Assembly: GCF_913058035.1 (NCBI RefSeq)
Contig: NZ_CAJXPA010000014.1
Location: 1-45,507 of the forward strand
From: an uncultured Paraglaciecola sp.
Lineage (GTDB): Bacteria; Pseudomonadota; Gammaproteobacteria; Enterobacterales; Alteromonadaceae
Reading direction: 5' to 3'
DNA length: 45,507 nt
The translations under genes and the position numbers were made by a program. Below, one piece after another: positions 1 through 45,507 of this stretch. The notes beneath the pieces are model-generated. The model ran no database searches. It saw nothing but the letters and a program-made list of their open reading frames with translations, and was not told where the DNA came from. Position 1 is the first letter of the stretch; each line of letters starts with the position of its first letter.

Positions 1-1
1 G

Positions 2-172
2 TTTTATTCAACAGTAGGAGAGATAAAATCGTTTGTTTTGAATGCAACCCCATTGTTACCATTAAATAATTGTAAAGGATATGTTAATAATTTGTTGGCT
101 ATCCAAAGTGATATTACGAGTCTACTTTCTACTTTTTTGGGATTTGTGACTTGTTTGATATACATATTATAA
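2..172 (+). CDS. Possible C-terminal end of a gene cut by the left edge
   Basis: A reading frame is open from the window edge to TAA at 170-172, 12 bases before the receptor gene. It translates to about 56 residues ending in a hydrophobic stretch (SLLSTFLGFVTCLIYIL). No start is visible and no family is recognised. The minus strand is also open here, and the AT-rich sequence makes chance openness plausible, so this is only a candidate. Confidence 0.18.
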   Translation, partial: FYSTVGEIKSFVLNATPLLPLNNCKGYVNNLLAIQSDITSLLSTFLGFVTCLIYIL

Positions 173-184
173 AAGGTACACACA

Positions 185-2626
185 ATGACCAATAAGCATC
201 TAAAAAACAAATCAAAGTCTATTCAATTAAATCCCATAATGGTGGCAATACGTGATGCCATTAACGACAAAAAGATTCAAGGTATTGCATTGTCAGCGTT
301 GATGGTTGGCGGCATGGCAGTGATGCCCAGCGCCAATGCACAAGTGGTAGATACGGCTCAAACCAAAACAGCTGATAAAAAGACGTCTCAGGGGATCGAG
401 ACAATAACAGTAACCTCACGAAAGCGTGTTGAAAATATTCAAGACACTCCCTTAAGTATCACGGCATTAGGTGCGACAAAGTTAGATGAATTAGGAATCG
501 AAAACTTTGATGATTACGCATTGATGTTACCCAGCCTCTCCTATCAATCAGCGGGGCCTGGTTTGTCACAAGTCTATATGCGTGGCGCATCAGATGGTGG
601 CAGTGGAAATGCATCAGGCTCTCAACCAAGTGTTGCCATTTATCTAGATGAACAACCGGTCACTGCTATCGGGCGAAATCTTGATTTGCATATCTATGAT
701 ATCGAACGAGTCGAAGCACTTGCAGGACCTCAAAGTACGTTATTTGGCGCAAGTTCGCAGTCGGGTACTATCAGGATCATTACTAATAAACCTCAAGTAG
801 ATACTTTTGAAGGGGGTGTTGATGTCAGTTATGGCACGACCAACAGTGGCGATCCCAGCCACTCGTTAGAAGGATTTGTGAATCTTCCAGTCAGTGATAA
901 TGCTGCAATCCGCTTAGTTGCTTGGACCAAAAAAGATGGCGGCTACATTGATAATATAGCAGGCACCAGGACTTATGGGTTGTTCACCGATGGTGGAAAC
1001 TTCTCAACGGTTGAAGAAAATAACGATGATCTGATAAAAGAAAATTTCAATGAATTAACGAATAGCGGCGCTAGAGTGGCTTTAAAAGTCAACCTTAACG
1101 ATGACTGGACTGCAACAGCTAGTTACCTGACTCAAAAGCAGGAGACGGAAGGTGTATGGTTTCAAGACTCAGAAAACCCTAGTGGTGAAGTCGGTGATTT
1201 AGAGGTTCAGCGTTATTTTCCTGATTCAATGGATGATGAATTTAGTCAAGCAGCCTTAACGATAGAGGGTGATTTTGGTTCTTCTAGTCTCGTCTATGCG
1301 GGCTCATTTATGGACCGAGATGTGCAGTACTTTAATGATTACTCTGACTATGCTGACTATTTTTCTACTAGTTGGATCCAATATTATGGCTGTGAATATT
1401 ATGGTACTGCAGATGTAGATGTAGATTGTTCCAGTATGGCTATTTTTTACAATGACGATAATCAATATAAACGTAATACTCATGAACTGCGTTTGCAATC
1501 AACAGACAACGACCCGCTTCAATATATTGTTGGTTTATATTACGAAGATGCCAGTCATGATTACCGTCAAGAATGGATAATGGATGGGATGGCGCAAGGC
1601 TCTGACTTTAGACAGTTTGGCGTGCCTAATCTTTGGTATTTAACGGATCAAAAGCGTGCAGATAAGCAGTCGGCATTGTTTGGTGAAGTGAGCTATGCAT
1701 TTACAGATCAACTCACCACCACACTGGGTGCGAGATGGTTTGAAAATGAAAGTAATTTAGTCGGAGTGTCGGGTTATGGCGCCATTGCGCCTGGCTTCCC
1801 TATTATTAACGTTGATAGTAAAGATGAGGATAGTGATAGTATTTTTAAATTCAATTTAACCTATAAAATTGATGATAAAAAGATGGTCTATCTTACTTGG
1901 TCAGAAGGTTATCGCCCTGGTGGCATAAACAGAGATGAAACAGATCTGGTAGCGCGTATCTATAAATCTGACTTTGTCACCAATACGGAGCTAGGCTGGA
2001 AAACAATGTGGCTGGATAATAATCTTCGTTGGAATGGCGCTGTTTACCATATGCAATGGGATGATATGCAATTTACTCGCTATGATTCATCATATGGTTC
2101 TCCTGTTGGCTTAACAGTCAACGCCAGCGAAGCAAAAATTGTCGGCATAGAATCAGATATTACCTATTTACTGACTCCAGACTGGACGGTAACTGCAGCA
2201 TTTAATTTTAATCAAGCTGAGTTGGCAGCTGATTTATTAGTAGGCAGTAACTTGTCACCTGACGGCACTGCACTGCCCAACGTGCCTGATTTTAAGGGGA
2301 ATTTAACCAGTCGTTATAACGTTGTTATCGGTGGTTATAATAGCTTTGCGCAAATTGTTTATTCCTATGTTGGCGAGACATACAGTGATATCTACAAGTA
2401 TAAAACCAGTGATGTAAACCTAGACCTTCGTGATGTCAATAACAGCTACAGTATTGTTAATTTGTCTGCAGGAATAGATATGGATGGCTGGGGAGTCAAT
2501 ATGTATGTCGATAACTTGACCGATGAACGTGCTCAGCTGTCTCGTGGTGGCGCAAGTTACGATAGCACTGTAACAGTCAACAGACCTCGAAATGTAGGGA
2601 TAAGATTTCATATGTTATTTGAATAA
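185..2626 (+). CDS. TonB-dependent outer-membrane receptor
   Basis: An 813-residue TonB-dependent receptor, which imports a scarce or bulky substrate across the outer membrane using energy from TonB-ExbBD. A long signal region ends near residue 53 (PSANA-Q). A TonB box and plug follow (ETITVTSRKRVENIQ, residues about 72-86), with the plug motif ERVEALAGPQSTLFGASSQS near residues 177-196. The rest is a beta-barrel rich in alternating aromatics. The last residues are RFHMLFE, so the usual terminal aromatic is followed by one extra Glu. ATG 185 has an AAAGG box 8-10 bases upstream; a downstream Met at residue 19 is a weaker alternative. It is first in a same-strand block with an SDR, an oxidoreductase, an esterase and a carrier. 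The substrate is inferred to be an organic ester or hydrophobic compound, not a siderophore, from this context only. Confidence 0.93.
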   Translation: MTNKHLKNKSKSIQLNPIMVAIRDAINDKKIQGIALSALMVGGMAVMPSANAQVVDTAQTKTADKKTSQGIETITVTSRKRVENIQDTPLSITALGATKLDELGIENFDDYALMLPSLSYQSAGPGLSQVYMRGASDGGSGNASGSQPSVAIYLDEQPVTAIGRNLDLHIYDIERVEALAGPQSTLFGASSQSGTIRIITNKPQVDTFEGGVDVSYGTTNSGDPSHSLEGFVNLPVSDNAAIRLVAWTKKDGGYIDNIAGTRTYGLFTDGGNFSTVEENNDDLIKENFNELTNSGARVALKVNLNDDWTATASYLTQKQETEGVWFQDSENPSGEVGDLEVQRYFPDSMDDEFSQAALTIEGDFGSSSLVYAGSFMDRDVQYFNDYSDYADYFSTSWIQYYGCEYYGTADVDVDCSSMAIFYNDDNQYKRNTHELRLQSTDNDPLQYIVGLYYEDASHDYRQEWIMDGMAQGSDFRQFGVPNLWYLTDQKRADKQSALFGEVSYAFTDQLTTTLGARWFENESNLVGVSGYGAIAPGFPIINVDSKDEDSDSIFKFNLTYKIDDKKMVYLTWSEGYRPGGINRDETDLVARIYKSDFVTNTELGWKTMWLDNNLRWNGAVYHMQWDDMQFTRYDSSYGSPVGLTVNASEAKIVGIESDITYLLTPDWTVTAAFNFNQAELAADLLVGSNLSPDGTALPNVPDFKGNLTSRYNVVIGGYNSFAQIVYSYVGETYSDIYKYKTSDVNLDLRDVNNSYSIVNLSAGIDMDGWGVNMYVDNLTDERAQLSRGGASYDSTVTVNRPRNVGIRFHMLFE

Positions 2627-2632
2627 ATCTCT

Positions 2633-2678
2633 GGTTGCGCGTCTTGACGGGTTCAATAAATCCAGCATGACGCGCACC
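2633..2678. terminator. GC-rich inverted repeat after the receptor gene
   Basis: GGTTGCGCGTC (2633-2643) pairs with GACGCGCACC (2669-2678) with one bulge and a 25-base loop. It sits in the 103-base gap between the receptor and the SDR. There is no T-run, so it may attenuate transcription or stabilise the receptor mRNA rather than act as a classical terminator. Confidence 0.35.
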
Positions 2679-2729
2679 TGTATCTTCCTAATTTCAAGTG
2701 CGTATTTTTTGTAATATGAGGACATTCTA

Positions 2730-3527
2730 ATGACTGAAGTAAATAACGGGTTGGGCCCGGAGCATGTTGTGCTCGTTACCGCTGGCGCCAGCGGCATTGG
2801 CCGTAAAATAGCCGAAAAATTTTTAGGATATGGTTGTAAAGTACATGTTTGCGACATTAATAATAAGGTTGTAGCTGAATTTCTTGAAGCAAATCCTAGT
2901 GCAACAGCCTCGGTAGCAGATGTTGCAAATGTTGCTCAAGTTAAACAAATGTTTGCTGACTTGATGACTCATTATCAACATTTGGACCTGTTGGTAAACA
3001 ATGCTGGGATAGCAGGTCCGACGGCATTGGTTGAAGACATTGATCCTGACGATTGGGCACGTACCATCAATGTTGATGTGAATGGACAGTTTCATTGCAC
3101 TAAGTTTGCGGTACCGTTACTCAAGGCAAATGGCTCGGGCAGCATTATCAATATTTCATCGAACGCTGGCTTTTTTGGTTTTCCGATGCGCTCGCCTTAT
3201 GCCGCATCTAAATGGGCACTGATTGGTTTAACAAAAACATGGGCGATGGAGTTAGGGCCACATAATATTCGCGTAAATGCACTATGCCCTGGCAGTGTTA
3301 AAGGAGAGCGGATTGACAATGTTATCCGTCTTGATGCCGAAAAACGTGGGGTAGCACCGGATGTGGTAAGAGATATCTACGCAGAACAAAGTTCACTTCG
3401 GCTTTTTGTCAGTCCAGATGATATAGCCAATATGGCCATATTTTTAAGCTCTACACTGGGGGCTAGTCTTTCTGGGCAGGCGATTGGAATTGATGGGCAT
3501 ACCGAAAGTTTATCTAGTAAATTTTAA
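2730..3527 (+). CDS. Short-chain dehydrogenase/reductase (SDR)
   Basis: A 265-residue classical SDR, an NAD(P)-dependent cytoplasmic alcohol/ketone oxidoreductase. The cofactor motif TAGASGIG lies near residues 16-23, NNAG (LLVNNAGIAGP) near 89-92, the catalytic Ser in NISSNAGFFGF, and the catalytic pair in SPYAASKWAL (YxxxK). The C-terminus ends GIDGHTESLSSKF, usual for the family. GAGGAC lies about 7 bases upstream of ATG 2730. The gene follows the receptor by 103 bases and precedes the oxidoreductase by 95, so it probably belongs to the same transcription unit. A role in oxidising an alcohol formed from the imported substrate is inferred; the true substrate cannot be told. Confidence 0.9.
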   Translation: MTEVNNGLGPEHVVLVTAGASGIGRKIAEKFLGYGCKVHVCDINNKVVAEFLEANPSATASVADVANVAQVKQMFADLMTHYQHLDLLVNNAGIAGPTALVEDIDPDDWARTINVDVNGQFHCTKFAVPLLKANGSGSIINISSNAGFFGFPMRSPYAASKWALIGLTKTWAMELGPHNIRVNALCPGSVKGERIDNVIRLDAEKRGVAPDVVRDIYAEQSSLRLFVSPDDIANMAIFLSSTLGASLSGQAIGIDGHTESLSSKF

Positions 3528-3622
3528 ATATTATGCATGGTTGGGTTTAATCGGTTCTGATTGATTCATTAAATATAGCTGAGCGCAACATAGTGGGATG
3601 TGGTTAAAAATGGGAGAAAACA

Positions 3623-4612
3623 ATGAAAGCAGCTTGGTTTGAAAAGTTTGGTGCTGCATCAGATACAATCATAATAGGTGAGCAACCCAAGCCGATTGCT
3701 GGAGATGGTCAGGTATTAGTCAAATTAAAAACCACAGGGGTTAATCCCTCAGATGTTAAAAAGCGCATAGGCGCTTTTCCTAACCTACTGGATAATGGTC
3801 ATGTGATCCCGCATAGCGATGGTGCAGGTATTATCGAGGCCGTTGGCCAAGGCGTTTCTGAAAGTAGAATTGGCGAACGCGTTTGGGTTTATCAGGCGCA
3901 GTATGCTCGCCTTTTAGGCACAGCAGCTGAATATGTCGCCATTGATGCATCGCGAGCGGCCACGTTACCGAGCAATACATCATTTGAGATAGGTGCTTGT
4001 TTAGGCATTCCTGCCATGACTGCGCATCGTGTTGTCTCATCAGATGGTGCGGTTGATGGCCAGACGGTTTTAGTTACCGGTGGAGCTGGCCGGGTTGGCT
4101 ACTATGCTATTCAATGGGCTAAACTTGCAGGAGCAAAAGTCATTGCAACAGCAAGTAACCCAATAGATGAAGCCACTTGCATTCAAGCTGGAGCTGATTT
4201 AGTGGTTAACCATCGTGAAGCTAACTGGGGTGATAAAGCCCAAGAGGTGAACGATGGTGAAAAAGTGGATCGGGTGATTGATGTTGATTTTGGCTTTAAC
4301 TTGCCTGAAGTCCTTAAATGTATTCGCACCAGTGGCGTGATTGCCACTTATGGGAATACCCAAATCAAAGAACCCACGTTACCTTTTTTGCAGATGATGT
4401 TTATGGATCTCACTATACGCATGACTATTGTCTATGCCATGCCAGAATTAGCGAAACAGCAAGCTATCGACGACATTTACAAGGCCTTAGCTGAAGGGCA
4501 TTTGCAACACAGAGTGACGCATGTACTGCCTTTTCAACAAATGGCAAAAAGTCATGCGTTAATAGAGGGAAATGGATTGCGCGGCTGTGTTGTTGTTGAT
4601 ATTGATGCGTAG
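3623..4612 (+). CDS. Zinc-independent MDR oxidoreductase (NADPH:quinone reductase-like)
   Basis: A 329-residue medium-chain dehydrogenase/reductase. The N-terminal GroES-like domain begins MKAAWFEKFGAASD and contains TGVNPSDVKKRIG and HSDGAGIIEAVG. The Rossmann segment has VLVTGGAGRVGYYAIQWAKL near residues 149-168. The Cys/His set for catalytic or structural zinc is absent, which places it with quinone oxidoreductases, zeta-crystallins and enone reductases. Such enzymes use NADPH to reduce quinones or the C=C bond of alpha,beta-unsaturated carbonyls. A good ribosome site (GGGAGAAAACA) precedes ATG 3623. The esterase gene begins 24 bases after the stop, indicating co-transcription. Enone reduction would fit the ketone and ester theme of the island, but this is inference. 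Confidence 0.88.
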   Translation: MKAAWFEKFGAASDTIIIGEQPKPIAGDGQVLVKLKTTGVNPSDVKKRIGAFPNLLDNGHVIPHSDGAGIIEAVGQGVSESRIGERVWVYQAQYARLLGTAAEYVAIDASRAATLPSNTSFEIGACLGIPAMTAHRVVSSDGAVDGQTVLVTGGAGRVGYYAIQWAKLAGAKVIATASNPIDEATCIQAGADLVVNHREANWGDKAQEVNDGEKVDRVIDVDFGFNLPEVLKCIRTSGVIATYGNTQIKEPTLPFLQMMFMDLTIRMTIVYAMPELAKQQAIDDIYKALAEGHLQHRVTHVLPFQQMAKSHALIEGNGLRGCVVVDIDA

Positions 4613-4636
4613 ATTATAGTTAAAAGGCCCCAACTC

Positions 4637-6265
4637 ATGATAAAAACATCGTTACTCCCTATCAGATTTATGTGTTTTTTGGGTAGGGGCCTACCTATTA
4701 CAATGTCCTTGTTTATTTTTTGCCACGTGTGCGCTGCCAACGAGTCACTCTCAGTTGAAGTAACCGCTGGCAATGAAATATTGATTGGGCAATATACAGA
4801 TCAAACACTAGCAGTTGCTGCCTTTAAGGGTATTCCGTATGCTGCGCCTCCGTTAGATGATAGTCGTTGGCAAGCACCAGAAAAACATCAACCACGATCA
4901 GGTAAACAGTTAGCCACTCAGTTTGCCCATGCATGTTTTCAAGATAGCTACAATACTCAATGGTATCAGCAGCTGGGTGCTGCCTTCGGTGTGTCTCCTG
5001 AGGAATTCACTGATCCAAGCTTTAGTGAAGATTGCCTTTACCTAAACATTTGGACGCCACTGTTGAGTAAAGATAAAAAATTACCTGTCATGGTTTGGGT
5101 ACATGGTGGCAGTAATAAGGCTGGCTGGTCATACGAGCAAAATTATATTGGCGCTAAGCTTGCGCAACAAGGGAATGTTATAGTCGTTAGTATCGCCTAT
5201 CGCTTGGGTGTGTTTGGCTTCTTCTCTCACCCTGAATTAATGCAAAACAATGCGTCCGCAAATTTTGGTTTATTAGATCAAATCGAAGCATTAAGCTGGA
5301 TCAATAAAAATATCGAGCAATTTGGTGGTGATAGTTCAAATATAACACTCTTTGGAGAATCAGCTGGAGCGGCAAATATTGGCAACTTGATTTTGTCACC
5401 CTTGGCGGATGGTCTTTTTCAACGTGCCATCAGCCAAAGTGGTGGTTTCCAATTGTGGAACAATACTGCATTAAAAAACCAACAAACATTTGGTCACGAC
5501 TTAGCCCACTCCATTGATGTCAACGACCGTTCACTGTCGACACTAAAAAAAGCATCTGCAACCGTCCTGTTTAATAAAGCCAAACAAGACTTTCCAGAGT
5601 ATTACTATGGTGCTTCCGTCGACGGTTATGTGCTCCCTGATACTGCCTTAAATTTACTGTTTAGCCGGAAGTTGCAGGTCGATCTACTGATTGGTAGCAA
5701 TCAAGATGAATGGTTAATGTATTTGGATAATTCTCCTGAAGAATTATCTCAAATGATCCATTCCTACCCCAAAGACATCCAAAATATATTGAAAGATCGT
5801 GCGCAACAAGAGCAAAGCATTGCCCATGGACATGATCAAGCGTCTACCCTAATTGACATGGTGTGTCCGGGTTATGCTTATGCACAGCAAATCGTTAAGT
5901 CAGATAAACGTGCTTATATTTATCGCTTTAAGCGTGTTCGAACGGGTAATGGCGGCGACCAGCTCCAGGCTTACCATGGCGCAGAGATCCCTTATGTGTT
6001 TGATAGTCATGATGACTGGCTCACAACGAACAATGACGACACTGCGCTAACAAAGGCGATGGTAAGCTATTGGACTAATTTTGCTAAAAGTGGCGATCCT
6101 AATGATCCAACATCGACTGATCTGCCTCATTGGCCGCAATTTGATGAAAAGGATCCTAAAGTGCTCGCGTTATCGGCCCACATATCGACAATCTCGGCAC
6201 CTGATTTCTCAAATTGTCAGAAAATATTTCCCGTCCTACAGCAAAACGCAAAAGAAGAAGAATAA
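4637..6265 (+). CDS. Secreted type-B carboxylesterase
   Basis: A 542-residue carboxylesterase of the cholinesterase/type-B family, hydrolysing carboxylic esters. A hydrophobic N-terminus ending near VCAANES (residue about 35) suggests export to the periplasm or outside. Family landmarks appear in order: AAFKGIPYAAPP (61-72), SEDCLYLNIWTP (130-141), oxyanion-hole MVWVHGGS (152-159), nucleophile elbow TLFGESAGA with Ser about 242, acidic region IGSNQDEW, and the His region YHGAEIPYVFD. All triad positions are present, so the enzyme should be active. Length is normal for the family. It lies 24 bases after the oxidoreductase and 15 bases before a BCCT carrier, suggesting that an ester is cleaved outside the cytoplasm and a product then imported. 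Confidence 0.92.
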   Translation: MIKTSLLPIRFMCFLGRGLPITMSLFIFCHVCAANESLSVEVTAGNEILIGQYTDQTLAVAAFKGIPYAAPPLDDSRWQAPEKHQPRSGKQLATQFAHACFQDSYNTQWYQQLGAAFGVSPEEFTDPSFSEDCLYLNIWTPLLSKDKKLPVMVWVHGGSNKAGWSYEQNYIGAKLAQQGNVIVVSIAYRLGVFGFFSHPELMQNNASANFGLLDQIEALSWINKNIEQFGGDSSNITLFGESAGAANIGNLILSPLADGLFQRAISQSGGFQLWNNTALKNQQTFGHDLAHSIDVNDRSLSTLKKASATVLFNKAKQDFPEYYYGASVDGYVLPDTALNLLFSRKLQVDLLIGSNQDEWLMYLDNSPEELSQMIHSYPKDIQNILKDRAQQEQSIAHGHDQASTLIDMVCPGYAYAQQIVKSDKRAYIYRFKRVRTGNGGDQLQAYHGAEIPYVFDSHDDWLTTNNDDTALTKAMVSYWTNFAKSGDPNDPTSTDLPHWPQFDEKDPKVLALSAHISTISAPDFSNCQKIFPVLQQNAKEEE

Positions 6266-6280
6266 TAAAGGAGAATTAAG

Positions 6281-7786
6281 TTGAATCAACGAATTGATAA
6301 ACCCGGTTTTATCGCCACCATTGCTGTCATGTTGTTGATGACAGTACCTTTAATGATGGCGCCAGAATTATCGTCAAAAGTGATGCAACAAGCTTATGAA
6401 TACATAGGCAGTAACTTTGGCTTTCTATATGTATTTCTTGCCGCGACGATATTACCGTTACTTCTTTGGTTGGCTTTTGGCAAATATGGCAGTATTAAAC
6501 TCGGTGATGCAGATGATAAACCGGAATATAATAATTTTGCGTGGAGTGGCATGTTATTTTGCGCGGGCGTTGGCGCTGGATTATTATATTGGGCGACAAT
6601 TGAATGGGCTTTCTATTACCAATCTCCACCGTTTGGTGTAGAGCCAATGTCAACAGAAGCGGCTAAGTGGGCATCATCGTATGGATTATTTCATTGGGGG
6701 ATAAGCGCATGGGCGTTTTATTGTTTACCCACGTTAGCGATTGCTTATCCTTATTACGTTAAAAAAATTCCAATGTTAAAGTTCAGTATCAGTTGTCATC
6801 ATGTGTTGGGAGGCAAAGAAAACTCTGTCGCAGGACGTTTTATTGATTTTCTTTTTCGGATAGCGTTGATTGGTGGAGCGGGTTCATCTTTGGGTTTTTC
6901 AACACCTTTGATTGCCGAAGGTATAGCACGATTGATTGGTATCGACTCAAATTTCTCGCTTGAAGTAATTGTGGTGTGCGTGTGCGTCATGATATTTGCC
7001 ACGAGTGTTTATTTTGGATTAGAAAAAGGGATGAAACGGCTCAGTTCAGCTAATGTTTGGTTATCATTCTTATTGCTGGCATTTCTTCTATTTGCAGGCC
7101 CAACGGTATTTATCTTCAAATCAAGTATAAGTGGTCTAGGCACTGTTTTACAAAACTTCATCCAAATGAATACCTGGACAGACCCATTTACAGAATCTAA
7201 TTTTGTTGAAAACTGGACTGTTTTTTATTGGGCTTGGTGGGTTGCTTTCGGTCCATTTGTTGGCATTTTCGTTACCCGTATATCAAAGGGCAGAACCATT
7301 AAAGAAGTCACTGTTGGTATGCTCACATTCGGGACTATCGGGGGCTCGTTGTTTTATATGATTTTTGGCAATTTTGCATTATATCAACAACTTTCAGGTA
7401 ATTTGGATGTGATAGTGTTAATGAATGAAAGTGGGATACCCGAAGCGATTATTACCGTATTTGAACAGTTACCATTATCTAATATTGTTATAGGCTTATT
7501 CTGTGTGGTTTGTATCATCTTTGTAGCGACAACTTATGATGCGGCTTCTTATGTTCTTGCCAGTAGCGCTACGGCTGAACTACCTGTTGGGGAAGATCCT
7601 CATCGCTTACACCGGACATTTTGGGCTTTGGCACTGGCACTCCTGCCTATTTGTTTAATGTATGTTGGCGGCCTCAAGGTTGCACAAACGGCTGTTTTAG
7701 TGGTGTCATTACCTATTTTGTTTGTATATATGATAATGACTTACTCGTTCTTGAGTTCATTAAAACAAGATTATGGGACGAGTTAA
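6281..7786 (+). CDS. BCCT-family transporter
   Basis: A 501-residue inner-membrane carrier of the betaine/carnitine/choline transporter family with about 12 hydrophobic segments. Diagnostic stretches are MLFCAGVGAGLLYWATIEWA in the substrate-site region and FYWAWWVAFGPFVGIFVTRI followed by SKGRTIKE, the most conserved family signature. The start is TTG 6281, chosen because AAGGAG (6268-6273) lies 7 bases upstream and no ATG is better placed. The C-terminus is short (SLKQDYGTS), without the long osmosensing tail seen in some osmoprotectant carriers, so a catabolic role is more likely (inference). The 15-base gap from the carboxylesterase suggests it imports a product of that enzyme; a quaternary amine or similar zwitterion is the family expectation. 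Confidence 0.93.
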   Translation: MNQRIDKPGFIATIAVMLLMTVPLMMAPELSSKVMQQAYEYIGSNFGFLYVFLAATILPLLLWLAFGKYGSIKLGDADDKPEYNNFAWSGMLFCAGVGAGLLYWATIEWAFYYQSPPFGVEPMSTEAAKWASSYGLFHWGISAWAFYCLPTLAIAYPYYVKKIPMLKFSISCHHVLGGKENSVAGRFIDFLFRIALIGGAGSSLGFSTPLIAEGIARLIGIDSNFSLEVIVVCVCVMIFATSVYFGLEKGMKRLSSANVWLSFLLLAFLLFAGPTVFIFKSSISGLGTVLQNFIQMNTWTDPFTESNFVENWTVFYWAWWVAFGPFVGIFVTRISKGRTIKEVTVGMLTFGTIGGSLFYMIFGNFALYQQLSGNLDVIVLMNESGIPEAIITVFEQLPLSNIVIGLFCVVCIIFVATTYDAASYVLASSATAELPVGEDPHRLHRTFWALALALLPICLMYVGGLKVAQTAVLVVSLPILFVYMIMTYSFLSSLKQDYGTS

Positions 7787-7951
7787 GTCAAATTAACAAG
7801 CACCCACTTAGTTTTTACCATTAGCTCCGCGTCGGCTGGGGCTATTGTCTTTATTATTTCGGAATATTTCTTATCAAAGCTTCATCAAAATGGTTATGCA
7901 CCTGCGGAGGCTGGTTCGTTGAAGCAGTTGAATAGAATGATGAATCGGTAA
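7787..7951 (+). other. Open in-frame extension after the BCCT stop codon
   Basis: Directly after the BCCT TAA the same frame stays open for 54 codons to TAA 7949-7951. The translation looks protein-like, with a hydrophobic helix (SASAGAIVFIISEYF) and a polar tail (PAEAGSLKQLNRMMNR). It has no start codon with a ribosome site. It could be a lost C-terminal extension of the carrier, a remnant of another gene, or chance. Confidence 0.28.
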
Positions 7952-8030
7952 ACTATCAAAAGTTATCGGCGAAAACTATCAGGGTCAAAACTATCTGACC
8001 CCGATAGTTTATCGACACCGATAGTTTACC
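7947..8030. terminator. Nested inverted repeat between convergent genes
   Basis: An 84-base composite palindrome between the plus-strand carrier and the minus-strand SGNH gene. Outer arms: GGTAAACTATC (7947-7957) and GATAGTTTACC (8020-8030), perfect. Inner arms: AAACTATCAGGGTCA (7973-7987) and TGACCCCGATAGTTT (7996-8010), one mismatch. The loop is another AAACTATC. The octamer occurs three times direct and twice inverted. It probably acts as a bidirectional terminator. Confidence 0.6.
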
Positions 8031-8083
8031 GATAGATTTACGTATTCAATTACACACTGATTAAATTGAAATGGGTGTCTAAG

Positions 8084-9034
8084 TTATTCTGGTTTATTTA
8101 AGGCACAACGCTTTGGGTAAACGGATTTAGATATTATTAAGGGCGCAGCCTTTACTTTACTTTCGCTCACAAGCTGTTCAAAGGCTGCCTGTTGTAGCAT
8201 GTTTACTGCATGGCGGGACATGCCAAGTTCGAAACCAGAACATTCATTTCTACCAAGTGAACGAGGATCTAAACCTGTCAGATTACCAAACACTACCAAA
8301 GCCTGAAGGTAGTAACCATGAGTGCTGGCATGGTAATAATCCCAAGACCATAGACTGACTTTTCCAAACTCGATTCCATCGTACGGATTGGTATCGGCAA
8401 TGCCTAATACCATTGCCCGGGTCCAAGCTTCACCCACACCATTCACTGCTTTAACTGCGGGCGCGGCGGCTGCAGCTAAGTCGTAACCAGCACGTATGTC
8501 CAATGCCATTTTTGAGATAGGTGTGCCTGACCAATGTCGGTCAGCCTGATAAATTAAATCTGCACGGGACCACGTTGCACTCAGAAATACTTCGACGTTT
8601 GGGTTCAACTGCTGCAAGAATGTTGACAATTTCACTGTGGTCTCAACAAGCATTGCCGGATCACCTGGCTTTTTGCTATCTAAGGTACTGTAGCCATGCA
8701 TCACAACCTGATCCCATGGTTGTTTACCAATGACAGCCAGCTTGTTTTCTAAGTGAAAGTCGAGCGCACTGCTGCTTCTTGTTTCTAAGTAAACATCATA
8801 ATCAAGACCCGCTTGTTCACTGAAAGACTTAAAAAGTGCTGGTACTCCACCAATACCGTGATTGTTTAGATCGGTTACCGAGTCAGCACGATAGTATCTA
8901 GTGGCAGAGCCATAGCCATATGTAAAACTATTCCCAATAAATAACACGCTCGTTTCGGTATTAATATCAGCGTTAGTAAAAGCACTATTCACCATAAGAA
9001 TCGTTGTGGCGACAGTCGTAATTAATGGTTTCAT
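8084..9034 (-). CDS. Exported SGNH/GDSL-like hydrolase
   Basis: A 316-residue protein with an N-terminal signal (MKPLITTVATTILMVNSAF). Block I of the SGNH fold is seen as SVLFIGNSFTYGYG near residues 29-42, with Ser as nucleophile; this GNSF form is shared with uncharacterised DUF4886-type SGNH proteins. The C-terminal dyad appears as WDYYHAST (D-x-x-H). Family members are esterases or carbohydrate deacetylases. The protein is expected in the periplasm or outside. It is transcribed alone, convergent to the BCCT gene and separated from it by a strong palindrome; three 11-bp repeats lie 63-95 bases upstream of the start. Substrate unknown; an ester-cleaving role fits the other esterases in the island. 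Confidence 0.75.
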   Translation of the reverse strand: MKPLITTVATTILMVNSAFTNADINTETSVLFIGNSFTYGYGSATRYYRADSVTDLNNHGIGGVPALFKSFSEQAGLDYDVYLETRSSSALDFHLENKLAVIGKQPWDQVVMHGYSTLDSKKPGDPAMLVETTVKLSTFLQQLNPNVEVFLSATWSRADLIYQADRHWSGTPISKMALDIRAGYDLAAAAAPAVKAVNGVGEAWTRAMVLGIADTNPYDGIEFGKVSLWSWDYYHASTHGYYLQALVVFGNLTGLDPRSLGRNECSGFELGMSRHAVNMLQQAAFEQLVSESKVKAAPLIISKSVYPKRCALNKPE

Positions 9035-9096
9035 CGTTAAGTCTCTGGATATTTTTATTGGATGAGAGTAACCAGTAAACTCAATTCATACAATAT

Positions 9097-9129
9097 AACT
9101 ATTTAGTAACTATTCAGTAACTATTTAGA
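9097..9129. repeat. Three 11-bp direct repeats upstream of the SGNH gene
   Basis: AACTATTTAGT, AACTATTCAGT and AACTATTTAGA run head to tail at 9097-9107, 9108-9118 and 9119-9129. The 11-bp period is about one helical turn, as in arrays bound by winged-helix regulators such as PhoB or OmpR. The position suggests an operator for the SGNH gene, but repeat slippage is equally possible. The rest of 9130-9273 is AT-rich with nothing recognisable. Confidence 0.45.
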
Positions 9130-9273
9130 TTGTTGTCTCTTTAATCTGTATTTTTAAGTGGAATAAAAAAAATAGGGATATCAAGTTAAATAATTGAGGA
9201 ACACTAAGGCTAAAAGTGTGTCGATTGATACATTAATCAACATATTTGAATGAGTAAAATAGGTTGTCAAAGG

Positions 9274-10545
9274 CTAGGTTGCAATGCCGTTAAAAAAGAT
9301 ATGAAAGAAGTCTGCTGAGTCTCCTAAAACGTTATCTTCACCGATGGAGTCGCCAAGATCAGGAATTGACTCAATGGCACCTGCAATGATGTTTTCTGCT
9401 ACCAGTAAATCAACTTGTTTAATGCTTTTATCGTCTATGCCTAGTTGGATGATGTCGCCAAATAGGTCTCTTATTTTACTGGTAGTGATTTCCATTTCTT
9501 GTCTTTTTTCAATCTCTAAAGACCACATTCTGGCATATCGAATTAAAGGGCCTTGTTCACCTACCTGAATACTGAAGAGTTTTTGTGCTGCGTAAGCTAA
9601 TTTTTCTAAGCCATTGTTATCTATCGCTAATGAGTCTTCTAATACCTGACTTTCAATATTAATAGTACGCTCAAAACACTTGATAAGCAGATCATCTTTA
9701 TTTTTGATGTGGTAGTAAAAAGCACCTTTGGTAACACCTAGTGATTGAGCTAATTCATCTAAAGATGTGCCTTTAAATCCTTTTTGATTGAAGAATATCG
9801 AACCAACACGATAGAAGGCTTCCTGCTTTATTTTATTTTGTTGGTTTCTATCAAAGCCTGCAGGAGCCACTTGTTCTTTGGCAAGGTCAGTTACAGTAAA
9901 ACTTAATGCCGAGGTTTGATTATTTAAGCCATATTTAATGATAGATAACCATTGCAGGTAAGCGTCCTCTCGGCTTTCATCTTTAACTGAGTGCAACCAA
10001 ACAGGAAGCCAAAATATGGCACCCCATAGGGCACTAGCCGTCTTCGCGGGGTGCACGTTTTGAATACTGCCGTCGATTTGTCCTTGCTCCATTAACTGCA
10101 TCACTTGCATTACAAATGTGCGAATAAATTCAGAAATCTCTGTTTTATGTTGGCTTGATAAAGAGGATATTTCAGTGAAACCGGCCAGGTGACCGCGACT
10201 GCCATTAATAATGCCGTTTAAGCATTCGAAATTTAATCGCAGCAGGTGTTCTATTTTGTTCATTGCAGAGCCGTCAGTATCCTTTGAACTGGTTATCATG
10301 GCTTGCAGCTCAATACACGTGTTTAAGTAACATTGATGAACCAGCTCTTCTTTATTTTTTGCATAATAATAGAGACTGGTTTTAGTCAAATTAAGTTTGT
10401 CTGCAATTTGAATTAACGTTGTGCCGCGGGTGCCATAGACATTAAATAGCTCTGAAGCAGCAGATAATATCGTTTTGTACTTTTGATCATGCTGATTTGT
10501 TTTACTAAAAGGTGAGCTTATTTTTTTGTGGTGCAATGGGGGCAT
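9274..10545 (-). CDS. Double TetR-family regulator (two TetR modules in one protein)
   Basis: At 423 residues this is about twice the normal TetR length. Two complete TetR N-terminal helix-turn-helix domains are visible. The first (residues about 20-72) contains TTLIQIADKLNLTKTSLYYY; the second (about 238-290) contains TSLDELAQSLGVTKGAFYYH. Each is followed by about 130 residues of helical ligand/dimer domain (73-210 and 291-423). A single chain could therefore carry both halves of a binding unit, or form a four-domain dimer. It is divergent from the acyl-CoA ligase gene, and the spacer holds two related AAGTTCAA elements that also occur at 25179 and 25289. It is probably an acyl-CoA- or catabolite-responsive repressor of the island; the ligand is unknown. 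Confidence 0.88.
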   Translation of the reverse strand: MPPLHHKKISSPFSKTNQHDQKYKTILSAASELFNVYGTRGTTLIQIADKLNLTKTSLYYYAKNKEELVHQCYLNTCIELQAMITSSKDTDGSAMNKIEHLLRLNFECLNGIINGSRGHLAGFTEISSLSSQHKTEISEFIRTFVMQVMQLMEQGQIDGSIQNVHPAKTASALWGAIFWLPVWLHSVKDESREDAYLQWLSIIKYGLNNQTSALSFTVTDLAKEQVAPAGFDRNQQNKIKQEAFYRVGSIFFNQKGFKGTSLDELAQSLGVTKGAFYYHIKNKDDLLIKCFERTINIESQVLEDSLAIDNNGLEKLAYAAQKLFSIQVGEQGPLIRYARMWSLEIEKRQEMEITTSKIRDLFGDIIQLGIDDKSIKQVDLLVAENIIAGAIESIPDLGDSIGEDNVLGDSADFFHIFFNGIAT

Positions 10546-10573
10546 ATCTATCGTTTAGACCTAGTCAATAATT

Positions 10574-10591
10574 ATACTCAAAGTTCAATTT
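10574..10591 (+). promoter_or_regulatory. Candidate operator, AAGTTCAA-type, tetR side
   Basis: ATACTCAAAGTTCAATTT lies 29 bases upstream of the double-TetR start. It differs from the element at 10751 at only a few positions, and the same core is found twice in the 25080-25372 spacer. Probably bound by the neighbouring TetR protein (inference). Confidence 0.5.
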
Positions 10592-10750
10592 AAAGTGTAT
10601 GTTATCTACTTTAAATGCACAACGGCTAGGTTACATTAAGATATTTGTTTCTCATCTAAACACTTTTTGCTGACGATTTTTCTTCAAGAAATACCAAGAA
10701 CAGATAACAATTGATTAACTTTAATTTAAAGTATACTTGATAGTTATATA

Positions 10751-10771
10751 AACATACTGTAAGTTCAAATT
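10751..10771 (+). promoter_or_regulatory. Candidate operator, AAGTTCAA-type, acyl-CoA ligase side
   Basis: The 21 bases here, containing CATACTGTAAGTTCAAAT, are repeated exactly at 25289-25309 ahead of the GPH symporter. Exact identity over 21 bp in two otherwise unlike AT-rich spacers argues for a shared regulatory site. Confidence 0.6.
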
Positions 10772-10868
10772 ATTGAATTTTAGATCTTTAATTTCTAATT
10801 AAAGCGGTGTGGCGGTTATCGACTATTGCTTTGATATGGATTTGGTCATTTGCTGGAATGTAGAAACA

Positions 10869-12719
10869 ATGCTGCAAAATCAGGATATTTTTATTGATCA
10901 GGCCTCTGCGAAGTCAGTCGTTAAGGAAATTTATAATATTACAGCACCAAAAGGGGTCTTTGAGGTATTCAACAAGGAACGAAACGGTGTCACTTATCCC
11001 GCATTTTTAACATTACCCAATAATTTGGGAGACATGTTTAAAAAGGCTGCTGATGCACATGGGCAAGCGGATTTTTTGGTTTACCAAGATGAGCGTTATA
11101 GCTTTGAAACGTTATACCAACTAGCCCTATCTTTTCGTGAAGTGTTAAGAGTCCAATACAATATAAAAAGAGGCGATAAAGTGGTTATCGCTATGCGTAA
11201 TTATCCGGAATGGCTGGTTTCTTTCATGGGCATCACTATGCTTGGGGCTGTGGCTGTGCCTATTAATGCATGGTGGTCGCAACAAGAGTTGTTGCATGTT
11301 ATTCAGCATTCTCAGGCTTTTCTGGTGATAACAGACGATAAACGTTACAACATACTTCAAGCGTCACTTCAACAAATTAACCTGCCGTGTCTGATAGCTA
11401 GGCCCAATGAGCAACAAGGTAATGATCTGTGTTTGATGCGCAAAATCAAAAGTGTTACTGAGAAAAGTGTTACTGAGAAAAGTGTTACTGAGAAAAGTGT
11501 TGAAAAGAAAAGTGTTGAAAAGAAAAGTGTTGAAAAGAAAAGTGTTATCGCAAGTCACACCCAAAACAAAACCTGTACTAACTCCACTACAGCTAAAATT
11601 TCATCAGATGATGTTCTGCCTAACGATACTGCCAGTATATTTTATACCTCTGGTTCTACCGGTTTCCCCAAAGGTGCAGTTTCCACTCATGAAAGTATAT
11701 TAACCGCCTTAAATACCTGGCTTATGCTGGGGGCCGCCGCGGGTATAGCGAATGGTACTGCGAATGTTGAGCCTGCATATCCTCCAGCGGCATTGATGAC
11801 AGTGCCGCTATTCCATGTGACGGGTTGCCACACTTTGTTTTTGTTATCCATGTTGATTGGTCGTAAAACAATAATGATGCCTTATTGGGATGCTGAGCTG
11901 GCTTTAATACTTATCGAAAAAGAACGCGTGACATATTTTAATGGTGTGCCCACTATGTCTATGGAGTTGATGAATCATCCACAAAAACACCAATATGATT
12001 TAACGTCATTATTGGACATTTGTGCGGGTGGCGCGGCAAGAGCACCCGAACATGTTCGAAAAATATGTCAGTCGTTTGCCCAAGGTAACCCTAGCTGTGG
12101 ATATGGCCTAACTGAAACCAATGCATTGGGCGCAGTCAATGGTCCAGTTGAGTATTTAGCCAAACCAACAAGTGCGGGTTTACCTACGCCGCCTATTGTC
12201 GACGTGCAGATTTTTAACGATACTAATCAATCATTGCCTCAAGGCCAGATTGGTGAAATTGCGATAAAAAGTATTGCTAATATTAGTGGTTATTGGCGAG
12301 ATGATGCGGCGACAGACGCTGCTTTTTCAAATGGGTATTTTAAGACAGGTGATCTTGGGTTTTTAGATGAAGACGGATTTATTTATATTGTGGACAGGAT
12401 CAAGGATATTATTATTCGAGGTGGTGAAAACATATCTTGTTTAGAGGTTGAATCTGCACTGTATCAGCACCCTAAAATTATTGAAACCTCAGTGTTTGCT
12501 TTACCAGATGATCGTTTGGGAGAACAGCCTGGGGCAATTGTCTACGTTAAAAGTATGGCAGAAATTGACGAAGACAGTCTAAAGTTGTTTCTTATAGATT
12601 TGATTGCTCACTTTAAAGTGCCAAGTAAAATTTGGTTGGTGGAGCAAAAGTTACCCCGCCTAGGGTCGGGTAAAATCGACAAACGAGGGTTAAAAGCCCA
12701 TTATCAAAATTTGGTTTAA
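10869..12719 (+). CDS. Acyl-CoA synthetase (AMP-forming ligase) with an internal repeat tract
   Basis: An adenylate-forming ligase of 616 residues from ATG 10869; the frame opens at GTG 10809, but the extra 20 residues look atypical. It activates a carboxylic acid to acyl-AMP and then acyl-CoA. Motifs: P-loop IFYTSGSTGFPKGAVS, adenine motif GYGLTETNALG, YFKTGDLGFLDEDGFIYIVD, hinge region DRIKDIIIRGGENIS, and catalytic Lys in LPRLGSGKIDKRG. Between the N-terminal domain and the P-loop (residues about 194-225) is an inserted run of three SVTEK and three SVEKK units. The gene is divergent from the double TetR and is followed 35 bases later by a MaoC hydratase and then an SDR. The most likely role is CoA activation of an acid released in the island's pathway, feeding beta-oxidation. 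Confidence 0.92.
   Translation: MLQNQDIFIDQASAKSVVKEIYNITAPKGVFEVFNKERNGVTYPAFLTLPNNLGDMFKKAADAHGQADFLVYQDERYSFETLYQLALSFREVLRVQYNIKRGDKVVIAMRNYPEWLVSFMGITMLGAVAVPINAWWSQQELLHVIQHSQAFLVITDDKRYNILQASLQQINLPCLIARPNEQQGNDLCLMRKIKSVTEKSVTEKSVTEKSVEKKSVEKKSVEKKSVIASHTQNKTCTNSTTAKISSDDVLPNDTASIFYTSGSTGFPKGAVSTHESILTALNTWLMLGAAAGIANGTANVEPAYPPAALMTVPLFHVTGCHTLFLLSMLIGRKTIMMPYWDAELALILIEKERVTYFNGVPTMSMELMNHPQKHQYDLTSLLDICAGGAARAPEHVRKICQSFAQGNPSCGYGLTETNALGAVNGPVEYLAKPTSAGLPTPPIVDVQIFNDTNQSLPQGQIGEIAIKSIANISGYWRDDAATDAAFSNGYFKTGDLGFLDEDGFIYIVDRIKDIIIRGGENISCLEVESALYQHPKIIETSVFALPDDRLGEQPGAIVYVKSMAEIDEDSLKLFLIDLIAHFKVPSKIWLVEQKLPRLGSGKIDKRGLKAHYQNLV
11448..11546 (+). repeat. 15-bp tandem repeat inside the acyl-CoA ligase gene
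   Basis: Six 15-bp units run in frame: three of AAAAGTGTTACTGAG and three of AAAAGTGTTGAAAAG, then a partial unit. They encode SVTEK x3 and SVEKK x3. The unit is a multiple of three, so copy changes keep the frame. The tract falls in a surface region just before the P-loop domain. Confidence 0.9.
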
Positions 12720-12753
12720 GCATTCAACAATCGAACAGATATAGGATTTTTCT

Positions 12754-13218
12754 ATGGCAATTACAACGCAAGCACAACACTTAACTGACTATATTGGGAA
12801 AGAAACCGGTTTGTCACGATGGTTTACTATTACTCAAGAGCAAATAGATACCTTTGCTGATGCGACTCACGATCATCAATTTATTCATATTGATCCCGTT
12901 AAGGCAAAGCAGACACCTTTTGGCAGCACTATTGCCCATGGCTTTTTATCCCTATCTTTGTTGTCGGCCGTTGCCTATGACGCTGGGATTAATATTGAAA
13001 ATACTCTGATGGGATTAAACTATGGTTTTGATAAAATTCGTTTTTTACAGCCTGTAAACGTCAATAGCAAAATTCGGGGACATATGCTGTTGGTTAACGT
13101 GTTTGAAAAAAGACCTGGGCAATTCTTGCTTTCTTGGGATGTGACTATTGAGATTGATTCGTCGGACAAACCAGCACTGACTGCACAATGGCTAACTATG
13201 ACCATCATTAATCCGTAA
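12754..13218 (+). CDS. MaoC-like (R)-specific enoyl-CoA hydratase
   Basis: A 154-residue hotdog-fold hydratase that adds water to trans-2-enoyl-CoA. The hydratase-2 motif reads DHQFIHIDPVKAKQTPFG followed by STIAHGFLSLSLL, giving the Asp/His dyad (residues about 43-50) and the conserved IAHG. Length is typical for single-domain PhaJ/NodN-like enzymes. It lies between the acyl-CoA ligase (35 bases before) and an SDR similar to the dehydrogenase part of peroxisomal multifunctional enzyme type 2 (90 bases after). Hydratase 2 paired with that SDR type is the known arrangement for the (R)-hydroxyacyl-CoA route of beta-oxidation, which I infer here. Confidence 0.9.
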   Translation: MAITTQAQHLTDYIGKETGLSRWFTITQEQIDTFADATHDHQFIHIDPVKAKQTPFGSTIAHGFLSLSLLSAVAYDAGINIENTLMGLNYGFDKIRFLQPVNVNSKIRGHMLLVNVFEKRPGQFLLSWDVTIEIDSSDKPALTAQWLTMTIINP

Positions 13219-13242
13219 AATACTCGTACGTTCGCCTTATCG

Positions 13243-13294
13243 ATTAGCTCTTTCCATTAGCTCTTCACATTAACCCTTTACATTAACCCTTTAA
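13243..13294 (+). repeat. Four 13-bp tandem repeats in the MaoC-SDR spacer
   Basis: Four head-to-tail units: ATTAGCTCTTTCC, ATTAGCTCTTCAC, ATTAACCCTTTAC and ATTAACCCTTTAA. They fill most of the 90-base spacer, just before the SDR ribosome site. No protein reading or known regulatory motif is recognised. Confidence 0.8.
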
Positions 13295-13308
13295 TATTTG
13301 AGAACCTT

Positions 13309-14229
13309 ATGACAATTAGATACGACAACCAAGTAGCAATAGTGACAGGCGCAGGCGCAGGTTTAGGCCGCTCTCACGCATTGGCTTTGGCAGCAAGAGG
13401 TGCAAAAGTGGTGGTCAATGATTTGGCTGCAACAGATGGAACATTGTCTGAGGGTTCGTTAGCCGTAGTAGCTGAAATTGAAAAGGCGGGTGGCGAAGCG
13501 ATAGCAAATGGAGCCAATGTTGCCAATATGGAACAAGTGCAGACCATGGTGGATCAGACCATGGAAAAATGGGGCCGTATTGATATTTTAGTTAATAATG
13601 CCGGCATATTGAGGGACAAATCCTTTGCAAATATGCCCATAGAAGACTTTAAACTGGTGATTGATGTGCATCTCATAGGGTCTGCTAATTGCAGTAAAGC
13701 TGTTTGGGGGATCATGAAGCAACAAAACTACGGACGCATAGTCATGACCACTTCGTCTTCGGGATTATACGGTAACTTTGGTCAAGCCAACTACGGTGCA
13801 GCTAAAATGGCAGTGGTAGGGTTAATGAATACCTTATGTATCGAAGGGCAAAAAAATAATATTCAAGTCAATTGTTTATCACCTACAGCCCGAACAGCTA
13901 TGACAGAAGAGCTGATTAAAGACAAACGTGTATTGGAACTGATGACAGTAGAATCGGTTACTACTGGGTTGTTAGCGTTAGTGGCTAACAACGCACCTAA
14001 TCGCACTATTTTGGGATGCGGAGCAGGGGGATATGCCAGAGCTGTCATCAAAGAAACTGACGGTATTTATTTATCGCCCGAGCAACAAACACCAGAAAAC
14101 CTATTAGCCAGTTGGGATACCCTTGAAGACCAAACTAATGCAGAAGAGCTGAAAGCTGGTTGGATGCAAACTAACAAATATGTCGCTAAAGCGGCGGCCT
14201 CGTTGGGTGTGGATTTGAGCCCTAAATGA
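13309..14229 (+). CDS. SDR, (3R)-hydroxyacyl-CoA dehydrogenase-like
   Basis: A 306-residue SDR resembling the dehydrogenase domain of peroxisomal multifunctional enzyme type 2 (HSD17B4). Motifs: AIVTGAGAGLGRSHALALAA near residues 10-29, VNDLA, ILVNNAGILRDKSFANM, and the active site SSSGLYGNFGQANYGAAKMA with Ser and YxxxK. The long C-terminus (about 60 residues beyond a minimal SDR) is usual for this subgroup. With the upstream MaoC hydratase it could convert 2-enoyl-CoA to 3-ketoacyl-CoA through the R-hydroxy intermediate, ready for thiolysis by the thiolase at 38860. The gene ends the ligase-hydratase-SDR unit and is followed by a hairpin. Confidence 0.9.
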   Translation: MTIRYDNQVAIVTGAGAGLGRSHALALAARGAKVVVNDLAATDGTLSEGSLAVVAEIEKAGGEAIANGANVANMEQVQTMVDQTMEKWGRIDILVNNAGILRDKSFANMPIEDFKLVIDVHLIGSANCSKAVWGIMKQQNYGRIVMTTSSSGLYGNFGQANYGAAKMAVVGLMNTLCIEGQKNNIQVNCLSPTARTAMTEELIKDKRVLELMTVESVTTGLLALVANNAPNRTILGCGAGGYARAVIKETDGIYLSPEQQTPENLLASWDTLEDQTNAEELKAGWMQTNKYVAKAAASLGVDLSPK

Positions 14230-14278
14230 ACGGCTGTATTACACAAATGATATCGAAATAAATAGCTTGATTATCAAG

Positions 14279-14303
14279 ATGCCAGAATTAAAACCTCTGG
14301 CAT
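14279..14303 (+). terminator. Hairpin after the SDR gene
   Basis: ATGCCAGA (14279-14286) and TCTGGCAT (14296-14303) form a perfect 8-bp stem with a 9-base loop, 50 bases after the SDR stop. No T-run follows, so a weak terminator at most. Confidence 0.4.
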
Positions 14304-14449
14304 AATTCACAAAAGCTGTTTTGTACCCACCAACATGTATCACTTTTTATAAGGCAGGTGAAGGTACATTCATCATAAAACTCTAACATAATGCGACCTC
14401 ACTCCAAGCGCTTCAAAGTAAGCGTTTTATGAACAACAGGGCTTATACT

Positions 14450-14970
14450 ATGAATAATTTATTTTCGGTTGCTGGAAAAGTCGCAGTGGTTACCAGTGGT
14501 TGAAGCGGAATAGGCGCAATGATTGCCCGTGGCTTTGTTGAAAACGGCGTTAAAACCTGCATCACCGCGCGCTAATTTGAGCAGCCACAGCAAACCGCCG
14601 CTGAATTATCCGTTTTTGGTGTTTGCATAGCCATTCAATCTGATTTATCAACCATGGCTGGGGTTGATCCTTTTGCAGATGAGATGCTGATCAATAATTC
14701 AGGTGCATTAAGGGATCGCGGCTTGAAGAATTTCCCGAGTCGGGTTGGGATAAGGCCATGGATTTAAATGTGAAATCTATTTCCTTTCTAGCAAACTTTT
14801 ATTACCGACATTACGATTCGCTGGAAAAGCTAATGAACCTTCACGTATCGTGAATATTGTATCGGTCAATGGGATCACCTATCCGCGCATGAACAATTAT
14901 TATTAATCGACTACCAAAGCGGCTGTCATTCAAATGACACGGCATACGGCAGCACTGATGTAATGGCACT
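14450..14970 (+). pseudogene. Decayed SDR pseudogene
   Basis: From ATG 14450 the translation starts as a clear SDR: LFSVAGKVAVVTSG, then an in-frame TGA (14501-14503, codon 18), then SGIGAMIARGFVENGVKT and ITAR followed by another stop. Later pieces of the fold are still readable (AIQSDLSTMAGVD, LINNSGALRDRG, then scattered fragments around 14840-14940), but they lie in different frames with further stops. The gene has therefore suffered several substitutions and indels. The opening resembles RhlG/gluconate-5-dehydrogenase-type SDRs. The stretch 14971-15076 holds nothing I recognise. This is an old, non-functional paralogue and a sign of reductive turnover within the island. Confidence 0.8.
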
Positions 14971-15076
14971 TTTGGATCTTAAATAGTCGGCCTCATCAGC
15001 CAACGAAAACTGCCATCGAGCTATCCCTTGCATGCCATTTATATCCAAATTTGATGAAAGTCTTTGATGACAATTT

Positions 15077-16051
15077 TTAATTCCGCTTATTTGCTTTCAA
15101 CGTTCTGATGATCCCATCGTTGACCTTTTCCCAGAACTTATTTGAATCGGCATGTTGGTATTCAAAAAAACCTTTACCGGTTTTAACGCCCAGATCGCCT
15201 TGTTGGACTTTATCGCGGATGCGTTGGTGCGATCTATAATTTGGGTCATCAAACGCCTCAGCGAGATACTCCCCAACATTAGCGATTGAATCAAGCCCGA
15301 CCATGTCCATGAATTGAATGGGTCCTACGCTAGGCAGTCTCAGCCCAAAGCCGTTTTTGACGACATTATCGATCTCCTCGGCGGTGGCAATTTCCGCATC
15401 CATCAGGCCCATGGCTGCTCCGATCAGTGCCCCTTGGAGAATATTATGGATGAAACCGGGGGTGTCTTTGCAGATCACGGGGTGTTTTCCCATCTCCTGA
15501 AACAGCGTCATTGCTTTTTCTTCTGTCGCTTTGGCGGTCTGCACACCAGACACAAGCTCCACCAAAGGACTTAAATGACCAGGGATGGTCCAGTGCGCAG
15601 TGATTGCTCTTTGGGGATATTTCATCTGCTCGGCAATGCGAGTAATACTCATGGAAGAGGTATTAGAGGCGATGATCACCTCCGGGGCACAGAGCTTGTC
15701 GCAGCGGGTAAAAAGCGCTTTTTTTTGAGCCATATCCTCAGGAATGACCTCCATGATGAAGTCTGCCTTGGAAATGGCGGCATCCCAATCCATTGAGCGA
15801 TTGATACGCTGCAGCGCACTCTGAGCCTGCTCTTTATCGAGGAGACCGCCTGCGACCATCTGCATACAATTGGCTTCTGCTCTTTTTGCCGCCTTTACCA
15901 GTTGCGTCTCAAAAAGATCCACTGCCGTAACGTCATACCCTGCGATAGCAAACGTAAGGGCGATGTCGACTCCCATGACTCCCTGCCCCAAAATGGTCAC
16001 TTGCTGAATGTTTTTGTTTTTAATCGCAGCTTGGCTATCTTGTTGATTCAT
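15077..16051 (-). CDS. 3-hydroxyacyl-CoA dehydrogenase (copy 1)
   Basis: A 324-residue NAD-dependent 3-hydroxyacyl-CoA dehydrogenase. The N-terminal Rossmann motif is VTILGQGVMGVDIALTFAIA, with VDLFETQ after the second strand. SNTSSMSITRIAEQM and the His region TAHWTIPGHLSPLVELVSG mark the active site; the usual HFFNP reads AHWTIPG. The C-terminal domain has KDTPGFIHNILQGALIGAAM and ends with a GKGFFEY motif. It is 50 bases downstream of an acetoacetate-decarboxylase-like gene, a pairing repeated at 17052-19042. Sampled rows in this gene run at about 50-55% GC, against about 40-45% around it, which suggests separate acquisition. Confidence 0.9.
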   Translation of the reverse strand: MNQQDSQAAIKNKNIQQVTILGQGVMGVDIALTFAIAGYDVTAVDLFETQLVKAAKRAEANCMQMVAGGLLDKEQAQSALQRINRSMDWDAAISKADFIMEVIPEDMAQKKALFTRCDKLCAPEVIIASNTSSMSITRIAEQMKYPQRAITAHWTIPGHLSPLVELVSGVQTAKATEEKAMTLFQEMGKHPVICKDTPGFIHNILQGALIGAAMGLMDAEIATAEEIDNVVKNGFGLRLPSVGPIQFMDMVGLDSIANVGEYLAEAFDDPNYRSHQRIRDKVQQGDLGVKTGKGFFEYQHADSNKFWEKVNDGIIRTLKANKRN

Positions 16052-16101
16052 TTTTATTAATCTCTTTTTAGGGGTTGATGCTATCAGCCCTATAACAAAG
16101 G

Positions 16102-16905
16102 CTATTTTAACTCTCGAATGAGTTTTCCAGCTGGCTCCAGTTCTGTGGTGCCTTTGGTAACGGCCGTGTAAATAACCCCCAGATTTGGCAAATCCGCCAA
16201 AGCATTAATAATGTGAAATTGTGTTGGATTTTGCTCCCAGCTTAGGTGCTCCCAGTGAACCTCTCCCTGTCCAAGCCAAACCTCTGTGGCGATATTCTCA
16301 GATGGGAAAAGGGTGGGGTAACTCACTGCGGGGCCAACGCCATTTGGATTCGGGATGTATTTGTATCCCATCCAATTGTCTTTTCCCTGCATCGACTTTT
16401 TCGCTTCAGCAATATCTTTTTCACTCAGGGGGGTAAGATTATCGGCGCTTATTTTGAGAATTTGGTTGCCAAAATGGCTGGCATTGGCCCGCCACTGACC
16501 ATTGCTAATCTGGTGATCAGGTATATCCGCATAGATTTTGGGGATCCCCTTAATTTCACGACCGGTTAGGATAGGATCGGTAAGGTTTTCCCACATAGCC
16601 AGGGTTAAAGCCCCTTCCAATTGGTCCTCTTTGCCCTTGAACTTCACCGAAGCATTGACGCCGATCAGGTTATAAGACCGGCCGGCCAGCCATTCAACCC
16701 CTTTGTTGCAGGCATATGAAACAGTAATAATCGGCAATTCCCCCACCTCAAATGGCGCCGGAATATATTTAGCAAGCTGCTCGCGGTCGGTGAGATAAGA
16801 GACAATAATGCTGGTGACATCGTTATATTTTCTGCCTATCACCTTGCGAGGAATAGGGCCGAAAAAAACGGGCATGAGATATTCTTCATTTGGATCAAAA
16901 AACAT
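16102..16905 (-). CDS. Acetoacetate decarboxylase-like protein (copy 1)
   Basis: A 267-residue member of the acetoacetate decarboxylase superfamily. I chose ATG 16905 over GTG 16914 because it aligns with copy 2 (MFFDPNEEYLMPVFFG against MFTPSPNKLYTMPAHFG). The family core is clear: AKYIPAPFEVGELPIITVSY, VNASVKFKGK, WENLTDPILTGREIKGIPK. The Lys in GIPK matches the Schiff-base Lys of authentic Adc, but the next residue is Ile where Clostridium Adc has a second Lys (PKK). The beta-keto-acid decarboxylase reaction is therefore not assured; related superfamily members are aldolase-dehydratases or other imine enzymes. Probably co-transcribed with the dehydrogenase copy 1 just downstream. Confidence 0.85.
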   Translation of the reverse strand: MFFDPNEEYLMPVFFGPIPRKVIGRKYNDVTSIIVSYLTDREQLAKYIPAPFEVGELPIITVSYACNKGVEWLAGRSYNLIGVNASVKFKGKEDQLEGALTLAMWENLTDPILTGREIKGIPKIYADIPDHQISNGQWRANASHFGNQILKISADNLTPLSEKDIAEAKKSMQGKDNWMGYKYIPNPNGVGPAVSYPTLFPSENIATEVWLGQGEVHWEHLSWEQNPTQFHIINALADLPNLGVIYTAVTKGTTELEPAGKLIRELK

Positions 16906-17051
16906 GATAATCACCCATCATTTTATTGTGATAAATATTTTTAAGGAAAGCTTGCATTACAAGTATTCTCCTATGGCGCTAACGCCCTCAAAGTGCCATA
17001 GAAACTCCGAATCAAGATTAGGCACAATCATTAAAACTTATGCCCGCTTAG

Positions 17052-18224
17052 CTATGGCTGAGGGGCGATGTCGATAAATCCTTGAATGGCGTTCACTTGC
17101 TCTTCTGAACATAACGCAATGGCAGCCTGTGTTGTCTTTGATAATGCATCAAATTCTGTAACACCCCATTCGCTAAGCATGGTGAACGGTCCTTTTGCAA
17201 TTGAAACGCCGGTCACCCAAGTTTGATCAATCATCTCCCGATCGGCGACACCCGCGTCATATACCAAAATGGCCCGTTGTATGATGGCCGTGCTTAACGC
17301 CTTATAAAGTCGTTTAGGTATATCCTTGTTTTGCGTAAACTCAGGTGCCTGCCAACTGGCATGTGGGTAGCCATAAAAACCTTTTCCTGTTCTCATACCC
17401 AGATCACCTCGTTGCACAAAAGGTTTTAAATAGGCGCTGACTCGTTTAGAAATAACTTGCTCGTAGGCTTCTGTTTTTTCATCCGCCCAACTGTCATAGA
17501 TTACTTTTATACCGATATAATCCATTAAGCCAAAAGGCCCCATCGCACCATTACTATGAGCTAACCAAGCGCGATCAATTTCTTCAATAGTGCCCTCACC
17601 ATTAGCGACCAATAAAATTGCGCCGGTAAGAAAAGAGCCTAATAATGCATTGAGTAAATAGCCCGGATATTCTTTATTCAACAACAACGGCTGGCAATGT
17701 AGACTTTTCACATAGCGCACTAACGTCTGCAATGTTTTGGTCTCGCACCGTGGGCCACCCACAATATCCATTAATGGAATGCTAAGGTAAGAATGAAGCG
17801 CTGCGAATCGACCGCCATCCTCAAGTGCCGAATCCAGTTCAGAAACTAACAATGCTGACGTATTAGTGGTGATGATGCAGTGGGGTTGGCAATGATTCTC
17901 TATGACTTTAAGCACTTTGCGTTTTAAATCTCGCTGTTCAAACACCGATTCACTGACTAAATCTGCCGAGCCTAATGCCGTTGTCGCATCACCACTTAAG
18001 GTCACTCGTTGCATAGCCAGCGTAAAATCTTGCTGGCTTATCGTACCCGCCGCTAACATCGGTTCTGCAAGTTGTGTATATTTCGAATCAGTAGCCGCTA
18101 AATTTTGCGCTGACACATCGTACAAAATCACTTGATAACCTGCCAACGCAGCGATAAGTGAGTTGTAACACCCCATAGTGCCACTGCCGACAAAGCAAAC
18201 GGTTTTTATTTCAGGGAGAGTCAT
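17052..18224 (-). CDS. 3-hydroxyacyl-CoA dehydrogenase (copy 2)
   Basis: A 390-residue 3-hydroxyacyl-CoA dehydrogenase. The Rossmann motif is CFVGSGTMGCYNSLIAALAG, followed by LYDVSAQNL, TNTSALLVSEL, and a His region ALHSYLSIPLMDIVGGP. The GKGFYGYPHASW motif is followed by about 90 further residues that read as a second 3HCDH C-terminal repeat (RAILVYDAGVADREMIDQTW), absent from copy 1. Its start ATG overlaps the stop of the upstream decarboxylase-like gene by four bases (18221-18224), so the two are translationally coupled. The AHW/LHS active-site forms in both copies deviate from the usual HFFNP signature, hinting at an unusual substrate shared by both. Confidence 0.9.
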   Translation of the reverse strand: MTLPEIKTVCFVGSGTMGCYNSLIAALAGYQVILYDVSAQNLAATDSKYTQLAEPMLAAGTISQQDFTLAMQRVTLSGDATTALGSADLVSESVFEQRDLKRKVLKVIENHCQPHCIITTNTSALLVSELDSALEDGGRFAALHSYLSIPLMDIVGGPRCETKTLQTLVRYVKSLHCQPLLLNKEYPGYLLNALLGSFLTGAILLVANGEGTIEEIDRAWLAHSNGAMGPFGLMDYIGIKVIYDSWADEKTEAYEQVISKRVSAYLKPFVQRGDLGMRTGKGFYGYPHASWQAPEFTQNKDIPKRLYKALSTAIIQRAILVYDAGVADREMIDQTWVTGVSIAKGPFTMLSEWGVTEFDALSKTTQAAIALCSEEQVNAIQGFIDIAPQP

Positions 18225-19042
18225 ACATTAAGTACTCGCGTTGGGCGATCCGTTAAGGTTAAATTCACACTGCCTTTTGTCACCACAGAGGGTAAGTACG
18301 AAATAATTGGCAACGCAGCGATGGCATTAACAATCTGAAACTGAGTCGGGTTTTGCTGCCAAGTAAGACTGTGCCAATCCACCTCGCCTTCGCCCACAAA
18401 AACTTCACGATGAAAACTTTCACTTGGAAACGTAGTAACCTCGTTCAGTGCCGCCCCATCCACGCCAATATTTGGCAAGTATCGGCACGCCATTGGATGA
18501 TCTTTTCCGAGCTGGCTTTGTATCATTGCTGTCATTTCTTGAGCACTTAACGCGGTTAAGTTTTTAATAGAAAGATCAACAATCTTATGACCAAAATGGC
18601 TGGCGTTGGTGGCCAGTTTTCCTAATCGCTCTGAATGCTCTGGAATATCAGCAAACACTTTTGGTATCCCCTGCACCTCACGGCCGCGCAAAATGGGGTC
18701 GGTTAAATTTTCCCAAATGGCTAAACAATATGAGCCTTCTAGGGTTTCATTCTTGCCTTTAAAGATCACTGAAGCATTCACACCGATCATGTTATAACCA
18801 TGACCCGCAAGCCAATCGACTTGCTTATTACAACAGTAATAAACGGTGATCACCGGAACCGATGTGGGCTCAAATCCGGCTGGTAAATACCGCGCGATTG
18901 CTTCTCTGTCGGTAATATATGGCACCGCAATAACTGTGACATCGTGATACCACCCATTGGGGACGGTATCTTGCTGATTATGATCACTTTCACCAAAGTG
19001 TGCTGGCATGGTGTATAACTTATTAGGGCTTGGGGTAAACAT
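18221..19042 (-). CDS. Acetoacetate decarboxylase-like protein (copy 2)
   Basis: A 273-residue paralogue of the protein at 16102-16905, similar along its whole length: ARYLPAGFEPTSVPVITVYY, VNASVIFKGKNETLEG, WENLTDPILRGREVQGIPK. The candidate Schiff-base Lys is residue about 128, again followed by a non-Lys residue (Val) instead of the second Lys of classical Adc. The gene starts 29 bases after the aldehyde dehydrogenase stop and overlaps the dehydrogenase copy 2 by four bases, giving an operon of aldehyde dehydrogenase, this gene and dehydrogenase. A role in decarboxylating or otherwise processing a beta-keto intermediate is inferred. Confidence 0.85.
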   Translation of the reverse strand: MFTPSPNKLYTMPAHFGESDHNQQDTVPNGWYHDVTVIAVPYITDREAIARYLPAGFEPTSVPVITVYYCCNKQVDWLAGHGYNMIGVNASVIFKGKNETLEGSYCLAIWENLTDPILRGREVQGIPKVFADIPEHSERLGKLATNASHFGHKIVDLSIKNLTALSAQEMTAMIQSQLGKDHPMACRYLPNIGVDGAALNEVTTFPSESFHREVFVGEGEVDWHSLTWQQNPTQFQIVNAIAALPIISYLPSVVTKGSVNLTLTDRPTRVLNV

Positions 19043-19071
19043 CTCTGGCGCTCTTTTTTATGTAGTTATTT

Positions 19072-20475
19072 TTATTTCGCGATATTAATGATTTTAGTTT
19101 GGGTAAATTCGGCCAACCCTGACTCACCTAATTCACTGCCAAAGCCCGATTGCTTGGCACCACCAAAGGGAATTGCTGGATCTAGCTCGCCATGTTTATT
19201 TATCCAAACAGTTCCTGCATCTATTTGATTGGCCAAGTGATAAACCGCTTTGCTATTCTCGCCCCATACCGAAGCACCCAAGCCAAAAATACTCGAGTTT
19301 ATACTGACCAATAGCGCCTCTTCATCGTGATAGCGAATAATGGGCAACACTGGGCCAAATTGCTCTTCGTCGACCAAGCGTGTCCCTTCGCTAATGTCTT
19401 TAAATAAAGTTGGGCGAATAAAATAACCTGTACCGGGCACTGTTTGTTTAGTCGTGATTTGAATGCCATGAGATTGGGATTCTGCAATCAGCGCTTTCAC
19501 CTTGTTATATTGCAACGCATTTTGTAACGGGCCCATGGTGGTAGTCTCTGCCATACCATTGCCTATCACAACGCCATCGGCCATGACTGCCAACCGATCA
19601 CAAACATCGTCGTAAATACTGTCGTGTACATACAGGCGTTTAACCGCGATACAAATTTGACCTGCGTTATGAAAGGCTGCTCCAAATATTTTGGGGAGCG
19701 CATCATCAAGTTTGGTATCCGCCATGATCACTGCCGCATCGTTACCACCGAGTTCTAGCGTAATGCGTTTAATCAAATCGGCGGCTCCCGCCATAACTTT
19801 TGAACCGGTCGCCGTAGAGCCAGTGAACGAAACTTTATTGACATCGGGATGGGCCGTCAGCGGTGCGCCCAGTTCGTTATTGTCGGTAATAATATTCAGG
19901 GTACCGGCGGGTAAAATATCTTTAATTAACTCACCGATACGCAAAGTACTTAACGGGGTGGTCGACGCGGGTTTCAACACCATGGTATTACCGGCTATCA
20001 AAGCGGGCGATAATTTAAAGGCCATTAATATCAATGGGAAATTCCAAGGCACCATGGCCGCAATCACACCTAATGGTTTTGCATGAACTTCTACGCGGCG
20101 CTGCGTACTGTCTTCTAATATTCTAACGGGTAACGTTAGCTCGCAAAAATATCGGCAAAAAGTCACAAAGCCATGCACTTCTATCACTGCATCAGCAATC
20201 GGCTTGCCCTGTTCTTGTACTAACAATTCGCCTAACTCTTGGGCATGGGCTTCTACCACCTCAGCAACCTTGGCAAGCAAGGCTTGCCGAGTGGCCATTG
20301 GTGTTGCACTCCAATCGGGAAATGCCGCCTTAGCCGCAGCGACAGCTTGATTTAATTGATTGAGAGAAGCGTGAGGGCTATTTGCCACCAGCGTTTCGTC
20401 GGCCGGATTCATTACCGCCATGGTATTATCACCAGCGATAAGTTCGCCGTTTATGAGTAACCGATAAACCGTCAT
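19072..20475 (-). CDS. NAD(P)-dependent aldehyde dehydrogenase
   Basis: An ALDH-superfamily enzyme of 467 residues from ATG 20475; the frame extends to TTG 20493, but MTVYRLLINGELIAGD is the natural N-terminus. Motifs: MVPWNFPLILMAFKLSPALI for cofactor binding, GSTATGSKVM, the general-base Glu in LELGGNDAAV, the catalytic Cys in FHNAGQICIAVKRLYV, and EEQFGPVLPII. It oxidises an aldehyde to the carboxylic acid in the cytoplasm. It heads the operon with decarboxylase-like copy 2 and dehydrogenase copy 2, and diverges from a TetR regulator across a spacer containing a 24-bp palindrome. It could serve the aldehyde made from the alcohol released by Baeyer-Villiger ester cleavage. Confidence 0.93.
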   Translation of the reverse strand: MTVYRLLINGELIAGDNTMAVMNPADETLVANSPHASLNQLNQAVAAAKAAFPDWSATPMATRQALLAKVAEVVEAHAQELGELLVQEQGKPIADAVIEVHGFVTFCRYFCELTLPVRILEDSTQRRVEVHAKPLGVIAAMVPWNFPLILMAFKLSPALIAGNTMVLKPASTTPLSTLRIGELIKDILPAGTLNIITDNNELGAPLTAHPDVNKVSFTGSTATGSKVMAGAADLIKRITLELGGNDAAVIMADTKLDDALPKIFGAAFHNAGQICIAVKRLYVHDSIYDDVCDRLAVMADGVVIGNGMAETTTMGPLQNALQYNKVKALIAESQSHGIQITTKQTVPGTGYFIRPTLFKDISEGTRLVDEEQFGPVLPIIRYHDEEALLVSINSSIFGLGASVWGENSKAVYHLANQIDAGTVWINKHGELDPAIPFGGAKQSGFGSELGESGLAEFTQTKIINIAK

Positions 20476-20538
20476 TTTATTTACCCGATTCAATTTATTG
20501 TTGTAGCAAACCTAAAGTAATTAAAAATCTATCAATAT

Positions 20539-20562
20539 AAAACCTGTCAGTCAACTGGTTTT
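20539..20562. promoter_or_regulatory. Candidate TetR operator between aldehyde dehydrogenase and tetR
   Basis: A 24-bp interrupted palindrome with arms AAAACCTGT and ACTGGTTTT, one mismatch pair, around CAGTCA. It lies 64 bases upstream of the dehydrogenase start and about 230 upstream of the regulator. Size and symmetry suit a TetR dimer. The rest of the 20476-20788 spacer is AT-rich with no other clear element. Confidence 0.5.
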
Positions 20563-20788
20563 ATCTAATAAAACATGCTCATGTTCGTGTATATGTGGGC
20601 TTAAGTTGATAACTTGATAATGTTTTTAAGTTAAAAATTGTATTTACTGCAGAATTAAGTTTATTAAAAATTTAATTGGAGAATATATTTTTAATAATGT
20701 CTGCATATAAACAAGTTTAGAGTTGAAAAGTGTTAACTCCTGCAGTATTTTCATTGCTAAAATAATCCTTGTTTTAAATAGGTGTCAT

Positions 20789-21439
20789 ATGACTAAAAAT
20801 ACAATTAAAAATGAAAGTGCAGCTCCTAAGCGCAGTCGTCGTATTCAGGAGCGAACAGAAACTGCGCGCACCGATTTAATGAACGCCGCAACGCCAATGT
20901 TCGCTGAGCAAGGATTTGACGCGATTTCGGCAAGAGATATTGAAACCGCAGCCAAAGTAAATCGTGGCATGTTGGCTTACCACTTTGGCGGCAAGGATGA
21001 ACTGTGGAAGGCGGTTGCGGACAATATATTTAAGGCATTAAATGTGGCACTGGAGCAACGCCTAGTGATTATCAAAGAGGTGTCTAAACGTGAAAGCGTT
21101 GCATTATTGATTCGTTTTCATGTACGTTATTACGCCGAACATCCTGAATTAAGTCGCCTAATGAGTCAGGAAGCGCGACAAGACAGTTGGCGAATTCACT
21201 ACCTTACCGACATACATGTACGTCCAAGCGTCACTAAAATCAAGAAATACATTGCCAAAGAACTCAAACTCACCGACCAGCAATTTGCCCACTGGTATTA
21301 CATTATGGTCAGTGCCAGTGCGACCATTTTTTCGTTTGAGTCGGAATGTAAAATGCTATTTGGATTTAACCCTATATCAGAGGAGTCGATAATACGACAC
21401 GCTGAAATGTTAGTGGGTATGCTGTTAAAAGAAGGTTAA
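20789..21439 (+). CDS. TetR-family transcriptional regulator
   Basis: A TetR-family regulator of 216 residues from ATG 20789; the frame opens at TTG 20723, but the ATG has a GGTG box and gives the expected N-terminus MTKNTIKNESAAPKRSRR. The DNA-binding domain contains AEQGFDAISARDIETAAKVN then RGMLAYHFGGKDELW. The C-terminal part (FHVRYYAEHPELSRLMSQEA and the following helices) looks like the CerR/YbiH-type ligand domain. It is divergent from the aldehyde dehydrogenase operon and probably represses it through the palindrome at 20539. The ligand is not predictable. Confidence 0.9.
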   Translation: MTKNTIKNESAAPKRSRRIQERTETARTDLMNAATPMFAEQGFDAISARDIETAAKVNRGMLAYHFGGKDELWKAVADNIFKALNVALEQRLVIIKEVSKRESVALLIRFHVRYYAEHPELSRLMSQEARQDSWRIHYLTDIHVRPSVTKIKKYIAKELKLTDQQFAHWYYIMVSASATIFSFESECKMLFGFNPISEESIIRHAEMLVGMLLKEG

Positions 21440-21557
21440 ACGGGCTTTTAAGCGGCTAAATAATAATGAGTCTAAATAGCGAGGAAGATCATTGTTTGCA
21501 GTCATCTGAAACTCTTCACGTTTTTATTTATATTTTAAAAAGAAATTTTTACAAAAA

Positions 21558-22028
21558 TTAGATGTTTGATACTTCGGATTCGAACTCCCCTTTTAAAAAA
21601 ATTTTCTCTAGTATATAAGGAGTGAATTTTTCGAGAGAAGATTGCTCAACTAAACGAGTTAATAAATAAATGACTGCTGGAGCAGTCGCCATTCCACAGT
21701 GAGAGCAGTCGACCTGGATGTTCTGAGTTAATTTACCTTGTGGCAATAAACTCACTTTCCACTGCACAGTGCCGTCGGCTTTGGAATAAATTGAGGTCAT
21801 TAGGCATTCCGGTAATGGCTCAAAATTATCTTCAAATTTATGCTCTATGGGCAGTAACTTTTCATCAAGTTTGTATGGATTAAACATATTGTAAATTTCT
21901 GAAACACTCGAACCGTCACCCTCTTTATCAAAAAGTGGGCGACCTAAACTAATGACTTTTAGACCCTGTTTATTAATGCCAACATCTGTTGTGTCAAACG
22001 CTATAAGTGCTTGGAAATATAGGCCGCA
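21558..22028 (-). pseudogene. Probable 5'-truncated gene of unknown function
   Basis: The longest ATG frame (21558-21887) gives 109 residues starting MFNPYKLDEKLLPIEHKF. The same frame continues upstream for 47 codons to a TAA at 22029-22031, with protein-like sequence (QGLKVISLGRPLFDKEGDG and SSVSEIYNMFNPYK) but no ATG, GTG or TTG. The true N-terminus therefore seems lost, or the internal ATG is used. The body has QVDCSHCGMATAPAVIYLL, a possible CxxC pair. No family is recognised. It lies 3' of the alpha/beta hydrolase on the same strand, across a GCCGC/GCGGC hairpin. Confidence 0.5.
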
Positions 22029-22036
22029 TTAGCGGC
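22023..22036. terminator. Small GC-rich hairpin
   Basis: GCCGC (22023-22027) and GCGGC (22032-22036) around ATTA, followed on the plus strand by TGAATTCTTATTTTT. It lies just 3' of the alpha/beta hydrolase stop. The short stem makes it a weak terminator candidate. Confidence 0.35.
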
Positions 22037-22049
22037 TGAATTCTTATTT

Positions 22050-23030
22050 TTAAGGCTTTAAATACTTAACCAACCAAACCGCCGTTTCTTTAAACGCTGC
22101 TTTTTGATTATCACCTTTGTACAGGTCGTAATGTCCGCCTGGATAGGCAATGTACTTAGTTTCCAAACGCCCTTTAATGCTTTTGTGCAACAGAACGCCA
22201 TTTTGAGAGCGGTCAAATAATGTTTCATTTTCCGCATCAATAATTAACGTGGGAACGTTTAATTGGTCGACATAATGCATCGGGTTGAAGCGTTTCATCG
22301 CTGCCCAGTTAGGATAACCTTTAAGCGCAGGGTTTTTAGCCATGGTCGCGTCAGGGTAGGGTGGCAGTATTCCACGTGCGGTTAATGTTTCTATTTTTCT
22401 AGCCATAGCTATAGGCATTTCCCGAAGATTATGCACATAATTTACCGGTCCCATCTGATCAACCAATACCTTAATACGGTCATCACTAGCAGCCATCACC
22501 ATAGCCAACCCGGCACCGAGGCTAGTACCCCATATACCTAGGTTATTAGGCATGACCTGAGGCTCCCCACCAAGATAATATAAAGCAGCCCGTACATCGG
22601 CTAACATAGAAAATGGCTCAACCACTTTTCGAATATGGGTGACATTGATATCAAGCTTTGCTGCCTCCTCTGAATGAGGCAATGCATCAGTGGGCACAAT
22701 AGGGCCATCACTTTGGCCCCAGCTTTTATAATCAAAAGCGAGCACAATAAAACCAAGTTCCGCAAAATGGGGGCCATAATTCTTTTTTAAATTCTCTTTG
22801 CTGCCACCCCATCCAGGAACTAATAATATACCGGGTAGTTTTTGTGTGGCGGTTAGCCCTTTGGGCTTGTATATATCAGCTGCAAGGCGCACCCCCTGAC
22901 TCCAGATAGTGACTTCCTCGTGAACAACATCTTTGATGTTTGTTGCCGCACTTAAGCTGCTAAAAGTCAATGTCATACAAAACAGCAGTAAAGACATAAG
23001 TGGTTTTGTTTGGTCATTTATATTGAACAT
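22050..23030 (-). CDS. Exported alpha/beta hydrolase
   Basis: A 326-residue alpha/beta hydrolase with an N-terminal signal (MSLLLFCMTLTFSSLSAATN region, cleavage near residue 31). LLVPGWGGSKENLKKNYGPH is the oxyanion-region loop, GIWGTSLGAGLAMVMAAS carries the nucleophile (GTSLG), and YPGGHYDLYKG carries the catalytic His. LNVPTLIIDAENETLFDRSQ has the acid-bearing strand. The family includes periplasmic esterases and dienelactone-hydrolase/acetylxylan-esterase-like enzymes. It is the last intact gene of a minus-strand set with an SGNH hydrolase and a carboxylesterase (54 bases between it and the SGNH gene), so three different hydrolases are expressed together. An ester or lactone substrate is likely. 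Confidence 0.88.
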   Translation of the reverse strand: MFNINDQTKPLMSLLLFCMTLTFSSLSAATNIKDVVHEEVTIWSQGVRLAADIYKPKGLTATQKLPGILLVPGWGGSKENLKKNYGPHFAELGFIVLAFDYKSWGQSDGPIVPTDALPHSEEAAKLDINVTHIRKVVEPFSMLADVRAALYYLGGEPQVMPNNLGIWGTSLGAGLAMVMAASDDRIKVLVDQMGPVNYVHNLREMPIAMARKIETLTARGILPPYPDATMAKNPALKGYPNWAAMKRFNPMHYVDQLNVPTLIIDAENETLFDRSQNGVLLHKSIKGRLETKYIAYPGGHYDLYKGDNQKAAFKETAVWLVKYLKP

Positions 23031-23084
23031 AACGATCCTTTAGAAAGTAATTAGTAATCTGCTTTTGGACAAATAGGTCTTGTT

Positions 23085-23627
23085 TTACAGTGCTTCCCTC
23101 ACCCATCTTTCGATGACAGGTTGGTAAAATTTGTTGAGCATTTCATATGCATCAGGGGTTAAGTGCAGGCCATCGTCAGCAAACCACTTGGCTTGGTTAC
23201 GCAGGGCCTCATTAAATTCAAAATAATGGTATTGCTCGCCAGTTTGTTTACGCATATGGGTATTAATCTTTTCGATAATGGGTAATTGTCTAGCGGCTTG
23301 TTTCTGTGGACATTGTAGAATTGAAAAATAACCTATTTGAGATTTTGGAAACTGAACAGACAAGTTGGTGATTAAACCATGAAGATTAGCCATAATCTGT
23401 TCACTGTTATTGCCAAAAATAAGGTCGTTACTGCCACAGTAAACCAAGATGTGTTTAGCCGTGGGTAAGGTGCTTAAATCGTAATCTAACCAAAACTCAG
23501 TGGTGGTGCTGCGAATGGCCTGGTTAGATATTGAAAGTTGCCCCCATTGTGGGGAGCCCCAGAATTCAAAGATACTGCTACCAATCATGACAATGTCGTA
23601 ATGAATTGGGCGAGTATAATTAGCCAT
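23085..23627 (-). CDS. Cytoplasmic SGNH/GDSL hydrolase
   Basis: A 180-residue compact SGNH hydrolase with no signal peptide. Block I is DIVMIGSSIFEFWGSPQW (nucleophile Ser near residue 17), block III LVYCGSNDLIFGNN gives the Gly/Asn oxyanion residues, and block V DDGLHLTPDAYEML gives the Asp-x-x-His pair. It resembles small acylesterase/lysophospholipase proteins and platelet-activating-factor acetylhydrolase-like proteins. It sits 6 bases after the carboxylesterase stop, so the two are co-transcribed. Probably removes short acyl groups from an imported substrate; specificity unknown. Confidence 0.88.
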   Translation of the reverse strand: MANYTRPIHYDIVMIGSSIFEFWGSPQWGQLSISNQAIRSTTTEFWLDYDLSTLPTAKHILVYCGSNDLIFGNNSEQIMANLHGLITNLSVQFPKSQIGYFSILQCPQKQAARQLPIIEKINTHMRKQTGEQYHYFEFNEALRNQAKWFADDGLHLTPDAYEMLNKFYQPVIERWVREAL

Positions 23628-23633
23628 AATGGA

Positions 23634-25079
23634 TTAAAAAGAGGCCAGTTTTTGGTCGCTGATACGCGACCAAAAATCAATGGATTTGGGAACCGATTTG
23701 TGTGCAGTTAAGTGACTATGCTGATGATCAAACAACATAAAACAAAAATCGTCATCATAACTTGGCCATGGGTTTTTTAATGTTGCAGGACTGCCATTAT
23801 GAGCAAAGGCCGTCCAACTGCTTTGTATTTCATTAACCAATTGCACCACTCTTGACGTCTGGCCATGAAAACGTTGATCTGTTGTGCCAAATACATAGCC
23901 AATATCAGCCGCATGAGTACAGCCAAATTTTTCGATTGGCGAGCGCCTCCCCAATTGATATCGATAGGCACGTCCCCCCGCTTTTATTTGGTTACTCAAG
24001 AGTCGATGGCAAGGTTGTGTAAACCAATATTCACAATACATTTCGCTTAGTTGATTTTGGTAACTCGTAGGGCGGCTCCGACTGATGAGTTGCTGGCTTA
24101 TTTGTATCAAACATTTGTCAATATCCTCAGCCTCAATTAATAGACAAAGAGCGCTATGCAATGTTTCTTTCGACGATATGTTTTGCTGCAGTAAAGCGGC
24201 AAAAAAAGTCCATTCATCGGTGTTTGTGCCAGCAATGATAATGATATCTTTGGCACTGCCTTGAGCAATTGCCTCATGGGGTGGAAGCGGCAATAATTGA
24301 TTTTCAATCACAGGGGTAAAAGGTAAAATACCAAATTGTTGGAAGACTTCTGGCCGTGCTAAAAAGTGCGCTTGTATTTTCAATAACTCTGCACTGCTTA
24401 AACTGGGAAATTGTTGCAGCGTAAAACCCAACTGGTTGGCACTATTAACAAACTCGGCAGCAACCTTGTTAGCTTTTTCTATAGAAGAATAAGTATGGCC
24501 AGCACCACTTTGTAAAATAGCCTTGTGAAATAACGTATTAGCTGCGCCAGATGCCAACAAACATGCAATGCTCATAGCTCCCGCGGATTCTCCAAATATG
24601 GTGACGTTATTTTTGTCTCCACCAAAATAGTGGATGTTGTTTTGTATCCATTTTAACGCGGTTATCTGGTCACCGAGTCCTTCATTACCGGTTGATGGGA
24701 TAACACCATGGCTAATGTCGCAAAGCCTCAAAAATCCTAAACTTCCCAATCGATAATTGATTGATACCACAACGATATTGCCAGAACTTGCTAATTTTGT
24801 GCCCTCGTATTCAGTTAACGACCCACTACCACCTTGAAAACCACCTCCATGTATCCAAACCATAACTGGCAAGTTTTTATCTATGCCGGGTGAGAAGATA
24901 TTAAGGTTTAAACAGTCTTCATTTTGATTTAATTGCTTCACTGGGTTACTAGATATTGGGTTAACGGATGGAAGCTGAGGTGCAATAGGACCCACTTTGC
25001 CTATTTGCTTTGAAAACTCAGTTCCTACAACAGAAGGATGCCATCGCGGATGCCATCGCGTTTGCAACTTTGTTTGCAA
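23634..25079 (-). CDS. Type-B carboxylesterase with atypical N-terminus
   Basis: A carboxylesterase of 481 residues from the first available start, TTG 25079. The core is intact: NEDCLNLNIFSPG, MVWIHGGGFQGGSGS, TIFGESAGAMS (Ser about 165), GTNTDEW (acid) and GCTHAADIGYVFG (His). What should be the N-terminal strand FLGIPYA is present only upstream of every usual start codon: the frame is open from 25145 and reads HKFLGLDYSSSIAAQT before the TTG. The DNA just there is internally duplicated (LQT and RWHP units repeated). So the gene either starts at a rare codon such as ATT, or lost its start. No signal peptide is seen. It leads the operon with the SGNH and alpha/beta hydrolases. Confidence 0.85.
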   Translation of the reverse strand: MQTKLQTRWHPRWHPSVVGTEFSKQIGKVGPIAPQLPSVNPISSNPVKQLNQNEDCLNLNIFSPGIDKNLPVMVWIHGGGFQGGSGSLTEYEGTKLASSGNIVVVSINYRLGSLGFLRLCDISHGVIPSTGNEGLGDQITALKWIQNNIHYFGGDKNNVTIFGESAGAMSIACLLASGAANTLFHKAILQSGAGHTYSSIEKANKVAAEFVNSANQLGFTLQQFPSLSSAELLKIQAHFLARPEVFQQFGILPFTPVIENQLLPLPPHEAIAQGSAKDIIIIAGTNTDEWTFFAALLQQNISSKETLHSALCLLIEAEDIDKCLIQISQQLISRSRPTSYQNQLSEMYCEYWFTQPCHRLLSNQIKAGGRAYRYQLGRRSPIEKFGCTHAADIGYVFGTTDQRFHGQTSRVVQLVNEIQSSWTAFAHNGSPATLKNPWPSYDDDFCFMLFDHQHSHLTAHKSVPKSIDFWSRISDQKLASF

Positions 25080-25178
25080 CCGCGTTTGAGCAGCTATTGA
25101 TGATGAATAATCAAGTCCTAAAAATTTATGAATATTAATGTTAATTCACCACACCAAGAAACCCTGAAGAAATAAAAC

Positions 25179-25198
25179 ATACCAAAAGTTCAAGTTTG
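25179..25198 (+). promoter_or_regulatory. Candidate operator, AAGTTCAA-type, esterase side
   Basis: CATACCAAAAGTTCAAGTTT lies upstream of the carboxylesterase. It matches the element at 10574 over most of its length. Together with 25289 it mirrors the pair in the double-TetR spacer. Confidence 0.45.
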
Positions 25199-25288
25199 GT
25201 GCAATCAACATATTAATCCAAATAAAATCTAAAATTTAAATTGCTAAATTAATGTTAAATTTGTTAAATAATTCTTGTAAGTAAAATT

Positions 25289-25309
25289 AACATACTGTAA
25301 GTTCAAATT
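25289..25309 (+). promoter_or_regulatory. Candidate operator, AAGTTCAA-type, symporter side
   Basis: The same 21 bases as at 10751-10771 (core CATACTGTAAGTTCAAAT), located 64 bases before the GPH symporter start. At 10751 the element is 98 bases before the ATG of the ligase. Likely a binding site for one regulator acting on both blocks. Confidence 0.6.
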
Positions 25310-25372
25310 CTAATCGTTGCATCGTTAAAACATTATAAGCGACGCAGCTATAAAATATTTTGAGAGAGAATA

Positions 25373-26794
25373 ATGTTGAAGTTAACCTTTTTTACAAAAA
25401 CAGCTTATGGAGTGGGTCAGATGTCGCAAGGCGTCAAAGACACTGCATTTCAGTCATTTGTGGTTTTCTATTTCAGTCAGGTCTTGGGCATGCCCGCCAT
25501 TATGGCTGGGTTTGCTGCGTTGATAGCATTGCTGTTTGATGCAATCACTGATCCTTTAATGGGTGACATTTCTGATAACTGGCATTCGAAATGGGGGCGT
25601 CGTCATCCCTTTATGATAGCTGCGGTTATTCCTTTCCCGATATCACTGTATATGCTTTTTTCACCGCCGGTCGGTCTTGATCCTGATGGGCTGTTTTTGT
25701 GGTTGTTGGGCTGGTCTATCGTTGTAAGAATTTTGTTAACAATGTTTAATGTGCCTCACAATGCCTTGGGAGCAGAATTAAGCCAAGACTATCAAGAGCG
25801 CACTAAAATAGTCAGTTATCGCACCTTTTTAGGTTTTGTGGGCGGTATCACTTTATCCGTTGTAGCTCTTAATTCGTTTTTTAAAGCATCTGAAACCTAT
25901 CCAAATGGTATGTTAAATGTTGAAGGTTACAGTAGCTTAGGTGCGCTAGCGGGGAGCATCGCTTTTGTGGCAATGATCCTTTGTATTCTTGGCACCAAAC
26001 ACACAATTCCATACTTACCTAAAGCACCTGAAAATCAAAAGAAAGTAGATTTGAGCCGCAGCTTTAAGGCCTTTGCCGAAGCGCTGAAGTTAAGACCCTT
26101 TCGGATTATCTTTACAGTACAGATCATGACAATGATTGCTGGTGGGGCAGGGGCAACTTTTATGTTGTATATCGGTAGTTACTTTTTTGAACTATCCACG
26201 GCTGAAATATCTTTATTAACGCTGACCATAATAGTGGGCTTAATACCGGCATCTATTATTGCCCCAGTATTGTCTAAACGTATTGATAAAATGCCCAGCT
26301 TAGTTGCCTGCTTACTGGTGGCAACAATCTTTAGTTTTAGCCCTATATATTTACGTTTGTTAAGCGTTATGCCTGAAAACGGCTCTCCATTAATTATGCC
26401 AATACTTTTTGCGACTTATGTAGTTGGTTATAGCTTCTTTATTGCTGCAGGCATAGTCATCGGCTCTATGTTGGCAGATATTGCTGACTTACATGCAAGC
26501 AATACAGGTAAACGTCAGGAAGGTCTATTTTTTGCGGCCAATTCGTTTGCTCAAAAAGCCACTTTCGGACTAGGTACTTTGTTTGCTGGCATCGGGCTCG
26601 ACCTGATCGCTTTTCCAAAACAGGTGGATGTATCGATGGTCACTGAGCAAACCATTTTCAACTTAGGTTTAATTGCAGGGCCTTTGCCTTTTGTGATTTA
26701 TCTCATCGCTGCGTATATCGCCACAAAATACGATTTAAACAAAACACGACATGCAGAAATTTCTGACCAACTTTCGGCACAAAAAACCACATAA
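25373..26794 (+). CDS. GPH/MelB-type MFS symporter
   Basis: A 473-residue inner-membrane carrier with about 12 hydrophobic segments. The glycoside-pentoside-hexuronide:cation symporter signature is clear near the N-terminus: ALLFDAITDPLMGDISDNWH followed by SKWGRRHPFM. A second-half motif, GSMLADIADLHASNTGKRQE and GLFFAANSFAQKATFG, is also typical. Family members carry sugars, but catabolic clusters for other organic compounds also contain them, often beside TonB receptors and esterases. The start ATG 25373 is preceded by GAGAGAATA. A 12-bp tandem-repeat spacer separates it from the TonB receptor at 26990. It probably brings the hydrolysed substrate across the inner membrane. Confidence 0.9.
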   Translation: MLKLTFFTKTAYGVGQMSQGVKDTAFQSFVVFYFSQVLGMPAIMAGFAALIALLFDAITDPLMGDISDNWHSKWGRRHPFMIAAVIPFPISLYMLFSPPVGLDPDGLFLWLLGWSIVVRILLTMFNVPHNALGAELSQDYQERTKIVSYRTFLGFVGGITLSVVALNSFFKASETYPNGMLNVEGYSSLGALAGSIAFVAMILCILGTKHTIPYLPKAPENQKKVDLSRSFKAFAEALKLRPFRIIFTVQIMTMIAGGAGATFMLYIGSYFFELSTAEISLLTLTIIVGLIPASIIAPVLSKRIDKMPSLVACLLVATIFSFSPIYLRLLSVMPENGSPLIMPILFATYVVGYSFFIAAGIVIGSMLADIADLHASNTGKRQEGLFFAANSFAQKATFGLGTLFAGIGLDLIAFPKQVDVSMVTEQTIFNLGLIAGPLPFVIYLIAAYIATKYDLNKTRHAEISDQLSAQKTT

Positions 26795-26796
26795 AT

Positions 26797-26930
26797 AACT
26801 ACACAAAGAATTACACAAAGAATTACACAAAGAGCTGCACAAATGACTGTGCGAAGAGCTAAACAAAGATTTTCACAAAGAGCTGCACAGATGACTGTGC
26901 AAAGAACTACACAAATGGCCCCGCAAAGAA
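26797..26930 (+). repeat. 12-bp tandem repeat array between symporter and receptor genes
   Basis: About eleven units of 12 bp related to AACTACACAAAG; the first three are near-identical, later ones diverge. A higher-order 48-bp period is also visible: the stretches starting AAGAGCTGCACA at about 26831 and 26879 match closely. The period is a multiple of three, but a stop interrupts every longer frame, so coding is unlikely. Confidence 0.85.
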
Positions 26931-26989
26931 GCTAAGCCAACTGACTTAACACTGAAATCTAAACATAATTAAAAAGACGGGGAAACACT

Positions 26990-29563
26990 ATGGTCCTGAA
27001 TACTCATAAACACACTGCTTTTAATCGATTAGCTTTTAATCAAATAGCTTTTAAACTTACTCCTTTGGCCTTTGCATTGATTTGTATTAGTACAAGTTCA
27101 ACGGTCTTGGCCCAAGAAGCTGCCACAGCAAATGAATCATCAGGCATAGAAGTGATTCAAATTACCTCCACAAAACGTGTTACATCACTGATGGAAACAG
27201 GTCAAGCGGTCAGTGCATTTAGTGAAGAAAGCATGGCGCAGATGAATATTGATGGTAGCCAAGATTTGGTGCAATATTCTCCTTCATTAATTATTTCTTC
27301 TAGTAGAATATCCATACGAGGGGTGGGACGACCTAACACTGCACTAGGCTCTGACCCTGGTGTTGGCATATATACCGATGGTGTATACAACACCGAAAAT
27401 GGTATTTTTGATTATTGTAATTTTTGTGACATAGAGCGTATTGAAGTGCTGCGTGGACCTCAAGGTACGTTGTATGGCAGAAATGCTGTAGGCGGCGCAA
27501 TTAATGTCATCAGTAAAGAGCCCCAAAGAGAATTGGGTGGTTACGTTAACTTAGAAGCGGGCAATGACGGTTATTTAGTGACGCAAGGTCAAGTAACGGG
27601 GCCACTTGGTGAAACATTTTCAGCTATCGCTACGTTGTCTAAAATGGAGCGTGATGCACTACAAGAAAACTTAGCGGCTGATGTTGGCGACCTAGATAAT
27701 AGAGATCGAACTTATTATTCAGTTACCTTAAAAGCGGATTGGACTGAAAACTTTACCAGTACTTTGCGTTACATGAATTATGATCGCAGCGAAAATCCGT
27801 CACCTGGTTATTTAGGTGATGCTTACCCAACAGACTTTGTCAATCTTGGTGAGGGTCCTTTACCTGGGATTTTTACAGGTTCAAATGCGCTTAATCATGT
27901 GTCGGGATACACCATTGCCAATCCGGCAGTGAACGATATTAATCAAACCAATGTTGATTTTTTAGGTCAACAAGATGTGGAAACAAAACGCTTAACTTTC
28001 ATTAGCACATTGACATTAGATGAACTGGAATTTAAATACACCTATGGCGACAATGAGTTTACTTATGACTCTATTGCTGATGGTGATGTGTCAAATGCAG
28101 CCTTTGGAGGTATGAATTTTTCGGAAATGTTTAGACAAGTCACTACATTGGTTGGCATTCCAGGTGGGGTCTATTTACCCAATCCATTAACTGGCGCACC
28201 TATTACACTTGCCTCAGATATGACCGCTAGTGTGGTCCAATCAGGTGAGTTCACATCTCATGAATTACAGGTAGTATCCAACTACGATGGTGCCTTAAAT
28301 TTTATTGCTGGTGTGTACTATTTTAATAGTGAAGAGAGTCAATATAGCGACTTTGTTGAGCGTGGTTTTGGCTTAATGCAGGGCGATGCTATTGCTGCAA
28401 ATTATGGTGGTTTCCCCCCTGAGCTTGGTTTGCCTGCCGACAGTGGTACTTTCTTAGGTTTTCCAGGTTTTCAGCCAGGATTGTATCAGTTTTATTCTTC
28501 ACTCATTGGCGCGCCTTTCGAAGCGACGGCTAATGGTGATGGTGGCTTTTTGTATTATGGACAAAATGAGCTCGAAACGACTGCTACTGCTTTATATGGT
28601 CAACTAGAATACCAAGTCAATGATGCGCTCACTTTAACCGCAGGTCTGCGTTATTCAAACGATGAAAAAACGGGGTCAGATGATGTATTTGCTTACTTAT
28701 CCGTGCCTAAAAATCAGCATTTAGTTGATGACAGTTGGAACAAAGTCACTTGGCGTTTACAGGCTGATTGGAATGTTGACAAAGATACGTTTGTTTATGG
28801 CTACATATCTACCGGATATCGCTCTGGTGGTTTCAACCTGGGTGCAGCGACAGCAGCACCAGTAGACGTGGTTGATCCAGAAGAATTAACTGCATTTGAA
28901 GTCGGCTATAAAAAATCGTTATATGACAATAATGTTAACCTTTCTTTAGCGGCATATTATTACGATTATGCTGATCTGCAAGTGCTTTCGACAGTCACCG
29001 AAGGGGGAGTTACTACCGCCGCATTTGATAATGCAGCACAAGCTACAGTCATGGGGTTTGAGGCAGAATTACAGGCTTGGTTGACCCCAGATTTCCGTAT
29101 TATGACGACCTATTCTTATACCCATTCAGAATACGATAACTATACAGCGGTTGATTCCACCGCCTGCGCCATTTTAGGCGAATGTGATGTTCAGGATCTG
29201 TCAGGTAACCAATTGAATATGGCACCTGAAAACAAATTCTCAGTGTCTGCCACTCAATTTTTTGAGCTGAATGGCATGGGTAGAGTATTGTTAACGGCGG
29301 GCTATTCTTATGTGGGTGAACAATACTCTCGGTCTTTTAATCGCAGTGACTGGGATCAAGTCGATAGTTATGACCGTATCGATGCTCGCCTAAGCTGGAC
29401 ATCTGAAAGTGAAGCTTTTGAGGTAGCCGCCTTTGTGAGAAATGCCGCTGATGAACGCGATATTTTACGCTACACAACACCTTCTACAGTGACACGTTTG
29501 CAGAATGTCGAGCTGTCCGATCCCATCTCGTACGGTTTGCAAGTTCGTTATAGCTTTTATTAA
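26990..29563 (+). CDS. TonB-dependent outer-membrane receptor
   Basis: An 857-residue TonB-dependent receptor. The signal region ends near residue 42 (STVLAQ), followed by a TonB box (IEVIQITSTKR), plug sequence (DLVQYSPSLIISSSRISIRG) and the plug motif IERIEVLRGPQGTLYGRNAV. The beta-barrel ends in YGLQVRYSFY, with a terminal aromatic as required for assembly. A CNFCDIE segment in the plug suggests a disulfide loop. It is closest in style to the catabolic receptors of Alteromonadales and sphingomonads rather than to siderophore receptors. A GGGGAAA ribosome site precedes ATG 26990. It follows the symporter and is closed by a strong hairpin at 29577, making a symporter-receptor uptake unit. 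Confidence 0.93.
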   Translation: MVLNTHKHTAFNRLAFNQIAFKLTPLAFALICISTSSTVLAQEAATANESSGIEVIQITSTKRVTSLMETGQAVSAFSEESMAQMNIDGSQDLVQYSPSLIISSSRISIRGVGRPNTALGSDPGVGIYTDGVYNTENGIFDYCNFCDIERIEVLRGPQGTLYGRNAVGGAINVISKEPQRELGGYVNLEAGNDGYLVTQGQVTGPLGETFSAIATLSKMERDALQENLAADVGDLDNRDRTYYSVTLKADWTENFTSTLRYMNYDRSENPSPGYLGDAYPTDFVNLGEGPLPGIFTGSNALNHVSGYTIANPAVNDINQTNVDFLGQQDVETKRLTFISTLTLDELEFKYTYGDNEFTYDSIADGDVSNAAFGGMNFSEMFRQVTTLVGIPGGVYLPNPLTGAPITLASDMTASVVQSGEFTSHELQVVSNYDGALNFIAGVYYFNSEESQYSDFVERGFGLMQGDAIAANYGGFPPELGLPADSGTFLGFPGFQPGLYQFYSSLIGAPFEATANGDGGFLYYGQNELETTATALYGQLEYQVNDALTLTAGLRYSNDEKTGSDDVFAYLSVPKNQHLVDDSWNKVTWRLQADWNVDKDTFVYGYISTGYRSGGFNLGAATAAPVDVVDPEELTAFEVGYKKSLYDNNVNLSLAAYYYDYADLQVLSTVTEGGVTTAAFDNAAQATVMGFEAELQAWLTPDFRIMTTYSYTHSEYDNYTAVDSTACAILGECDVQDLSGNQLNMAPENKFSVSATQFFELNGMGRVLLTAGYSYVGEQYSRSFNRSDWDQVDSYDRIDARLSWTSESEAFEVAAFVRNAADERDILRYTTPSTVTRLQNVELSDPISYGLQVRYSFY

Positions 29564-29576
29564 CACATAGCGCTTC

Positions 29577-29603
29577 AAGAGAGCCCATTTGTAGGGCTCT
29601 CTT
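29577..29603 (+). terminator. Rho-independent-type hairpin after the TonB receptor
   Basis: AAGAGAGCCC (29577-29586) and GGGCTCTCTT (29594-29603) form a perfect 10-bp stem with a 7-base loop, 13 bases after the receptor stop and followed by ATTAACTTTT. A convincing end for the uptake unit, and the boundary before the Crp-family gene. Confidence 0.75.
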
Positions 29604-29642
29604 ATTAACTTTTGACAGTAAAAATCACCCCTTGGCTTAACT

Positions 29643-30335
29643 ATGAATTTTGAAACTGTCATCAGGCGATGCCCTTGGTTTAATGGTGCACCTGAATCTG
29701 CCTTTGAGACATTAATCGAGGCGGCAAGATTAAAGCGTTTCGATCAAAAAAAGTATCTGTATCGATTGGGTGAAGAAGGAGAGTTTGTTTACGCTGTGGT
29801 ATCGGGGTTTGTTCGCATAAAAATTAGCAGTATTCACGGACAAGAGTTTGCGATCACCGAGTTTTCATGTAACGCCTGGCTAGGAGAATTTACCCTAACT
29901 AACCAACCAGCTAGGATGTTTGAAGCGCAAGTGCTGGATAACTCAAGCATTATTCAAATCCCCAAACGAGTCGTAAAAACACTCGCTGAAGAACACCCTG
30001 TTATTTATCAAAACTTGTTTTTGGCACAAGCCGAAAAAACTTTACAAATGTGTGAGCTATTGGGTGGCATGTTGTTCTATCCGCTTGCTGCTAGGTTAGC
30101 CGGAAGGTTGCAATGGTTTGCCCAACATTATGGGATACAAACTAATGAAGGTATTTTGATTGATAAAAAAATGACTCAACAAGAATTGGCTGAACTGGCT
30201 CGTGGTTCGCGACAAAGGGTGAACAAAATAGTGAAAGAGTTTGAAGATGAAGATATTTTGATTCTGACCGGACAGAAATACTTGATCAAAAATATGCGGG
30301 CATTAAAAGCTAAAACACAGTTCAAAAACGAATAA
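29643..30335 (+). CDS. Crp/Fnr-family transcriptional regulator
   Basis: A 230-residue regulator. The N-terminal cyclic-nucleotide-binding-type beta-roll runs from about 20 to 115 (YLYRLGEEGEFVYAVVSGFV, ITEFSCNAWLGEFTL), then a long dimer helix and a C-terminal winged helix (KKMTQQELAELARGSRQRVN, residues about 178-197). It lacks an N-terminal Cys cluster, so it is not an FNR-type oxygen sensor. The phosphate-binding region (GEFTLTNQPARMFEA) differs from the cAMP consensus, so its ligand is uncertain. It sits directly before the BVMO operon, which carries a CCTAGG-centred palindrome in its upstream region; a similar site precedes the thiolase. It is the best candidate regulator for both. Confidence 0.9.
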   Translation: MNFETVIRRCPWFNGAPESAFETLIEAARLKRFDQKKYLYRLGEEGEFVYAVVSGFVRIKISSIHGQEFAITEFSCNAWLGEFTLTNQPARMFEAQVLDNSSIIQIPKRVVKTLAEEHPVIYQNLFLAQAEKTLQMCELLGGMLFYPLAARLAGRLQWFAQHYGIQTNEGILIDKKMTQQELAELARGSRQRVNKIVKEFEDEDILILTGQKYLIKNMRALKAKTQFKNE

Positions 30336-30360
30336 ACGTTTTTACAAAGTAGACATCGAA

Positions 30361-30378
30361 ATTGTCACCTAGGAGACA
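30361..30378. promoter_or_regulatory. Candidate Crp-family operator before the BVMO operon
   Basis: ATTGTCACCTAGGAGACA, a near-perfect palindrome around CCTAGG with TGTC/GACA arms, 178 bases upstream of the BVMO start and just after the Crp-family gene. The first 16 bases match the reverse complement of the site at 40139 at all but one position. Confidence 0.6.
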
Positions 30379-30489
30379 GCTGGCCTCGGGTTTTAGTTGT
30401 AATTTATCAATACTCCAGTATTGGCACGTAGAGCCTAGCTCCAGGAGCTTGGCTTCCAAAGTACGGCTCTTGGACCGCGATTTCAAAAA

Positions 30490-30517
30490 CGCGGCTTCCG
30501 AAGCGCGGCTTCCGAAG
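30490..30517 (+). repeat. 14-bp tandem duplication before the BVMO gene
   Basis: CGCGGCTTCCGAAG occurs twice head to tail, preceded by looser GGCTTCCAAAG and GGCTCTTGG variants. The repeats lie between the putative operator and the BVMO start, in what should be the untranslated leader. Confidence 0.75.
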
Positions 30518-30555
30518 TAATATTAGAAGAATAGATTAAAGAATTAGGTGATTTT

Positions 30556-32046
30556 ATGAATGCGGTTAACAACAATGTCAATAACGTCGAACATTTTGAT
30601 GTGCTGGTAGTCGGTGCAGGTTTATCAGGAATAGGCTCTGCTTACCATTTGAAAACACAACTACCAGACAAAAGTTTTTGTGTACTCGATGGCATGGAAA
30701 GTTTTGGCGGTACTTGGCTAACGCATAACTATCCTGGCGTTCGTTCGGACAGTGACTTATTCACTTTTGGCTATCGATTTAAACCTTGGACAGGTTCACC
30801 TATTGCTAATGGTGCTGAAATTTTGAAGTACATGGGCGAAGTTATCGCTGACAATCATATAGATCAGCATATTCGCTACAACCATCATGTACTTGGTGCA
30901 AGTTGGGACAGTGTGAGTCAACTTTGGACCATTACTGCATTTAAAAAAGACAGCAAAGAAACCGTCCTTATTACCGCTCACTTTTTATGGATGTGCCAAG
31001 GTTATTATAATCACGAAAAAGGTTATACCCCTGATTGGAATGGTAAAGATGATTACCAAGGCTTGCTCGTGCATCCACAGGATTGGCCAAAGGATTTACA
31101 TTATAAAGACAAAAAGGTCGTCATCATTGGTTCCGGTGCCACAGCTGCCACTTTAGCGCCTAACATAGCGGAAGATTGCGAACATGTGACATTGCTACAG
31201 CGCTCTCCGACCTATTTTATTCCAAGGCCAAATAACAACCCGTTAACGGATCAATTACGTGATATCGGGATTGACGATGCATGGATACACGAAATAACCC
31301 GAAAGCAGTTACTTCAAGAGCAGGCTGGCTTTATTCAACTGTCTACTCAATATCCAAATGAAGTCAAAAAAGGTTTGATTGATGGCGTAGCGGCGCTTTT
31401 GGACGATGATTTTGATGTGGAAAAACACTTTACCCCCAAGTATGCCCCTTGGAGACAACGTATCGCGGTTGTGCCTGAAGGCGATATCTTTGCAGGAATT
31501 CGCTCAGGTAAAGTGGACGTTAAAACAGACCAAATTGAGTGTTTTAACGAAACGGGGATCGCGCTGCAGTCGGGCGAACAACTTGACGCTGACATTATTA
31601 TTTCAGCCACAGGATTTAACCTGTCAGTCTTAGGTGGGATTGAGTTTTCTGTTGACGGCAAGATTGTCGACTTTTCTGAGAAAGTAGGCTATCGAGGCAT
31701 GATGTTTACCGATGTACCTAATATGGTGTGGGTAATGGGGTATTTTCGTGCTAGTTGGACCTTACGAGTTGATTTAATAGGCGACTTCATCTGCCGATTG
31801 TTAACACATATGGACCAAAAACAGGTTAAACAACTCACCATGACACTGCGAGATGAAGACGCTGATATGGAGTTGTTGCCTTGGATCGATACCGAAGAAT
31901 TTAACCCGGGTTATATGCTGCGGTCATTACATTTGATGCCGAAACGCGGCAACAAAGCGGATTGGCAACATACCCAAGATTATTGGGCAGAAAAAGACAC
32001 ACTACCTTCAGTCAATTTAGACGACAAACTGTTTGTGTATAAGTAG
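30556..32046 (+). CDS. Type I Baeyer-Villiger monooxygenase (flavin-dependent)
   Basis: A 496-residue FAD- and NADPH-dependent monooxygenase that inserts oxygen next to a ketone carbonyl to give an ester or lactone. The FAD-binding GAGLSG is at residues 20-25, GGTWLTHNYPGVRSD follows, and the second Rossmann motif GSGATA is at 192-197. The Baeyer-Villiger fingerprint FxGxxxHxxxWP is present at 167-178 as YQGLLVHPQDWP, with Tyr for Phe. IISATGFNL is the late ATG motif. Length and style are closest to EtaA-type enzymes. It is first in a tightly packed operon containing an alcohol dehydrogenase, a hydrolase and an acyl-CoA dehydrogenase, exactly the enzymes needed after ester formation. The ketone substrate is unknown. 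Confidence 0.93.
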   Translation: MNAVNNNVNNVEHFDVLVVGAGLSGIGSAYHLKTQLPDKSFCVLDGMESFGGTWLTHNYPGVRSDSDLFTFGYRFKPWTGSPIANGAEILKYMGEVIADNHIDQHIRYNHHVLGASWDSVSQLWTITAFKKDSKETVLITAHFLWMCQGYYNHEKGYTPDWNGKDDYQGLLVHPQDWPKDLHYKDKKVVIIGSGATAATLAPNIAEDCEHVTLLQRSPTYFIPRPNNNPLTDQLRDIGIDDAWIHEITRKQLLQEQAGFIQLSTQYPNEVKKGLIDGVAALLDDDFDVEKHFTPKYAPWRQRIAVVPEGDIFAGIRSGKVDVKTDQIECFNETGIALQSGEQLDADIIISATGFNLSVLGGIEFSVDGKIVDFSEKVGYRGMMFTDVPNMVWVMGYFRASWTLRVDLIGDFICRLLTHMDQKQVKQLTMTLRDEDADMELLPWIDTEEFNPGYMLRSLHLMPKRGNKADWQHTQDYWAEKDTLPSVNLDDKLFVYK

Positions 32047-32052
32047 GTACCC

Positions 32053-33243
32053 ATGAAACCATTTGTCTTTTCAACCACCAAATCGATTATCTGCGAAACT
32101 GGTGCGATTAAACGTATTGCCGATATTTGTGAGACTCTCGAAATTTCGAAGCCTTTGGTAGTTACTGATAAAGGTATTGTAGATATAGGTTTAATACAGC
32201 CACTAGATATTGCGTTTAAAAAAGCAGGCAAGGAGTATGTTTGTTTTGATCAAGTGGTGGCTGACCCATCTGAAAATATCGTGTTGTCTGCCGTAGCTTA
32301 TGCAAAGGATCATGAAGTCGATGGGGTCATTGGATTTGGCGGTGGCAGCTCATTGGATACAGCAAAATTAGTAGCGCTGTTGGCTAATTCGGATGAACAA
32401 CTGACTGATATTTATGGTGTCGATGCCATTAAGGGCAAACGGCTACCGCTAATTTTGATCCCCACAACGGCTGGTACTGGCTCTGAAGTGACGCCTATTG
32501 CTATCGTAACCACAGGCGATACCACCAAAGCAGGTGTTGTCTCAGCGGAGCTTTTACCCGATGTCGCCTTGTTAGATGCCAGTTTAACCTTGGGGTTGCC
32601 TTCTCACGTTACCGCTGCGACGGGAATTGATGCCATGGTGCATGCTATTGAGGCCTATACCAGTGCCATTAAGAAAAACCCTTATTCAGATTTGTTGGCT
32701 AAACAAGCGCTGACGTTGTTATCAAATAATATCGTTGAAGCAACGTTTAATGGTAACAACGTTGAGGCGCGTCAAGCGATGTTGCTAGGGTCGTGTTTAG
32801 CCGGTCAAGCCTTCGCCAATGCGCCTGTCGCGGCTGTTCATGCTTTGGCTTATCCATTGGGAGGGCACTTTCATATTCCTCATGGATTGAGTAACGCGTT
32901 AGTGTTAATTCAGGTGATGAATTTCAACTTAAGTCACTGTGCTGACTTATATGCTGAACTTGCGCCAAGTATCAGTGAGACAATCAACCTTGATGGCACT
33001 AATAAACAGATTGCCCAGGCCCTGATTGATTTTATCGCGAGTTTGATAAAACAGCTTAAATTGCCAGTGAGTTTAGCTGCAATGGGGGTTGGCGAAAGTG
33101 ATATTAATACTTTAGCAAAAGATGCAATGTTGCAAACACGCTTGCTGGTTAATAATCCAAAACCTGTGACCTTAGAAGACGTCAAACACATCTATCGTCA
33201 AGCACATCTATCGTCAAGCAAATTAGGGGAGTGGATTAAATGA
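32053..33243 (+). CDS. Iron-containing alcohol dehydrogenase
   Basis: A 396-residue group III (iron-type) alcohol dehydrogenase. The NAD-binding motif GFGGGSSLDTAK is at residues 94-105 and PTTAGTGSEVTPIA at 137-150. Metal ligands expected for the family are in place: Asp193 and His197 (GIDAMVHAIEAYTS), His263 (AAVHALAYPLGG) and His277 (FHIPHGLSNAL). It interconverts an alcohol and an aldehyde or ketone. The start is 6 bases after the BVMO stop, and its own stop overlaps the next start by 4 bases. It could make the ketone for the BVMO or oxidise the alcohol freed after ester cleavage. Confidence 0.95.
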   Translation: MKPFVFSTTKSIICETGAIKRIADICETLEISKPLVVTDKGIVDIGLIQPLDIAFKKAGKEYVCFDQVVADPSENIVLSAVAYAKDHEVDGVIGFGGGSSLDTAKLVALLANSDEQLTDIYGVDAIKGKRLPLILIPTTAGTGSEVTPIAIVTTGDTTKAGVVSAELLPDVALLDASLTLGLPSHVTAATGIDAMVHAIEAYTSAIKKNPYSDLLAKQALTLLSNNIVEATFNGNNVEARQAMLLGSCLAGQAFANAPVAAVHALAYPLGGHFHIPHGLSNALVLIQVMNFNLSHCADLYAELAPSISETINLDGTNKQIAQALIDFIASLIKQLKLPVSLAAMGVGESDINTLAKDAMLQTRLLVNNPKPVTLEDVKHIYRQAHLSSSKLGEWIK

Positions 33244-33671
33244 GTACTGAGTCTAAAACCGATTTTCTTTTTTTCTTTCCGATCACGACCAGGTGGATGG
33301 ATAACGACATGTTCGGTCACGTGAATAACACCCATTATTACTCATATTTTGACACGGTTGTGAATCAGTTTTTAATCGAACAGGCGGGTTTCAACCCAAT
33401 GACGAGCGCCCAAATTGGTTTTATTGTGAAATCTAGTTGTCATTATATGAGTCCTGTCGCTTACCCTGAACAACTGATTGGCGCTTTCAGAGTTGATCGT
33501 CTTGGAAAAAGCTCCGTAAATTACTCAATAGGTATTTTTAAGCAAGACCAAGACACGGCTTCAGCAGTGGGTTGTTTGACCCACGTATTTGTTGATCGTG
33601 AGACACAAAAGCCAACGGCCATTCAAGGTAAAATGCGCGAAGCTATGGTATCAGCGATGGTAAAGGTATGA
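33240..33671 (+). CDS. Hotdog-fold acyl-CoA thioesterase (4HBT type)
   Basis: A 143-residue thioesterase. The 4-hydroxybenzoyl-CoA thioesterase motif is seen near the N-terminus: TTRWMDNDMFGHVNNTHYYS, with the catalytic acid in the WMDND segment and conserved GHVNN. Length is typical for FcbC/YbgC-like proteins. It overlaps the alcohol dehydrogenase by 4 bases upstream and the hydrolase by 4 downstream (ATGA junctions), so translation is coupled. A likely job is freeing CoA from a dead-end acyl-CoA formed by the pathway, or releasing a product acid. Confidence 0.9.
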   Translation: MSTESKTDFLFFFPITTRWMDNDMFGHVNNTHYYSYFDTVVNQFLIEQAGFNPMTSAQIGFIVKSSCHYMSPVAYPEQLIGAFRVDRLGKSSVNYSIGIFKQDQDTASAVGCLTHVFVDRETQKPTAIQGKMREAMVSAMVKV

Positions 33672-34603
33672 GCCAAGAAATAATGGATAACCATTTAATG
33701 TTTGAACATGTCATTAAAGTAAACAGTGTTGATATTGCGTATCAACTGCATGGCAATCCATCACACCCCACACTGTTGCTCATTCATGGATTAAGCACAC
33801 CATTAACTGGCTGGCCCAGTGAAATGGTTGATGAATTAGTGGCTGCTAACTTTCAAATTTTACTTGTAGATAATCGTGATGTGGGGCGCTCCCAGCAGCT
33901 TGACCATTTACCTATACCCAATATGGGCTGGGTCATAACGAAGTTAAAACTAGGACTCTCAATAAAAACGCCATATCAACTTGAAGATATGATGCGAGAT
34001 ATCATTGCATTATTGGATGCACTTAAATTATCTGAAGTCCATGTGGTGGGGGCGTCAATGGGCGGAATGATAGCGCAATTGATGGCAGTCCATTATCCAC
34101 AAAAGATAAAAACCTTAACTTCTATTATGTCTACAACCGGATATAAACAGCTGCCTGGGATAGACAAAAATATTCGCCAAACGCTGTTACAAAAACCGGC
34201 CTCCAAAGAGTATAAAGATCAGATACATTACCACATCAGAAAATGGCAAGTGATTGGCAGTCCAGATTACCCATCTTCCGAAACTGATTTGCGGCAATAC
34301 GTCGAAAGCATGTTGCAGCGAGGGATCACAACGAAAGGCACAATCCGGCAAATGCTGGCAATAATGGCCGCTGGTAATAGAGAAGGTGAATTATCTAAGC
34401 TAAATGTCCCAAGTTTAGTTATTCACGGTGACTGCGATGGACTAGTCAATGTAGCAGGTGGTAAAGCCACAGCAGATGCCATACCCAACGCAAAACTAAA
34501 AATTTACCCAGGAATGGGGCATGATTTTCCTGTTCAATTAATTCCCAACATAGTCGATGACATCGTGACCCATATAAATAAGAATAATGGTGAAAGAGCA
34601 TGA
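33668..34603 (+). CDS. Alpha/beta hydrolase (esterase/lactonase-like)
   Basis: A 311-residue alpha/beta hydrolase without signal peptide. LLIHGLSTPLTGWPSEM supplies the oxyanion loop, VHVVGASMGGMIAQLMAVHY the nucleophile elbow (GASMG), VPSLVIHGDCDGLVNV the acid strand and YPGMGHDFP the catalytic His. It is of the class that contains aclacinomycin-methylesterase-like and lactone or ester hydrolases. Coupled by 4-base overlaps to the thioesterase and SDR genes in the BVMO operon. It is the most likely enzyme for hydrolysing the ester or lactone that the BVMO makes; this is inferred from context. Confidence 0.9.
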   Translation: MSQEIMDNHLMFEHVIKVNSVDIAYQLHGNPSHPTLLLIHGLSTPLTGWPSEMVDELVAANFQILLVDNRDVGRSQQLDHLPIPNMGWVITKLKLGLSIKTPYQLEDMMRDIIALLDALKLSEVHVVGASMGGMIAQLMAVHYPQKIKTLTSIMSTTGYKQLPGIDKNIRQTLLQKPASKEYKDQIHYHIRKWQVIGSPDYPSSETDLRQYVESMLQRGITTKGTIRQMLAIMAAGNREGELSKLNVPSLVIHGDCDGLVNVAGGKATADAIPNAKLKIYPGMGHDFPVQLIPNIVDDIVTHINKNNGERA

Positions 34604-35436
34604 AAGAATTTAATCAACCGGTAGCAGTTATTACTGGGGCCGCTTCAGGAATTGGTAAAGCCTTAGCCATACAATTGGCTGAAAAAGGTTACCACTTGGC
34701 TTTGGCTGACAAAGATACTGATGGTTTAGAAACGTTGCAGCAGCAAATACAGGCTATGGGTGTTGAATGTTTTATTACTCACCTTGATGTATCAGACAAT
34801 CCTGCTTTTATCGCATTTGCGCAACGCACTCACGACAAGTTTAATCGCGTTGATATGTTGTTTAACAATGCTGGTGTTAGCTTAATTGATTCTGTGGAAA
34901 ACCAAACACTTGAAGATTTTCATTGGATAATGAACATTAACTTTTGGGGCGTGGTGCATGGCACAAATGCGTTTTTACCTTATTTAAAAGCCTCGCCTAG
35001 TGCGCATATTGTTAATATTTCCAGTATATTTGGTTTGCTTTCTCTGCCATTGCAAAGCGCCTATAACGCATCCAAATATGCGGTTAGAGGATTCACCGAA
35101 GCGTTAAAAATGGAGATGGCAGGTAGCAACCTTGCGGTGCATTGCGTTCACCCTGGGGGCATTAAAACTAACATCACTAACAATGCTAAGGTATCCACTA
35201 ACAGCATTCTTAAAAGCCAGTTAATTACAGACTTTAACAAACAAGCAAAAACAACCGCTGATCAAGCAGCCGAAATCATTTTAGCCGGAATGGATAAAAA
35301 ACAACGGCGCATATTAGTCGGTGAAGACGCAATATTACTTGACGGTGTTGTCAGGGAGTTTCCAGACACTTACGAAGACATTCTAGGTTTTGAAAAAGGT
35401 GTGCTTGAAAAACGCAAAGAACTCATGAAAAATTAA
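34600..35436 (+). CDS. Short-chain dehydrogenase/reductase (SDR)
   Basis: A 278-residue classical SDR. Cofactor motif VAVITGAASGIGKALAIQLA (residues about 8-27) with ALADKD after strand 2, favouring NAD; DMLFNNAGVSLID; active site NISSIFGLLSLPLQSAYNAS and KYAVRG, giving Ser and YxxxK. It overlaps the hydrolase by 4 bases. The C-terminal tail of about 80 residues resembles SDRs found with alkane and cyclohexanol clusters. Oxidation of a secondary alcohol to the ketone substrate of the BVMO is a plausible role. Confidence 0.92.
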   Translation: MKEFNQPVAVITGAASGIGKALAIQLAEKGYHLALADKDTDGLETLQQQIQAMGVECFITHLDVSDNPAFIAFAQRTHDKFNRVDMLFNNAGVSLIDSVENQTLEDFHWIMNINFWGVVHGTNAFLPYLKASPSAHIVNISSIFGLLSLPLQSAYNASKYAVRGFTEALKMEMAGSNLAVHCVHPGGIKTNITNNAKVSTNSILKSQLITDFNKQAKTTADQAAEIILAGMDKKQRRILVGEDAILLDGVVREFPDTYEDILGFEKGVLEKRKELMKN

Positions 35437-35449
35437 AGGCACAGACGCG

Positions 35450-35525
35450 CTTAAACCTTTTTATTTCAACTTTTTATTTTAACGATTTATTTCAATTATT
35501 TATTTTAACTATTTAAATTTTACCG
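35450..35525 (+). repeat. AT-rich tandem repeats before the acyl-CoA dehydrogenase gene
   Basis: Imperfect units of about 13-14 bases built on TTTATTTCAAC / TTTATTTTAAC run through the spacer between the SDR stop and the ribosome site (AGAGGATC) of the acyl-CoA dehydrogenase gene. No regulatory meaning is recognised. Confidence 0.6.
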
Positions 35526-35549
35526 TTCCAACTGTTAGAGGATCTATAA

Positions 35550-37355
35550 ATGCCAGCACCTATTGTAAGTCGCAGAGACATTGAATTCTTTTTATATGAG
35601 ATGTTTGATATCGAATCTTTAACCACCCGTGAACGTTATCAAGATCATGATCGTGAATCTTTTGATGCCGCAATCGATATTGCACAGGCCATAGCCGAAA
35701 AATACTATGTACCTATTCGTTTAAAGGTAGACAGTCATCAGCCGACATTCGATGGCAAAAAAGTGCATATTATTCCTGAGATTAAAGAAGGTCTCGATGC
35801 GGTTATTGAAGCGGGACTCACCGCTCCAACAACTGATTACGAAATGGGTGGAATGCAACTGCCACAAGTCGCAGCGAGTGGCGCTTCTGCTTACTTAGCC
35901 GCTGCAGCAAGTACCAGTATTGGTTATCTTTCACTGACACATGCCAATTCAAATTTGATCGAAACTTATGGCACCCCCCAGCAAATTGAAAAATGGGTTA
36001 TACCACAGCGAGAAGGGCGTTTTTTCGGCACTATGGCAATGACGGAGCCTGGAGCGGGTTCTGGTCTGGGTGACCTCACAACGTCTGCCACTAAAGAAGA
36101 TAACGGCACGTATCGAGTCAAAGGCAATAAAATTTGGATATCGGGAGGAGATCATGATTTATCTGAAAATATTGTTCATTTAGTGCTGGCCAGAGTGAAA
36201 GGCGCACCTAAAGGCGTAAAAGGAATTTCGTTGTTTATTGTGCCAAAGTTTTTGGTCAATGATGATGGCAAGGTTGGCGAGCAAAACGAAGTCGCTTTGT
36301 CCGGTTTGTTTCATAAAATGGGCGGGCGAGGGCAGACGTCAACCGCGTTAAGTTTTGGTGAACAAGATGGTGCTGAAGCTTATCTAGTAGGCGAGGAAAA
36401 TAAAGGCTTGATGTACATGTTCCATATGATGAACGAAGCCCGAATTTTGGTAGGCACTGGTGCAGCTTTAACTGCGTTAACTGGTTTTCAATATTCTCTG
36501 GACTACGCCAAAGGCCGTCCTCAAGGGCGTTTACTGTCTTCAAAAGATCCGTTAGCACCTCCAGTCAACATTATTGAACATCCCGATGTTAGGCGAATGC
36601 TGCTGACCCAAAAGGCGTATTCTGAAGGTGCATACGCATTGTGTTTATATGGACATCAACTTGTTGATGATGAAAAAACAGCACCCACAGAGAGTGAGCG
36701 AAAACACGCATCAACGATACTTGATTTCTTAACACCTATTATTAAAAGTTGGCCGTCAGAATGGGGACCAAAATCCAATGATTTGGCCATTCAAGTATTA
36801 GGTGGGCATGGTTATGTTAACGAACACCCAGTCGAGATGTTCTATCGTGACAATCGCCTTAATCCCATCCATGAGGGTACGACTGGAATACAGTCATTAG
36901 ACTTACTTTGCCGAAAAGTACCGATGAATGACTTTAAAGGTTATCAAGCGTTTTTAAACGAAATACAGCTCACTGCTAAAAGTACAAAATCGATTGAGAG
37001 TTTACAGACTTATGCAGTCGAATTACAAAATGCGGTAGATAACATTAAGGAAGTGACAACCAGTGTGATGGGCGCTTCCAAGACACAAAATCTCGATTTG
37101 GTTTTTTCTAATTCAGTCAGTTATCTGAATATGTTCGGCCACGTCACCATTGCTTGGTTATGGTTAAGGCAAGCTGAAATAGCCACCGAAAAACTTGCCA
37201 GAGCCACTCATGGCGACGATGAAAAGTTCTATAACGGTAAAATTCAAGCCATGAAGTATTTCTTTAACAGCGAATTACCCCTAACGTATCATTGGGGTAA
37301 CTTAGTCAAAAATATAGACAGTGCGAGCTTTGACACACACCCAGATTGGCTATGA
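35550..37355 (+). CDS. Acyl-CoA dehydrogenase, long form (FadE-like)
   Basis: A 601-residue FAD-dependent acyl-CoA dehydrogenase with the extra C-terminal helical domain found in about 600-residue members. TMAMTEPGAGSGLGDLTTSA is the FAD/substrate motif (residues about 161-180), KIWISGGDHDL follows, and RILVGTGAALTALTGFQYSL marks the helix before the active site. The catalytic Glu lies in NPIHEGTTGIQSLDLL. The electron acceptor is expected to be ETF. It introduces the 2,3-double bond in beta-oxidation. It is 113 bases after the SDR and followed by a strong terminator, closing the BVMO operon. The hydratase and dehydrogenase steps could come from block B, the thiolase from 38860. Confidence 0.95.
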   Translation: MPAPIVSRRDIEFFLYEMFDIESLTTRERYQDHDRESFDAAIDIAQAIAEKYYVPIRLKVDSHQPTFDGKKVHIIPEIKEGLDAVIEAGLTAPTTDYEMGGMQLPQVAASGASAYLAAAASTSIGYLSLTHANSNLIETYGTPQQIEKWVIPQREGRFFGTMAMTEPGAGSGLGDLTTSATKEDNGTYRVKGNKIWISGGDHDLSENIVHLVLARVKGAPKGVKGISLFIVPKFLVNDDGKVGEQNEVALSGLFHKMGGRGQTSTALSFGEQDGAEAYLVGEENKGLMYMFHMMNEARILVGTGAALTALTGFQYSLDYAKGRPQGRLLSSKDPLAPPVNIIEHPDVRRMLLTQKAYSEGAYALCLYGHQLVDDEKTAPTESERKHASTILDFLTPIIKSWPSEWGPKSNDLAIQVLGGHGYVNEHPVEMFYRDNRLNPIHEGTTGIQSLDLLCRKVPMNDFKGYQAFLNEIQLTAKSTKSIESLQTYAVELQNAVDNIKEVTTSVMGASKTQNLDLVFSNSVSYLNMFGHVTIAWLWLRQAEIATEKLARATHGDDEKFYNGKIQAMKYFFNSELPLTYHWGNLVKNIDSASFDTHPDWL

Positions 37356-37390
37356 TATTCATCTAAACAATACTGGAGAATGAAAGTACG

Positions 37391-37417
37391 GAAATGTGGG
37401 AAATGTGGGAAATGTGG
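37391..37417 (+). repeat. 9-bp tandem repeat after the acyl-CoA dehydrogenase gene
   Basis: Three perfect copies of GAAATGTGG at 37391-37399, 37400-37408 and 37409-37417, followed by degenerate GTGTAG/GTGTGGGAA copies to about 37445. It lies between the gene and its terminator. Confidence 0.8.
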
Positions 37418-37480
37418 AAAGTGTAGTGTGGGAAGTGTAGAAAGCGCGGGATGAGAGTTCACCTTTCTGCATGACCAATA

Positions 37481-37509
37481 AAAAGGCTTATCTTCCGATA
37501 AGCCTTTTT
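37481..37509 (+). terminator. Rho-independent terminator of the BVMO operon
   Basis: AAAAGGCTTATC (37481-37492) and GATAAGCCTTTT (37497-37508) form a 12-bp perfect stem with loop TTCC, followed by a T-rich tail. The flanking A- and T-runs allow termination from either strand. The remaining 37510-37719 is AT-rich, with a two-copy ATAGTTTTGAA repeat near 37630. Confidence 0.85.
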
Positions 37510-37719
37510 ATCTTTTGAAGCGATGACCCCAAAACTCATGAACTCAATCTTACTCAGGTTTGTCACACTTAATGTATTTAAGTCGGCTTTTTTAAGGTGC
37601 CCTTTATGGTTTTTAAACAGTTTAAAAATAGTTTTGAAATAGTTTTGAAATAGTTTCAGATTTTAGTTTTACGCTAAGACAGTGCAAGCGTCTAAGGCAC
37701 ATGGCATCGTTCGAGATGA

Positions 37720-38721
37720 TTAATTCGGTTTGATTGGCTCGGGATAAATTACCTTCCAGTCTTTGCGCATATCAACAATTGTCCACTTATTTTCGGCTGC
37801 TTTATCTAGCCCTTTATCGAGCTTTCCAATTTCAGATTGTCGGTCATAAGCCCATTCCCGTTTTTTGTCAGTATGGTGGATCAACATACTAAGGCGAGCC
37901 CCTTTTCCTTTCGATACGTATTCTAACATGTGCATGTCGCCATCTGAGTTACCAAATGCAGCGATTGGACGGCGTCCAATGTGGGTATTGATGGCGATCA
38001 CTTTGTGACTGTTGTTGTTATAAAAATCCATCTCAGGATGGCGAACAATCACCATTTTATTATTGTGTAATGCGTAAGTTCTTTTTACGGTACTGCCTAT
38101 AATCTGTTCTGAGGGAATGCCATAAACCGATTCAGACCAAGCTCGAATAAACGCAATACCACCACCTGAAACGATATAGGTTTTAAACCCGTTTTGCTGC
38201 AACAAGCGGATCAGTTCCAACATAGGTTGGTACACCATGTTAGTAAATGGTCGCTGGGTAACGGGGTGTTTAGCTGTTTTAATCCATTGCGACACCAGCG
38301 CATGATAGGTCTCATTATCCATACCGGTATTAGCCGCCATAACAATATCATTTACCGCTGTTTTACTTTGGGTTAGGGCTCCGGGAATATCGCCTTTGAG
38401 CAATGAAGCAAAGGGCTCTTTGTTTTGCCATTCAGGGTGACTTGGCGCTAATGCAACAATACGTTCAATAGCAAAAAGTAACTGGGTATAGATGGGTTGT
38501 TCTGCCCATAAAGTGCCGTCGTTATCAAATGTGGCGATGCGCTCACTTTTTTTAACAAAATTAGTTGAGTTTGGATTTGTCACCTCCTTTACAAAAGCCA
38601 TGATGGTCTGCTTACTTTGCGTATTATGCCAAGAAGGTAGCGGCTCTTGAGATGCAATGGCCCCGAAGCTCTGTAAAGTGATAGCCAACAAAAATGCGTT
38701 TGAAAGTAATGTATGAGTCAT
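37720..38721 (-). CDS. Exported HAD-family phosphatase
   Basis: A 333-residue haloacid-dehalogenase-superfamily protein with an N-terminal signal (MTHTLLSNAFLLAITLQSF, cleavage near AIAS). Motif I is ATFDNDGTLWAEQPIY, with Asp nucleophile and acid/base Asp. Motif II is TYIVSGGGIAFI, and motif IV FGNSDGDMHMLEY supplies Mg ligands. It matches the phosphoserine-phosphatase-like group of periplasmic acid phosphatases. It is transcribed toward the BVMO operon end and lies downstream of the thiolase on the same strand (138-base gap), so no functional link to the pathway is evident. It may scavenge phosphate from organic phosphates. Confidence 0.87.
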   Translation of the reverse strand: MTHTLLSNAFLLAITLQSFGAIASQEPLPSWHNTQSKQTIMAFVKEVTNPNSTNFVKKSERIATFDNDGTLWAEQPIYTQLLFAIERIVALAPSHPEWQNKEPFASLLKGDIPGALTQSKTAVNDIVMAANTGMDNETYHALVSQWIKTAKHPVTQRPFTNMVYQPMLELIRLLQQNGFKTYIVSGGGIAFIRAWSESVYGIPSEQIIGSTVKRTYALHNNKMVIVRHPEMDFYNNNSHKVIAINTHIGRRPIAAFGNSDGDMHMLEYVSKGKGARLSMLIHHTDKKREWAYDRQSEIGKLDKGLDKAAENKWTIVDMRKDWKVIYPEPIKPN

Positions 38722-38859
38722 GATTTGTATCTCTTATTTAACATCTGTATCAAAGACAAAAAAGCATGGTCAGTTAATCACGTCTAAAATAACAGTGATA
38801 TGCCGACCATCATTTCACATTATTTAGGTTGCCTAGTTTACCTAAAGTACCTTGAGCAC

Positions 38860-40038
38860 CTAGAGCACTTCAAATAACCCAGCTGCACCCATACCACCGC
38901 CAACACACATGGTAATCACCACATATTTGGCCCCACGGCGTTTACCTTCAATCAGTGCATGGCCAGTCATGCGTGCCCCACTCATTCCGTAAGGATGGCC
39001 GATAGAAATAGCCCCACCGTTCACATTCAATCTGTCCATGGGGATCTCCAATTTATCTGCGCAATAAAGTACCTGAGTCGCAAACGCTTCGTTTAATTCA
39101 AATAAACCGATATCGTCAATCTTAAGACCGTGTTGCTTGAGTAATTTAGGGATCGCGAATACTGGGCCAATACCCATTTCGTCAGGTTGACACCCCGCTA
39201 CTGTCATTCCTACGTACCGCCCTAACGGCTCTAATCCTCGTTGCTGTGCAAGTTTAGCTTCCATTAAAACGCAAGCCGATGCGCCGTCAGATAGTTGGCT
39301 AGCATTGCCCGCTGTGATTACGCCACCATCGATAACGGTGCGTAAGCCTTGCAAGCTTTCTATTGTGGTCGCTCTTAACCCTTCATCTGCAGAAATAGTG
39401 ACGTGTTCATAAGAGACTTCTTTGGTTTCTTTGTTCATCACTGCTTTGGTGGTGGACATGGGTGCCAGTTCAGCGTCATAAAAACCTGCAGCATAAGCTT
39501 GGGCTGTTCTTTGTTGGCTTAATAAACCATATTCATCTTGGCGTTCACGGCTAATACCATAACGCTCTGATACGATTTCAGCCGTTTGTAACATTGGCAT
39601 ATAAATGTCCTTGTGGACATTCGCGAGCGCGTTATCCACCGCCATGTGAGTATTTACATGTTTGTTTTGCACGAGAGAAATTGACTCTAGTCCAGCACCA
39701 ATTGTGACATCCATTCCATCATGGACAATTTGCTTGGCTGCGGTAGCAATCGACATCAAGCCTGACGAACATTGTCGGTCTATGGACATGCCACTCACCG
39801 ACGTCGGTAGCCCACCTGCCAATGCCGCCAAACGGCCAATATTGAGTCCTGTTGTGCCTTGTTGCATCGCACAACCTATGATGACATCTTCAACTTCAGC
39901 GCCGTCGATGCCGGCACGCTCTACAGCATGTTTTATGGCATGTCCGCCTAATGTAGGGGCAGTTGTCATGTTAAAGGCACCGCGATACGCTTTACCAATG
40001 GGGGTGCGTGCGGTTGAAATAATTAGTGCTTCTCTCAT
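38860..40038 (-). CDS. Acetyl-CoA acyltransferase (thiolase)
   Basis: A 392-residue degradative thiolase that cleaves 3-ketoacyl-CoA with CoA. The acyl-accepting Cys lies in [18 protein letters not shown] (near residue 90), the His in [18 protein letters not shown], and the second Cys in [26 protein letters not shown] is the conserved NEAFA. All catalytic residues are present. The gene is single and minus-strand, with a CCTAGG-centred palindrome about 100 bases upstream of the start, shared with the BVMO operon; I infer co-regulation. It would complete the beta-oxidation cycle begun by the acyl-CoA dehydrogenase at 35550. Confidence 0.95.
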
Positions 40039-40138
40039 GTTAAATTCCTATTGATAACCGGTTTATTATTGACTTGAAGTGACGCCAAGTGATTGATTGT
40101 AATGGTCATAGAGTATTGAAATTTAAGCGTGTTGTTTA

Positions 40139-40154
40139 TCACCTAGGTGACAAT
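40139..40154. promoter_or_regulatory. Candidate Crp-family operator before the thiolase gene
   Basis: TCACCTAGGTGACAAT contains the perfect 12-bp palindrome TCACCTAGGTGA. Its reverse complement (ATTGTCACCTAGGTGA) matches 15 of 16 bases at 30361-30376. It lies about 100 bases upstream of the thiolase ATG. Confidence 0.6.
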
Positions 40155-40249
40155 TATGGATGGAAAAGGAAATCTACGTCATCTGAGACCTCAGATGTGT
40201 TGTTATCGTTGAGAGTTGAATGATTTACTAGATTAAAGAAACGAGTTTA

Positions 40250-40660
40250 GGCTCGTTTTTAGTTTTGTGGACATGCCGTTTTATGCGCTGCGGTTTTCAA
40301 GCATTCACTGCGTTCACCTGCATCCATGCAGTGTTTCAAACGAATCCAGCGCGGCTGCCGCCTTTGTCCAACTTACTTTTTGCCTACAGCAGCAAAAGTA
40401 AGCAAAAAATGCCGTTAGCAGGCAATGCTCTTCATCCGATTATCAGGCAAATTTTGCAGGTCGTTTGCACTTGCTCCCGGCAAGCGGAAGCCGCCCTCAA
40501 CAAACTCAATCGCCTTCCATGGCGATTGCCTTAAAATTCACCTGTTAATCGGTGAGCCTTGAGTCGAGGGTAGATCAAAAAGCATCGGCTTTGCCGACTG
40601 AGAGTTTTAATGGCTTCGCCACTGCTTCTCCGCAGTACTACTTTTCGTATTGTATTGATT
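40250..40660. other. Hairpin-rich non-coding segment
   Basis: About 400 bases of higher GC than the flanks, with no credible gene. It has CTTACTTTTTGC (40372-40383) facing GCAAAAGTAAG (40392-40402), and CAATCGCC (40507-40514) facing GGCGATTG (40521-40528). Phrases such as the split TTACTTTTTGC palindrome occur in interspersed intergenic elements of many gammaproteobacteria (from memory). An 89-residue frame (40265-40534) has no ribosome site and an implausible composition. 40661-40895 is AT-rich; a TAATAAC/GTTATTA pair lies near 40808-40868. Confidence 0.5.
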
Positions 40661-40943
40661 TAATTATGCTTTATCGTTTTGTTACAGTGGGTGTCTTGAT
40701 AAGCGGATAGAGTCTTCTATAGAAACCCTTATATATGTAAGATCACGGGTAATTGTCGTATCTCAGCAGAAGGGTAAATTTAAGATCTGGAAATATCTAT
40801 ATGTTGTAATAACTTAGTTACTGCGTATAGAATAAGGTCAAATTTATACGGCAAAAGCCCGTGTTATTAATATTGTTATGTGTACCTGAAGTTGGTTGAT
40901 TAATTTACAATATACACAGTATTATTATTTAGAGAGAAAACAG

Positions 40944-41108
40944 ATGGTTATATTATTAGTTCTGCATGCACTTAGCATTTTCATTTGCTATTACATTGCA
41001 AAATATCGAGGTGCTAAAGCACGATTTTGGGGCATTATGGGAGCTATTTTTGGTCCACTAGCCATTCCATTTGTTTTAATCTCAAAATCTGTGGATGTAT
41101 CTGAATAA
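40944..41108 (+). CDS. Small membrane protein (54 aa)
   Basis: From ATG 40944 (ribosome site AGAGAG, 7 bases upstream) a 54-residue protein with two predicted membrane helices: VILLVLHALSIFICYYIA, then a basic loop YRGAKARFW, then GIMGAIFGPLAIPFVLIS. This two-helix pattern with a basic RG..FW loop is common in small uncharacterised membrane proteins. The frame can be opened 16 codons earlier, but those residues lack a ribosome site. About 26 bases after its stop an attC-like structure begins, so it may be a cassette gene. Function unknown. Confidence 0.6.
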   Translation: MVILLVLHALSIFICYYIAKYRGAKARFWGIMGAIFGPLAIPFVLISKSVDVSE

Positions 41109-41134
41109 CAATCATTTCTTGTCTGTGTGATGCA

Positions 41135-41229
41135 CACATAAGGCAATAAAGCAGGACTAAAAAAAGTTAGCTGCCGTTCGTGCCGCACTATTAGTCAACA
41201 ATTTTTAGCCTCTTACTGGGGCGTTGAAC
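41135..41229 (+). other. attC-like site 1
   Basis: A 95-base stretch with the layout of an integron recombination site. GGACTAAAAA on the left pairs with TTTTTAGCC on the right (CTAAAAA/TTTTTAG, 7 bp, plus flanking GG/CC with a bulged A). An imperfect inner pair GTTAGCTG / AGTCAAC flanks a central CGTTCGTGCCG. The right end GCGTTGAAC fits the core-site consensus GTTRRRY. The left core (RYYYAAC) is degenerate (CACATAAGG). It lies between two small genes, as attC sites do. Confidence 0.45.
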
Positions 41230-41248
41230 TTAACTAGGTGATACAACT

Positions 41249-41707
41249 ATGGAATTTAAAAAAGTTGCTTTGGAAATTCTAGATAAACTAGAAATTTTAC
41301 CCAAAATAGTTGGTGTTTTTGCTGCTATTCTAGCTATTTGTGCCGTATTGATGCCTTCATTTTTGTGGAAACCATTCGAAGCGATGGTGGCCTCGGTTTA
41401 TGGTGTAAGTGGCTATGTTTACTACGAAGTAGGCGTAAATAGAAAAATAACGAGTGATGGAAATTTCTATTTATTGAAAGTTACTAAAACTGGTTATTAC
41501 GATGAGATCACAGTTGGCGATAAGCTTAGGGTGGCCGGAGATGTTAACTTTCGAAGTGGTCCAGGTCGTGAATTTTCGCGCTCATTCGTATTGTTTAACG
41601 GAGATTGTGTTGTTGTTACAAGCACCCCAAAGAAGGAAGTAAAGGTAGAAAAGGCGAAATCTGGCGGCTGGTTAAATGTAGCGACGTCACCTTGTGGCTT
41701 GTTTTAA
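41249..41707 (+). CDS. Membrane-anchored protein with an SH3-like domain
   Basis: A 152-residue protein: a short amphipathic N-terminus, one membrane helix (LPKIVGVFAAILAICAVLMP, residues about 17-36), and a periplasmic part of about 90 residues. The segment GDVNFRSGPGREFSRSFVLF is the start of a bacterial SH3 domain, ending with GGWLNVATSPCGLF. Such domains bind peptides or cell-wall components. ATG 41249 lies 20 bases after attC-like site 1, and attC-like site 2 begins 8 bases after the stop, the usual spacing of an integron cassette. Function otherwise unknown. Confidence 0.7.
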   Translation: MEFKKVALEILDKLEILPKIVGVFAAILAICAVLMPSFLWKPFEAMVASVYGVSGYVYYEVGVNRKITSDGNFYLLKVTKTGYYDEITVGDKLRVAGDVNFRSGPGREFSRSFVLFNGDCVVVTSTPKKEVKVEKAKSGGWLNVATSPCGLF

Positions 41708-41714
41708 TAACCAA

Positions 41715-41798
41715 AGCTAACAAGCACTTCAAACGGAACAAAAGCAGTTGGTTAGGCTCTGCTTCGCTTCACATTATAACCAACTATTTTTGTTAAAT
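41715..41798 (+). other. attC-like site 2
   Basis: AGCTAACAAGC at the left resembles the R'' box of attC sites (one deviation from RYYYAAC). GGAACAAAA pairs with TTTTTGTT (AACAAAA 41737-41743, TTTTGTT 41788-41794). The inner arms GTTGGTTA (41747-41754) and TAACCAAC (41777-41784) are perfect, around a CTGCTTCGCTTC centre typical of attC. The right end GTTAAAT formally fits GTTRRRY, but the expected outer arm is missing, so the site looks truncated. Confidence 0.55.
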
Positions 41799-41802
41799 TA
41801 TA

Positions 41803-41866
41803 AAGACACCCATCGCAATAAATCACAAAAACTATTTTTTTGGCTATTCGTTATCATGGGTGTCTT
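41803..41866. repeat. 11-bp inverted repeat with a long loop
   Basis: AAGACACCCAT (41803-41813) and ATGGGTGTCTT (41856-41866) bracket 42 bases. TGGGTGTCTT also occurs at 40688-40697, upstream of the two small genes, so the decamer flanks the whole two-gene segment. Confidence 0.6.
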
Positions 41867-41926
41867 ATTAATTTTATTCTGATGTCTTGTTAATTTTTAT
41901 TAGAAACGTTAACCGATAATGGTTGC

Positions 41927-42130
41927 GTGTGCATTGGCGCTAGCGACGTCAAAGCTAGAGTTGAATTGGTCAGCACTGTGGCGGCCGTCATCTTTAACGT
42001 CTTCGATTTAAATACGCCGAAAAAAACCGGTTCCGACTTAATCAAGGCGGTTAAAACTAAGGAGGGACAAAAGATAAAGTTTATTGTAATGTTAAAACCG
42101 TCAGTTCTAAAGTTGAAGGGAGCGACGTAG
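41927..42130 (+). other. Doubtful 67-codon frame
   Basis: The frame begins GTG 41927 and reads DVKARVELVSTVAAVIFNVF followed by a Lys-rich tail. It has no ribosome site and no recognised family. The 41867-42222 stretch otherwise holds nothing I can name. It may be a remnant of a gene broken when the segment was assembled. Confidence 0.2.
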
Positions 42131-42222
42131 ATACAGCATCATATCTTTTTTTGAAAAATCGTTGGATATTGATGGCCTGATAGACACAGTTGCCTCTGTG
42201 CTGGAGGCAAGGGAATAAAATT

Positions 42223-43605
42223 ATGATGACAAAGATCTCACCCCTGAAACTATGGCTGGTTACGATTGCTCAAATAAAGTACCAGGCAAAGTATGCCTTG
42301 GTAGGTTCAATCTTCGGCTGTGTTTTTTTAGCAGTGGCGTGGGCTATTGAGCTGTTTAGCTCAGGCTTGATGCCAACAATTGCTAACATTATTCTGATAC
42401 ATTTAGATAATCCAATCATTTATATTGTTGATACGGCCCCGCTTGTATTGGGTTTTACCTTCTATTATCTCGGTACTGTGCATGCTCGCCTCGACGCGGA
42501 AGCTAAAAGTCAGCGGGACAGTGGTGCTCGATTTAGGGCACTGATGGATTCCGCTTTTGACGCTATTATTATTATTAATGCGCAGGGCGCAGTGATGGAT
42601 TTTAATGCAGCCGCTGAAGGAATTTTTGGCTACCAAAGGCGGCAGGTTCTTGGTATCGCTCTAGCGGATCTGATTATCCCGCATCGTTATCGTGAAGCGC
42701 ATGGTCAAGGTTTAAAGATGTTTCTTAAAACAGGTAAAGGGCCGCTGATTGGCCAGCGTTTTGAAATAGAGGCTTTGCATCATGATGGACATGAATTTCC
42801 GGTCGAGGTGGCTGTTGAAAAATACGAAGTTGTAATAGGGACGGAAAAAAAAGCTGCGTTCGTCGGATTCATCCGTAATATTAGTGAGCGCAAAGAAGCT
42901 GCTGCCAATCTTATCCAATCTTCCAAACTGGCAATATTAGGAGAAATGGCGACGTCAGTCGCCCATGAATTGAACCAGCCGCTGAACGTTATTCGTATGG
43001 CCGCTGGGAATAGCCGCCGAAAAGTGTCTGAAGGTACTGCTGACGCTGAATACCTCAACTATAAGCTGCTGCGTATTGAGGAACAGACCGCACGAGCGGC
43101 GACAATTATCGATCACATGCGGATGTTCGGGCGGCAGGCGACAGAACTTCCTGGATCTATTGATCCTCGAGTTGTGGTGGTTAATGCGCTTGATCTTGTG
43201 AGTGAGCAATTGAGATTGGCTGGAATTGAGGTTAGGACGGTGCTGGCGGAAGACTGTGCGTATGTTTTGGGCCACGCCATTCAAATGGAGCAAGTCATTT
43301 TGAACCTCCTCACTAATGCCCGAGATGCCATAGATGAAAGCGAAGATCGGGCGAAAATCACATTGCGAGTATTTGAAGGCGATAAAGTTGTCCATATTAC
43401 AGTCCAGGATAATGGCGGGGGTATTCCCAGCGATGTTCTGCACCGCATCTTCGAGCCGTTCTACACGACCAAGGAAATGGGCAAAGGAACGGGTTTGGGG
43501 CTGTCTGTCAGTTACGGCATTGTTCGTGATATGAAGGGAACGATTATCGCTGAGAACATCGATGATGGTGCCCGGTTCACAATTACATTACCGATGTTTA
43601 GTTAA
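42223..43605 (+). CDS. Membrane PAS-domain sensor histidine kinase
   Basis: A 460-residue histidine kinase from ATG 42223 (GGAGG and AAGGGA upstream; a TTG frame opens at 42190). Two membrane helices (ALVGSIFGCVFLAVAWAIEL and a second near residues 58-78) are followed by a PAS domain (FRALMDSAFDAIIIINAQGA to VAFVGFIRNISERKEAA, residues about 104-228). The HisKA box is MATSVAHELNQPLNVIRMAA, with the phospho-acceptor His. The ATPase domain has QVILNLLTNARDAID (N box), VQDNGGGIP and GKGTGLGLSVSYGIV (G boxes). It resembles DctB/FixL-type kinases. No receiver protein follows; a 14-codon frame with a good ribosome site may be its remnant. GC in sampled rows is higher than in the catabolic block. 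Confidence 0.9.
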   Translation: MMTKISPLKLWLVTIAQIKYQAKYALVGSIFGCVFLAVAWAIELFSSGLMPTIANIILIHLDNPIIYIVDTAPLVLGFTFYYLGTVHARLDAEAKSQRDSGARFRALMDSAFDAIIIINAQGAVMDFNAAAEGIFGYQRRQVLGIALADLIIPHRYREAHGQGLKMFLKTGKGPLIGQRFEIEALHHDGHEFPVEVAVEKYEVVIGTEKKAAFVGFIRNISERKEAAANLIQSSKLAILGEMATSVAHELNQPLNVIRMAAGNSRRKVSEGTADAEYLNYKLLRIEEQTARAATIIDHMRMFGRQATELPGSIDPRVVVVNALDLVSEQLRLAGIEVRTVLAEDCAYVLGHAIQMEQVILNLLTNARDAIDESEDRAKITLRVFEGDKVVHITVQDNGGGIPSDVLHRIFEPFYTTKEMGKGTGLGLSVSYGIVRDMKGTIIAENIDDGARFTITLPMFS

Positions 43606-43631
43606 TATCGATTTTTAGAAGGAGAAGGTCC

Positions 43632-43673
43632 GTGTCAATTAAGATCCCTCGCGCTGATCTTCAGCATGAATGA
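43632..43673 (+). pseudogene. Possible truncated start of a partner gene
   Basis: AGAAGGAGAAGG lies just before GTG 43632, a very strong ribosome site placed 27 bases after the kinase stop. The frame reads SIKIPRADLQHE and stops at 43671-43673. A gene probably once began here, perhaps a response regulator, and was cut or replaced. No domain is recognisable in so few residues. Confidence 0.3.
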
Positions 43674-44032
43674 CGTTTTGAATCTTGTATTACCGCTTGT
43701 CTGTTGTGTTGAAGGCAGTCTTAAAATGGCTTAGTTCTGACATATATTCAGGCTCTATATTAGCGTTGGTTTAATCAACGCTGGCCTCTGATGAAGTCCG
43801 TGCCGGGTACCGCGTACCTTATCGCCTAAAAATACACCCACTCGGATTATTATCCTTGTCTTATTCTGGCTTTGATGAGGTAGGCTAGACCGTTTTCTTC
43901 ATCATATCCTGACTAAGCGGGTTGGGTGAAAAGTGTTATCCCGAGTCTTGCCTTCCATAACACCCACACAGGCTTGGTGCCTTTGTCCACAACGGAATTA
44001 AGCAAAACTGGGATAACGTAAACTGTTTCATA
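43674..44032. other. Non-coding stretch beside the IS110-family transposase
   Basis: No gene seen. It contains AGCGTTG (43762-43768) facing CAACGCT (43776-43782), and GGTAC (43806-43810) facing GTACC (43814-43818). It lies on the 3' side of the transposase gene, where IS1111-group elements encode their guide (bridge) RNA, so part of it may be the element's end. The element boundary is not visible to me. Confidence 0.35.
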
Positions 44033-45058
44033 TTATGCGCTCAGGTTGGCTGGTGTAACGCGATAGTGCTCTTGGCGAGAAAGTAATATCCAGATTAAAC
44101 GAGCCAAACGGTGAGCCATGGCGACTGCCACTTTATTAAGCGGTTTGGTTGCACGAAGTTTCAACGCCCACAAAGCTAATGGGTCTGTGCTTTTTGCTGC
44201 TCGGCTGACAAAGGCTCTCGCACCGTGTATCAATTGTTTACGTAAGTAACGGTCTCCACGCTTGGTTATGCCGCCCATTTTACTGATATTACCCGATGCA
44301 TGTTGTTTAGGCGTCAGACCTAACTACACTGCAAACTCCTTGGGGTTATTAAATGCTTGGCCTTTGTCGATGGCGGCTAACAACGCAGAAACATTAATCA
44401 CACCGATACCAGGAATACTGCGTAGGATTTTTCCGCTTTCACTTGCATCGACAAATTCACCTAACTGTTTTTCAATACCTTTGAGACGGTTAAGTGTGAT
44501 GTCATATTCGCTCAACATGTCTATCACCATATCTTGTAGTCGATGACTGTATTGAGGGTTATCTATCACACTGGTTAACCCATTTAGCAGGGCTTTGTGA
44601 CCACAAGGAAACACTACCCCAAACTCACTCAATAGCCCTCTAGCTTGATTACTCATCGCTGTTTTGTTTTTGATAAGTCGCTCACGGATACGATGTAAGC
44701 AGGATATTTCCTGTTGGTGCTCAGACTTCACCGGAACAAAGCGGATATGAGCTCGTTGGCTGGCTTCTGCTATGGCAAAGGCATCATTGTGGTCATTCTT
44801 GTTGCCTCGCACAAAGGGCGTGACATGTTGGGCAGGGATAAGCTTGGTATCATGGCCTAATTTCGCTATTTCTCGCCCCCAGTAATGAGATGATTAACAA
44901 GCCTCCATGACCACCACAGTCGGTGACTGCTGGCGCATAAAGTCGAGTAACTCATTGCGCTTTAACTTCTTATTAAACTGAGGTTTTATCTGCTCATTCA
45001 CCCCGCATACTTGAAATACATTCTTTGCTAAATCGATAGTAATTGTTTGAAGCTTCAT
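44033..45058 (-). pseudogene. IS110-family transposase, inactivated by two in-frame stops
   Basis: ATG 45058 to TAA at 44033 is exactly 342 codons in one frame. The N-terminal DEDD-type RuvC-like domain starts MKLQTITIDLAKNVFQVCGV, continues VVVMEAC, then has TAA at codon 55 (44894-44896) and resumes SSHYWGREIAKLGHDTKLIP and GNKNDHNDAFAIAEA. The transposase_20 domain has LLAAIDKGQAFNNPKEFAV, then TAG at codon 245 (44324-44326), then LGLTPKQHAS, KMGGITKRGDRYLRKQLIHG and RLARLIWILLS. The C-terminal Ser domain is retained. Sequence style suggests the IS1111 group (from memory). Two point changes and no frameshift indicate fairly recent inactivation, or possible suppression. Confidence 0.9.
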
Positions 45059-45061
45059 CTT

Positions 45062-45133
45062 GGACGTTCCCTATGTAAATAGTCTGGTTGAAAATACTAT
45101 TTTGGCGCATTGACGCCGTATTAGGGAGCGTCC
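45062..45133. repeat. Inverted repeat upstream of the transposase
   Basis: GGACGTTCCCTA (45062-45073) and TAGGGAGCGTCC (45122-45133) match at 11 of 12 bases and bracket 48 bases immediately 5' of the transposase start. This may be a structured part of the element's left end. Confidence 0.6.
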
Positions 45134-45257
45134 ATCTCATCACCCACATTAACAAACCAATCAACTCGTCAAACCAACATGAGTTGAGCACGGCATTAGT
45201 GAGGTAGAAACGTTTATTTCATTATCTTCGTCAGAAGGGCTGAATTAATGTGACTGT

Positions 45258-45283
45258 CCAGATAGCGTTTCCAGATAGCGTTC
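45258..45283 (+). repeat. 13-bp tandem duplication
   Basis: CCAGATAGCGTTT (45258-45270) is followed directly by CCAGATAGCGTTC (45271-45283). It lies between the IS remnant and a gene fragment. Confidence 0.7.
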
Positions 45284-45294
45284 TTTGGTGATAA

Positions 45295-45411
45295 AGGATT
45301 GATAAGGTTATTAAAAGTAGTGCAGACGAAACAACGTTATTTGAATGGATAACTCAGGCTATTAGTAATACCGATCCCCATAAACAATTAACTACTTTTC
45401 CTAACAAATAA
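45295..45411 (+). pseudogene. C-terminal gene fragment
   Basis: A frame without start codon, after TAA 45292-45294, reads RIDKVIKSSADETTLFEWIT then QAISNTDPHKQLTTFPNK and stops at 45409-45411, just before a hairpin. The composition is protein-like and the position before a terminator is right for a gene end, so this is probably what remains of a gene broken near the IS element. Family not recognised. Confidence 0.35.
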
Positions 45412-45413
45412 AA

Positions 45414-45435
45414 AAGCGACCACTTAAGGTCGCTT
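45414..45435. terminator. Bidirectional rho-independent terminator
   Basis: AAGCGACC (45414-45421) and GGTCGCTT (45428-45435), loop ACTTAA, with A-rich sequence before and T-rich after. It lies between the plus-strand fragment and the minus-strand outer-membrane protein gene and can serve both. Confidence 0.8.
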
Positions 45436-45458
45436 ATTTAGATTACTTTATGACTAAA

Positions 45459-45507
45459 CTAAAACTGGGTGTTATACCTAATACCAAATTCGCTCGCATC
45501 ATTACTT
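45459..45507 (-). CDS. C-terminus of an outer-membrane beta-barrel protein (cut by right edge)
   Basis: On the minus strand the last codons before TAG (45459-45461) read SNDASEFGIRYNTQF. An alternating strand ending in a terminal Phe is the assembly signal of outer-membrane barrels such as TonB receptors or porins. The gene continues beyond the window. Its stop lies 24 bases from a strong hairpin. Confidence 0.6.
   Translation of the reverse strand, partial: SNDASEFGIRYNTQF

What the first reader, a model, noticed from the sequence alone, without database searches (positions are those of the whole stretch)
15077..19042. Twin modules of acetoacetate-decarboxylase-like protein plus 3-hydroxyacyl-CoA dehydrogenase
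The same two-gene order (decarboxylase-like, then dehydrogenase) occurs twice in tandem. Both decarboxylase-like proteins keep the Schiff-base Lys in GIPK but have Ile or Val where clostridial Adc has its second Lys. Both dehydrogenases have altered active-site surroundings (AHWTIPG, LHSYLSIP). Paired co-divergence suggests a coupled reaction on an unusual beta-hydroxy or beta-keto intermediate, possibly not simple acetoacetate decarboxylation.
Basis: partly seen in the sequence, partly recalled or inferred. Interest (0 to 1): 0.7.

Follow-up and report, generated by a model that had tools for sequence, protein, structure and literature searches.

The report
Paired hydroxy-acid dehydrogenase and decarboxylase-like genes
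Two side-by-side gene pairs in a bacterium probably make enzymes that oxidise a hydroxy acid and then split the resulting keto acid, without the usual coenzyme A tag, as part of breaking down a still unknown compound.

Summary
In detail: on the minus strand, ALDH–ADC2–HAD2–ADC1–HAD1 form an operon-like array. "Twin modules" is only half right. The decarboxylase-like proteins are paralogues (50% identity), but the dehydrogenases (28%) lie in different lineages and were recruited separately; each pair also occurs without the other. In the ADC clade found here, 22 of 33 genes have a HAD gene directly downstream (21 of 22 in the Halieaceae/Alteromonadales-type set), against 1 of 75 other ADC-family places. 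ADC1 and ADC2 keep the Schiff-base lysine but lack the counterparts of four accessory residues of classical acetoacetate decarboxylase and share a clade-specific invariant glutamate. The dehydrogenases keep catalytic Ser/His/Asn but lack CoA-binding lysines; HAD1 groups with non-CoA relatives, HAD2 does not. Best reading (0.5): NAD-dependent oxidation of a free beta-hydroxy acid, then Schiff-base decarboxylation of the beta-keto acid, inside a catabolic island (TonB receptor, GPH symporter, BVMO, esterases, acyl-CoA enzymes). The substrate is unknown, and no activity was measured. By sequence it is neither ordinary acetoacetate decarboxylation nor ordinary 3-hydroxybutyryl-CoA chemistry. New variant of known kinds; moderate interest.

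The parts
19072..20493 (-). aldehyde dehydrogenase, first gene of the operon-like array
   Evidence: Pfam PF00171 482.9 bits; orthologues at 92% (L006) and 89% (L007) in the same place
18221..19042 (-). ADC2, acetoacetate-decarboxylase-like, Schiff-base Lys128 followed by Val
   Evidence: PF06314 117.5 bits; closest PDB chain 3cmb E 2.7e-44; alignment A2
17052..18224 (-). HAD2, 3-hydroxyacyl-CoA-dehydrogenase-like with an extra C-terminal helical domain
   Evidence: PF02737+PF00725; model pLDDT 87.7, FadB-alpha-like and diketoreductase-like folds
16102..16914 (-). ADC1, acetoacetate-decarboxylase-like, Schiff-base Lys126 followed by Ile
   Evidence: PF06314 117.5 bits; closest PDB chain 3cmb E 6e-44; 50% identical to ADC2
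15077..16051 (-). HAD1, dehydrogenase that groups with non-CoA members of the HAD family
   Evidence: PF02737+PF00725; groups with CRYL1, FHMPC dehydrogenase and a carnitine-dehydrogenase-like protein, 99/98
20723..21439 (+). TetR-family regulator, divergent from the array
   Evidence: PF00440; 47-62% identical TetR in 9 of 17 related loci
10809..12719 (+). acyl-CoA synthetase, linked by shared neighbourhood
   Evidence: PF00501; 43-44% homologues beside ADC2-HAD2 in L119, L120, L121, 26% in L006 and L125
12754..13218 (+). MaoC-type enoyl-CoA hydratase
   Evidence: PF01575; 46-55% in L120, L126, L128
13309..14229 (+). SDR1, short-chain dehydrogenase
   Evidence: PF00106; 64-66% in L119, L120, L126, L128
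25373..26794 (+). GPH-type (MFS_2) cation symporter
   Evidence: PF13347; TIGR00792 184 bits, below its cut-off; homologue at 32-42% in 14 of 17 related loci
26990..29563 (+). TonB-dependent receptor
   Evidence: PF00593 and PF07715; homologue at 28-41% in 12 of 17 related loci
29643..30335 (+). Crp/Fnr-type regulator
   Evidence: PF00027, PF13545; homologue at 35-43% in 7 of 17 related loci
30556..32046 (+). Baeyer-Villiger-type flavin monooxygenase (YxGxxxHxxxWP)
   Evidence: Pfam FMO-like; motif
33668..34603 (+). alpha/beta hydrolase (macrolide-esterase-like)
   Evidence: PF00561, NF052610 150.8 bits, below its cut-off; 61-62% homologue beside an FMO and ADC1-HAD1 in L007 and L008
35550..37355 (+). 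acyl-CoA dehydrogenase
   Evidence: PF12806 and others; homologue at 63% in L120, 38% in L125, 24% in L009

Best explanation
Each ADC-HAD pair is a two-step, probably CoA-independent unit of a catabolic pathway. The HAD enzyme oxidises a free beta-hydroxy acid (or a closely similar beta-hydroxy carboxyl compound) with NAD+ to the beta-keto acid. The ADC-like enzyme then forms a Schiff base on the keto group through Lys126 (ADC1) or Lys128 (ADC2), and the bond to the carboxylate breaks, most likely giving CO2 and a ketone. The ketone can be oxidised by the Baeyer-Villiger-type monooxygenase to an ester, cut by the alpha/beta hydrolase, and the fragments go through the alcohol and aldehyde dehydrogenases and the acyl-CoA synthetase into beta-oxidation (ACAD, MaoC, SDR1, thiolase). 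Two pairs with different HADs would handle two different intermediates or stereoisomers of one larger compound imported by the TonB receptor and GPH symporter. Shown: gene order, conservation, residue losses, HAD lineages. Inferred: substrate class, direction, decarboxylation, and every step after it.
For: Conserved adjacency: 22 of 33 clade ADC genes have a HAD gene directly downstream on the same strand. Partners change while 'a dehydrogenase next to ADC' stays. Free-acid signs: at the CaHBD K50/K54/K56 columns the HAD1 rows (3 of 4 aligned) have no Lys and the HAD2 rows (7 of 17 aligned) have one, at column 56 in L125, while Ser/His/Asn are kept; in the four CoA-type references only column 54 is Lys in all. 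CoA contacts of Lys54, Lys56 and Arg143 come from passages of PMC11476959. HAD1 groups with CRYL1, FHMPC-DH and a CDH-like protein at 99/98 and shares PxHLxPLVE and GLR....GP with the L068 HAD. Schiff-base Lys invariant in 16 of 16 clade rows. BVMO plus esterase is an established ketone route for acetone in Gordonia (one passage of PMC6215540), and an FMO plus a 61-62% identical hydrolase sit beside ADC1-HAD1 in L007 and L008.
Against: No substrate or activity was measured. ADC1 and ADC2 lack the classical accessory residues, so decarboxylation itself is not shown; relatives of this fold are aldolase-dehydratases (PDB titles). By NCBIfam score HAD1 and HAD2 are nearest to CoA-type models, though below the cut-offs. 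HAD2 does not group with the free-acid HADs, and its best folds by E-value are FadB-type beta-oxidation subunits. The CoA-lysine columns are not invariant in CoA-type references either: 4j0e has His at column 50, pig HAD Phe at column 56. Ten of the 11 clade members outside the Halieaceae/Alteromonadales-type set have no HAD neighbour. No match to the window BVMO at E 1e-10 was seen in the fetched flanks of 16 of 17 related loci.
Confidence: 0.5

Rival explanations
1. The HAD makes a beta-keto (or keto) acid, but the ADC-like enzyme is not a decarboxylase: it does Schiff-base aldolase, retro-aldol, dehydratase or C-C cleavage chemistry, as MppR and Sbi00515 do on the same fold.
For: The Arg29, Glu61, Glu76 and Lys116 counterparts are absent in ADC1/ADC2, and Glu109 is a clade-specific invariant acid. 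The fold search returns MppR, Sbi00515 and Swit_4259 as well as ADCs, though from a weak model (pLDDT 63.4). Clade members also sit in aromatic ring-cleavage-type clusters without a HAD (L017, L018). Two ADC-related genes of S. solfataricus were suggested to act as aldolases (passages of PMC7820114).
Against: The closest solved chain is 3cmb at 35% identity, far ahead of MppR; the Glu109 column is Val in MppR (alignment); pairing with a hydroxy-acid-type dehydrogenase is what a beta-keto-acid decarboxylase would need.
Confidence: 0.27
2. The HADs are CoA-thioester dehydrogenases of beta-oxidation and the ADC-like proteins work on a separate step; they are neighbours only because they belong to one catabolic operon.
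For: NCBIfam scores are nearest to 3-hydroxyacyl-CoA models; HAD2 resembles FadB-alpha by fold; acyl-CoA enzymes stand nearby.
Against: Direct ADC-HAD adjacency in 21 of 22 members of the Halieaceae/Alteromonadales-type set; loss of CoA lysines in both HADs; HAD1 groups with non-CoA HADs.
Confidence: 0.15
3. Ordinary ketone-body enzymes: acetoacetate decarboxylase plus 3-hydroxybutyryl-CoA dehydrogenase.
For: Pfam and NCBIfam family names.
Against: The second Lys and the Glu61/Glu76/Arg29 columns all differ; CoA lysines lost; NCBIfam ADC model at 38 and 24 bits against a cut-off of 150.
Confidence: 0.05

Closest known systems
3cmb, 'acetoacetate decarboxylase' of Methanoculleus marisnigri (structural genomics)
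   Same: Closest solved chain for both ADCs; keeps WEN...GREQTGIPKIYADI, so the same Glu and the same Lys-Ile pair
   Different: No function is known to me for it; its gene neighbourhood was not examined
Classical acetoacetate decarboxylase (PF06314, GFPKK)
   Same: Fold and Schiff-base Lys; often beside a dehydrogenase too: an SDR within 500 bp in 29 of 75 non-clade places
   Different: ADC1/ADC2 lack the Arg29, Glu61, Glu76 and Lys116 counterparts and have Glu109 / Glu111
MppR / Sbi00515 / Swit_4259 of the ADC superfamily
   Same: Same fold; Schiff-base Lys and no second Lys in the MppR stretch shown
   Different: 11-16% identity in the fold search; MppR has Val at the WEN glutamate
Lambda-crystallin (CRYL1; L-gulonate dehydrogenase by recall), L-carnitine dehydrogenase-like proteins and FHMPC dehydrogenase
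   Same: HAD1 groups with them. PxHLxPL[VI]E is shared by HAD1, L068 and L014; CRYL1 has PPYYIPLVE and FHMPC-DH PPHIIPMIE. A basic residue ahead of the GP of the C-domain is common to them (GLRLPSVGP in HAD1, GMRYAFIGP in CRYL1, GFRWAIYGP in L014, GYKIAVIGP in FHMPC-DH)
   Different: HAD1 is on its own branch (1.47 changes per column) and its substrate is unknown
Diketoreductase (4dyd) and FadB alpha
   Same: HAD2 fold: TM-score 0.91 on 4dyd by target length, E 7.5e-23 to a FadB-type chain
   Different: HAD2 lacks about 3 residues after the catalytic His, has Asp for Glu, and lacks the CoA lysines
AcmA-AcmB (acetone monooxygenase and esterase) of Gordonia
   Same: BVMO plus hydrolase to open a ketone (PMC6215540, one passage)
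   Different: In the window the two genes are separated by the FeADH and 4HBT genes, and the ketone is unknown

Membership tests
Classical acetoacetate decarboxylase | Schiff-base lysine (Lys115) | tested here: met
   K126 of ADC1 / K128 of ADC2; 16 of 16 clade rows, 29 of 30 classical rows
Classical acetoacetate decarboxylase | second lysine (Lys116) | tested here: not met
   Ile or Val in ADC1/ADC2; Lys in 30 of 30 classical rows, the loci L024-L053
Classical acetoacetate decarboxylase | Glu61 and Glu76 (numbers recalled; spacing to Lys115 checked) | tested here: not met
   E at -54 and at -39 in 28 of 29 classical rows each; Ser/Tyr and Leu/Met in ADC1/ADC2
Classical acetoacetate decarboxylase | Arg29 (number recalled; spacing checked) | tested here: not met
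   R at -86 in 23 of 29 classical rows; Val in ADC1/ADC2. The N-terminal alignment is gappy, so this row is the weakest
Classical acetoacetate decarboxylase | decarboxylates acetoacetate | not testable with these tools
   needs an enzyme assay
3-hydroxyacyl-CoA dehydrogenase (CoA type) | catalytic Ser, His and Asn | tested here: met
   in all 15 aligned rows
3-hydroxyacyl-CoA dehydrogenase (CoA type) | catalytic Glu | tested here: inconclusive
   Glu in the HAD1 rows, Asp in the 7 HAD2 rows
3-hydroxyacyl-CoA dehydrogenase (CoA type) | motif HXFXPXXXMXLXE | tested here: not met
   HAD1 has HWTIPGHLSPLVE (Thr for Phe, Ser for Met); HAD2 is shortened (motif from PMC11476959 passages)
3-hydroxyacyl-CoA dehydrogenase (CoA type) | clamp-roof lysines that bind CoA | tested here: not met
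   CaHBD 50/54/56 columns are Q/G/L in HAD1 and P/A/T in HAD2
Non-CoA HADs (CRYL1 / carnitine DH / FHMPC DH) | phylogenetic grouping of HAD1 | tested here: met
   99/98, 7 rows; long branches present, small reference set
Non-CoA HADs (CRYL1 / carnitine DH / FHMPC DH) | phylogenetic grouping of HAD2 | tested here: not met
   HAD2 rows form their own clade, on the side of pig and C. elegans HAD (93/94)
MppR-like aldolase-dehydratase | MppR active-site pattern | tested here: inconclusive
   MppR stretch has WVD and MPKQ where the clade has WEN and IPK[IV]; other MppR residues not compared
Type I Baeyer-Villiger monooxygenase | FxGxxxHxxxW[PD] fingerprint (recalled) | tested here: inconclusive
   window gene has Tyr for Phe, rest intact (YQGLLVHPQDWP); L007 and L008 genes have the FMO form

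The most novel reading that the evidence does not exclude
An uncharacterised branch of the acetoacetate-decarboxylase superfamily, with a new catalytic glutamate in place of the classical Arg/Glu/Glu/Lys set, works in fixed partnership with independently recruited CoA-free hydroxy-acid dehydrogenases. Together they form a swappable 'oxidise, then cleave' module that Halieaceae and Alteromonadales-type bacteria use to strip carboxyl carbon from a beta-hydroxy-acid natural product whose ordinary beta-oxidation is blocked.
Probability: 0.35. Interest if true: 0.62.

Novelty: new variant of a known kind. Interest (0 to 1): 0.45.

Why it matters
ADC-superfamily proteins tend to be named acetoacetate decarboxylase (as in 3cmb and the plasmid records) and HAD proteins 3-hydroxyacyl-CoA dehydrogenase. 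Here both names are probably wrong in a conserved gene pair, and the pairing itself points to a defined, testable two-step reaction. If right, it gives a functional handle on an orphan ADC branch (structure 3cmb) and marks a catabolic island for an as yet unidentified compound.

Tried and rejected
Simple tandem duplication of one two-gene module: rejected, because the HADs are 28% identical and lie in different lineages. Plain acetoacetate/3-hydroxybutyryl-CoA chemistry: rejected on residues. Naming the substrate: I considered carnitine, hexuronates, steroids and macrolactones from neighbours; none rests on more than weak hints, so none is claimed. Active-site modelling of ADC1: the model was weak (pLDDT 63.4, residues 111-133 under 50), so only the fold was used. 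Promoters and terminators: 15 and 6 found against 14.6 and 6.2 in shuffles, not used. Mirror-tree correlation of ADC and HAD2 (r 0.86, 17 pairs) is not used as evidence, since shared descent of the hosts gives the same. Whether the contig belongs to the genome: not settled; the assembly has 5.48% contamination, and 1 of 22 genus genomes (the own one) has the clade ADC. Papers: ten searches. Of those that asked about the pairing or its contexts, 16, 39, 40 and 53 returned no paper and 79 returned one Legionella regulation paper (passages), not about such a pair. Only this open-licence library was searched.
Full report
What is there. The minus strand of the window carries ALDH (19072-20493), ADC2 (18221-19042), HAD2 (17052-18224), ADC1 (16102-16914) and HAD1 (15077-16051), in that transcriptional order, with a gap of 29 bp, a 4-bp overlap, and gaps of 137 and 50 bp. 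A TetR-family gene is divergent at 20723-21439. Pfam confirms PF06314 in both ADCs and both HAD domains in both dehydrogenases.

Is it a duplicated module? ADC1 and ADC2 are 50% identical over 266 columns. HAD1 and HAD2 are 28% identical, have different best NCBIfam models, all below cut-off, and separate in a tree of 18 rows: HAD1 falls with CRYL1, FHMPC dehydrogenase and a carnitine-dehydrogenase-like Agrobacterium protein (99/98), HAD2 forms its own clade (100/100) on the other side (the tool warns that two long branches meet in this tree, and the reference set is small). So the two pairs did not arise by copying one ADC-HAD unit; the partners differ.

Where else. One scan of genome contigs with the two ADCs gave 8 loci. 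Colwellia sp. 12G3 (L006) has the whole array ALDH-ADC2-HAD2-ADC1-HAD1 at 85-94% identity, behind an MFS_2 symporter, a Crp-type regulator and an acyl-CoA synthetase. A Glaciecola MAG (L007) has only ADC1-HAD1, and its genome has one ADC-family match; L008, an 8.7-kb contig, shows the same pair. A Halieaceae MAG (L009) and a Luminiphilus MAG (L011) have ADC2-HAD2, with one further, non-clade ADC-family match in each genome; two more Luminiphilus contigs and a short contig binned as Flavobacteriaceae show ADC2-HAD2 as far as they reach. A search of 341 genomes of the order of the Halieaceae MAG, at E 1e-20, found 12 places in 11 genomes; 11 of these 12 have HAD2 directly downstream and one (L129) has not. 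In 385 genomes of the class of G483, 5 have a clade member, none with a HAD neighbour. In 369 genomes drawn from the window's class, ADC2 found the own genome and two weak matches at 28% identity. In the window's genus 1 of 22 genomes, the own one, has it.

Neighbourhood count. Taking every ADC that scores over 200 bits against my clade model, 33 genes: 22 have a HAD gene directly downstream on the same strand. In the Halieaceae/Alteromonadales-type set it is 21 of 22. Outside the clade, 398 genomes of the phylum were searched with PF06314. With two further places in L009's and L011's genomes, one in the own genome and the two weak ones, 75 distinct non-clade places were checked; 1 has a HAD within 500 bp (L068), which is also the only HAD gene found in the 606 kb examined, while 29 have an SDR. 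For the 29 of these places held only as L024-L053, and for four others, 1.5 kb or less on each side was held, enough for the next gene only. In L068 the HAD is carnitine-dehydrogenase-like and is followed by an SDR that is 47% identical to the window gene at 2730-3527. The Agrobacterium plasmid locus has ABC transporter genes, ALDH, ADC and a carnitine-dehydrogenase-like HAD. So an ADC beside a dehydrogenase has been assembled several times with different dehydrogenases; this is the main argument for a coupled reaction.

Active sites. In the 30 classical ADCs (loci L024-L053) the residue after the Schiff-base Lys column is Lys in 30; in ADC1/ADC2 it is Ile/Val. Non-clade ADCs further from the classical ones vary too: L068 has AYPKR. 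Using recalled numbers of the clostridial enzyme, the spacing to Lys115 predicts Glu76 at -39, Glu61 at -54 and Arg29 at -86; classical rows with the motif have E, E and R there in 28, 28 and 23 of 29, while ADC1/ADC2 have Leu/Met, Ser/Tyr and Val/Val. Of 16 clade rows 2 keep a Glu at the -54 column and 2 an Arg at the -86 column; none has Glu at -39. The N-terminal part of this alignment is gappy, so the Arg29 column is the least sure. A glutamate at ADC1 position 109 (WEN) is invariant in 16 of 16 clade rows and Leu or Val in 30 classical ones; the archaeal 3cmb chain has it too. I infer that this Glu takes over acid-base work. For the HADs (3 of 4 HAD1 and 7 of 17 HAD2 rows aligned), Ser, His and Asn are kept in all rows, Glu is kept in HAD1 and is Asp in HAD2; the columns of CaHBD K50, K54 and K56 hold no Lys but for one at column 56 in the HAD2 of L125. 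Of these columns only 54 is Lys in all four CoA-type references. That Lys54, Lys56 and Arg143 contact CoA, and Ser117/His136/Glu148/Asn186 line the catalytic site, I read in passages of PMC11476959 for another bacterial HBD; the number match between the two enzymes is mine.

Folds. The HAD2 model is good (pLDDT 87.7): Rossmann domain, HAD C-domain and a second helical C-domain; best by E-value are FadB-type alpha chains, and diketoreductase 4dyd has TM 0.91 by target length. The ADC1 model is weak but its fold search gives 3cmb first, then classical ADCs, Swit_4259, Sbi00515 and MppR.

Surroundings. In 17 related loci, homologues of window genes appear as follows: MFS_2 symporter 14, TonB receptor 12, TetR (47-62%) 9, Crp 7, ACS 5 (43-44% in 3, 26% in 2), SDR1 (64-66%) 4, MaoC 3, ACAD 3 (63% in one) (flanks differ in length, several loci are cut, and the receptor and symporter matches at 28-42% are family-level). 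The alpha/beta hydrolase at 33668-34603 has 61-62% relatives beside an FMO-type monooxygenase and ADC1-HAD1 in L007 and L008. The window's own monooxygenase has a near-complete BVMO fingerprint. Thus the window from about 10.8 to 40 kb reads as one catabolic island; that it is one regulatory unit is inference.

Mechanism. Shown: order, conservation, residue changes, lineages. Inferred: NAD-dependent oxidation of a free beta-hydroxy acid by HAD, Schiff-base cleavage of the beta-keto acid by ADC, and use of the ketone by BVMO and hydrolase, in the manner of acetone monooxygenase and its esterase (PMC6215540, one passage). I put this at 0.5; the main doubt is whether ADC1/ADC2 decarboxylate at all, given the lost accessory residues and the aldolase-type members of the superfamily. 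In S. solfataricus two ADC-related genes are induced on phenol and a role as aldolases was suggested (PMC7820114, passages), which shows that such names are unsafe.

Verdict. Observation confirmed; interpretation partly supported; the twin-duplication element corrected; not ordinary by sequence, but made of known folds and unproven in function.

Noticed in passing
window 9274-10545 (-): A 423-aa ORF with two separate TetR_N matches, that is, an apparent double TetR regulator.
   Followed up: no
L011 7356-11006 and 11003-14308; L013 5752-9402: Beside the Luminiphilus ADC2-HAD2 pair, on the other strand, lie a 1216-aa protein with two SDR domains and, by eye, an acyl-CoA-synthetase-like protein; from recall these look like malonyl-CoA reductase and propionyl-CoA synthase of a partial 3-hydroxypropionate cycle.
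   Followed up: no
   Followed up: partly
L007 8152-8427: Where Colwellia L006 has a full acyl-CoA synthetase, the Glaciecola MAG shows only a 91-aa open frame, so the ligase seems lost or cut short there.
   Followed up: no
L010 1069-3137: A Halieaceae-type ADC2-HAD2 pair on a 4.1-kb contig binned as Flavobacteriaceae; it is sister to a gene of G1060, so a binning error is likelier than transfer.
   Followed up: partly
window 33668-34603 and 22050-23030: Hydrolases whose best NCBIfam hits are macrolide esterases (150.8 bits, cut-off 420) and a UilS-type AHL lactonase (87 bits, cut-off 400): a weak hint at a lactone substrate.
   Followed up: no
L016 (Croceicoccus marinus plasmid) 9977-10774: A clade ADC without HAD sits after TRAP transporter genes in a pectin/hexuronate-type cluster.
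   Followed up: no
L017 and L018 (Rhizobium, Agrobacterium vitis plasmids): Clade ADCs without HAD sit beside a fumarylacetoacetate-hydrolase-family gene and aromatic ring-cleavage-type genes.
   Followed up: no
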